DNA from: Flavobacteriales bacterium
Lineage (GTDB): Bacteria; Bacteroidota; Bacteroidia; Flavobacteriales_D; CAJJDF01
Length of the DNA: 38,911 nucleotides
NCBI GenBank assembly: GCA_020630395.1
Contig: JAHDBM010000027.1
Span: 1 to 38,911 of the forward strand
Direction of reading: 5' to 3'
The notes under the pieces were generated by a model. It was not told the DNA's origin. It worked only from the letters and a program-made list of their open reading frames with translations, and made no database searches. The first letter of the stretch is position 1; the number at the start of each line of letters is the position of its first letter. This document shows positions 1-38,911 of the stretch, piece after piece. The translations under genes and the position numbers were made by a program.

Positions 1-1427
1 TAAATCTGGCAACTTATTTACAATCATGGGCTTCTACAGGAGGAGTTTGGAGTGGTACAGGGGTAGTTGGTTCTTCATTTGATCCAACTGGGTTGTCGGG
101 TACAAATGTAATGATAACCTATATAGTAGGTACAAACCCTTGTGCAGATACCGTTACTCATACGATTAGTGTTACAGCAGGAGTAGACCCAACTTGGGTA
201 AGTCCAGGTAATGTATGTGAAAGTTTTGGATTAATAGATTTAGATACTTTGTTATCGAGTGGTGCTACTACAGGTGGTACATGGAGTGGTACAGGTATAA
301 CAGGTTCTATTTTTGATCCATCAGGCTTGTCAGGAAATATTGCTATTAAGTATGTTGTAGGAACACATCCTTGTGCTGATAGTTCCACACAAAATATAAA
401 TATATTGTCTTCTCCTGTTGCTCCTGTAGTATCAGTTAATAATGACACTATTTGTGAAGGGGCATCTATTACTATAACTGCAACAGGATCAGGAGTAGGT
501 GTAGTCTATAATGTCTATGATGCATTAACAGGTGGAACCTTTTTAGGGCAAACTCCATTAGTTAGAACACCAGCTACAACCACTACTTATTATGTAGAAG
601 CTTTAGGTTCTAATAATTGTGGTAATATAGGAGGAAGACAACCTATAACTGTAGTTGTAAATCCTTTACCGCCAGTGAATGCTGGTTTAGATCAAACAAT
701 ATGTTTAGGTGAATTGGCAAATTTAACAGCTACTGGTGGAGCCACATACAGTTGGTCTACAGGAGCTACTTCGGCTAGTATAACGGTAAGTCCATCTACA
801 TCAACAACTTATATTGTAACTTCTACTAGTTCGGCAGGATGTATTGGAAGAGATACCGTAATTGTTATGGTTAATACAAGTAGCAATGCAGATGCAGTTA
901 CAGAATCAGGTACATTAGTTACTGGAGAAACGCTAATTCTTAATATTTATCAAAATGATTCAGGAGATATTAATACTCTTCAAATTATAAATGGTCCATT
1001 TAATGGAACTGGGAATATATCAGGGAGTGATTTAACGTATGTTTCTACATTAGGCTTTACAGGAAGAGATAGTTTACAATACGAAATATGTGATCCTTTA
1101 TGTCAAAATTTATGTGATACTACATGGGTTTATTTCACAATTGATAATGATTTATTCATTCCAAATGGTGTTTCACCTAATAATGATGGCAAAAATGATG
1201 AGTTTAATATTTTAGGGTTATCCAAATATCCCGAAAATGAATTGTATATTTACAATAGATGGGGAAGTCTTATATACCAAGCATCTCCTTATAATAACGA
1301 TTGGAATGGTCAGTCTCAATATTCAATATCTGGAGATGTTGTCATTGACGGAACATACTTTTATGTATTAAAACTAGGAGAAGGTTTAGATACTTATAAG
1401 GGCTACGTAGAAATAAAAAATAAATAA
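1..1427 (+). CDS. T9SS type B surface protein, 5' truncated
   Basis: The reading frame is open to the left edge of the window, so the start lies upstream and the ATG at 93 is internal. The visible 475 residues are extracellular modules. First come at least two copies of a Gly/Ser/Thr-rich unit with a conserved GGTWSGTG core and a Cys near its end. Ig/PKD-like domains follow, with motifs such as DTICEGASI and DQTICLGEL, and then a cadherin-like segment. The last ~90 residues (FIPNGVSPNNDGKNDEF, then YNRWGSLIY) match the gliding-motility-associated C-terminal domain, which is the type B sorting signal of the type IX secretion system. Family knowledge says such cargo crosses the outer membrane by T9SS and stays at the surface or is released. 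The stop is only 2 bases before a PorP/SprF gene, the usual partner of type B cargo. The ligand is unknown. Confidence 0.9.
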   Translation, partial: NLATYLQSWASTGGVWSGTGVVGSSFDPTGLSGTNVMITYIVGTNPCADTVTHTISVTAGVDPTWVSPGNVCESFGLIDLDTLLSSGATTGGTWSGTGITGSIFDPSGLSGNIAIKYVVGTHPCADSSTQNINILSSPVAPVVSVNNDTICEGASITITATGSGVGVVYNVYDALTGGTFLGQTPLVRTPATTTTYYVEALGSNNCGNIGGRQPITVVVNPLPPVNAGLDQTICLGELANLTATGGATYSWSTGATSASITVSPSTSTTYIVTSTSSAGCIGRDTVIVMVNTSSNADAVTESGTLVTGETLILNIYQNDSGDINTLQIINGPFNGTGNISGSDLTYVSTLGFTGRDSLQYEICDPLCQNLCDTTWVYFTIDNDLFIPNGVSPNNDGKNDEFNILGLSKYPENELYIYNRWGSLIYQASPYNNDWNGQSQYSISGDVVIDGTYFYVLKLGEGLDTYKGYVEIKNK

Positions 1428-1429
1428 TT

Positions 1430-2359
1430 ATGAAAAAATTAGTTATCCTAGCAATAATAGTGACAGCATCATCAGTTGTTTATGGGCAAAGAAATTTTCA
1501 TTTAAGTCAATATATGATGCATCAACCATTAATTAATCCTGCTGCTATTAGTGGCTATATGGGCTTAAATGGTGCACTTGTACATAGAAGTCAATGGGTT
1601 GGTTTTGATGGAGCACCTACAACATCAGGAATTAGTATTAATTCTCCATTAAAAGGCGGAAATAATAGTTTAGGTTTAACTGTTGTACATGATGCAATTG
1701 GAGTTAATACAGATGTAGATATTGCTGCTCAATATGCTTATAAATTTCAAGTGTCTGAAAATAGTTTTTTCTCTTTGGGTCTTTCTGGAACATTAAAGAT
1801 GTTTCAAAGTGATTATACTCAGATATCTGTAAATGACGGAGGAGATGATGTATTCTCAGGAGCTACTCCAACTTTAATGAGCCCGAATTTTGGATTTGGT
1901 ATGTATTACTTTAAGAATAGGTTTTATGTAGGTTTTTCAACACCTAAGATTTTAGCTAATAAGATTGAATACACAGGAGAGTATAAAGCGGCAACATCAT
2001 TTGATATTAATGAATTGCACTATAATTTACATGCAGGATATGGCTTTCCAATAGCTAAAAAAGTAGATCTAAACACATCTTTTTTAATAAAATCTGTAAG
2101 TGGAGCTCCTTTACAAGCAGATTTAAATGCTCAATTTTTATTTAATAAGAAATTTGGAATAGGAGCAAGCTATAGAACCAGTAAAGATATTATTGGTTTA
2201 ATTAGTGCTAAAGTTATTCCTCAATTGCAAATAGCATATGCTTATGATTATAATATGTCAGAGATTGCCCAGTTTTCATCTGGTAGTCATGAAATTATGT
2301 TATTGTTTGATTTTTACGAACCAAAGAAAGATGCTAAAATTGATATACCAAGATTTTAG
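1430..2359 (+). CDS. PorP/SprF family T9SS outer membrane protein
   Basis: This 309-residue protein has a signal peptide ending near VVYGQ, followed by the family hallmark: SQYMMHQPLINPAAISG, then RSQWVGFDGAPTTSG. The rest alternates short amphipathic strands and fits an outer membrane beta-barrel. PorP/SprF proteins are needed for secretion or surface retention of type B cargo; SprF serving the adhesin SprB is the known case. It starts 2 bases after the stop of the type B cargo gene and is followed after 29 bases by a PorE-like gene, so the three are almost certainly one transcript. It is probably the dedicated partner of the upstream protein. Length is normal for the family. Confidence 0.92.
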   Translation: MKKLVILAIIVTASSVVYGQRNFHLSQYMMHQPLINPAAISGYMGLNGALVHRSQWVGFDGAPTTSGISINSPLKGGNNSLGLTVVHDAIGVNTDVDIAAQYAYKFQVSENSFFSLGLSGTLKMFQSDYTQISVNDGGDDVFSGATPTLMSPNFGFGMYYFKNRFYVGFSTPKILANKIEYTGEYKAATSFDINELHYNLHAGYGFPIAKKVDLNTSFLIKSVSGAPLQADLNAQFLFNKKFGIGASYRTSKDIIGLISAKVIPQLQIAYAYDYNMSEIAQFSSGSHEIMLLFDFYEPKKDAKIDIPRF

Positions 2360-2388
2360 TAGTTAGATTACAAGAAAAGAGAACCACA

Positions 2389-4527
2389 ATGAATAGAAAA
2401 GTATTAATTCTAATTGTATCCATTTTATTGGTGCAGTTTAACGTTATCGCTCAATCACAGAGAAGTGCTGATAAATTATTTAATGCAGGTAAATATAGTG
2501 AAGCACTTACTATTTACAGAACACTATCAAATCAAAATTTTGAAGTAAAAAAGAATACAGCATATTGTTTAAAAAAACTATATAGATATAAAGAAGCTGA
2601 AGATGTATTTTCGGGTTTTATTAATGCAGATAACATAGATGATAATGTATACTTTGATTATGCTGATGTATTAAACAGCTTAGGTAATTATTCTAAGGCT
2701 ATTGAATATTACAATAAAGTTTCTCCAAGTAATAAAGATAAATTAGATGTTGAAGGAAGAATTAATTCATGTTCATGGGCAAAAAGAAATCCAAATCTAA
2801 AATCAGATTTTAAATTGCTCAAAACAAATATCGAAACAGGTGGATTATCTCTAGGAGCTATGCCTTATCAAGATGGATTGGTCTATGCTATTCCGCAAAC
2901 ATCAAAAGATGAACAATCTGGAGAGGTAACTCGTTTTTATAACTTAGCATTTTCAAAAAAAGAAGGTGAAACTAAATTCTCTACACCAACTGAATTAGGT
3001 AGTGAATTAAATACTACTTTTTATGAAGGGGCTCCAAGTTTTTATGGGAATACCTTATATTTTACACGAAATACATCAGATAAAGCTCAATACAAAGCAA
3101 AAAAGTATAAAAAATCTAAAATTAGTTCTAATGGTGTTAATACATTAAGTATCTACACTTCCAAAAGCGAAAGTGGTAAATGGAGTGAGCCAGTATCATT
3201 AAGTTTTAATAATCCAGAGTACAGATGTACACATCCTGCAATTTCTGAAGATGGGAATACCCTATATTTTGCATCAGATATGCCGGGAGGTTATGGAGGT
3301 TATGATTTATATGTAACTACAAAGAATAATCTTGGCACTTGGTCTAATCCAAAAAATTTGGGAGACAAGGTAAATTCAAAAGGTAATGAAATGTTTCCTT
3401 TTGTAATTGGGGAAAAACTATATTTTTCTTCTAGAGGTCACAAAGGCTATGGAGGATCTGATGTGTTTTTGTCTACATTGAAAGAAGGAGAATGGTCATC
3501 ACCTAAAAATATGGGACTTGGAGTTAATAGTTCAAAAGATGATTTTGGGTTTGTACTAACTAAAAGTGGTAAAAAAGGTTACATGTCTTCTAATAGAGAA
3601 GGTAATAATGGTTATGACTATATCTATGCATTTAAACCAGCAGTAGATTTAGATTCAGTATTATCGTTTGTTAATAATAGTGAGACAGGAACTCCTGTAG
3701 CAAAACCAACCGTATTAGTAAAAAATGATGATTTAGGAGATAATACAATTAATGGAGATAATGGGAAAATAAATGTTAAAGGACCTAAAGAGGGAAAAGC
3801 AACTTATGTGTTTGATGCAGATGGATATGATCCTAAAGTAATTGAAATGAGTGGTTTTGATAAATCTAAATTAACGGATATTAAATTAGATCCTAGACTA
3901 AGAGGTACAGCTACTAGTTCAATTTCTGGAGAGCCTATTGTTGGAGTTAAGGTTACCGTTATTGATAAAGCAACAGGAGAGATTGTTGCTTCTACGGTTA
4001 CAGGTAAAGATGGTAAATGGCATTTTGTATTGCCCGAAGATAGAGAGTATGATGTAGTGTTTGAAAAAGATGGGTTTAAGAAAAAATTAGTTAATGTTAA
4101 GCCTGGTGATGTATCGGATGAAATTAGGATGATGTTAAATCCATTAGAACTTCAGCCCTCTACGAAAAAAGGAGACAAATTGGAAATTAGAAATATTTAT
4201 TTCGAACATGCTAAAGCAACTCTATCAAAAGATGCATATCCAACATTAGATAACATTGTTAAATTCTTAAAGGCTAATCCAACAGTTAAAGTGGAATTAA
4301 GCGCCCATACAGATATGGTTGGTAAAGACAGATATAATTTAAAACTAAGTGATAAAAGAGCAAAAGCAGCAAGAGATTACGTTATAAAAGCTGGAATATC
4401 AGGAAGTAGAGTAAGAGGAAAAGGTTATGGAGAAAAATATATCTTAAATAGATGTAAAAGTTATAGTGCAAAATGTTCAGATGAAGAGCATGCGGTTAAC
4501 AGACGTGTTGAGATGAAGATATTGTAA
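2389..4527 (+). CDS. PorE-like OmpA family protein (TPR, PD40 propeller, CarboxypepD_reg-like, OmpA)
   Basis: The 712-residue product has an N-terminal signal peptide ending about VIAQS with no lipobox Cys. TPR-like helices follow (residues ~25-130), then WD40-like PD40 repeats (~190-420; for example HPAISEDGNTLYFASD and PFVIGEKLYFSSRG). Next is a carboxypeptidase-regulatory/CNA-B-like beta domain (~500-590), and last a C-terminal OmpA peptidoglycan-binding domain (NIYFEHAKATL, HTDMVGKDRYNLKLSDKRA) with the usual Asp and Arg. The order TPR-propeller-CRD-OmpA is that of PorE, which ties the T9SS to peptidoglycan. PorE of Porphyromonas is a lipoprotein and this one is not, so it is better called PorE-like. 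It is the third gene of the operon and probably a periplasmic anchor for it. A hairpin terminator lies 28 bases downstream. Confidence 0.9.
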   Translation: MNRKVLILIVSILLVQFNVIAQSQRSADKLFNAGKYSEALTIYRTLSNQNFEVKKNTAYCLKKLYRYKEAEDVFSGFINADNIDDNVYFDYADVLNSLGNYSKAIEYYNKVSPSNKDKLDVEGRINSCSWAKRNPNLKSDFKLLKTNIETGGLSLGAMPYQDGLVYAIPQTSKDEQSGEVTRFYNLAFSKKEGETKFSTPTELGSELNTTFYEGAPSFYGNTLYFTRNTSDKAQYKAKKYKKSKISSNGVNTLSIYTSKSESGKWSEPVSLSFNNPEYRCTHPAISEDGNTLYFASDMPGGYGGYDLYVTTKNNLGTWSNPKNLGDKVNSKGNEMFPFVIGEKLYFSSRGHKGYGGSDVFLSTLKEGEWSSPKNMGLGVNSSKDDFGFVLTKSGKKGYMSSNREGNNGYDYIYAFKPAVDLDSVLSFVNNSETGTPVAKPTVLVKNDDLGDNTINGDNGKINVKGPKEGKATYVFDADGYDPKVIEMSGFDKSKLTDIKLDPRLRGTATSSISGEPIVGVKVTVIDKATGEIVASTVTGKDGKWHFVLPEDREYDVVFEKDGFKKKLVNVKPGDVSDEIRMMLNPLELQPSTKKGDKLEIRNIYFEHAKATLSKDAYPTLDNIVKFLKANPTVKVELSAHTDMVGKDRYNLKLSDKRAKAARDYVIKAGISGSRVRGKGYGEKYILNRCKSYSAKCSDEEHAVNRRVEMKIL

Positions 4528-4554
4528 CAAATTGAATTAAAATAATGACTTAAT

Positions 4555-4581
4555 AGGAGCAGCAAAACTGCTCCTTTTTTT
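4555..4581 (+). terminator. Rho-independent terminator after the T9SS operon
   Basis: A perfect 8-bp stem (AGGAGCAG at 4555-4562, CTGCTCCT at 4568-4575) with a 5-base loop is followed by a run of T. It closes the three-gene T9SS operon. The next gene begins 26 bases beyond the T run and so needs its own promoter; TATTTTTG at 4581-4588 fits the Bacteroidota -7 box TAnnTTTG, but I see no -33 partner. Confidence 0.85.
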
Positions 4582-4606
4582 ATTTTTGTTTATTAAAGAA
4601 ATTAAA

Positions 4607-7600
4607 ATGTTTAAAACGTTATTATTAACATTATGTTTGCTTCCATTAATACTAGTTGGTCAAGCTCCTTCCATTATATGGGAGAATTCTTATGGAGGAA
4701 CCGGAAATGATTTTGCAAGATCAGTAGAATATACATACGATAGCGGCTATATCATATCAGGTATTTCTAATTCAACTGATGGACAAGTAACAGGAAAAGT
4801 AGGTCCAGTTACGACATCAGATTATTGGGTTGCTAAGATTAATAATTTAGGTGTACTTCAATGGCAACATACGTATGGAGGTACCAATAGAGAGTTTAAT
4901 CATCATGTATTACAAGCGTTAGACTCTGGATATATTTTAACTGGCACATCTTGGTCAACAGATGGTGATGTTGTGGGGAATCATGCAGGAGGAGGTGCAG
5001 GAGATTACTGGTTAATTAAAATAAGTGATACAGGTGTGTTAGATTGGCAAAATCCACTAGGAGGAACAGGCACAGATAATGCTTATGCAGTTGCTCTAAC
5101 GTATGATTCTGGTTATGTTACAACAGGTAGAAGTAATTCTAGTGATGGAGACGTAAGCATTAATCAAGGAGGATATGATGCATGGGTTGTAAAAGTTGAT
5201 GATACCGGAGCTATTGTTTGGGAAACATCTTTAGGTGGATCTGCAGATGATGAGTTTAGGTTTATAATCGAAACTAGCGATAGTGGTTTTATTGCGGCAG
5301 GAATGACGAACTCAACTGATGGAAATGTATCTTCAAATAATGGAGGAGAGGATGCATGGGCTGTTAAAATTGATAAAGATGGAAATATAGAATGGGAACA
5401 TGCTTTAGGAGGCTCACTGGATGACGCTTTTAGAGCAGTTAAAGAAAAGAATGGAGAATATATTTTTGTAGGATATACTTTTTCTTCTGATGGAGATATT
5501 TCAGGTGCTAATAGAGGCAGTGGAGATAATTGGGTTGTAAGTTTAGATTTAAATGGAAATTTGAATTGGGAAAAGACGTATGGAGGTACCGCATTTGATT
5601 ATCTACAAGATATTCACTTGGGTCCATGTAATCAAATTTATGTAGGAGGTTCTTCTGGATCTAATAATTTTGATGTGTCTGGTAATAATGGAGGAGAAGA
5701 CATGTGGCTTGCTGAGCTAAATGATACTGGAGCTTTATTATGGCAAGATAGTTATGGAGGTAGTGGAGCTGAATTTATCGAATGTTTCGATTTAAATAGT
5801 CAAGCTGAATTTGTATTAGCCGGTCCATCTACATCATTAAGTGGAACAGGAGATGTTAATTCTCATATTGGCGGAAATGATTTTTGGGGATTGTCTTTAA
5901 CAGCTGTGTCTACAGCAAATAGTGTTATTTGCAAGGATACAGTTGTTTTTATTGATAGTTTGGGGTTGGTTATCATTGATTCTTCGTTTATAATAGATAC
6001 AGTGACCGGATGTTATCCTGATAGTATTTGGTTAGAGCAGGATACTTTTTCATGTTTAAACGCAGGTACCAATTTAGTAAAATTGTATTATCAAACGGGA
6101 GTAACAATTGACTCATGCCAATCTAGCGTATTGGTATTGGATACCATAAAGCCTATTATTAGTTGTTTAGATACAACTATTTACTTAGTAAATGATACAC
6201 TTATCATTGATACTAGTTTTGTATTCGATTTAGCTTACGATAACTGTGGTATTCTTAATATAACGTTATTAGATTCTATTTTTACTTGTGCTGATACGGG
6301 TATAAATAGTGTTCCAATTGAAGTGATCGATATTGAGGGTAATCGTGATACTTGTTACGCATTAGTTACGATTATTGATACTATTGGTCCAATAATAAAC
6401 TGTATGGATACAGTGGTGTATCTAAATTCATTAGGTCAACTTACAATTGATTCTAGCTATGTAATTTCTTCCATTACAAGTAATTGTTTGATTGATAGTA
6501 TATGGATGGATACCAACATGTTTACTTGTGATGATACAGGAGTTAATTTTATAAATGTTTTTGTGAGAGATGTTAATGGTGATTTAGATACATGTACTAG
6601 CATAGTTACCGTAATAGATTCAATATCGCCCATAATATATTGTAGTGATAGTGTTGTTTATTTAGATAATTTTGGTCAGTTTGCAGTAGACACATCTTTT
6701 TTCATTGATAGTATAAGAAGTTCGTGCGGATACGACTCAACATGGATAAGCATTACGAATGGAGATTGTTCAATGGATACCATTCAAATTACCTCTTATG
6801 TGTTAGACAATAATGGAAAAATTGACTCTTGTAGTTCTAATCTATACGTAGTAGACACAATTTTACCAACAATTATCTGTAAGGATACAACTGTTTATTT
6901 TAATGCTACAGGACAATTTGTTATCGATACTAGTTTTGTATTAACATTTTTAAATGATAATTGTGGTATAGATAGTGTTTGGTTAAGTGATTCCATAGTA
7001 AGATGTACAAATGATACGCTCAATATAACTGTGTATATTCAAGACTTAAGCGGAAATATTGATAGTTGTATGAGTCAAATTATTGGAATTGATACACTGC
7101 CTCCTTTTGCTGTATGTCAAAATATGAATGCATTTTTAGATATAACAGGTAATATTATCATTGATAGTAATTATACAGATGCACTGAGCTTTGATAATTG
7201 TAACATTGATTCTATGTATACAATACCCAATAGTTTTACCTGTAATGAATTAGGTGCCAATACAGTTCAGTTATTTGTAAGAGATGAAAGCGGTTTTTGG
7301 GATAGTTGTTCTTCTATAGTAACCGTTTTAGATACCATATCTCCTGTAGCAAATTGTATAGACACAACTGTTTATTTAACAGGAGGAATAGTCATTATAG
7401 ATTCAAGTTTTGTAGAAAATGGGTCAACAGATAATTGTGGAGTTAATAGGGTTTTATTAAGTCAATATACATTTAATTGTAATGATGTTGGAACCAATAC
7501 TATTACCATAACAGTTACCGATACTTCAGGTAATAGTTCAATATGCACTTCAACAGTTACTGTAATAGATTCAATATTACCAGTAGCGGTATGTCGAGAT

Positions 7601-8611
7601 ACTACTATTTATATTAATGGGACTGGATTGGCAACAATAGATTCAGCATTAATAGATAATGGATCTAGTGATGATTGTGGATATCAAGTTTCATTTAATC
7701 AACAAACATTCACATGTGCAAACCTTGGGTTAAATCAAGTATGGATGTATGTAATAGATGGAAGTGGTAATACAGATTCATGTCAAGCAGCTATTACAGT
7801 ATTAGATACGCTAGCTCCGGTAGTTAACTGCCAAAATGTTACCGCTTATTTAGATGCTAATGGTAATGCAACAATTTCTGCATCTAATATAGATAATGGA
7901 ACTGTAGATAATTGTAATATATCATCCTTAACCATTAATCAATCTATTTTTGATTGTTCGCATGTAGGATTAAATAGCGTAACGCTAATAGCAGTTGATC
8001 AAAGTAATAATATAGATTCCTGTACGGTTCAGGTTACTATTTTAGATACACTAAATCCTGTTTTAGTATGTCCACAAGATCAAGATACTACTGTTTCTTC
8101 ATTCTCTTGTGAATTTTCAATGATAGATTATACATCTATGGTTTCTTTTACTGATAATTGTGGAGGTATAGGTAGTGTAATTACTCAATCTCCTGTAGTA
8201 GGAACTAATATTATAACTTCTAGTGGAGTAATACCCGTTACAATATTTGTTATGGATGTAAATAGCAATATCGATTCTTGCACTTTTAATGTTGTGGTTA
8301 CTTGTGATGAAGAAGTAAAAGTGCCGCAATTTATCTCACCTAACGGAGATGGGTTAAATGATTCTTGGGATATTCCTGAATTGGTAAATTATCCAAGCAA
8401 TAATGTTAAGATATTTAATAGATATGGAAATTTAGTTTTTGAAAAAGATAATTATAGTAGAGGATGGGATGGAAGAGCAAACTTTAATCAGCCAGTAAAT
8501 TTTGTAACTGGAAGTGGAGATTCTGAATTGCCTAGTGGAACGTATTTTTATCTTATCAATTTAGGTGATGGTAATGGATCGTTAAATGGATATTTACAAT
8601 TAAAGAAATAA
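4607..8611 (+). CDS. Giant T9SS type B protein with propeller-like and HYR-like repeats
   Basis: I chose the ATG at 4607 because it gives a clean signal peptide (MFKTLLLTLCLLPLILVGQ); a TTG at 4586 would add seven residues and spoil it. The 1334-residue protein has three parts. Residues ~20-440 hold seven repeats with a W-x(4-5)-GG-x(2-3)-D/E-type start and a later SDGDV-x-GG-x-D-x-W core, suggesting a seven-bladed beta-propeller (inference). Residues ~445-1200 hold nine repeats of about 79 residues plus one divergent copy, related to HYR/Ig-like modules. They have conserved Cys, a DTTVYL-type entry, a DNCG-type middle and a DSC-S-VTV-DT exit. The last ~100 residues (PQFISPNGDGLNDSW, IFNRYGNLVFEKD) form the type B T9SS sorting domain. 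The protein is probably surface-exposed or released; its ligand is unknown. Unlike the first type B gene, no PorP follows it directly. Confidence 0.9.
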   Translation: MFKTLLLTLCLLPLILVGQAPSIIWENSYGGTGNDFARSVEYTYDSGYIISGISNSTDGQVTGKVGPVTTSDYWVAKINNLGVLQWQHTYGGTNREFNHHVLQALDSGYILTGTSWSTDGDVVGNHAGGGAGDYWLIKISDTGVLDWQNPLGGTGTDNAYAVALTYDSGYVTTGRSNSSDGDVSINQGGYDAWVVKVDDTGAIVWETSLGGSADDEFRFIIETSDSGFIAAGMTNSTDGNVSSNNGGEDAWAVKIDKDGNIEWEHALGGSLDDAFRAVKEKNGEYIFVGYTFSSDGDISGANRGSGDNWVVSLDLNGNLNWEKTYGGTAFDYLQDIHLGPCNQIYVGGSSGSNNFDVSGNNGGEDMWLAELNDTGALLWQDSYGGSGAEFIECFDLNSQAEFVLAGPSTSLSGTGDVNSHIGGNDFWGLSLTAVSTANSVICKDTVVFIDSLGLVIIDSSFIIDTVTGCYPDSIWLEQDTFSCLNAGTNLVKLYYQTGVTIDSCQSSVLVLDTIKPIISCLDTTIYLVNDTLIIDTSFVFDLAYDNCGILNITLLDSIFTCADTGINSVPIEVIDIEGNRDTCYALVTIIDTIGPIINCMDTVVYLNSLGQLTIDSSYVISSITSNCLIDSIWMDTNMFTCDDTGVNFINVFVRDVNGDLDTCTSIVTVIDSISPIIYCSDSVVYLDNFGQFAVDTSFFIDSIRSSCGYDSTWISITNGDCSMDTIQITSYVLDNNGKIDSCSSNLYVVDTILPTIICKDTTVYFNATGQFVIDTSFVLTFLNDNCGIDSVWLSDSIVRCTNDTLNITVYIQDLSGNIDSCMSQIIGIDTLPPFAVCQNMNAFLDITGNIIIDSNYTDALSFDNCNIDSMYTIPNSFTCNELGANTVQLFVRDESGFWDSCSSIVTVLDTISPVANCIDTTVYLTGGIVIIDSSFVENGSTDNCGVNRVLLSQYTFNCNDVGTNTITITVTDTSGNSSICTSTVTVIDSILPVAVCRDTTIYINGTGLATIDSALIDNGSSDDCGYQVSFNQQTFTCANLGLNQVWMYVIDGSGNTDSCQAAITVLDTLAPVVNCQNVTAYLDANGNATISASNIDNGTVDNCNISSLTINQSIFDCSHVGLNSVTLIAVDQSNNIDSCTVQVTILDTLNPVLVCPQDQDTTVSSFSCEFSMIDYTSMVSFTDNCGGIGSVITQSPVVGTNIITSSGVIPVTIFVMDVNSNIDSCTFNVVVTCDEEVKVPQFISPNGDGLNDSWDIPELVNYPSNNVKIFNRYGNLVFEKDNYSRGWDGRANFNQPVNFVTGSGDSELPSGTYFYLINLGDGNGSLNGYLQLKK
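5930..8310 (+). repeat. Ten tandem Cys-rich HYR-like protein repeats
   Basis: Within the giant type B gene, nine units of about 79 codons and a tenth divergent unit follow one another. Typical units carry Cys at the entry, the DNC position, the F-T-C position and the D-S-C position. The DNA copies have diverged, so this is an old protein-level repeat array, not a recent tandem expansion. Confidence 0.8.
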
Positions 8612-8612
8612 A

Positions 8613-8640
8613 AAAACAGTCTTAATTTGAAGACTGTTTT
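8613..8640. terminator. Bidirectional terminator between convergent genes
   Basis: A perfect 11-bp stem (AAAACAGTCTT at 8613-8623, AAGACTGTTTT at 8630-8640) with a 6-base loop lies 2 bases after the plus-strand stop at 8611 and 26 bases beyond the minus-strand stop at 8666. The A/T ends of the stem give a U tract in both directions, so it can serve both convergent transcripts. Confidence 0.85.
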
Positions 8641-8665
8641 AATATAAAATTTAGTCTAGTAAATG

Positions 8666-11600
8666 TTATTTATTAAGTAATAATTTTTTTAATTTATCCA
8701 TATCTTCTTTAATAGCGTTTAGCTCATCTTTTAAAGCTTTGTTCTCAGCATCAAGTTTTTCAACTTTAGTAGTTAATCCTTTTATGGATTTAGATTTATT
8801 TAAAGTTTTTAAATTGAGAACACCAGTTTCAATGTTTTTAATATGAACTAAGTTTTCACCACTTAATTCCTCAACTAATCTAGCCATTTTAGCCATGTCA
8901 ACATTAATTGCTTCTCCATTTCTTTCACTATAAAAAGCCCAAGCTAAATCTTCACTAGCACCACTTGGTATAGCACTGAAGTTATGCGGAGATATAGTAG
9001 TAACATTATCAGCTTCGTCTTTTACTTGTATTTCTCCTGCGTTATTCCAAATAGCTGTTTTATTACTTCCTGTTAAAGAGCCTGGAGCTGTTCCTCTATT
9101 AATTAATAAAACATGATCTCCAGATGTAAACCTGGTACCAGTCCCATTTGGACCACTCCAATCAGAGCCAATGAATAAATTTGCATCCTTATGAAGGATT
9201 AACCCATCATTTCTATCTGTATTAAAATTATTTCCATTTCCAATTACAAGCAATCTATCATTGTCATCATTTGAAGTTTGTGATGTCGCATTATATAATG
9301 TAGCGTAAGAGCCAATCACAGATTCACCATGTGACATAGCTTCACTACCTACACCAACAGCAAAACTATATCTAGCACTAGCTCTATTTCCAGAACCACC
9401 AGCAACAGAAGCACCAATGTTCCCAGTTTGATTACCTACTCCACCTGCAATAGTTGAATAAGTACTATTGATTTTATTGTTCCAACCACCACCAATTGAA
9501 GAGTAGTTGTCACGGATAGTATTATGCCCTCCACCACCAATAAATGAATGTGTAGCTGTTATAGTATCACGAAACCCACCTGTAACAGCTGAGTTTTGAC
9601 CTGAAACTTTTATACTTTCTCCCCCACCAACAAAACTTTCAGTACCACTTGCTAAATTTAATCTTCCTCCTACAACTACTGAATTAACTCCAGTTGCAGA
9701 ATCTCTAAACCCACCACCTACAAAAGATTCAAATCCTGAAGCTATATTATTATCACCACCAACAACACTAGACTCTGTTCCAGAAGCCGTATTTTGAAAT
9801 CCACCTCCAATATGGGTATGTGTGCCTATGGCTCTATTTTGATATCCACCAGAGATATTAGCTGTAGATTGTTCAGTGTAGTTTTGAAAACCACTACCGA
9901 TAAAATTTTGGTTACCTGTAGCTTTATTTTGAATGCCCCCTACAACAGCAGTATTGTCGCCCATTGCAGTGTCTCTATCACCACCCACAACAAGAGAAGT
10001 ATAACCTGTTACATAGTTTTGGTAACCACCAGATATTGATGAATAACTACTGGTAGCTTGGTTCCTAAAACCACCAGTAATACTAGAGTGTGTTGCAGTA
10101 GCTCTATTGCCTTGTCCTCCAGCAATTGTAGAAGTATTACCAGAAGCTAAATTTAGATATCCACCACCTATGGTAGAGCTAAAACCAGAAGCAGTATCTC
10201 TATCACCACCAGCAACAGTAGAGGCTTGCTGTGATGCATAGTTATTTACTCCACCCCCTACAGTAGTAGCAAAGTCAATGGCATTATTTAATTGACCACC
10301 ACTAATTGTAGATGCAGTTCCACTGGCATTATTTAAAATCCCTCCAGATATAGTTGAATTATTACCAGAAGCAGTATCTCTATCTCCGGCAGAGATAGAA
10401 TTTAATCCAGATGCTGTGTTGTTTCCAGGAATTGCCTCCAATCCAGTTCCGTTACCGTTTATATTCCAATCATTATCAGCACCAGAACTAACAGTTCCCC
10501 ATGATACAATACCAGCACCATTAGTTTGTAAAACTTGATTTGCAGTACCATCTACATTAGGTAAGGTATAAGCTTCATTAATTTCTGTTCTACCATCTTT
10601 ATAAACAACAAAAGCGTTAGATCGAAGAATGTTTGAACCGTTACCTAGTACAAACAATTTATCATTAGGATCAGCTCCAACATTACTATTAGGAGTGTAA
10701 TTCGTATTATATGAACCAAATACAACTTCGTTAAAAGAATGAGCTGTAACATTACTTCCTATTGCCATGGACATGTTACCTATTGCTGTATCAGATATAC
10801 CATGAGTTAAACTATAGTTTCCAATGGAGCTGTTTTCTTGACCTGCAATAACTACAGAGTGCCCTCCAATGGCTTTGTTTCTCAGTCCCCCACCAATAAA
10901 GGTAAAAACACCTGACGCAGTATCTTTTTCACCAGCAACAATAATGGCATTACCACCACTAGCTACATTATCTTCTCCACCACCAATAAAATTAAAGTTT
11001 GCAGTAGCCCTATTAAAAAAACCTCCACCAATAGTAGTATAATTACCATTAACGATATTTCCTGCACCACCTCCAATAGTAGCATTAACACCAGTAGCAG
11101 AATTAATACTTCCTCCTGCAACAGTAGAGTTATTACCGTTTGCTCTATTGTTTGCACCACCACCTACTGTTGAGAAATCCCCATGGGCTCCATTCCAGAA
11201 ACCACCACTTACAGTTGAATTAGTTCCAGTGGCAGAATCTCTTTCTCCACCACCAACTACTGATTCAATACCCGTAGCTCTATTATTAAAACCTCCTCCA
11301 ATAGCAGAATTCCCTCCAGATGCTGTATTTGATAATCCTCCTGCAATGGTTGTTCCTGTTCCTGATGCAGTATTTGATGATCCTCCAGAAATAGTAATTG
11401 CATCACCTGCACTTGCGTTATTTATTGTTCCTCCACCAATAGTAGTAAAATTACCAGATCCAGTAATGTTTCCTTCACCACCACTAATGGTAGCACCAGC
11501 ATCAGAAGCATTATTATTTCTTCCGAAAACAGCTGAATAATTTCCTGAAGCTGTGTTACCGTCACCAGCAGCAATAGAGTTTGTCCCAGATGCGGTATTA

Positions 11601-12622
11601 GTTCCAGGTATACCTTCTAATCCTGTACCGTTTCCATTTATATCCCAATCGTTATCTGATGAATTTGAATTAGCAATTGCACTATCAATGATAGGCTGTA
11701 AATTAACTCCTGCGCTTGTTCCGTTTTCAATGTAAGATGTAAGAATGGTTCCATTAAGTGTTAAACTATCTAAGTTTTGATCATCAGTTCCTGTACCATC
11801 TTGTAATGATGATAAATTAACAGTATGAGGAGCTTGTCCGTCACTTTCAACCTCTAACGTTAGTGTAGTACCTGTTAAGCTAAAATTATCTACCATTTGA
11901 TCATCAGTTCCAGTTCCAGACAGAGCAGAAACATCAACTGAAGCTGAGGCCCCGTTTTCGATATATACTGTAAGAATAGTGCCATTTAGTGTAACACTAT
12001 CTATGTTTTGGTCATCAGTACCAGTGCCATCTTGTAATCCGCTTAGATCTACATTAGAAGAGGCACCATTTTCAATATATACTGTTAAGTTAGTACCATT
12101 TAGTGTAACACTATCAATATTTTGGTCATCAGTTCCAGTACCATCTTGCAAACCACTTAAATCTACATTTGCAGATAAACCATTTTCAATATATACGGTT
12201 AGAGTCGTACCATTTAATGTAACACTATCAATATTTTGATCGTCAGTTCCAGTAGTTGCTAATGATGATAAATCAATAAAAGAAGAGTCTCCATTTTCAA
12301 TATATACCGTTAATATATTACCAACTAATGTTAAACTATCAATGTTCTGATCGTCTGTATTGATGGAATCACTTATTAAACTCACTAAGCTATCTATGTG
12401 CATGTGCTTAACTGTACCATCTGTAGGATCAACAACAAATAAATTCCGTTCTAGGGAGTATTGGTTTAACCCTTCTACTTTAAGTGGATTATTTCCAGGT
12501 AATGGAACTACATGTAGTGTGTTTGAAGGTGCGGTAGTACCTATACCTACATTTTGAGCAAATGTATGGTTAATTAAAAAAAATGAAATTATTATTACAA
12601 AAGACTTTAAGGTTGTTTTCAT
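8666..12622 (-). CDS. Secreted repeat protein with YadA-head-like repeats and C-terminal coiled coil
   Basis: The 1318-residue product begins with a signal peptide ending NHTFAQ and the segment NVGIGTTAPSNTLHV, a start common in Bacteroidota tail-fibre-like proteins. Residues ~88-311 hold six ~38-residue units with DDQNIDS and a TVYIENG-like core. Two large blocks (~340-640 and ~735-1105) consist of 14-16-residue repeats of the type TASG-NSTI-GG, which resemble the left-handed beta-roll of trimeric YadA-type adhesin heads. Each block opens with ND-W-INGNGTGLE. After them comes a conserved segment (~1147-1265, GSDWSGPNGTGTR to SGENLVHI) shared with the neighbouring paralogue, then a leucine-rich coiled coil to the end. 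No YadA membrane anchor, T9SS sorting domain or S74 catalytic motif is visible, so export beyond the periplasm is unexplained. A trimeric fibre or adhesin is my inference. Confidence 0.75.
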   Translation of the reverse strand: MKTTLKSFVIIISFFLINHTFAQNVGIGTTAPSNTLHVVPLPGNNPLKVEGLNQYSLERNLFVVDPTDGTVKHMHIDSLVSLISDSINTDDQNIDSLTLVGNILTVYIENGDSSFIDLSSLATTGTDDQNIDSVTLNGTTLTVYIENGLSANVDLSGLQDGTGTDDQNIDSVTLNGTNLTVYIENGASSNVDLSGLQDGTGTDDQNIDSVTLNGTILTVYIENGASASVDVSALSGTGTDDQMVDNFSLTGTTLTLEVESDGQAPHTVNLSSLQDGTGTDDQNLDSLTLNGTILTSYIENGTSAGVNLQPIIDSAIANSNSSDNDWDINGNGTGLEGIPGTNTASGTNSIAAGDGNTASGNYSAVFGRNNNASDAGATISGGEGNITGSGNFTTIGGGTINNASAGDAITISGGSSNTASGTGTTIAGGLSNTASGGNSAIGGGFNNRATGIESVVGGGERDSATGTNSTVSGGFWNGAHGDFSTVGGGANNRANGNNSTVAGGSINSATGVNATIGGGAGNIVNGNYTTIGGGFFNRATANFNFIGGGEDNVASGGNAIIVAGEKDTASGVFTFIGGGLRNKAIGGHSVVIAGQENSSIGNYSLTHGISDTAIGNMSMAIGSNVTAHSFNEVVFGSYNTNYTPNSNVGADPNDKLFVLGNGSNILRSNAFVVYKDGRTEINEAYTLPNVDGTANQVLQTNGAGIVSWGTVSSGADNDWNINGNGTGLEAIPGNNTASGLNSISAGDRDTASGNNSTISGGILNNASGTASTISGGQLNNAIDFATTVGGGVNNYASQQASTVAGGDRDTASGFSSTIGGGYLNLASGNTSTIAGGQGNRATATHSSITGGFRNQATSSYSSISGGYQNYVTGYTSLVVGGDRDTAMGDNTAVVGGIQNKATGNQNFIGSGFQNYTEQSTANISGGYQNRAIGTHTHIGGGFQNTASGTESSVVGGDNNIASGFESFVGGGFRDSATGVNSVVVGGRLNLASGTESFVGGGESIKVSGQNSAVTGGFRDTITATHSFIGGGGHNTIRDNYSSIGGGWNNKINSTYSTIAGGVGNQTGNIGASVAGGSGNRASARYSFAVGVGSEAMSHGESVIGSYATLYNATSQTSNDDNDRLLVIGNGNNFNTDRNDGLILHKDANLFIGSDWSGPNGTGTRFTSGDHVLLINRGTAPGSLTGSNKTAIWNNAGEIQVKDEADNVTTISPHNFSAIPSGASEDLAWAFYSERNGEAINVDMAKMARLVEELSGENLVHIKNIETGVLNLKTLNKSKSIKGLTTKVEKLDAENKALKDELNAIKEDMDKLKKLLLNK
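9173..11653 (-). repeat. Duplicated YadA-head-like repeat blocks
   Basis: Two blocks, about 10523-11653 and 9173-10474, each begin with an ND-W-INGNGTGLE phrase. Each continues with dozens of 14-16-residue GG/ASG units and ends with a linker containing a GSY motif and an L-V-L/I-GNG motif. This shows duplication of a whole head-plus-linker module inside the gene. The paralogue at 12685-14154 holds one copy of the same module. Confidence 0.7.
11690..12361 (-). repeat. Six tandem ~38-codon DDQNIDS repeats
   Basis: The units begin with TDDQNIDS, carry an LTVYIENG-type core and mostly end LQDGTG. Several neighbours are nearly identical in DNA as well as protein, for example around 11990-12130, where whole phrases recur. 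The fifth unit is divergent. Such near-identity allows unequal recombination and length change. Confidence 0.8.
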
Positions 12623-12643
12623 AGTGTGTTATACTTAATGTCG

Positions 12644-12651
12644 CAAAGGTA
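12644..12651 (-). promoter_or_regulatory. Candidate -7 box for the 1318-residue repeat protein
   Basis: On the minus strand the sequence reads TACCTTTG, matching the Bacteroidota consensus TAnnTTTG 21 bases before the ATG. No -33 TTG is evident at the expected spacing. The box lies between the arms of a perfect 9-bp inverted repeat (GTGTTATAC at 12626-12634, GTATAACAC at 12662-12670), a possible operator. Confidence 0.35.
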
Positions 12652-12684
12652 AGAATAAATTGTATAACACTGATAAACATAAGT

Positions 12685-14154
12685 CTATTCGTTTATAAGT
12701 TCTTTTATTTGCTGTTCTATTTTAGTTAGTTTTTCCTTTAATATAATATTTTGAGATTTTAATATTGAATTTTGCTCATTTAAAGTTCTAATCATTTCAA
12801 ATGCCTTGTTTAAAGTGTATTCATTATGAATATTAGACGTTATCATTTGGTCAGTTTTTAAATCTTTTATGTATACGAGTTTCTCTCCACTTAATTTTTC
12901 AATCTCTCTAGCCATTTTTATCATATCTACATTAATTGCAGTATCGTTTCTTTCACTGTAATAAGCCCAACTCATTGCTTCACTCGCTCCATTAGGAATC
13001 AAACTAAAGTTATGAGGAGAAATAGTAGTAACATTATTAGACTCATCTTTTACTTGAATTTCTCCGTTATTGTTCCAAATTGCAGTTTTATTTGTACCAT
13101 TTAAAGCTCCTGGAGCAGTTCCTCTATTAATAAAAATAACATGGTCTCCAGAAGTGGTTCTTGTTCCTGTTCCTCCAGGCAAACTCCAGTCCGACCCAAT
13201 AAACAAATTATTGTTCTTCTGAACAATTACAGCATCTGATCTAGTAGTTGTACTACCATTCCCTATACTAAAAAGTCTATCAGTTCCAACAGAAGTTGAA
13301 GAACTAGAAGGGATGTAAGTAGTGTTATATCTACCCATTGCAATTTCATTATGAGAAAAAGAGTTTGTGCCTTGACCTATGCTTACCGAATAATCACCAT
13401 AAGTATTACTATTAAAACCATATAATAAACTATTAATTCCATCAGCTTTATTATACTGACCACCTATTATAACTGCATGACTAGCATTAGATATATTTCT
13501 CAATCCACCTAAAACTGAAGAAAAAGTAGAAAGTGCACTATCTCTTTCTCCAGCAAGAACTATTGAATTATCACCACTTGCAACATTCCATTCTCCACCA
13601 CCAACAAAAGCAAAGGAATTACTTGCAATATTAAAGAAGCCACCAGCAATAGTTGAAAATAATCCTGAAGCATTATTTCCTTGTCCACCTCCAACAGTTG
13701 AAGCATCATTATTAGTTATATTTGAATTTCCTCCTCCAATGGTATTAAAGTCTCCAGAAGAGTTATTGTTAATTCCTCCACTTACTACAGTATTATTACC
13801 TGATGCGATATTGTTACTTCCAGCAGAAACAGAACTTATGCCTGAAGCAATATTGTTACCTGGAACGCCTTCTAAACCGGTTCCGTTTGGGTTAACTCTC
13901 CAGTCATTATCATTTATTAATTTAGCTAAACTATCAATATGCATGTGTTTTACTACTCCCAGTAGAGGATCTAAAACAAGTAGATTTCGTTCTACTACAT
14001 ATTGGTTTAGACCATCAATTCTTAATGGATTGTTACCAATTAATGGGGTTATGTGTAATGAATGTGTAGGGTTAGTGTTTCCTATTCCAACATTTTGAGT
14101 ATAAACTGAAAACGATACTATATAGATTGAAGCAAATAAAAGCGATTTTTTCAT
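12685..14154 (-). CDS. Secreted YadA-head-like repeat protein, shorter paralogue
   Basis: The 489-residue product has a signal peptide ending FSVYTQ followed by NVGIGNTNPTHSLHI. It then has the same early segment as the larger neighbour (NPLRIDGLNQYVVERNL, KHMHIDSL) and a single block of ASG/GG repeats (~100-270). The same GSDW-to-SGEKLVYI conserved segment (~320-435) and a C-terminal coiled coil with LNEQNSILKSQN heptads complete it. It lacks the DDQ repeats and the second head block. It lies 62 bases upstream of the larger gene in the same direction, so the pair arose by tandem duplication and may be co-transcribed. As in the paralogue, there is no recognisable outer membrane anchor or T9SS sorting domain. 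The function is inferred only from the fold-like repeats. Confidence 0.75.
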   Translation of the reverse strand: MKKSLLFASIYIVSFSVYTQNVGIGNTNPTHSLHITPLIGNNPLRIDGLNQYVVERNLLVLDPLLGVVKHMHIDSLAKLINDNDWRVNPNGTGLEGVPGNNIASGISSVSAGSNNIASGNNTVVSGGINNNSSGDFNTIGGGNSNITNNDASTVGGGQGNNASGLFSTIAGGFFNIASNSFAFVGGGEWNVASGDNSIVLAGERDSALSTFSSVLGGLRNISNASHAVIIGGQYNKADGINSLLYGFNSNTYGDYSVSIGQGTNSFSHNEIAMGRYNTTYIPSSSSTSVGTDRLFSIGNGSTTTRSDAVIVQKNNNLFIGSDWSLPGGTGTRTTSGDHVIFINRGTAPGALNGTNKTAIWNNNGEIQVKDESNNVTTISPHNFSLIPNGASEAMSWAYYSERNDTAINVDMIKMAREIEKLSGEKLVYIKDLKTDQMITSNIHNEYTLNKAFEMIRTLNEQNSILKSQNIILKEKLTKIEQQIKELINE

Positions 14155-14537
14155 TTAAGCTTAGTTGTTTATTATTGTTTCGAACAAACGTACTATTTTT
14201 TCTTTCCTTACCCGCTTGTTAAATAATTAATTTATTGTTAATTATTTAATATGTGTTTTGCGTAAGTAGATGTTTTATGAAAAAAAATATTATAAGCTAT
14301 TGTATTTGATTGTTTATTTCAAGGTGAATTATTACATGGAAATATTCATCATTATGAACACCATTTAGTGTTTTCCAAATTTTTAGACTAATCTCAGATT
14401 AGCCTATAGGAACTGTTGATAGGATAGGAGAAAAGGTTAACGGATAAGGAGTATTTATATGTTTTGAATATCAAGCAATTAACTGTAATAATAAGAGGGG
14501 TGTGAATAAATACTAAATAAATGAGTTTTTTTAATTG
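14155..14537. other. 383-bp intergenic region with an AT-only inverted repeat
   Basis: This is the only gene-free stretch above 300 bases. It holds the candidate promoter of the 14154 gene and a perfect 11-bp inverted repeat (TAAATAATTAA at 14220-14230, TTAATTATTTA at 14238-14248) made only of A and T. Smaller dyads are CTAATC/GATTAG near 14389-14403 and AACAC/GTGTT near 14357-14372. No open frame of useful length, tRNA or known riboswitch is visible. Confidence 0.5.
14185..14192 (-). promoter_or_regulatory. Candidate -7 box for the shorter repeat protein
   Basis: The minus strand reads TACGTTTG, a match to TAnnTTTG, 30 bases before the ATG at 14154. I see no convincing -33 TTG. The paralogous gene downstream has a similar box. 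Confidence 0.35.
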
Positions 14538-14548
14538 TTATAACTCAT
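14521..14548 (-). terminator. Weak hairpin at the end of the ccm operon
   Basis: A 7-bp stem (ATGAGTT at 14521-14527, AACTCAT at 14542-14548) overlaps the ccmE stop codon, with a 14-base loop and an A/T-rich sequence beyond it. It is the only terminator candidate here and a weak one, because the run after the stem is not all T. Confidence 0.3.
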
Positions 14549-14909
14549 CATTATACTTAGAAGGACATTTTAGCTGAACGTCAGTGGCCATAAAGGCATT
14601 TTTATGAGCGTCTGCCTTTCCAGTTATTACAACATTGTCTGATCTGTCAAAATGTTCGGGTACAGTTTGATTTAAGTATACTTGACATTCCTTACCTTCT
14701 TTGTCAACCATATTAAAAATCACTAAATTAGCTTGCGGAGATTGAACAGGTATTTCCTTATTCAACTCACCTACAACTGTAAAAGTTTTACCAGAATTTG
14801 TAAAGGCTTCACTAAAGTTTCCGTAAGTACTAGCATTAGCTGTATAACTAAAAATTACAGCAATAGCTATCGCCACTACTACAATCATAACAATCTCAAC
14901 TTTTCTCAT
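14538..14909 (-). CDS. ccmE: Cytochrome c maturation protein CcmE, Cys-type haem chaperone
   Basis: CcmE is the periplasmic haem chaperone of System I: it accepts haem from CcmC/D and passes it to the CcmF ligase. The 123-residue protein has one N-terminal membrane anchor (residues ~6-24) and an OB-fold with the VGELNKE, VIFNMVDKEGK and VYLNQTVPEHF strands and VVITGKAD. The haem-binding site is CPSKY near the C terminus. The classical enterobacterial motif is HxxxY; the CxxxY form is known from Desulfovibrio and archaeal types and appears usual in Bacteroidota. It is the last gene of the minus-strand ccm operon, 83 bases after the small membrane protein gene. ccmF and ccmA are not in the window. 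Confidence 0.93.
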   Translation of the reverse strand: MRKVEIVMIVVVAIAIAVIFSYTANASTYGNFSEAFTNSGKTFTVVGELNKEIPVQSPQANLVIFNMVDKEGKECQVYLNQTVPEHFDRSDNVVITGKADAHKNAFMATDVQLKCPSKYNDEL

Positions 14910-14992
14910 ACTTTGATCATTTTATTTAAGTATAAAATTACAAAAAAGATAGAGATCATGATGCAATACTAAAGGTTAAAATGATGATTATA

Positions 14993-15196
14993 TTATTTTC
15001 TTTTTGCAGATATACTTAATCGATATGCAATAAATACTACAAAAAATACTGCTGCAATTGAAATAACAAGTTCGGACATGTGCATTCCAACAATTTGCTT
15101 ATCCCAAAAACTAACTTCTTCTTCGGGAGCCACTTGACTCATACCTACCTGACTTACCAAAAGGCAGATAAATAATATTAAACTTCTCGCTTTCAT
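14993..15196 (-). CDS. Small membrane protein in the ccm operon
   Basis: The 67-residue product has a hydrophobic N-terminal signal-like segment ending VGMSQ, an acidic stretch (APEEEVSFWDKQ), one membrane helix (residues ~42-60) and a basic tail ending SAKRK. I do not recognise a family. Its plan, signal segment then acidic patch, helix and charged tail, is the same as that of the CcmD-like protein encoded 35 bases upstream. It may be a diverged second CcmD or a lineage-specific partner of CcmC/CcmE. It sits between ccmD and ccmE in the same direction, so co-expression is likely. Confidence 0.65.
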   Translation of the reverse strand: MKARSLILFICLLVSQVGMSQVAPEEEVSFWDKQIVGMHMSELVISIAAVFFVVFIAYRLSISAKRK

Positions 15197-15231
15197 AATA
15201 TTGGGTTTATTATAATAACGAGTTAAAGAAA

Positions 15232-15462
15232 CTAATTGTTGCCTATTTCTTTCTCTAATTTATTGATTTTTCGATCGGTACGAATTAAAAAAATAATGAT
15301 TCCTATAAATATCACACTAATTATAGCAATAACAACATTTATTTTTCCTGATTCATGAAACGTTTTAGATAATTCAGATTGATTAACTTCTTGACTGTAA
15401 CTAGTTAAGCTTGATATTAGAACAGTTATGGTAACAAAAATTTTAAACATCCAATTTTTCAT
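15232..15462 (-). CDS. CcmD family protein
   Basis: The 76-residue product has a signal-like N terminus ending TSYSQ, then a single membrane helix (~43-61, VVIAIISVIFIGIIIFL) followed at once by a charged tail, RTDRKINKLEKEIGNN. This helix plus R-x-DRK-I-KLEK tail is typical of Bacteroidota CcmD family proteins, which help release holo-CcmE from the CcmABC complex. It lies 13 bases after ccmC. The family call rests on this short pattern and position. Confidence 0.75.
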   Translation of the reverse strand: MKNWMFKIFVTITVLISSLTSYSQEVNQSELSKTFHESGKINVVIAIISVIFIGIIIFLIRTDRKINKLEKEIGNN

Positions 15463-15475
15463 AGTATTTGTTTTT

Positions 15476-16543
15476 TTAATCTTGATCTAATAACTTATTT
15501 TCAACAATATTAAGTCTTATTTTAATGCTCAATATCCAGCATCCTATTAAAAACCATCCTATAACGGCCGGGTAAAATACCATTCGTAAAGCACTGTCTA
15601 AGTCATATTTACTAAAAGCTGGGTTACCACCATTACCTGGATGAAGAGAATCAACTACTCTTGGTAATACCATAATAAATACTAGCATTAAAACAAAAGC
15701 AAAGATATTATAAACCGCACTTATTTTTGCTTTTTGATGTTCATCTTCTAATGAGTTACGTAAAATTCTATACGCTATATATATGAGTGTACTAATAGCA
15801 GCTCCGTTTAGTTTTGCATCATTTGCCCACCATCCCGAAAAAGAGAATAATTCAGTATGTTCACTCCAAGAAAATTTTGCCCAAATAGCACCAGTAATAA
15901 TTCCTAGAAAAGCAAAGATTAATCCCGCATTAACTGCTTGATTAGCGATTATATCATTCTTGATATTAAATCCTCTTAAATAACGAATAGAATAGACAAA
16001 AGAAATTAACAGAAGTAACATCATAGTAAACCACATAGGTACATGAAACATTAAGTTTCTAATGGTTTCATTAAGTTGAAGTCTATTTGGAAATGACAAT
16101 TCTTTCTCATATTTATAAGCTGGTATTGAGCAAGAATTATAATCATCTTTCTTTTCAATATCCGTATTAAATGCTTTAACAATGTCGTTAGCAAATAAGT
16201 TATACTGTGTGCTAGAAACTCTTAAATTAAGACTTGATGAAGGCACTGATTCCGGTATCTTAAGATTAAATGAGATTTGGTGATTATCAATAATAGTAAC
16301 ATCATTTGAACATGCAATAGTTTTTATACTATCACCTGTTCCGTATTCAACAAAAATACTTAAACTGCCTTTGTCTGATAAGAAGGAGGTGTTATATCCA
16401 CTTAGCTTAATAGTGTTATCTCCTGTTTTAAGACTTTTTGGGTAGATGCTATCTATTCCTGGAGATAAAGGCACAATTAACGAGAAAACCAGTACATAAA
16501 CCAGTAACAAAACCCCTAATATTTTCCACCAATTTTTTTTCAT
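15476..16543 (-). CDS. ccmC: Haem exporter/handling protein CcmC (CcsA family)
   Basis: CcmC presents haem to CcmE on the periplasmic side of the inner membrane. I chose the ATG at 16543, two bases after the ccmB stop, over a TTG at 16558 that would overlap ccmB. The 355-residue protein has an N-terminal helix, then about 120 periplasmic residues, then five helices. The WWD-type signature is present as SGWWANDAKLNG (~238). Two His suited to haem ligation occur in MFHVPMWF (~167) and DSLHPGNGG (~301). The long Ig/IPT-like periplasmic insertion between the first and second helices is absent from short CcmC proteins of about 220-250 residues and may be lineage-specific. Confidence 0.88.
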   Translation of the reverse strand: MKKNWWKILGVLLLVYVLVFSLIVPLSPGIDSIYPKSLKTGDNTIKLSGYNTSFLSDKGSLSIFVEYGTGDSIKTIACSNDVTIIDNHQISFNLKIPESVPSSSLNLRVSSTQYNLFANDIVKAFNTDIEKKDDYNSCSIPAYKYEKELSFPNRLQLNETIRNLMFHVPMWFTMMLLLLISFVYSIRYLRGFNIKNDIIANQAVNAGLIFAFLGIITGAIWAKFSWSEHTELFSFSGWWANDAKLNGAAISTLIYIAYRILRNSLEDEHQKAKISAVYNIFAFVLMLVFIMVLPRVVDSLHPGNGGNPAFSKYDLDSALRMVFYPAVIGWFLIGCWILSIKIRLNIVENKLLDQD

Positions 16544-16545
16544 TG

Positions 16546-17205
16546 TTATGCTTTCCAAAGGTAGGGAAATAATAAAAAGGCTAAGGCAATTACCAATATA
16601 TTTATACTTAAAAGTGTTAAAATGAGATCAAAAGCCTGACTAAAACCACCTCCTAAGAATGCTAAATTTGTGAGCTGTAATGCAATAAGTAATGATGGTA
16701 GCACAATTGGAAAAGCTAAAATAGCTAATATTCCTATGTTATTATTGGTTTTAGCAGCTATTGCGCCAATCATGGTTAAGGTAGATGAAATTGTTGCTCC
16801 GCCTAGTAAACAGCTAACTAAAAAAAGAGAAGTGTTAAGTTCTTTTTTATCGGTTTCTATTAACATATTAAATAATAAAAAGATTAATAAAACGAGTAAC
16901 AAGGTTAAGAGTAAATTATAGATGATTTTTCCAATAATAAGTGCTCTTGGATTAATTAATGTATAAATAAAAAGTTGTTTTGAAGAGTTTTCGTTAATAA
17001 AGGACTTAGAAATAGCATTAGTTAACGAAAATAACATCACTACCCAAAATAATCCATTCCAAACAACTGATTTTTCTATTTCAGAAAAAGAAAGGTAACA
17101 TACAAAAACAGTACTCACTATGTACAAAACTATAGAACTAAAAAAGTGTTTTTGCTTTAATTCTATTGCTAGTTCATGTTTAATAAGATGCAGTACTTCT
17201 TTCAA
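16546..17205 (-). CDS. ccmB: Haem exporter membrane subunit CcmB
   Basis: CcmB is the membrane subunit of the CcmAB ABC complex that drives release of holo-CcmE. The 219-residue protein has six hydrophobic segments and the CcmB start pattern HLIKHELAIELKQKH. Other family-like stretches are WNGLFWVVMLF, LTNAISKSF, LLGGATISSTLTMIGAIAAKT and LAFPIVLPSLLIAL. The frame has no ATG before conserved sequence: an in-frame stop lies 15 bases upstream, so the start must be the TTG at 17205. It is the first gene of the operon. The ATPase gene ccmA is not adjacent, as is often so in Bacteroidota. Confidence 0.9.
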   Translation of the reverse strand: MKEVLHLIKHELAIELKQKHFFSSIVLYIVSTVFVCYLSFSEIEKSVVWNGLFWVVMLFSLTNAISKSFINENSSKQLFIYTLINPRALIIGKIIYNLLLTLLLVLLIFLLFNMLIETDKKELNTSLFLVSCLLGGATISSTLTMIGAIAAKTNNNIGILAILAFPIVLPSLLIALQLTNLAFLGGGFSQAFDLILTLLSINILVIALAFLLFPYLWKA

Positions 17206-17304
17206 TTTTTTAGCTAAGGTTTATTAAATGTAGGGAAATACACTAAACTTAAAAAATGTACTATTCAATAATTTTGTGATACATCTTGTCCTCATAACTA
17301 TCGT

Positions 17305-17340
17305 TTTGCGATATTAATAAAGGAATGAATTGTATGTTTG
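17305..17340 (+). promoter_or_regulatory. Candidate promoter of the orphan gene
   Basis: TTTG at 17305-17308 and TATGTTTG at 17333-17340 match the Bacteroidota -33 TTG and -7 TAnnTTTG elements with a 24-base spacing, close to the usual range. The -7 box ends 24 bases before the ATG at 17365. A second isolated TAATTTTG lies at 17269-17276. Confidence 0.45.
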
Positions 17341-17364
17341 TTCAAATAAAAATTATAAATATTA

Positions 17365-17823
17365 ATGGAAAACTTAAAAGATTATTTATTCTTGGATGAT
17401 GTAATGGGTATGAACTCAAAGCAAATTGGTAAACAAATTCATAGCTGTAGTGTATTAACACCAAATTATATTTTTGTTATTCCAAAAAAAGCAGTAGGTA
17501 TGTTTGTAATTGTAAATACCATAAAAACACATGATTTCTTTCAAGGTGGTGATATTGCTAATGGAGTTAAAAAAATGATTAATGCTTCAGATAATATAGT
17601 AGCATTGGAGGAATCTTTTAAGTCATTATTAGAAAATGATGAGCGTTATGTATATCCAATAGAAGAGGCTAAAACAATAAAGGTTAAAGGCTTTTTAGGA
17701 AGAAAAACTTTAATGTATAGAAAATCTGCAATGAATCATATGTCTATTAGTCCAAAAGGAAAAGCTATAGGTAAGGATTTAGTAGAGTGGCATTTAGGGA
17801 ACTATGAAAAAGTTATGGCTTAA
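17365..17823 (+). CDS. Conserved-looking hypothetical protein
   Basis: I do not recognise this 152-residue protein. It is predicted soluble and cytoplasmic, with no signal peptide or membrane helix. Strand-rich segments (NYIFVIPKKAVGMFVIVNTI) come first, then helical ones (IVALEESFKSLLENDE), a basic patch (KVKGFLGRKTLMYRK) and the end VEWHLGNYEKVMA. It is a lone plus-strand gene between the ccm operon and the lipid cluster. It is convergent with the adenylating enzyme gene, and the two stop codons overlap by 4 bases. A promoter candidate precedes it. A regulatory or stress role would be a guess. Confidence 0.7.
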   Translation: MENLKDYLFLDDVMGMNSKQIGKQIHSCSVLTPNYIFVIPKKAVGMFVIVNTIKTHDFFQGGDIANGVKKMINASDNIVALEESFKSLLENDERYVYPIEEAKTIKVKGFLGRKTLMYRKSAMNHMSISPKGKAIGKDLVEWHLGNYEKVMA

Positions 17824-17840
17824 GAGTAAATTGCTCTTAA
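17820..17840. terminator. Short hairpin at overlapping convergent stops
   Basis: TTAAGAG (17820-17826) and CTCTTAA (17834-17840) form a 7-bp stem with a 7-base loop. It starts in the shared stop region of the plus gene ending at 17823 and lies within the last codons of the minus gene. T-rich sequence follows on the plus strand, so it could end the plus transcript; support is weaker for the minus one. Confidence 0.4.
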
Positions 17841-19325
17841 TTTATCATAATCAATCTTAGCATTATGTCTAGGATCAAGCGGTATTTTTTTTATAAAATG
17901 TACCGCTTTTATTTTGTCGTGATTTTTTAAAATGTTTTTTTTGATCTGATTACGGTCTTCCCATGAAACAGGTTCAATAAAAGCTGTAATAACGTCTGTT
18001 TTTAAAACAGTTCCAACATGAATGTTTTTTTCTTGTGCCAACAAGTATTCATATATAAACGGAGATGTTAGCTCGTCTTTATCTATTATTATCTCTTTAA
18101 TTCTACCCAATAAATAGAGTTGACCGTCAATTAGTTTTCCAGCATCACCTGTTCTATGCCAAACAGTTTCTCCATCTTTTATTTTATTCTTTTTAGTATC
18201 TTCTTCGCTTAACAGGTATTCTTTTAGGACATGCTTTCCTGAGACTAAAATTTCTCCAACCTCCTGATCTTTAACCGAAAGTTCTTTTAAGTCTTGTTGA
18301 GTGAGTATTTCTTTATCAGTTTTCTTTATCAATTTTAGTTGAACATGATTGCTAGGTGTGCCAACTGGTAAGCCATTAGTGGTTATTTCCAGTTGTTTTT
18401 TAAGAAGCTGTTCTCCTAAAATGTGGCTAATAGGTTCAGCTTCTGTGGATCCGTATAATATATTAATATTAGCTTTTGGAAAAGTATGTTTGAATTGTGG
18501 TATATCATCTGGAAAAACGGGTGCTCCCCCAGTAAATATTTCGTTAGTATGAGATAATGAGATTGACTTGTCATTAGCTAAAACTCTGAAAAAGGAGGGA
18601 GAACTAATGATTCTATTAACCTTATTATCTATTAGATAACGTGAGACTTTAAAAGGCTTAATTTTATCTAATTTCTTTAAATTATAGTTTGGTAATACTG
18701 ATGAAGCACCTGTGCCTAAATTGCATAGAACAACAATTGGTAGCCCAATAAAATCACAGTGAGATTGATTGGTTTTTAGTTCATCCAATAATATGTTGTA
18801 TTGTGCTGTTAAAAATTCATGCGTTCTATTTGCAGCTTTTGGAATACTTGTGCTACCAGTGGTAAACGTAACTAGTACCGTTTCATCTTGAGCAACAGTT
18901 TCTGCTTTTTTAACTGGAATTGATGTTGTTTTAATACTACTATTAATAGTAATTTCTATTTTTCTGAGTGGAGCATATAAAAACTTCAGTAACCTTGCTT
19001 TTGTGCCACCAACAAATCCCTTACAAGGAACTTTGGTTAAGCAGTCTGTTAGTCTCTTTTTGTTTGCCCATTCATCTACAAAAACGGCTACTGCACCAAT
19101 TTTAAAGGTCGCCAATAGGAATACATAAAGGGAAATACTCATAGGTATAAACACTAATATTTTATCTCCCTTTTTTATTCCTTTAGCAAGTAGCTCGTCT
19201 GCTTTATGTTGAATAGCATAATCTAATTCTTGATAGGATATAGATTTTTTATTACTAATAATCGCTTTGTTTGTTGGATAACTATTAACTGCGTTTCCAA
19301 ATATGTTATATATGTTATGATTCAT
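17820..19325 (-). CDS. AMP-forming acyl-CoA synthetase-like enzyme, OleC-like
   Basis: The 501-residue protein belongs to the ANL superfamily, which activates a carboxylate with ATP as an acyl-adenylate. The phosphate loop reads TTGSTSIPK (155-163). The YGSTEAEP motif is at ~291, the hinge Asp region TGDAGKLIDGQLYLLGRIKEI at ~390-411, and the catalytic Lys in LDPRHNAKID at residue 490. The RHNAKI form of this last motif, and the early VDEWANKKRL segment where CoA ligases differ, are most like OleC, the beta-lactone synthetase of long-chain olefin synthesis. OleA, OleB and OleD are absent here. It is the last gene of the minus-strand lipid cluster, 11 bases after the SRPBCC gene. It may activate a fatty or isoprenoid acid; the substrate is unknown. 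Confidence 0.85.
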   Translation of the reverse strand: MNHNIYNIFGNAVNSYPTNKAIISNKKSISYQELDYAIQHKADELLAKGIKKGDKILVFIPMSISLYVFLLATFKIGAVAVFVDEWANKKRLTDCLTKVPCKGFVGGTKARLLKFLYAPLRKIEITINSSIKTTSIPVKKAETVAQDETVLVTFTTGSTSIPKAANRTHEFLTAQYNILLDELKTNQSHCDFIGLPIVVLCNLGTGASSVLPNYNLKKLDKIKPFKVSRYLIDNKVNRIISSPSFFRVLANDKSISLSHTNEIFTGGAPVFPDDIPQFKHTFPKANINILYGSTEAEPISHILGEQLLKKQLEITTNGLPVGTPSNHVQLKLIKKTDKEILTQQDLKELSVKDQEVGEILVSGKHVLKEYLLSEEDTKKNKIKDGETVWHRTGDAGKLIDGQLYLLGRIKEIIIDKDELTSPFIYEYLLAQEKNIHVGTVLKTDVITAFIEPVSWEDRNQIKKNILKNHDKIKAVHFIKKIPLDPRHNAKIDYDKLRAIYS

Positions 19326-19336
19326 AGTAAAGACAA

Positions 19337-19921
19337 TTAAATGTTATCTCCAATGCTTTTTTCACAGATTAATTTTACATTTTCTATGTTCTTTGTAAAA
19401 GCATCTTCAACATTATAGGCGAATAAAGCTAATGATAATTGGTCAATCCAAGAAGCATCATTGTTTAAGTACAATATAAAACTTAATTCACAAGTTTTAT
19501 TATCTAGTTCTTTATAGGTTTGCTCAGTTATTAAATGATTTGATGTAACGAGAAAATTTTGCATGTTGAAAATACTAAGTGTTCTATTTTTATTTTCAGT
19601 AACTGCTAATATTTCTTCATCCCAAATATTTCCAGAAGCTTCATTATTTAACTGAAAACATCTTCTTGTGCTTCCCACATGTCCATCTGGTATTACACTA
19701 TCATTTAGATTAGAAATGTGATCTACATACGAAGACCAATATTGTGCATTTTCAGAATCTCCCAAGAACTTATATACAAGCTCTACGGGAGCATTTATTT
19801 TTATAGTTGAGACAACTATTTTTTTATTTTTTTTCTCACAAAATTGGTATGGAGAACAAATTATTGCTACAATAATTGTAAATACTATTAAAGTCGGTAT
19901 TATGATGATTATTTTTTTCAT
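19337..19921 (-). CDS. Membrane-anchored SRPBCC (START-like) protein
   Basis: The 194-residue protein has an N-terminal hydrophobic anchor (~3-24) and then a START/polyketide-cyclase-type domain. Its opening, STIKINAPVELVYKFLGDSENAQYWSSYVDHI, split here as KINAPVELVYKFLGD and AQYWSSYVDHI, is the usual SRPBCC start. These domains form a hydrophobic cavity that binds lipids or aromatic ligands. It lies in the lipid cluster, 11 bases before the OleC-like gene and 112 bases after the GNAT gene. Binding or moving a lipid intermediate at the membrane face fits the context but is inference. Confidence 0.7.
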   Translation of the reverse strand: MKKIIIIIPTLIVFTIIVAIICSPYQFCEKKNKKIVVSTIKINAPVELVYKFLGDSENAQYWSSYVDHISNLNDSVIPDGHVGSTRRCFQLNNEASGNIWDEEILAVTENKNRTLSIFNMQNFLVTSNHLITEQTYKELDNKTCELSFILYLNNDASWIDQLSLALFAYNVEDAFTKNIENVKLICEKSIGDNI

Positions 19922-20033
19922 TTTTTTATTTGTTTAGTCTAATGGATAGACATTTTTGTTGTTCATTTAAGACATAGCTATCGCAAGCCATGTATAAATC
20001 ATGGTTAATTTTTTCTTATTTATTTTTGATTTT

Positions 20034-20996
20034 TTAGGCTACTTTTTTCCTGTATAAACTATAGGTTCTGTAGGTGCTAGCTCCTAGCTTTTCTTTGGAA
20101 ATATTAACTGAAGCATCATTCTCTTTGGCTATATATGCGTGTATTACAGTTGTTATATTGTTTTCAAAAGCGAGCATAGTTGCTTTATGAGATAAATATG
20201 AGCCAAGTCCTTTAATTTTTGTATTTGGATGTCTAGCAACTGTCTTAATAATAAGTTCCTTACTGTTATTCCATAAGTTTTCATAAGCTAGTAATACTGC
20301 TTGCAGTTCTCCTTTATGATTTTCGATTAACCTTATGTAAGAGGTGTCAATATGAGAAATAAATGGGGTATATTTTTTTAAAAAATCATCTTCTTTAATT
20401 GGGCTAAACAAAAAATTGTGTTTAAACGATTCGTTACTAAAAACAGCTAGATTATATAGTTCATTATCTAAGTTTTCTGTATTAATTCTACGAATTACCC
20501 ATCCCTTGTCTGATATTTCATTTTCTTTTTCTAAAATAAAGTCTTCAGAAAAAGTATTGCTTGCTACAATATTAGATTCATAGTGTTTAAGGACGCTAAA
20601 ACCATTGCTTTTTAAATAATCAGTATGTAATGGCTTAGTAACTTCTTCACCTAAGAATGGGGCAGGAGTTTCAGTATCCATTAAACGATAATTATGCCAT
20701 GTAGAACCATTAATTGGTCCAATGATTTGTTTACACAATTGTTCTTTAGCAATAATTGTTAGTTGGCTAAATAATTGATTAGCTACTTCATCATGTATAG
20801 CATCTAAATATCCAAATGCTATTGTAGAAGTATCATTAACTCTTATGTATGGATTTCGATAAACAACTAGTTTACCGATAATTTCTTCTCCATCTGTAGT
20901 TACTAATCCACCTAGTACATAATCTATTTCTGTAATAGGTTCATTAAAGCTCTGATGAAATTGTTCATCAGTTTTATATATAAATGTTGTGTTCAT
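20034..20996 (-). CDS. GNAT-fold N-acyltransferase-like protein
   Basis: The 320-residue protein looks like two GNAT-type lobes. The first contains GPINGSTWHNYRLM (~108-121), a phrase seen in several putative GNAT acyltransferases. The second carries an acetyl-CoA-type loop, TKIKGLGSYLSHKATMLAF (~260), followed by a strand and helix and a final YRTYSLYRKKV. No signal peptide or membrane segment is visible. It starts 22 bases after the kinase-like gene, so it is probably in the same transcript. It could acylate an amine on a lipid head group, for example the amino group left by the DUF3419 enzyme. That link is inference; the substrate cannot be read from sequence. Confidence 0.6.
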   Translation of the reverse strand: MNTTFIYKTDEQFHQSFNEPITEIDYVLGGLVTTDGEEIIGKLVVYRNPYIRVNDTSTIAFGYLDAIHDEVANQLFSQLTIIAKEQLCKQIIGPINGSTWHNYRLMDTETPAPFLGEEVTKPLHTDYLKSNGFSVLKHYESNIVASNTFSEDFILEKENEISDKGWVIRRINTENLDNELYNLAVFSNESFKHNFLFSPIKEDDFLKKYTPFISHIDTSYIRLIENHKGELQAVLLAYENLWNNSKELIIKTVARHPNTKIKGLGSYLSHKATMLAFENNITTVIHAYIAKENDASVNISKEKLGASTYRTYSLYRKKVA

Positions 20997-21018
20997 GATA
21001 TTAAATGTTTGGAGCCTA

Positions 21019-21690
21019 CTAGGCCATAATGACTTCTTTTACAAAGTATAATGAGCCAAGTGCGGTTAATGGAATAGTTAAATTGTCATATCCGTTTATG
21101 CTAAGGCCTTCTGCAATTGTGCATAATAATGAAATCCCTGCTGCTACAGATAGTGCAAATACAATGTTGCCATTGGCAAAAAGAATACCAGTTGTGAGTA
21201 TAAAACAAGAAATAAAGAACCCTAGATTACCTGCAAATGTTTTTTTGTTTCCCATTATGGTGTAGGGTCCATATCCAATTTTTTTGCCTGTTAAGGCAGC
21301 AATAGGATCACAGATAGCCAAGATTAGAATAGGTAAATAGTAAAAACCATAAATCTGCTCTTGCTGAAATATCCAAAAGCATCCGCATACTATTATTGGG
21401 AATATGGTGCTTCCTTTTGTTTCCCTTTCTACATCATTTATTGAGCCTAATAATTTAAGTGGTTTAGAGGCATACAAAATAACTAAGAACATCCCACATA
21501 AAATAGCTACACTAAGTAGCTGAGTAAAAAATAAAGGAAAGCTCAATGCAATTAATCCAGAAGCAATGTGAATGATTTTTCTGGTTAATTCAGTTGATAA
21601 TTTATATTTAATATAGGTCCATTCTATTGCTATGAATAAGAATAGGTATATCCCGCTATAGATAAAAAGTTGTTTAAATTCCATGGGCAT
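21019..21690 (-). CDS. Dolichol/phytol kinase-like integral membrane protein
   Basis: The 223-residue protein has about seven hydrophobic segments. It carries family motifs of CTP-dependent polyprenol kinases (SEC59/VTE5/Dgk1 type): TRKIIHIASG (~36-45), CDPIAALTGKKIG (~127-139) and GNKKTFAGNLGFF (~147-159), with a later EGLSINGYDNLTIP. Known members phosphorylate dolichol, phytol, geranylgeraniol or diacylglycerol, and phosphatidate cytidylyltransferases are distant relatives. Two starts are possible, at 21690 and 21684. In this cluster with HMG-CoA reductase, UbiA and CDP-archaeol synthase, an isoprenoid alcohol or isoprenoid glycerol is the best guess for substrate. An intergenic palindrome separates it from the DUF3419 gene. 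Confidence 0.78.
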   Translation of the reverse strand: MPMEFKQLFIYSGIYLFLFIAIEWTYIKYKLSTELTRKIIHIASGLIALSFPLFFTQLLSVAILCGMFLVILYASKPLKLLGSINDVERETKGSTIFPIIVCGCFWIFQQEQIYGFYYLPILILAICDPIAALTGKKIGYGPYTIMGNKKTFAGNLGFFISCFILTTGILFANGNIVFALSVAAGISLLCTIAEGLSINGYDNLTIPLTALGSLYFVKEVIMA

Positions 21691-21700
21691 TTGTTTAATC

Positions 21701-21766
21701 TTTCGACTCCGCTCAAGATGACAACTTTAAGAAAACTTAATAGTGTCATGCTGAGCGTAGTCGAAG
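21701..21766. repeat. REP-like palindrome (TTCGACTCCGCTCA type)
   Basis: TTTCGACTCCGCTCAAGATG with its extension to 21723 pairs, with few mismatches, with the arm at 21744-21766 reading TGTCATGCTGAGCGTAGTCG and on. The arms form a long imperfect stem of about 22 bp. Related sequence recurs at 25685-25707. Such intergenic repeats are common in Flavobacteriia and may end or process transcripts. Confidence 0.8.
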
Positions 21767-21770
21767 CATA

Positions 21771-22865
21771 TTATTTACAATCTACTACAAATCTTTTATA
21801 GAAAAAACCTTTATCTTTTGCTAAATGCTCTTTGGTCTTATTAGTAAGTCTATATGCTTTATTGTTACTCATAATTCGATCTACCATTAAGTTCCAATAG
21901 GCATATTTTGCATGTTCTGTTCCACCTTCTATAAGTTCTTTTTGTACAGAAGCAAAGGTTTCTTTATTTAGATACTCGAATATATTGGAAAGGTTAAACG
22001 CATCAAAAGGACCATGCTGTTCTATTGCATCCTTAGCAAAACCATTAATTAATGTAAGTTTATCTAGATTTTGTTTTACTTTTTCATAGTTCTCTTCTTG
22101 CACATAATGTGGTAGTTTATCTAAAAAACTTCCGGTTAATGCATAGTTTAACATGAAGTTATCATGAACATGCTTACTACTTAAATGCCTTTTTGCTTGA
22201 TTTAAAATAAAGGTAGACACACTACCTTCAAATTCTTTCATGAAGGACTTGTCTCTTCCAAGTCTTCCCATAATAAATCGACTAAAGAAAGCTTTAAAAA
22301 ACATTCTCCATCTCCAGGTGTCCCATGATTTATGAAAAAAAGCAGCTTGATCAGCTTCTGATTTTTCTTTTAATAGTTCTCTTACTTTCTTTTTAGAATG
22401 AATTAATGGAATAACTCTTTTAGAAAACAATTGAAAATACTTTTCAAATTTTCCTTGATGAACAATTCCTGCTTTTATAGTTTCAAGTTGGCTATCCCAG
22501 TATTTTTTGCATACATCAGATAGTTGAGGTCTAATGTTTTGATATGTTTCCATTCTAGTATTACCATCTTGAACATGAAAACCAATAAAGGCTAGATATT
22601 CATTTCTGTTTAGTAATAATATTGCTTGCTTTTTTAATTCGATTAAAAATAATTGGACTTCACTCACATCAACAGCTACTACTTTTTTAGGATTAGTAGT
22701 TAAAAGTGAAAATGAATTGTCTCCACCAGATCCAATTGATAAAATATTGTTGTTTTCATCTAGATCAAGACCCTTTAATAATAAATCAGCATCTTCCCAA
22801 CAATTCGCATAACGGATAATATCGAAGTCGACTTCTTTTAAATTTTTCTTTTCTTTTTTACTCAT
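21771..22865 (-). CDS. DUF3419/BtaA-like aminocarboxypropyl transferase
   Basis: The 364-residue protein matches the DUF3419 family: YANCWEDADLLLKGL (~19-33), an S-adenosylmethionine-binding loop LSIGSGGDNSFSLL (~42-55), then VAVDVSEVQ, and a late LSNIFEYLN. In betaine lipid synthesis BtaA of this family moves the 3-amino-3-carboxypropyl group of SAM onto diacylglycerol. The partner methyltransferase BtaB is not here, so if the chemistry is the same the product would keep a free amine as a homoserine ether. The acceptor may be an isoprenoid glycerol rather than diacylglycerol (inference from neighbours). The sequence is too diverged to name it BtaA. A 15-bp palindrome at 22885-22899 lies just upstream. 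Confidence 0.82.
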   Translation of the reverse strand: MSKKEKKNLKEVDFDIIRYANCWEDADLLLKGLDLDENNNILSIGSGGDNSFSLLTTNPKKVVAVDVSEVQLFLIELKKQAILLLNRNEYLAFIGFHVQDGNTRMETYQNIRPQLSDVCKKYWDSQLETIKAGIVHQGKFEKYFQLFSKRVIPLIHSKKKVRELLKEKSEADQAAFFHKSWDTWRWRMFFKAFFSRFIMGRLGRDKSFMKEFEGSVSTFILNQAKRHLSSKHVHDNFMLNYALTGSFLDKLPHYVQEENYEKVKQNLDKLTLINGFAKDAIEQHGPFDAFNLSNIFEYLNKETFASVQKELIEGGTEHAKYAYWNLMVDRIMSNNKAYRLTNKTKEHLAKDKGFFYKRFVVDCK

Positions 22866-22884
22866 CTTTCAATTTTTTATGATG

Positions 22885-22899
22885 AATGGTTAAACCATT
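22885..22899. promoter_or_regulatory. Perfect 15-bp dyad upstream of the DUF3419 gene
   Basis: AATGGTT and AACCATT flank a single central A, 20 bases before the DUF3419 start codon. The stem is too tight for a hairpin terminator, and the symmetry fits a dimeric regulator site. No copy was found elsewhere in the cluster by eye. Confidence 0.3.
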
Positions 22900-23047
22900 T
22901 TTATTTAACATACTGCTTCACCTTTAAATAGGTTATGACTCATAATGTTTTATGTCAATATTTTTGATTTAACTATGTAAGGCTTCATTTCAAAAGGCGT
23001 GCCAAAACTGTTAGAATATTGTTAATTATATTGTAACGCACTGGTTT

Positions 23048-25636
23048 TTAAAGTAATTCAATTTTACCAGAACTACCATTTATTCGAATTTTGTCTCCGT
23101 TTTTTAATTTTTTTAAAGCATGCGATACACCCACAATACATGGAATCCCCATTTCCCGAGAAACAATTGCAGAATGACTAAGTAAACTACCTCTTTCTAC
23201 TACAATGGCACTGCAAGTAGGGAATAGGGTTATCCAACCTGGATCGGTACTCTCACACACCATTATTTTTCCTTCAAGGTTCTTCACATCTTTTGGAGAA
23301 TGAACTAACAATACTTCCTGTTCCACAATACCAGGAGAACAACCAATTCCTTCAAGATCCGCTTTCTCATCTGATTCGGTAGTGTTTCGATAATCATTCC
23401 CTACATATGAAATACCATGGGTAGGGAATCGTTCATCAGTATCATATTTATCGAAAGTTGCATGATTGGCTTTTCTAAGGCTAACAAGGTCTTTTAAATT
23501 ACCATTTACTGATGTACCCCTTATAAAATCAAATATTTCCTTTTGTTCTAAGTAAAAGATATCCTGAACGTTTTCTAAAACACCTTCTAGTTTAAATTGT
23601 TTACCCATTGCTTGAAACATCACTCTAACCAAACCAAAACCTTTAGTTCTTTCAAATCTTAAATTTTCTCTTTGGCTAACTAATTCTCTGGTTTTTTTAA
23701 GTTGCCATTTAAATATTTTCTTTTTTTTCCATTTACCTTTTAACGCTTTAAATATAGTTTCTTCTGCTTCTTTTCTAATTCTTTTTCCATTAACCTCTAA
23801 TGCTTCAATATCAATAACAACATCTAATTGATCTTTTAATAGTTCGATAAACAGAATTGGATTTGTAGTGTATGTTTCGGTTTCGAGTTTTAATTCTCCT
23901 GTTACTCTATCTCCAAATTTGGCAACATAGGCATTAATCTTTTCATTTACTACCGGGTAATTATGCAGGTGCTGTTCGATATGTAAAGGAATATTATTTT
24001 TAAACAAATCATAGCATTCTTGATTTACTTTAATTAAATCTCGAATTTCTTGCATTAAAATTACCGGTTGAACAGAAACAATATCATTACTTCCAATTAA
24101 TAAATCATTAGCAAGATTTGCATGTTCTGGAGCTAATTTTTCGGTTTTCTTTTTTAATATACCAAAGAAAATCATTGCGAAGAAGTCGTTTATAAGTGGA
24201 GCTCTCCATTCTTCAAGAAGGATTTTTTCATAATCTTGATAGTGATCCATTATTTCACTTGCAGATAATGTATCGTATTCAATTGATTTATATGTTGAAA
24301 ATACCTCTTCAGTAAAGGCAAAGAACTTTCTTCTATTCCTTTTAATGGTTCTAAATTCTTTTAGAATTTTAGAAACTGCACCAATTAGTCTACGATAGGA
24401 TTTAAATTTACCATCTGTATTAGGAATTGCAACATCTTCAGAGATAGATTCTTTAACCCCCATCATACTTTCCATGGATTTTTTGTTAATCGCATATCCT
24501 GGAAATAATGATAGTACTTTATACCAATTGATTAAGTTATAGTAAACTTTTCCTTGAAAAAGCCCAAGCATATTGGCAAAGGTTTCTTTGTTGTCTTCAA
24601 TTTTCTTTAAATCAACTCCCATTAATTGACAAAATTGAATGTAAACCGATTCGTACATTTTTAAAATGAAAGAAAAGGTTAGTGGAGAGCTAATTCCAGG
24701 ATAAGACTCAATTATATTACTATTATCCCATAATTGAGCATTGCTAGAAGTATCTGGACGTGAGTTTAGATTGGTTATTGGACGTGCTTGCAATAAAAAT
24801 AACTCATTGTTATGGTACGCAAACTCTATATCTTGATAATGATTAAAGATAGATTTAATGTCATCTAATGTCTTCGCAACTTCTGCAACTTGCTCGTTCG
24901 TTAAGCTAGCTCTATTTTGTTTTTCCTTATCTACTTTTATATAAGATAATTTACCATCCAAGAATTTATACGCTCTATCTTTATCTACAAGGTTTTGCGT
25001 AATGTTTCCATTTTTAAAAGTATAATTATCAGAATTTAATTCACCAGAAACTAATCCTTCACCAAGACCATAAACCGTACTAATAATTTTCTCTTGTCTA
25101 TCACCTGTAACCGGATTGGCTCCAAAGGCAACTCCAGACACATCTGAATCAACCATTTTTTGAATAATAACCGAGACAAAATAATTTGGTGTGAGGTTAT
25201 TTTCTTTTCGGTAAGTAATAATATGCTCGCTAAAAGCAGATAACCAAACTTTCTTGATGTTTTCGACTAAATCTGTTGGAGCGACAAACAAATAACTATC
25301 ATATTGACCTGCAAAAGATGCTGCTGCTCCATCTTCATCACTTGCTGACGAACGAACTGCAAAATAGTCCTTAGCTTGAATGTTTAGTTGCTTATGAATT
25401 TCATTTAAAAGGTCTTTCTCAAGATCAATTTTTTTAATGATATCAATAAGTTTAAGATAATCTATCTCTGTATAATCAACTTTTTCTTTATCTAGTATTG
25501 ATTTAAAGAAATCTTCTGGAATTACAATCCATTTTGGCACATTAAACCCATGACTAGATAGTGAAAGCAAATGTTTTGCTTTGCCTCCAATCGTAGCATC
25601 TTTACGTGATAAATAATTTTCGTTATGAATAATCAT
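23048..25636 (-). CDS. ATP-grasp/phosphohistidine phosphotransferase (RPH- and PEP-synthase-like)
   Basis: The 862-residue enzyme starts with a PPDK_N/ATP-grasp region (~1-295). This carries VRSSASDEDGAAASFAGQYD, GVAFGANPVTGD, YGLGEGLVSG and DIEFAYHNNELFLLQARPIT. A long middle region (~300-770) resembles the substrate domain of rifampin phosphotransferases. The C-terminal swivelling domain has its catalytic His in GSLLSHSAIVSREMGIP (His 821). The PEP-binding TIM barrel of true PEP synthase or PPDK is missing. Length and domain order are those of rifampin phosphotransferases, which use ATP to phosphorylate an alcohol via phosphohistidine, giving AMP and phosphate. In a lipid cluster the acceptor could be an isoprenoid alcohol or head-group precursor. 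The middle region is unusually Lys-rich. Drug resistance is the alternative, but the context argues against it. Confidence 0.85.
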   Translation of the reverse strand: MIIHNENYLSRKDATIGGKAKHLLSLSSHGFNVPKWIVIPEDFFKSILDKEKVDYTEIDYLKLIDIIKKIDLEKDLLNEIHKQLNIQAKDYFAVRSSASDEDGAAASFAGQYDSYLFVAPTDLVENIKKVWLSAFSEHIITYRKENNLTPNYFVSVIIQKMVDSDVSGVAFGANPVTGDRQEKIISTVYGLGEGLVSGELNSDNYTFKNGNITQNLVDKDRAYKFLDGKLSYIKVDKEKQNRASLTNEQVAEVAKTLDDIKSIFNHYQDIEFAYHNNELFLLQARPITNLNSRPDTSSNAQLWDNSNIIESYPGISSPLTFSFILKMYESVYIQFCQLMGVDLKKIEDNKETFANMLGLFQGKVYYNLINWYKVLSLFPGYAINKKSMESMMGVKESISEDVAIPNTDGKFKSYRRLIGAVSKILKEFRTIKRNRRKFFAFTEEVFSTYKSIEYDTLSASEIMDHYQDYEKILLEEWRAPLINDFFAMIFFGILKKKTEKLAPEHANLANDLLIGSNDIVSVQPVILMQEIRDLIKVNQECYDLFKNNIPLHIEQHLHNYPVVNEKINAYVAKFGDRVTGELKLETETYTTNPILFIELLKDQLDVVIDIEALEVNGKRIRKEAEETIFKALKGKWKKKKIFKWQLKKTRELVSQRENLRFERTKGFGLVRVMFQAMGKQFKLEGVLENVQDIFYLEQKEIFDFIRGTSVNGNLKDLVSLRKANHATFDKYDTDERFPTHGISYVGNDYRNTTESDEKADLEGIGCSPGIVEQEVLLVHSPKDVKNLEGKIMVCESTDPGWITLFPTCSAIVVERGSLLSHSAIVSREMGIPCIVGVSHALKKLKNGDKIRINGSSGKIELL

Positions 25637-25684
25637 ACGTTTTATTTTAAAAGTCCATGTAGGACATTAAATACTTTTTTTACA

Positions 25685-25707
25685 CTTCGACTCCGCTCAG
25701 TATGACA
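25685..25707. repeat. Single REP-like arm
   Basis: CTTCGACTCCGCTCAGTATG plus three bases is one arm of the palindrome seen whole at 21701-21766. It lies between the UbiA gene and the phosphotransferase gene. No matching second arm is present nearby. Confidence 0.7.
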
Positions 25708-25742
25708 GTTGTGTTAGCAGAGGGAAGTAATTTTTTTACTTA

Positions 25743-26654
25743 TTAAATATTAATAAACCATCCTTCTATTTGAGGATAACATCCAATTACAATATACATA
25801 ACCAATGTCCAAACACCTGATGCTATTTCAATTCCCTTAGATTGCTGCACATTAGGTTTTTTCATGAATGAAAGTCCCAATGCAAAAGATACTGTGAATA
25901 TTATGCCAAGGATTAATATGGAAATAAAGCTGTAATCAGCTAAAATACAACATGCAGAAGCAAGAGATAGGCTAATGCCCATCATAGCTAACCATGACCA
26001 AGTTGATTTATTGATACCAAATTTCCTTGTGTAGGAGTTGTACTCTTCGTTTTCTTTTGCTTTTATTTTTCTTCCAAATTCAACAACTAAACCATTAAAG
26101 AAAGATGTGGCTAATAATACGTATAAACCTAAATGTGTTGATGTACCTGTAATATACCAATCGCCTGAACTTGCAAATAAATCGATTAAGGGTACAATAA
26201 CCATGTGTGAGGTTGTGTAAAGAATAGGTAGTTTTTCTAATTTTTCAGACACAAAGAATTCATTTGACATAAAGAATAACCATCCCATAAATAATGCATA
26301 AAATCCCCAAAGTGATGGGATTAAAAACACCATGATTCCTATTTGAATAAGTAATAGTATAATGATAAGAACTTTAAGTTCTTTAAGACTCACTACTCCT
26401 CTTTGTACTGGCAAATGAGGTCTATGTTCTTTGTCAATATCAAAGTCCTTGAATTCGTCTATTAGTCTAATAAGAAAAAAGGTAGTGAACGTAATAGCAA
26501 GAATAGAAAAGAATACGAACAGATTAATTTTTCCTGTTGGATTCATTAAATTTCTTGAATAAGACATTGCAGAAAAGGTTAATGCTCCTATTAGAATAAA
26601 GTTTACGATTAATGGAAATCGTTCTTTTTGATATATATAAAATCGTTTTAACAT
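25743..26654 (-). CDS. UbiA-family prenyltransferase-like membrane protein
   Basis: UbiA enzymes move a prenyl group from a prenyl diphosphate to an aromatic or glycerol-phosphate acceptor; the archaeal member makes digeranylgeranylglyceryl phosphate. This 303-residue protein has about eight or nine membrane segments. Its first acidic motif region is RLIDEFKDFDIDKEHRPHLP (~63-82), with the Asp and RP spacing of the family. The second motif is divergent: where the classical enzymes have DxxxD, it reads EFGRKIKAKENEE (192-204), like a less studied UbiA subgroup. The acceptor therefore cannot be assumed to be geranylgeranylglyceryl phosphate. It sits between the CDP-alcohol transferase and phosphotransferase genes, with repeat-bearing gaps on each side. 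Confidence 0.75.
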   Translation of the reverse strand: MLKRFYIYQKERFPLIVNFILIGALTFSAMSYSRNLMNPTGKINLFVFFSILAITFTTFFLIRLIDEFKDFDIDKEHRPHLPVQRGVVSLKELKVLIIILLLIQIGIMVFLIPSLWGFYALFMGWLFFMSNEFFVSEKLEKLPILYTTSHMVIVPLIDLFASSGDWYITGTSTHLGLYVLLATSFFNGLVVEFGRKIKAKENEEYNSYTRKFGINKSTWSWLAMMGISLSLASACCILADYSFISILILGIIFTVSFALGLSFMKKPNVQQSKGIEIASGVWTLVMYIVIGCYPQIEGWFINI

Positions 26655-26725
26655 GAGTTAAGATTTTTTGTTAATATAAAAATTGAATTAAGGTAACCAG
26701 TCATTTATTTAGTTACTAATTCATG

Positions 26726-26797
26726 TGTCATCCTCAACTTGATTGAGAATCTATTGTTAAAAAAGTAAATTAGATTCCCATTTTCATGGGAATGACA
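26726..26797. repeat. Intergenic imperfect palindrome (GTCAT...AATGAC type)
   Basis: The arm at 26726-26753 (starting TGTCATCCTCAACTTGATTG) and the arm at 26771-26797 (ending CATGGGAATGACA) form an imperfect long inverted repeat. Each arm has its own dyad, CTCAA/TTGAG and CCCAT/ATGGG. It fills the gap between the CDP-alcohol transferase gene and the UbiA gene and is another flavobacterial-type intergenic repeat. Confidence 0.75.
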
Positions 26798-26812
26798 ATT
26801 AAATTTCAAGCT

Positions 26813-27382
26813 TTAGCTGTTTTTTAATACCCAATACAATCCTTTTGCATTAGGTTTAGGTTTGTTTAATATAAATTGAACTGCTAAATGTTCTAGGCAC
26901 GATAGTATTCCCCAACCTATAGCTATGTAATAGTATATTACATTAAATTGAAAACAAAATAAAACAAAGAAGAAACCTCCCTGTATATAACCTCCTATTT
27001 TCCATGAATAAAGATGGTATGCTGGCATCTTTCCAAATTTAGAAAATGCAGTTATATGCAATAAAATAAACAGGAATAGATAAGTTCCAAATATGATCCA
27101 ATGACCGTTAAAATCTTCCATTTTAAATAAAAATATGCCGAGTATTGCTAAGATATATGTTCCTAAATCAGCAGTGGAATCTATAACTGCTCCGATTTCT
27201 GTTTGCAGATTGAAGCGTCTTGCAATGAATCCATCTAAAATATCGGTTATTAGATTTGTCACCAATAAGATAACAAATAATGTTTCCTCTCCATATAAGG
27301 CTATAAGCAATATAATAGGGAATGAGAATAGTCTATACAAGGATAGCATATTCGGTATGTTAATGGGGATTTGTTGTTTCAT
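26813..27382 (-). CDS. CDP-alcohol phosphatidyltransferase family protein
   Basis: These membrane enzymes swap CMP on a CDP-activated lipid for an alcohol head group such as serine, inositol or glycerol phosphate. The 189-residue protein has about five or six helices and a perfect family signature: Asp47-x2-Asp50-Gly51-x2-Ala54-Arg55-x8-Gly64-x3-Asp68-x3-Asp72. The head-group alcohol cannot be read from this signature. It lies 33 bases downstream of the CDP-archaeol synthase homologue, so the pair form a natural two-step module: CTP activation, then head-group transfer. Use of a CDP-isoprenoid lipid is inference. Phosphatidyl substrates from normal metabolism are the alternative. Confidence 0.88.
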   Translation of the reverse strand: MKQQIPINIPNMLSLYRLFSFPIILLIALYGEETLFVILLVTNLITDILDGFIARRFNLQTEIGAVIDSTADLGTYILAILGIFLFKMEDFNGHWIIFGTYLFLFILLHITAFSKFGKMPAYHLYSWKIGGYIQGGFFFVLFCFQFNVIYYYIAIGWGILSCLEHLAVQFILNKPKPNAKGLYWVLKNS

Positions 27383-27415
27383 GCTATAAATATTATGAAA
27401 ACTGAATTACGGATT

Positions 27416-27970
27416 TTAGATAGATGTTTTTCTAACTCCTATTATAAATAATATGTAGTTTATTGCTAAGTGCACAACTCCAAAAAATACAACTCCTACG
27501 AAAAAATGAGTCCAGGTATAATTTGAAAAAGGAATGAGTATTAACATAATGAAAGAAACTGAATCTACTTGATCTATTATGTGTAACCAAAAGCCATCAG
27601 CAGATCCAGGTTCTACATTTATTTGTCGTTTAAAAAAACTATTTGGCAATTCACCTAAAATATAGCCTAAGCCAAATAACACACTATAAAAAGGAATAGA
27701 ATACCTTGAGTAGTCAAGTAAATTATATTGACTATCCCCTGATAAATAATGATGTAAATACGTAAACATTATACTTAATACAACCATAACAACTAGTCCT
27801 CTATACGTTTTGTTATTTCCAAAAATCCTCTTCCCTCTAAAAGATTTAAAATGATCCATAGGATATTTTAATGTCTTAAAAAGATTTAGTTTTACTACTA
27901 CCATGTGCAGTATCGCAGCACCTATTACTGGATAGCACATGGTTAATAGTTCAAGAATAATTGATGCCAT
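27416..27970 (-). CDS. CDP-archaeol synthase (CarS) homologue
   Basis: In archaea CarS converts digeranylgeranylglyceryl phosphate and CTP to CDP-archaeol, the precursor of polar ether lipids. This 184-residue membrane protein has the expected helices and CarS motifs: SFRGKRIFGNNKTYRG (~43-58), GELPNSFFKRQINVEPG (~106-122) and IDQVDS (~132-137). CarS-like proteins occur in some bacteria, and FCB-group bacteria have been reported to hold archaeal ether-lipid genes. Bacteria normally use CdsA for ester lipids, so this points to an additional lipid. It follows HMG-CoA reductase by 20 bases and precedes the CDP-alcohol transferase gene. The substrate lipid is inferred, not shown. Confidence 0.85.
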   Translation of the reverse strand: MASIILELLTMCYPVIGAAILHMVVVKLNLFKTLKYPMDHFKSFRGKRIFGNNKTYRGLVVMVVLSIMFTYLHHYLSGDSQYNLLDYSRYSIPFYSVLFGLGYILGELPNSFFKRQINVEPGSADGFWLHIIDQVDSVSFIMLILIPFSNYTWTHFFVGVVFFGVVHLAINYILFIIGVRKTSI

Positions 27971-27990
27971 AGCTTAAGAAAAAGTCTTTG

Positions 27991-29262
27991 TTATTTTTTT
28001 CTTCCTAATGCTTGATGGGCATTTGTAAAATGACCAACTGATAGGGCAGAAGCAATTGATAATTCTCCCGCTAATACTAATCCACCACATATTTCAGCAA
28101 AGCGTCTAGAGTTATCGCGACCTTCGCATCCCATTAATTTTAAACATTCTAATTGAGTTGGTAAACCAGTACCTCCACCAACAGTACCTACTATTAGGTT
28201 TGGTAACGTGACAGAACAATATAAGTCCCCGTTTTTATCAACTTCCATTCGAGTAATACCTACTGAAGCTTCAGAAACACACGCAACATCTTGTCCGCAT
28301 GCAAGGAAGACTGCTGCTAAACCATTTGCATAATGCCCTTGAGCCCCAATGGTAACACTTTGTATGGCTGCAAGAGTTGATGATTTCCAATATTTTTCCA
28401 TTTTTTCTGGAGTAGATTTTAAAACGCTTTCTACAATTTCTTTTTTCACCACACACTCGGCAGTTACTTTTTTACCTCTTACTGATGTAAAGGATACAGC
28501 TGATGCTTTTTTATCTCCAGAGTAATTACTCTCTATGTACCATTCTTTTGGTTTTATAGGAGTAGTGCTCATAATATGATCACAAATTGCTTGTGTACAA
28601 ATCGTAACCATATTTTGACCAGAGGCATCACCAGTGTAATACTCGAATGAAATAATTAAGCTATTCCCTTCTACTACTGTAGTAATATCTTCTAGTTTAG
28701 CGTGATTACTCATTGCTCCAACTACTTTGTAATACTCATCTACGTGAGCATTAAACCAAAATAGAAATTGAAATAATTCTGGTAAATCTTTAAATTTAAA
28801 AGTAGGACTTCTATATACAGCTTCGTTCATACAAACCGAAGTTACCCCTCCGCTTAAAGTGACAGCTTTTGCTCCTCTATGATAAGATGCTACCAAAGCT
28901 CCTTCACTAGTAGCTAAAGGAATGTATACACCTTCGTTAAGAGATGTTCCTTTAACGTGTAATGGTCCTATTACACCAGTTGGGATTTGGGTCATCCCAA
29001 TGTAATTTTCAATATTACCCTTAAGTGAAGCGTGATCTTCGAATGTAGTTCCATTAGCTAGAATGTTTAATTCACTCTTAGTTTCATTCTCTAAAAATGA
29101 GTTTAAATTTTCTTGTCCTTCTTTAGTGTATTGATCAATAGCAGGAATAGCTACAGGTTGTTTTTTTGCTTCTTGATTGAAACGATTCATTATAACCTCT
29201 AATGATTCGTTTCTTGTAATTCGACTTAATGTCTCTTCTGTTTTTTTTACTACTGTTTTCAT
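27991..29262 (-). CDS. Hydroxymethylglutaryl-CoA reductase, class I type
   Basis: The enzyme reduces HMG-CoA to mevalonate, the committed step of mevalonate-route isoprenoid synthesis. The 423-residue protein keeps all key features: ENYIGMTQIPTGVIGPL (~84-100), catalytic Glu120 in ATSEGAL, GDASGQNM (211-218), Lys251 or 252 in SGDKKAS, Asp325 in ACGQD, GTVGGGTGLPTQ (~359), and the C-terminal His416 in NAHQALGR. The GDKK and RGKKVTAE motifs place it with class I biosynthetic enzymes rather than class II. There is no membrane anchor domain. It is the first gene of the ten-gene cluster, and 190 gene-free bases lie upstream. No other mevalonate-pathway gene is in the window, so it may boost flux for the cluster product. 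Confidence 0.95.
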   Translation of the reverse strand: MKTVVKKTEETLSRITRNESLEVIMNRFNQEAKKQPVAIPAIDQYTKEGQENLNSFLENETKSELNILANGTTFEDHASLKGNIENYIGMTQIPTGVIGPLHVKGTSLNEGVYIPLATSEGALVASYHRGAKAVTLSGGVTSVCMNEAVYRSPTFKFKDLPELFQFLFWFNAHVDEYYKVVGAMSNHAKLEDITTVVEGNSLIISFEYYTGDASGQNMVTICTQAICDHIMSTTPIKPKEWYIESNYSGDKKASAVSFTSVRGKKVTAECVVKKEIVESVLKSTPEKMEKYWKSSTLAAIQSVTIGAQGHYANGLAAVFLACGQDVACVSEASVGITRMEVDKNGDLYCSVTLPNLIVGTVGGGTGLPTQLECLKLMGCEGRDNSRRFAEICGGLVLAGELSIASALSVGHFTNAHQALGRKK

Positions 29263-29452
29263 TGTCTTAATTTTTAACCCCTAAGGATTGTAATTTACCA
29301 ATATGATTTATCAAGCTTTTATATTTTTTTATGTTTAGTTAGTATAACAAATTTTTAACGTAACAATATAGCTATTTGCAAATGGTATGCCATAAAAATT
29401 GACAAGAATAAATTATCTCTATAACCATCTGATTATTAGAGACAAAAAAGAG

Positions 29453-30385
29453 TTAATTATATTTTATTCTTAGGATGAAACCTTCGAAAACTTGAGAGAT
29501 AAACAGTGAGTTATCATATAAAATGGCAGTTGAAGCAGCTGAAATAATGGTTCCATCATCTTTAAATAACAGTTTTTTTTCTCCAGAAGAAAGATCTACT
29601 TGATAAACTTCAGTTGGACTTATTTCAGATGAATCTTTTCTATGTGCTAAGAATTTTCTAAAACTAGGGTGAGAGGTAGTTAGCAATGTGTTCTCGTAAA
29701 AACGTATATTATCTCCACCAGCTATTGAGGTGATTTTTTTAGGTTTACTTAGTGTGTGTTGTTTGTCAATTGGGTATGCATATATATTGCCGCTTAGCGT
29801 AGTGCTTAGGTATAAAGTTGAATCTTTAATATTAATTCCATTTGGGTACTGAATACGTTTATCGATAGTATTTAATTTTCCATTTTTATACTCTATGAGC
29901 TTTCCATAGAAAACATTGTCATTAGAAAAATAAAAATGTAGTTTAGAGACAGCACAGATGGCATTTATTTTGGATTCATAGGAGAAATTTTCTTCAAAAG
30001 TGAGAGTTGAATCTTTTAGTAGATATCGTCTGATTTCAGATTGTTGAGGTTTGTCAAAATGATTAACAACAAATAAATATTTGTTTTCTTTTACCTTTAA
30101 TAAGTATATGCCATGTGGATTAAAAGTATTGAGAGAATCATCTCCAATTCGCTTAATAATAGACGCTTTATTAGATGTAATATCTAATTGCCATATATTA
30201 CCTGTTATTTCATTGTCCCAATCTCTTCTTTCGTCACATGAAATAATCAAGCGGTTAACTCCATCTGTTGTGTCTAAGAGAAAATCTTCTGGACCTTTTC
30301 CTATCCTTATTTTAGTAGTGTCTTGTAAATAAGAATACAAGGATGCAAATAAGCATATTAATAAAGCGATAGCTTTATTTTGCAT
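29453..30385 (-). CDS. Paraoxonase/arylesterase-family lactonase-like protein
   Basis: The ATG at 30385 gives a signal-like N terminus (MQNKAIALLICLFASLYSYL); a TTG at 30427 would extend it without reason. The 310-residue protein aligns by motif along the six-bladed propeller of human PON1. Calcium ligands appear as the Glu of GPEDFLLD, the Asn of KINAICAV, the Asn of YPNGINI, and the Asp-Asn of GGDNIRF. Catalytic His positions appear in NPHGIYLL, VVNHFD and TSHPSF. PON enzymes hydrolyse lactones and esters in a calcium-dependent way. Its start overlaps the end of the glycosyltransferase gene by 11 bases, so the two are co-translated. It probably acts in the periplasm or outside. The natural lactone is unknown. 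Confidence 0.8.
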   Translation of the reverse strand: MQNKAIALLICLFASLYSYLQDTTKIRIGKGPEDFLLDTTDGVNRLIISCDERRDWDNEITGNIWQLDITSNKASIIKRIGDDSLNTFNPHGIYLLKVKENKYLFVVNHFDKPQQSEIRRYLLKDSTLTFEENFSYESKINAICAVSKLHFYFSNDNVFYGKLIEYKNGKLNTIDKRIQYPNGINIKDSTLYLSTTLSGNIYAYPIDKQHTLSKPKKITSIAGGDNIRFYENTLLTTSHPSFRKFLAHRKDSSEISPTEVYQVDLSSGEKKLLFKDDGTIISAASTAILYDNSLFISQVFEGFILRIKYN

Positions 30386-31853
30386 AAGAATGTTTAAATG
30401 AGAAAAATGAAATTGATCCAAAACCAAGTGTCAGCATGGCGAAAAAAGGGAGCATTGCATAATCTCCCCATCTAATGGAAAGCCAAATACCAAAAGCAAA
30501 GTATATAGTTAGTAAAACTTCGGCAACATTAACCCAACTTATTTTTATTTTATTGTATTTGCTTTTTTTCCACTTTTCTTTTTTGTCGTTAGTCAAGTTA
30601 AATTTAGGTGTTCGAACAAAAGGAGATTTTTTCCCCATATATCCTTCACTAACCGCTATAGCGTTATGTAAAGATAATCCCATAGAAAAGCTTAAAAAGA
30701 GAGGGAAATAATAAATGAAATGTAAAAAAGCGATCCCTTTATTTTTATAACCATTTGCAAAAGAAGTAAAATAAAACAACCCTATAACAACAAAACTTAA
30801 TAAAGAAATAGCGGCTAATTTAAAAAAGGTGTCGTACGCTTCATTATACTGTTTCATTGCAAATAACGGGATACTTATTAAGGCAATAGATAAAATAGCG
30901 ATAAATAAGAAGCTGTTCATTAAATGAAATATTGCATGTACTTTGGTAGAAAAATTATATTTAGAATGTTTAACAACCTTACTCAAGTTTTTCATGGTAC
31001 ATTCGGCAGCACCTTTCATCCATCTAAATTGTTGTGATTTAAGGGCATTCATTTCTGCAGGAAGTTCAGCAGGAGAACCTACACTTTCTTTGTATAAGAA
31101 TTTCCAACCATTTAATTGAGCCCTGTAACTTAAGTCTAAATCTTCGGTTAAGGTATCGGCTTGCCAACCACCTGCATCATCAATTGTTTCTTTTCTCCAT
31201 ACTCCAGCTGTACCATTAAAATTAATAAAATGATCTCCATAGTTTCTACCACCTTGTTCTACAGAGAAATGAGCATCTAGAGCAAAAGCTTGCAGTTTGG
31301 TAAGTAACGAGAAATTTCTATTAATGTGCTCCCATTTGGTTTGTACAACACCAATTTTTTCATCTTGAAAATAAGGAATAGTTTCTAGTAAAAAACTTTT
31401 AATTGGAACAAAGTCTGCATCAAAAATAGCAATAAATTCGCCTTTGCATATTCCCATACCATAATCAAGAGCTCCTGCTTTAAAACCTACTCTTTCGGGT
31501 CTTCGGACATGAGAAATGTCAATTCCTTTTGCTGCCCAATGATTTACTCTTTTAGCAATAATGTCTACTGTTTCATCAGTTGAATCATCTAATACTTGGA
31601 TTTCTAGCTTATCATGCGGATAATCAAATTCACAAACAGCATCAATTAATCGTTCAATTACGTAAAGTTCATTAAATACGGGGAGTTGGATTGTTACTTG
31701 AGGGTGTTTTTCTTGTTCAGGAATCCTTTCTAATTGAGAGATTATTTTTTTCCTATTTCTTAGGTAAGCGATAACTAAACTCAACTGCACCATACTGTAA
31801 AATAAAATAAATAGTGAGAATATAGAGTATATGATAATGAGTACTATTCCCAT
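30375..31853 (-). CDS. Membrane glycosyltransferase, family GT2 (cellulose-synthase-like)
   Basis: The 492-residue protein has an N-terminal helix (~3-28), a GT-A catalytic domain and at least four C-terminal helices. Processive-type GT2 motifs are present in order: VFNELYVIERLI, LDDSTDET (~89-96), FDADF (~143), TEDLDLSYRA (~240) and QQFRWMKGAAE (~278). The QxxRW-type motif is typical of cellulose, mannan and poly-GlcNAc synthase relatives and of ceramide glucosyltransferases. It probably adds sugars from a nucleotide donor at the inner membrane; sugar and acceptor are unknown. It is 3 bases downstream of a second GT2 gene and overlaps the lactonase gene, so this is a tight operon. Confidence 0.88.
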   Translation of the reverse strand: MGIVLIIIYSIFSLFILFYSMVQLSLVIAYLRNRKKIISQLERIPEQEKHPQVTIQLPVFNELYVIERLIDAVCEFDYPHDKLEIQVLDDSTDETVDIIAKRVNHWAAKGIDISHVRRPERVGFKAGALDYGMGICKGEFIAIFDADFVPIKSFLLETIPYFQDEKIGVVQTKWEHINRNFSLLTKLQAFALDAHFSVEQGGRNYGDHFINFNGTAGVWRKETIDDAGGWQADTLTEDLDLSYRAQLNGWKFLYKESVGSPAELPAEMNALKSQQFRWMKGAAECTMKNLSKVVKHSKYNFSTKVHAIFHLMNSFLFIAILSIALISIPLFAMKQYNEAYDTFFKLAAISLLSFVVIGLFYFTSFANGYKNKGIAFLHFIYYFPLFLSFSMGLSLHNAIAVSEGYMGKKSPFVRTPKFNLTNDKKEKWKKSKYNKIKISWVNVAEVLLTIYFAFGIWLSIRWGDYAMLPFFAMLTLGFGSISFFSFKHSYAK

Positions 31854-31856
31854 GTG

Positions 31857-32537
31857 TTATTTATATTTAAAAATGGTGGTTATTATTTTGTATCCAGCAA
31901 GAACAGTTCCTTTAATTGTTCCTGATATTTTAGATTTACCAATTCGTTTTCGATAGCTAACATCAACTTGCTCAATTTTCAGTTTGTTTTTTAATGCTTT
32001 AAGTTGCATTTCAACAGTCCATCCATAAGTTTGATCTTGCATATCCATTGCTAATAATTTCTCAAATTTAATAGCTCTAAAGGGGCCAAGATCATGATAC
32101 CTATAACCGTATAGTATTCTCATTAACCAACAGGCTAACCAATTTCCAAATGCCTGAGGAATGGTCATAGATCCTTTTTCTCTTTTCTTTTTTACTCTGT
32201 TACCAATAACCATATCAGCTCCATTCCAGATTTTATTTAAGAGTAAGGTTATTTCTTCTGGAAAATCAGAATAATCTGCATCCATAAACACCACAACATC
32301 TGGTTGTTGTTCTTTTTGTTTAGCATGGCTAATACCTTTTAAGCATGCATAGCCATATCCTTGAGAAGTTTCACTCAATACTGTTGCCCCAGCATTCTTT
32401 GCATTAATAGATGTTTCGTCAGATGAATTATTATCAACAACAACAATATCTCTTACCAAATCTTTAGGTATAGCTGTAATGACAGATCCTATGCTGTTTT
32501 GCTCATTAAAAGCCGGAATTATTACATCTACTTGCAT
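31857..32537 (-). CDS. Glycosyltransferase family 2 protein (DPM1-like)
   Basis: The 226-residue protein is a soluble or peripheral GT2 domain. It has an N-terminal nucleotide-binding start DVIIPAFNEQNSIGSVI, VVDNNSSDET, the metal-binding MDADYSDFP (~90), GNRVKK, and a late DLGPFRAIK and YGWTVEMQLKAL. It resembles dolichyl-phosphate mannosyltransferase-type and polyprenyl-phosphate glycosyltransferases without the C-terminal membrane helices. Such enzymes load a sugar on a polyprenyl phosphate. Its neighbour is a membrane GT2 3 bases downstream; the pair may make a glycolipid or surface glycan. The donor sugar is unknown. Confidence 0.88.
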   Translation of the reverse strand: MQVDVIIPAFNEQNSIGSVITAIPKDLVRDIVVVDNNSSDETSINAKNAGATVLSETSQGYGYACLKGISHAKQKEQQPDVVVFMDADYSDFPEEITLLLNKIWNGADMVIGNRVKKKREKGSMTIPQAFGNWLACWLMRILYGYRYHDLGPFRAIKFEKLLAMDMQDQTYGWTVEMQLKALKNKLKIEQVDVSYRKRIGKSKISGTIKGTVLAGYKIITTIFKYK

Positions 32538-32576
32538 AGCTTATACAGACGGCTTCATTTTGATTACTTACAAAAA

Positions 32577-33935
32577 TTATTGGATTCCTTTTAAAACATC
32601 TCTAATCATTTCGTTATAACTAATTGGCTCTCCTAAAGTTGTTCCCAATCTAACAATGACTACATCTTTTGATGGTATAATAAAAACTCTTTGTCCCTGA
32701 TATCCATCAGCCATATACATATCATCAGGAACATCAGGAAATTCTTTAGGGTTAGTCGTCCAAAAATGTGCACCATATCTGCTTTCTGATCCAGGAACTG
32801 GTGTTCCAGAATATTTAGCCCAGCCTTTTGGTAAAATTTGCTCTCCAAGCCAGTTTCCATCATGTAAATACAGTAATCCATATTTAGCCCAATCTCTTGG
32901 TGTTGCCCAAGAATAAGATGAGCCTACAAACTTACCAGAAGCGTCAGTTTCTATAATCATGGATTCCATTCCTACTTTAGAAAAAATTTCTTTGTATGGA
33001 AAAGCTAAATAATCATCACCAACAACATTTTTTATAGCTCCAGCCAAAATATTAGAAGTTCCAGATGAATAGTAATACTTAGGTTCTTTTTTATTACTTA
33101 AAGGAGTTTTAATTGCATACTTGTACATGTCATTTTTCCTGTACAACATTTTAGTGGCATCAGATATGGTTGTGTAGTCTTCTAGCCAATCTAAACCATC
33201 ACTCATTTTTAATAAAGCGTCCCAAGTTATATTTTTTCGTTCATCATTTTTCCATTCTTCAATATTGACAGGTTCTTCAATGTCAATTAATCCTTTTTTT
33301 ACCATAACTCCAACCATGGTGTTGGTAATGCTTTTTGTCATAGACCAACCGAGTTGAGGTGTATTTTTATTAAAGCCATCAGCATACTGTTCAAAAATTA
33401 ATTGATCTTTATAAATTACTAATAGAGCTCTTGTGTGTTTATAGATGCCTTCATTGTGTTCTTCTTCAGTTTCATTAAAGTGAACGCTAGCGGCTTCTTT
33501 AATTAGTTCTATATTTACATTACTAGGAATAGTATCTGGTAATGTTTTACTATATGGCCAATAGAGAGAGTCGACTTGCTTGTATGAGAAGTCTTTTGAG
33601 AAATTAATCTTTTTATATGTTTCTAGACCTTCTTCTTGAACCAATGAACATCCTATGTTTTTATTGTAATAAGCCGTTTGACTTCCTAATCCCCATATTG
33701 TCGAAGTAACTGATTTATTCTCTTTGTTCACTACTGGATTTGCATATTTAATTAAGGAGTAATTTAAATCATTATCTTTTACATGTTGTGCATCTCTGTT
33801 AGCAATAAAAACACATGAGCACATCATTTTGGAGGCATAACCATTTACAATGCCCAGCCTAGGGTAAACATAAAAAGAAGAGGCAATTAATAGTATTACC
33901 AGAACGATTAAAAAGTATTTAAAGAATTTTTTCAT
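32577..33935 (-). CDS. Serine hydrolase, class C beta-lactamase family
   Basis: The 452-residue protein has an N-terminal membrane anchor or signal (~4-24) and a penicillin-binding/beta-lactamase-like domain. The nucleophile motif SxxK is present as GWSMTKSI (~197-204). The second motif is YYYSSGTSN (~297), and a late GYQGQRVFIIPSKDVVIVRLG stands where the third motif lies in esterase-like members. The family includes esterases, D-amino acid peptidases and carboxylesterases more often than true beta-lactamases. It is first in a likely four-gene operon with two glycosyltransferases and the lactonase. It acts in the periplasm or at the membrane; its substrate is unknown. Confidence 0.85.
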   Translation of the reverse strand: MKKFFKYFLIVLVILLIASSFYVYPRLGIVNGYASKMMCSCVFIANRDAQHVKDNDLNYSLIKYANPVVNKENKSVTSTIWGLGSQTAYYNKNIGCSLVQEEGLETYKKINFSKDFSYKQVDSLYWPYSKTLPDTIPSNVNIELIKEAASVHFNETEEEHNEGIYKHTRALLVIYKDQLIFEQYADGFNKNTPQLGWSMTKSITNTMVGVMVKKGLIDIEEPVNIEEWKNDERKNITWDALLKMSDGLDWLEDYTTISDATKMLYRKNDMYKYAIKTPLSNKKEPKYYYSSGTSNILAGAIKNVVGDDYLAFPYKEIFSKVGMESMIIETDASGKFVGSSYSWATPRDWAKYGLLYLHDGNWLGEQILPKGWAKYSGTPVPGSESRYGAHFWTTNPKEFPDVPDDMYMADGYQGQRVFIIPSKDVVIVRLGTTLGEPISYNEMIRDVLKGIQ

Positions 33936-33962
33936 AATAATAACAGTAAGTTATAGAGAGAA

Positions 33963-33996
33963 CAAAGATAGTAGATGAATTTAGAATAGAAACAAA
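33963..33996 (-). promoter_or_regulatory. Promoter of the serine hydrolase-GT2 operon
   Basis: Read on the minus strand, TTTG (33996-33993) is followed after 22 bases by TATCTTTG (33970-33963). These match the Bacteroidota -33 and -7 elements at normal spacing, and the -7 box ends 27 bases before the ATG at 33935. It is the best promoter match in the window. The adjoining terminator at 33997-34024 separates it from the lipoprotein gene. Confidence 0.55.
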
Positions 33997-34024
33997 AAAG
34001 GCTTCAACAAGTGTTGAAGCCTTT
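33997..34024 (-). terminator. Rho-independent terminator of the TPR lipoprotein gene
   Basis: A perfect 12-bp stem (AAAGGCTTCAAC at 33997-34008, GTTGAAGCCTTT at 34013-34024) with a 4-base loop lies 24 bases beyond the stop at 34049. On the minus strand it runs into a T tract. Confidence 0.85.
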
Positions 34025-34048
34025 CGGAAAAATAATAATTAATCTTTA

Positions 34049-35743
34049 TTAGAATAAACCTGTAAATGCAGGGTTATCAAAATATTTTATGAATTCTCTA
34101 TCGTTTTTAGCTTTGTTCTTTAATGAGCTATCTTTTTCAATAGCAGAAGCTAAGTGTTTAAATACATCAGCATCTTTATTTGTTCTAGCAGCTAAAATTG
34201 CTTTTAAATAAAGTCCTTTAGCAGAAGAAGCATCAGAAGATTTGTCTAATGTATTTGCTGAATTTGAATAATCTTTCTTTAGTAATTGAGCTAATGCTTT
34301 ATTAAATGTATTGTTACTTCCCATGTTAGTAACAGCTTGGTCATATTCTCCTTTTTTAATGTTAATTAAACCTAAGTTATAATTAACTTCTTGCCCAGCA
34401 GATGTAGAACTAGAAAATAATCCAGCAGCTTCATCAATTTTACCATCTTGTCTTAGCATAGCTCCCCAGTTATTATTTGTAATTGGGTTTTTATCTAATT
34501 CATTAGCTTTTTTGAATTTAGTTTTTGCTTCACCAACTTTACCTTGAGAGTAAAGAATAACACCAGCATTATTAAAACCTCTCCAATCATCTGGAGCTTT
34601 AGTAGCAGCAGCATTATAAATAGCTAATTTAGTATTTAAATCTTCTGTTAAGTTATTTGCTGTAAATAACAACTCTTCAGCAGTTAGAGATTGAGGGTTA
34701 GATGCAGAAATAGTTTTTAATTCTTCATCAGTATATCCATTTAAGACATAATTAAGAACCATTTGAGATCTTCTTAATTGTGGGAAAATGTCTTTGTCTA
34801 AAAATTTGTATGTAGAAGCTAATGTTTTAATTTCTTCTTCTCTTTTAGCAGGATTACTGTTCATTTCAGCAACACGAACAATAATATCTTTGTCTTCATG
34901 GTTAGATGCTTGGATTAACTCTTTTAAACCAGCCCAGTCTTCACCTTTAGGCATCTTGTTAGTAGTTAAACCATTAACATTTAATTTAGCTAGGGCTTTA
35001 GTTAAATATGCATCAGCTGATGCAGCTCTATCTTCAGCAAGTGTAGCATTTTTTTCAGTTTCACCTTCAGGAGATGCATAAGAAATAATGTCTATGTTTT
35101 TAAATTCAATTTTAGAATTTGCAAGACCATCAGCAATAAATTTTTCGAAAGCTAAAATATCTTCATCTTTCAATTCAGTTGGTCTAACATTGTGTTTAGC
35201 TTTTAAGTAGTTGATAACCGCTTTTTCAGATTTATCAAACTTTCTAACTAATTTATCTTCACCAAAAACAACTTTATCGTCATTTTGTAACCATAATGGA
35301 GTTACAATAGTTGCATCAGCAATTTTAGGTGTTTTATCATTTAATTTTTCTTTATCTCCTTTTTTAGCAATGTATTTTACTACTAATTCAGCATTTTCAA
35401 ATGCAGGATCGTATGGTCTTGTACTTGTATAAGAAAACGAATGTCCATCTTTTTTTACGATTTCTCCATTTCCAGCAGCTTTTTCACCTTTAAACGCTTT
35501 CATGTCGAAATCTAACTCATTACCATCTTTGTTGATAAGAGTTGGAGTAAGTTCAACATAAGCTTTTTTGTGTAATCCTTTCTCAATGAATTTACCGTCA
35601 ATTTTAACAGTAACTTTATCCCCGTGCATTTCAATTGGATTTTCCTTTACTTCATATTCAAGGTCTTTCATTACAGAACAACTGTAAAGAAATCCTCCAG
35701 CAACAGCTAATAATGCTACTTTTTTTAAGATGTTTGTTTTCAT
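34049..35743 (-). CDS. TPR and OmpA-like outer membrane lipoprotein
   Basis: The ATG at 35743 gives a lipoprotein signal, MKTNILKKVALLAVAGGF then LYSC with Cys22; a TTG at 35776 would bury it. The 564-residue protein has a beta-rich front (~30-190). A segment follows that recalls OmpA C-terminal domains (IDIISYASPEGE, LAEDRAASADAYL; ~225-265). The TPR-like helices (~355-530, for example FNNAGVILYSQGKVGEAKTKFKKANEL) end the protein. Similar lipoproteins occur across Bacteroidota near the cell envelope, but I do not know a defined function. It is flanked by a strong terminator downstream and by the deoxynucleoside kinase gene upstream after 97 bases, so it is probably transcribed alone. Confidence 0.8.
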   Translation of the reverse strand: MKTNILKKVALLAVAGGFLYSCSVMKDLEYEVKENPIEMHGDKVTVKIDGKFIEKGLHKKAYVELTPTLINKDGNELDFDMKAFKGEKAAGNGEIVKKDGHSFSYTSTRPYDPAFENAELVVKYIAKKGDKEKLNDKTPKIADATIVTPLWLQNDDKVVFGEDKLVRKFDKSEKAVINYLKAKHNVRPTELKDEDILAFEKFIADGLANSKIEFKNIDIISYASPEGETEKNATLAEDRAASADAYLTKALAKLNVNGLTTNKMPKGEDWAGLKELIQASNHEDKDIIVRVAEMNSNPAKREEEIKTLASTYKFLDKDIFPQLRRSQMVLNYVLNGYTDEELKTISASNPQSLTAEELLFTANNLTEDLNTKLAIYNAAATKAPDDWRGFNNAGVILYSQGKVGEAKTKFKKANELDKNPITNNNWGAMLRQDGKIDEAAGLFSSSTSAGQEVNYNLGLINIKKGEYDQAVTNMGSNNTFNKALAQLLKKDYSNSANTLDKSSDASSAKGLYLKAILAARTNKDADVFKHLASAIEKDSSLKNKAKNDREFIKYFDNPAFTGLF

Positions 35744-35840
35744 TCTAGGTTTATTATTTTTCGTATTAAGGTGCAATAATAATCAATGTGGTGCTTTTTT
35801 TAAAAGAAAAGACTAAAAACTTTCTAATTTACCCCCAAGA

Positions 35841-36479
35841 TTAAAATTTAGATGGCTCTAATGTTAAGTGGTGAATTCCAACAGGATAATCTTGTTTAAT
35901 TATTTTCTTAATGTCATTGTAATGATTTACGTCATTAACAAAATCAATAGTTGATGTTTCAATAACAATAACCTTTTGATTATCAATTTTTTCGAAATAG
36001 TTAATGTAAGAGTTGTGTATTTTAGTTAAATAATCACTAGAAATAGTTTGTTCGTATATTCTACCTCTTTTTTTTATATTATTTAATAATCTTTCTGTAT
36101 TTACAGATAAGTATACTAGTAAGTCGGGTTTAGTTATTCTTTCAAACATGATGTTGAAGTAGTCATCAAACAATTTTTTTTCATAAGCATTGAGGTTGGC
36201 TTTTGAAAATATTAATGATTTCTCGATAAAGTAATCACTAAAAACAAGTGAGTTTTGGTTAGCAATATTATTTAACTGATGAAATCGATCCATCAAAAAT
36301 TGTAGTTCTACTGCTAGGTTGTTAGTTGTTTGGTTTTCCAAGAATGTACTTAAAAAAGGATTTTCTTCGAATTCCTCAAGAATAATTTTCGCATTGTATT
36401 CTGATGCAAGTTTTTTCACTAAACTTGTTTTTCCAGATCCAATATTGCCCTCTATAACTATAAAGTTATGATGTGTCAT
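35841..36479 (-). CDS. Deoxynucleoside kinase
   Basis: The enzyme phosphorylates deoxynucleosides in salvage. The 212-residue protein has the Walker A loop GNIGSGKTS (~11-19), the substrate-side motif LEEFEENPFLSTF (~34-46), the DRF-like FLMDRFHQL (~66-74) and the lid region RGRIYEQTI (~137). Length is normal for the dNK/dGK/dAK family. It lies 21 bases downstream of folK and is likely co-transcribed, an arrangement I recognise from other Bacteroidota. Whether it prefers purine or pyrimidine deoxynucleosides is not decidable from sequence alone. Confidence 0.92.
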   Translation of the reverse strand: MTHHNFIVIEGNIGSGKTSLVKKLASEYNAKIILEEFEENPFLSTFLENQTTNNLAVELQFLMDRFHQLNNIANQNSLVFSDYFIEKSLIFSKANLNAYEKKLFDDYFNIMFERITKPDLLVYLSVNTERLLNNIKKRGRIYEQTISSDYLTKIHNSYINYFEKIDNQKVIVIETSTIDFVNDVNHYNDIKKIIKQDYPVGIHHLTLEPSKF

Positions 36480-36500
36480 TCTTGTAAGATATTTTTATTG

Positions 36501-36983
36501 TTAATTTACTGACCCAGTATCCTCACAAAGTAAAAGTAATTCATAAATAGTTTTTTTGAAAATAGGGTGAATTAGATTTGGGGCTATTTCAGCAAGAGGT
36601 TTAAGTATAAAATTGCGCTTGTGTATAAGTGGGTGTGGGACTTTTAGGTGTTTTTCACTAATAATATCATTGTTAATAAAAAGGATGTCAATGTCAATAA
36701 CTCTGTCTTCGTATTCCTTTTTTGTTTTTTGTTTTCTACCTAATTCAAGTTCGATTTGTTGGGTTATATTGAGTAATAGTAAAGGTGTGCAAATTGTTTT
36801 TATTATAAGTATTTGGTTTAAAAATGGATTAGTTTCTCTTGTAAATCCCCAAGGACTGGATTGATATATAGAAGACTTTTTAATAATAGGTCCAATTTTT
36901 TGTTCTATTAATTCAACACTATTAATGAATGATTCTTGAGTTGTAGGTAAATTACCACCTAAAGAAATAATAACTTGGTTCAT
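36501..36983 (-). CDS. folK: 2-amino-4-hydroxy-6-hydroxymethyldihydropteridine diphosphokinase
   Basis: FolK transfers diphosphate from ATP to 6-hydroxymethyl-7,8-dihydropterin in folate synthesis. The 160-residue protein shows the family start ISLGGNLPTTQESF, SSIYQSSPWGF, the metal-binding EDRVIDIDILF (~91-101), and HPLIHKRNFILKPLAEIAP (~117-135) with the conserved Arg. The length is normal. It is the first gene of a two-gene unit with the deoxynucleoside kinase and diverges from sppA across 136 bases. Confidence 0.95.
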   Translation of the reverse strand: MNQVIISLGGNLPTTQESFINSVELIEQKIGPIIKKSSIYQSSPWGFTRETNPFLNQILIIKTICTPLLLLNITQQIELELGRKQKTKKEYEDRVIDIDILFINNDIISEKHLKVPHPLIHKRNFILKPLAEIAPNLIHPIFKKTIYELLLLCEDTGSVN

Positions 36984-37081
36984 GAAAGTAGTGTTAAGTG
37001 AAGTTTAAAATTTTTAATTACCATTTATCCTAATGGAGCACCATTAATGTAAAACTATAGTAGTGAACTAAAATACTTTAA

Positions 37082-37089
37082 TAGTTTTG
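37082..37089 (+). promoter_or_regulatory. Candidate -7 box of sppA
   Basis: TAGTTTTG matches TAnnTTTG and ends 30 bases before the sppA ATG at 37120. No -33 element is clear. The divergent region also holds a 6-bp dyad TAATGG/CCATTA at 37030-37045. Confidence 0.3.
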
Positions 37090-37119
37090 GTTGAAGAAAT
37101 ATCGTAAACATAAACTATC

Positions 37120-38911
37120 ATGAAACAATTTTTTAAATACTTTTTGGCATCTTTTTTAGCAGGAATTGCTATATGGGGTATAATAATCTTAATTATAAGT
37201 GCTTTAACGCCTGATGGACCACCTCCGATAAGAGTAAAAAACAACTCTATTCTTCATATTGATATGGAGAAAGCTATTGGAGAATTAACGTATTCAAAAC
37301 CAGAATTTAATGGAGAGTCTTTTACAGATGCTGGTAAAATTGGTATTAGAGGTATTACTCAAGCATTAAAATATGCAGCAGCTGATGAAAAAATAAAAGG
37401 AGTCTATTTAGATATTTCCATTCTTAATTCAGGAATGGCTACCTCAGAAGAAATTAGAAATAGTTTGTTGAATTTTAAAAAGAGTGGAAAGTTTATAGTA
37501 GCGTATAGTGAGATATATTCTAAGGGGGCTTATTATATGGCATCTTTGGCCGATGAAATTTATCTGTATCCAACTGGAATGCTGGAGTGGAATGGACTTG
37601 GAAGCGAACGTATGTTTTTTAAGAATACGTTAGCTAAGTTAGATGTAGACATGCAAATTATTAGAGGGAGCAATAATAAATTTAAAAGTGCAGTAGAACC
37701 TTACTTTCTTGAAAAGATGAGCGAGTCTAACCGTTTACAAACAGAACGTTTTGTCAATTCATTTTGGGACCATATGGTAGGTAATGTATCTGAACAAATT
37801 GGCGTTTCTACAGATCAACTTAATCTTGTTGCCGATAGTATGTTGTTGACTAATGCTAATAACACGGTTAATGAAAAATTTATAACTGCATTAAAGTATG
37901 AAGATGAAGTAGTCGATATATTGAAAAGTAAAGTTGGTGTTGAAGGTGATAAAAAGCTTAATATGATTTCGTTAGAAAAATATACCAAGTATGTAGCTAG
38001 AAAAAACAAAATCAAAAATTTAAATAAGCAAAACATAGCTGTTGTATATGCAACAGGAGAGATAAGAAGCGGGGAAGGTAATTTTGAAATGATTGGAAGT
38101 GAAACGACTGCAAAATTAATTAGAAAGGCTAGAAAAAATGACTCAATAAAAGCATTAGTGTTAAGGGTTAATTCTCCTGGAGGAAGTGCTTTAGCATCTG
38201 ATGTGATATGGAGAGAAATTCAATTAACTAAAAAAGTAAAGCCAGTTGTTGTATCTATGGGGGATGTTGCAGCATCTGGAGGGTATTATATCGCTTGTGC
38301 TGCCGATAGAATTTTTGCTCAGCCCAATACAATTACTGGATCAATTGGTGTGTTTGGAATGGTGCCTAATATGGAAGGTTTTTTTAATAATAAGTTAGGA
38401 GTAACGTTCGATAGGGTTCAGACTAACGAACATGCTAATATTATGTCAGTATCTAAAGCGCTTACTGATGAAGAATATTCTTTAATTCAAAAGGAGGTAG
38501 ATAATATATATGATGATTTTATTACTAAAGTATCAGAAGGTAGAGGGATTTCTAAAAAAATGGTAGATAGTATAGGACAGGGTAGAGTTTGGACTGGGTT
38601 AGATGCAAAAGATATTAAGCTTGTAGACGAAATAGGAGGTTTAAATGATGCTATTGCATATGCAGCTAAACTAGCTAATATTGAAAACCCTATAGTAATG
38701 GATTTGCCAAAAGTTAAAAAAGATCCTTTTGCTGAATTTATGGAAGCATTAGCCGATCAAAATGAAGATGGAGAAGAAGAAGCAAAGATTTCATTAAACT
38801 CTCCCCAAAACAATAAAATTGTAACATATTTAATGAACTATGTAGACGAATTGAATCACATAGCTAATACCAAATCAGATCGTATTCAAGCTAGAATGCC
38901 TTATGCAATAT
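37120..38911 (+). CDS. sppA: Signal peptide peptidase SppA, 67K type, 3' end cut by the window
   Basis: SppA is a membrane serine protease that degrades leftover signal peptides. The frame opens with MKQFFKYFLASFLAGIAIWG, a membrane anchor, and runs 597 codons to the window edge without a stop; a few residues are probably missing. Both halves of the tandem-fold 67K type are present. The catalytic Lys lies in NKFKSAVEPYF (~190) and the catalytic Ser in GDVAASGGYYIACAADRIF (~390). Other family stretches are LRVNSPGGSALASD, TITGSIGVFGM and GRVWTGLDAKDIKLVDEIGG. It is divergent from folK. Confidence 0.95.
   Translation, partial: MKQFFKYFLASFLAGIAIWGIIILIISALTPDGPPPIRVKNNSILHIDMEKAIGELTYSKPEFNGESFTDAGKIGIRGITQALKYAAADEKIKGVYLDISILNSGMATSEEIRNSLLNFKKSGKFIVAYSEIYSKGAYYMASLADEIYLYPTGMLEWNGLGSERMFFKNTLAKLDVDMQIIRGSNNKFKSAVEPYFLEKMSESNRLQTERFVNSFWDHMVGNVSEQIGVSTDQLNLVADSMLLTNANNTVNEKFITALKYEDEVVDILKSKVGVEGDKKLNMISLEKYTKYVARKNKIKNLNKQNIAVVYATGEIRSGEGNFEMIGSETTAKLIRKARKNDSIKALVLRVNSPGGSALASDVIWREIQLTKKVKPVVVSMGDVAASGGYYIACAADRIFAQPNTITGSIGVFGMVPNMEGFFNNKLGVTFDRVQTNEHANIMSVSKALTDEEYSLIQKEVDNIYDDFITKVSEGRGISKKMVDSIGQGRVWTGLDAKDIKLVDEIGGLNDAIAYAAKLANIENPIVMDLPKVKKDPFAEFMEALADQNEDGEEEAKISLNSPQNNKIVTYLMNYVDELNHIANTKSDRIQARMPYAI

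Follow-up and report, generated by a model that had tools for sequence, protein, structure and literature searches.

A conserved operon with a divergent HMG-CoA reductase homologue may direct the synthesis of an amino-lipid in Bacteroidota

What kind of molecule could be produced by a bacterial gene cluster that combines an HMG-CoA reductase (HMGR) homologue with a CarS homologue, a UbiA prenyltransferase and a BtaA-like enzyme? Such a cluster is found at positions 17820-29262 of the window, the whole 38,911-nucleotide stretch of Flavobacteriales DNA that was analysed. It is a real unit of ten open reading frames, all located on the minus strand and separated by intergenic gaps of 11-182 bp. 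The initial annotation had listed ten genes and their families; all ten reading frames were recovered and the families were borne out by Pfam/NCBIfam searches and AlphaFold models, three proteins (GNAT, prenol-kinase-like and SRPBCC) being weakly matched by, or absent from, the Pfam and NCBIfam libraries. Synteny across Bacteroidota, proposed at that stage as a check, is clearly conserved. Loci were located by BtaA alone, and among the 49 with room for the full set, 43 carry a core set in the fixed order HMGR-UbiA-RPH/PPS-BtaA-prenol/lipid kinase-GNAT-ligase. Since six other core genes recur in the same order around loci found through a single one, this grouping is far beyond chance. All seven core genes are present in a rearranged order in G348; the set is also rearranged in G461, where the UbiA reading frame was not recovered. 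The optional members are SRPBCC and a pair formed by CarS (or CdsA) and a CDP-alcohol transferase. No conserved flanking genes were found around the operon loci beyond the genus level, and the glycosyltransferase and cytochrome-c genes flanking the operon are not conserved with it. A contig scan with CarS alone confirmed no relative. As the initial annotation had supposed, no description of the seven-gene set was found in the literature searched, which comprised open-access papers only, so that absence is not proof.

The first gene of the operon (27991..29262, minus strand; PF00368, 5.6e-114) encodes an HMGR-family reductase of 423 aa. This protein shares its fold and the catalytic Glu, Lys, Asp and His with class I HMGRs (human, plant, Methanothermococcus 6hr7), and the corresponding residues E120, K251, D325 and H416 are kept in 56/56 operon copies. 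In contrast to class I enzymes, however, the position of human Ser684 is occupied by Glu in all 56 copies, and that of human Lys735 by Ser in 53 and by Ala in three. Structural work on HMGR assigns Lys735 a salt bridge to the terminal carboxylate and counts Ser684 among the conserved contacts (PMC9500038). The rest of the HMG pocket is mostly kept. The operon enzymes have also gained a conserved Arg, R338, at a position held elsewhere by Leu or Val, and this residue could make up for the lost Lys735.

The genomic background of these copies bears on their role. The host genome (G000) uses the MEP pathway, as DXR is present, and the operon copy is its sole HMGR. Mevalonate-diphosphate decarboxylase (TIGR01240) is absent from this genome, and the relatives likewise use the MEP pathway and lack the decarboxylase. 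In mevalonate-pathway hosts, the operon HMGR is an extra copy beside a second, housekeeping HMGR, which in G070 adjoins the mevalonate-diphosphate decarboxylase gene. Two mevalonate-pathway genomes had initially appeared to possess the operon HMGR only; a broader Pfam model revealed a housekeeping second copy in each, and the earlier result was thus a sensitivity artefact. One metagenome-assembled genome (locus L031) contains the other six core genes and only a housekeeping HMGR. A function in isoprenoid supply was rejected: because of the MEP hosts, the extra copy in mevalonate-pathway hosts and the loss of the HMG-carboxylate residues, the operon HMGR is not the isoprenoid enzyme, nor is it linked to the mevalonate pathway. 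It seems to have been repurposed and probably acts on a thioester other than HMG-CoA.

Could the enzyme nevertheless still make mevalonate, used here as a building block? In fungal siderophores, SidI and SidF transfer mevalonyl, with HMGR, an acyl ligase and a GNAT operating in series. By analogy, the operon ligase would form mevalonyl-CoA and the GNAT would load mevalonyl onto the BtaA-derived amine. In agreement with this proposal, the operon contains both a ligase and a GNAT, and the catalytic residues are conserved together with most of the HMG pocket; the proposal would also account for the retention of an HMGR by MEP hosts that lack mevalonate-diphosphate decarboxylase. We consider it improbable, since both contacts to the distal carboxylate are lost in 56/56 copies, the extra copy persists even in hosts with a mevalonate supply of their own, and variants without HMGR keep the GNAT. 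HMG-CoA synthase is absent from G000 and most hosts according to PF01154, a model that also misses mevalonate-pathway hosts; TIGR00748 was uninformative in this respect as it matches ordinary KAS III. The operon differs from the fungal system in lacking a hydratase, in its different GNAT and in its altered HMG pocket.

The initial annotation had favoured an archaeal-like isoprenoid polar lipid. In an archaeal-type ether-lipid pathway, UbiA would be the DGGGP synthase, CarS would produce a CDP-lipid and the CDP-alcohol transferase would add the head group, these three being successive archaeal steps. FCB bacteria with GGGPS and DGGGPS have been described (PMC7852524), and the three families are common to that pathway and the operon. 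The window does encode a CarS-like CDP-lipid synthase (27416..27970, minus strand; PF01864, 2.7e-15) and a PgsA/cardiolipin-synthase-like CDP-alcohol phosphotransferase (26813..27382, minus strand; PF01066, CDP-OH_P_transf, 3.1e-21). However, both are accessory and missing from most operon loci. The transferase is paired with CdsA or CarS in 17/17 loci having it, CdsA taking the place of CarS in most of them; CarS in an optional pair, usually swapped for CdsA, is therefore not an archaeal signature. The UbiA-superfamily prenyltransferase (25743..26654, minus strand; PF01040, 1e-12) carries the motifs DEFKDxxxD...LPVxRG and E-x-GRK, both nearly invariant among 62 copies. Its profile matches DGGGPS 6m31 weakly and over half its length (2.9e-4), and it reaches 19.7 bits (4.8e-4) with the DGGGPS model NF009522, whose cut-off is 353 bits; by these comparisons and by its second motif, E-x-GRK, it is not of the DGGGPS type. 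The GGGPS expected elsewhere in the genome was searched for with PF01884 and was absent from G000 (98.75% complete), G062, G065 and G066, among them the host and operon-bearing Sphingobacteriaceae. Of the 20 genomes searched, 15 had a GGGPS, irrespective of whether they carried the operon. The G1P dehydrogenase model PF13685 gave a match below cut-off in G000 (1e-5) and is unspecific, 13 of 14 controls also matching. Considering also that the HMGR is not tied to isoprenoid supply, an archaeal-type lipid seems very improbable. Although this isoprenoid part of the earlier claim did not hold, its polar-lipid part stands: the enzymes fit a polar-lipid pathway whose product probably contains a group derived from aminocarboxypropyl, joined in some genomes by a phospho-alcohol head group.

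The aminocarboxypropyl group would come from the BtaA-like S-adenosylmethionine:3-amino-3-carboxypropyl transferase (21771..22865, minus strand; PF11899, 9.4e-61), which carries the DUF3419 domain with its SAM-binding region. In betaine-lipid synthesis by BtaA and BtaB, BtaA moves this group from SAM to a lipid hydroxyl, a feature common to the operon. The BtaA homologue could point to ordinary synthesis of the betaine lipid DGTS when phosphate is limiting, but this is extremely unlikely: no BtaB N-methyltransferase was found adjoining BtaA, among operon neighbours or in conserved flanks, and six more conserved enzymes (GNAT, UbiA, RPH-like dikinase, HMGR-like reductase, lipid kinase and ligase), two of them kinase-like, would be left unexplained.

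The RPH/PPS-like dikinase (23048..25636, minus strand; PPDK_N, 3.7e-60; PEP-utilizers, 1.3e-23) comprises an ATP-binding domain, a central domain and a phospho-His domain in which His821 (SLLSHSAIV) is invariant; the pyruvate barrel is absent. Its first label, RPH-like, was apt, as its closest solved relatives are rifampin phosphotransferases (profile versus 5hv2, 2e-106), above PEP synthase. It also matches PigC/RedH models and shares with RPH, PigC and RedH the architecture with a swivelling phospho-His domain. A PigC/RedH-type ligase would suggest a soluble or antibiotic-like secondary metabolite instead of a membrane lipid, and the operon has the patchy distribution typical of secondary metabolism, being absent from the five nearest genomes. 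Nevertheless, such a product is distinctly unlikely: the partners found in variant loci (CdsA or CarS with CDP-alcohol transferase, DAGK_cat, PS decarboxylase) are lipid enzymes, several core proteins belong to membrane-embedded or lipid-directed families, and the conserved gene set contains no exporter. Unlike RPH, PigC and RedH, the operon dikinase is always located beside UbiA in a lipid operon, and its central domain bears the signature WDNSNIxESYPG.

The four remaining genes lie downstream of BtaA. The prenol-kinase-like protein (21019..21690, minus strand) has no Pfam match; its AlphaFold model (pLDDT 93) points to a membrane lipid (prenol) kinase of the CdsA/dolichol-kinase fold, CdsA (CDP-DAG synthetase) being the only solved-structure likeness. 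This likeness is weak (best E 0.068, TM 0.40), as expected for the CdsA/dolichol-kinase/phytol-kinase superfamily. The tandem GNAT acyltransferase (20034..20996, minus strand; Pfam 0.0028; AlphaFold pLDDT 93) resembles mycothiol synthase and glucosamine and histidine acetyltransferases, which are tandem GNATs, and its C-terminal domain bears the acyl-CoA loop KGLG. The accessory SRPBCC (START-like) lipid-binding protein (19337..19921, minus strand; PF10604, 3e-5) has an N-terminal hydrophobic segment, scores below threshold (24.8 bits, cut-off 27.4) and is found in a minority of full-length loci. The last gene (17820..19325, minus strand; PF00501, 1.1e-36) encodes an AMP-forming (ANL) acid ligase of the OleC/PRK09274 group, with a nearly invariant Lys490 in an A10-like motif. 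It matches PRK09274 (5.2e-89) and the OleC model (8.8e-50; 169.7 bits, OleC cut-off 900). This ligase resembles OleC of the olefin OleABCD pathway, but OleA, OleB and OleD are lacking in the operon and conserved flanks.

Gene fusions and exchanges in variant loci indicate the logic of the pathway. HMGR is fused to an APH kinase in three of the four loci without the lipid kinase, that is, in all three testable ones, and in no seven-gene locus; in variant loci the lipid kinase is swapped for DAGK_cat or a free APH. BtaA is fused to GNAT in G077. In L012, L188 and L189, an NAD_binding_4 thioester reductase occurs in place of HMGR and ligase; no HMGR of any kind was found in genomes G218 and G422, which carry such variants, and these FAR-type variants also carry PS decarboxylase. 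A CarS homologue follows the HMGR-kinase fusion in G039 and G072. The G039 locus contains HMGR-APH, CarS, PPS and a UbiA-like frame and lacks BtaA, GNAT and ligase, implying that the module of HMGR, kinase and CarS does not necessarily use a BtaA product as its substrate.

The genes present, their order and conservation, the swaps and fusions, the altered residues and the MEP background were observed directly; from them we infer every reaction, product and exact substrate of an amino-lipid pathway. BtaA would place the 3-amino-3-carboxypropyl group of SAM on a lipid alcohol whose synthesis would involve UbiA and the dikinase, and GNAT would acylate the new amine. The ligase would turn a carboxylic acid into a thioester, which the HMGR-family enzyme would take to a primary alcohol, and the CdsA-fold kinase would phosphorylate this alcohol. 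Where present, CdsA or CarS and the CDP-alcohol transferase would convert the phosphate into a head group. Phosphorylation of the HMGR product by the lipid kinase is fairly likely, and an amino-lipid with an N-acylated BtaA-derived amine is slightly favoured. The complete scheme, a seven-gene amino-lipid operon with an optional head-group pair and SRPBCC, is the preferred reading, held tentatively at a little under an even chance. It is rather unlikely, though conceivable, that the reduced acid is the BtaA-derived carboxyl itself, yielding an aminobutanediol (sphingoid-like) backbone. Unlikely as well is a new class of membrane lipids with a non-glycerol, sphingoid-like backbone, in which the SAM-derived aminocarboxypropyl group on a lipid alcohol would be activated by the ligase and reduced by the HMGR-family enzyme, whose new Glu (position 684) would pair with the amine and not with the HMG carboxylate; phosphorylation, N-acylation and, in some cases, addition of a CDP-derived head group would complete the lipid. 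To our knowledge, a sphingoid-like backbone of this kind would provide the first HMGR-family enzyme with a non-HMG substrate.

HMG-CoA reductase, one of the best-studied enzymes, serves as a marker for the mevalonate pathway. Here, an entire clade of the family is encoded in a lipid operon of bacteria that rely on the MEP pathway, and its contacts to the HMG carboxylate are gone. Many proteins annotated as HMGR in Bacteroidota are therefore probably misnamed, and the clade may reveal a new thioester-to-alcohol chemistry. Species descriptions in Bacteroidota list "unidentified aminolipids", some of which the operon product may account for. Since the carriers include the cultivable environmental genera Dyadobacter, Sphingobacterium, Rhabdobacter and Parapedobacter, this product can be sought directly. 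A promoter scan gave a site count not above that of shuffled sequences. Terminator-like sites exceeded the shuffles but were scattered through coding sequence.

The ten co-directional open reading frames lie on the minus strand at 17820-29262, HMG-CoA reductase (HMGR) first and an ANL ligase last, and the families named in the initial annotation were borne out at these coordinates. The weaker assignments (GNAT, prenol-kinase-like, SRPBCC) were examined further. GNAT was confidently modelled as a tandem-GNAT fold. The prenol-kinase-like protein (prenolK) also gave a confident model. Among solved structures it resembles only CdsA, the CDP-DAG synthetase, and with a weak E-value, as one would expect of a member of the CdsA/dolichol kinase/phytol kinase superfamily. 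Rifampin phosphotransferases are the closest relatives of the dikinase, and the SRPBCC protein scores under its Pfam cut-off. On the same strand, CcmE, CcmC-like and CcmB (cytochrome c maturation, 14538-17205) are encoded just past the downstream end of the operon, and two GT2 glycosyltransferases with an SGL-like protein (29453-32537), not conserved with the operon, just upstream. A type IX secretion neighbourhood occupies 93-8611 (two CHU_C-tailed proteins, PorP/SprF and an OmpA-family protein).

A public genome collection was searched with an alignment of BtaA homologues; 523 relatives were confirmed and the best 80 of the 523 loci were read. The taxon labels of these 80 are Bacteroidota throughout, except for one Chlorobi locus without the rest of the operon, and their carriers include Dyadobacter, Rhabdobacter, Microscilla, Sphingobacterium, Parapedobacter, Saprospiraceae, Chitinophagales, Crocinitomicaceae and Fluviicola. 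The gene set first noticed in the window is syntenic for a core of seven, found complete and in one order, HMGR-UbiA-dikinase (PPS)-BtaA-prenolK-GNAT-ligase, in 43 of the 49 loci with enough flanking DNA (window counted). No further gene in the flanks of the operon loci is conserved beyond genus level. From one core protein to another, pairwise identities are correlated, with r 0.41-0.87 across 36 loci (kinship ignored). Of 392 genomes sampled across the phylum, nine, host included, matched the BtaA profile at E<=1e-117; the neighbourhoods read from this sample held all seven genes in genomes G236, G142, G096 and G348, and six in G461. The seven genes of G348 are differently ordered, and G461, where the UbiA frame was not recovered, has the same rearrangement. 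The grouping is therefore not the simple inheritance of a frozen neighbourhood. Operon-type BtaA is absent from the nearest relatives of the host (same genus and family), so that the operon's distribution is patchy.

The initial annotation proposed that the cluster makes an archaeal-like isoprenoid polar lipid, with a GGGPS to be sought elsewhere in the genome; none was found in the host genome, which is 98.75% complete. DXR is present there, mevalonate-diphosphate decarboxylase was not found, and PF01154, which misses some synthases, matched no HMG-CoA synthase. The host's sole HMGR is the operon gene. The mevalonate-pathway carriers G067 and G068 possess the operon HMGR and a distant second HMGR, as do G080 and G070; the latter has both isoprenoid pathways, and its second copy adjoins mevalonate-diphosphate decarboxylase. 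In the HMGR tree, very long branches part the housekeeping enzymes from the operon clade, which groups with human and Methanothermococcus HMGR on the side of class I. Taken together, the host's pathway genes, the second HMGR of mevalonate carriers and the tree indicate that the operon HMGR is not tied to isoprenoid supply. Three genomes (G007, G067, G068) contain mevalonate-diphosphate decarboxylase and lack DXR, yet PF01154 finds no HMG-CoA synthase in them; their synthase is thus divergent or missed.

CarS had been taken as a further pointer to archaeal lipids, a role that it loses on comparison. The CDP-alcohol transferase occurs in 17 loci, each time with a CDP-lipid synthase. Among these loci that synthase is CarS in just the window and L008/L073 (two views of one genome), and CdsA in the others. 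CarS also follows HMGR-kinase fusions in genomes G039 and G072. CarS and CdsA are thus interchangeable alternatives for a final step that is itself optional. The SRPBCC gene, too, is optional. The study of archaeal lipid genes in the FCB group deals with GGGPS and DGGGPS, and its authors state that they detected no CarS there (PMC7852524).

Aligned to human HMGR, all 56 operon HMGRs keep Glu559, Lys691, Asp767, His866, Asn755, Arg590, Asp690 and Lys692, and all 56 have Glu at the position of Ser684. The position of Lys735 is Ser in 53 and Ala in three, in an alignment that is gapped around 735; the window HMGR has a Lys one residue away, in a column that is not conserved. Methanothermococcus HMGR retains both Ser684 and Lys735. 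In ordinary HMGR these two residues hold the distal carboxylate of HMG (PMC9500038). The loss of both, with an acidic residue there instead, predicts that the substrate lacks this carboxylate and perhaps bears an amine or hydroxyl. A new, nearly invariant Arg338 (operon HMGR) might stand in for the lost contacts. Stand-alone homologues of the operon clade, with no cluster, were seen in genomes G015, G021 and G025 (L201:2495-3769, L202:8163-9443, L208:5295-6572). Catalytic residues are missing from some of them (Glu559 replaced by Gln and Asp690 by Glu, or His866 by Gln), making an ordinary HMGR role unlikely for them. Two further loci (L209:5512-7062, L211:1310-2851), in genomes that also carry the operon, encode HMGR-like proteins some 515 aa long; these have an additional N-terminal domain, with Glu in position 684 and Ala in position 735.

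Among core-type loci of sufficient length, four (L036, L061, L066, L078) have no prenolK. In the three corresponding genomes where HMGR was readable (G078, G072, G077), it carries a fused APH-type kinase domain; the fourth yielded no more than a short piece of HMGR at the edge of a contig. The fusion is absent from all 43 seven-gene loci. In more distant variants, prenolK gives way to a free-standing APH kinase (L013) or to a lipid kinase of the DAGK_cat type (L188). These fusions and replacements imply that the kinase substrate would be the HMGR product. Likewise, BtaA and GNAT form a single 637-aa protein in G077 (BtaA 12-363, GNAT 379-634), implying that the BtaA product would be what GNAT acts on; acylation of its amine is the simplest possibility. 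Loci L012, L188 and L189 lack HMGR and ligase in the cluster and encode a NAD_binding_4/thioester-reductase enzyme; no HMGR was found anywhere in genomes G218 and G422. As judged from this replacement, the role of HMGR would be thioester reduction. A homologue of PS decarboxylase is encoded in L188 and L189 as well; L190 has a decarboxylase of the ornithine/DAP type, a DAGK_cat kinase and BtaA fused to a PEMT-like domain. Two unrelated decarboxylases adjoining BtaA suggest that the carboxyl of the aminocarboxypropyl group can serve as substrate.

In the pathway that we propose, BtaA would put an aminocarboxypropyl ether on a lipid alcohol and GNAT would acylate the amine of the product. The ligase would activate an acid, HMGR reduce the activated acid to an alcohol, and prenolK or APH phosphorylate that alcohol; in some genomes the phosphate would be CDP-activated and a head group added. 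For UbiA and the dikinase, whose genes almost always adjoin, our guess is a role in making or modifying the lipid alcohol. The BtaA-derived carboxyl is the only acid created by the operon itself. The G039 locus, with HMGR-APH, CarS, PPS and a UbiA-like frame but no BtaA, argues that another acid is possibly the one reduced.

No description of such an operon, nor of an HMGR-family enzyme with a substrate other than HMG, was found in the open-access papers searched. Each pathway considered has a defining test that the operon fails. In kind the operon remains one for lipid biosynthesis; a sphingoid-like reading, if true, would be categorically new. Fusions of an HMGR-family reductase to an APH-type kinase are seemingly undescribed (L222:768-3119, L223:7093-9399, L227:8-2380, L228:3-1844; about 770-790 aa where complete). 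In L228 the fusion is followed by CarS and CDP-alcohol transferase, and in G039 (L222:768-9643) the locus also includes a methyltransferase and two desaturase-like genes. The distant operon variant of L188:238-9132 and L189:4133-12968 combines the thioester reductase with UbiA, RPH-like dikinase, GNAT, the PS-decarboxylase homologue and BtaA. In genome G210 (L190:5500-10870), the BtaA-PEMT-like methyltransferase fusion adjoins DAGK_cat, GNAT and the ornithine/DAP-type decarboxylase, forming a further putative lipid cluster.
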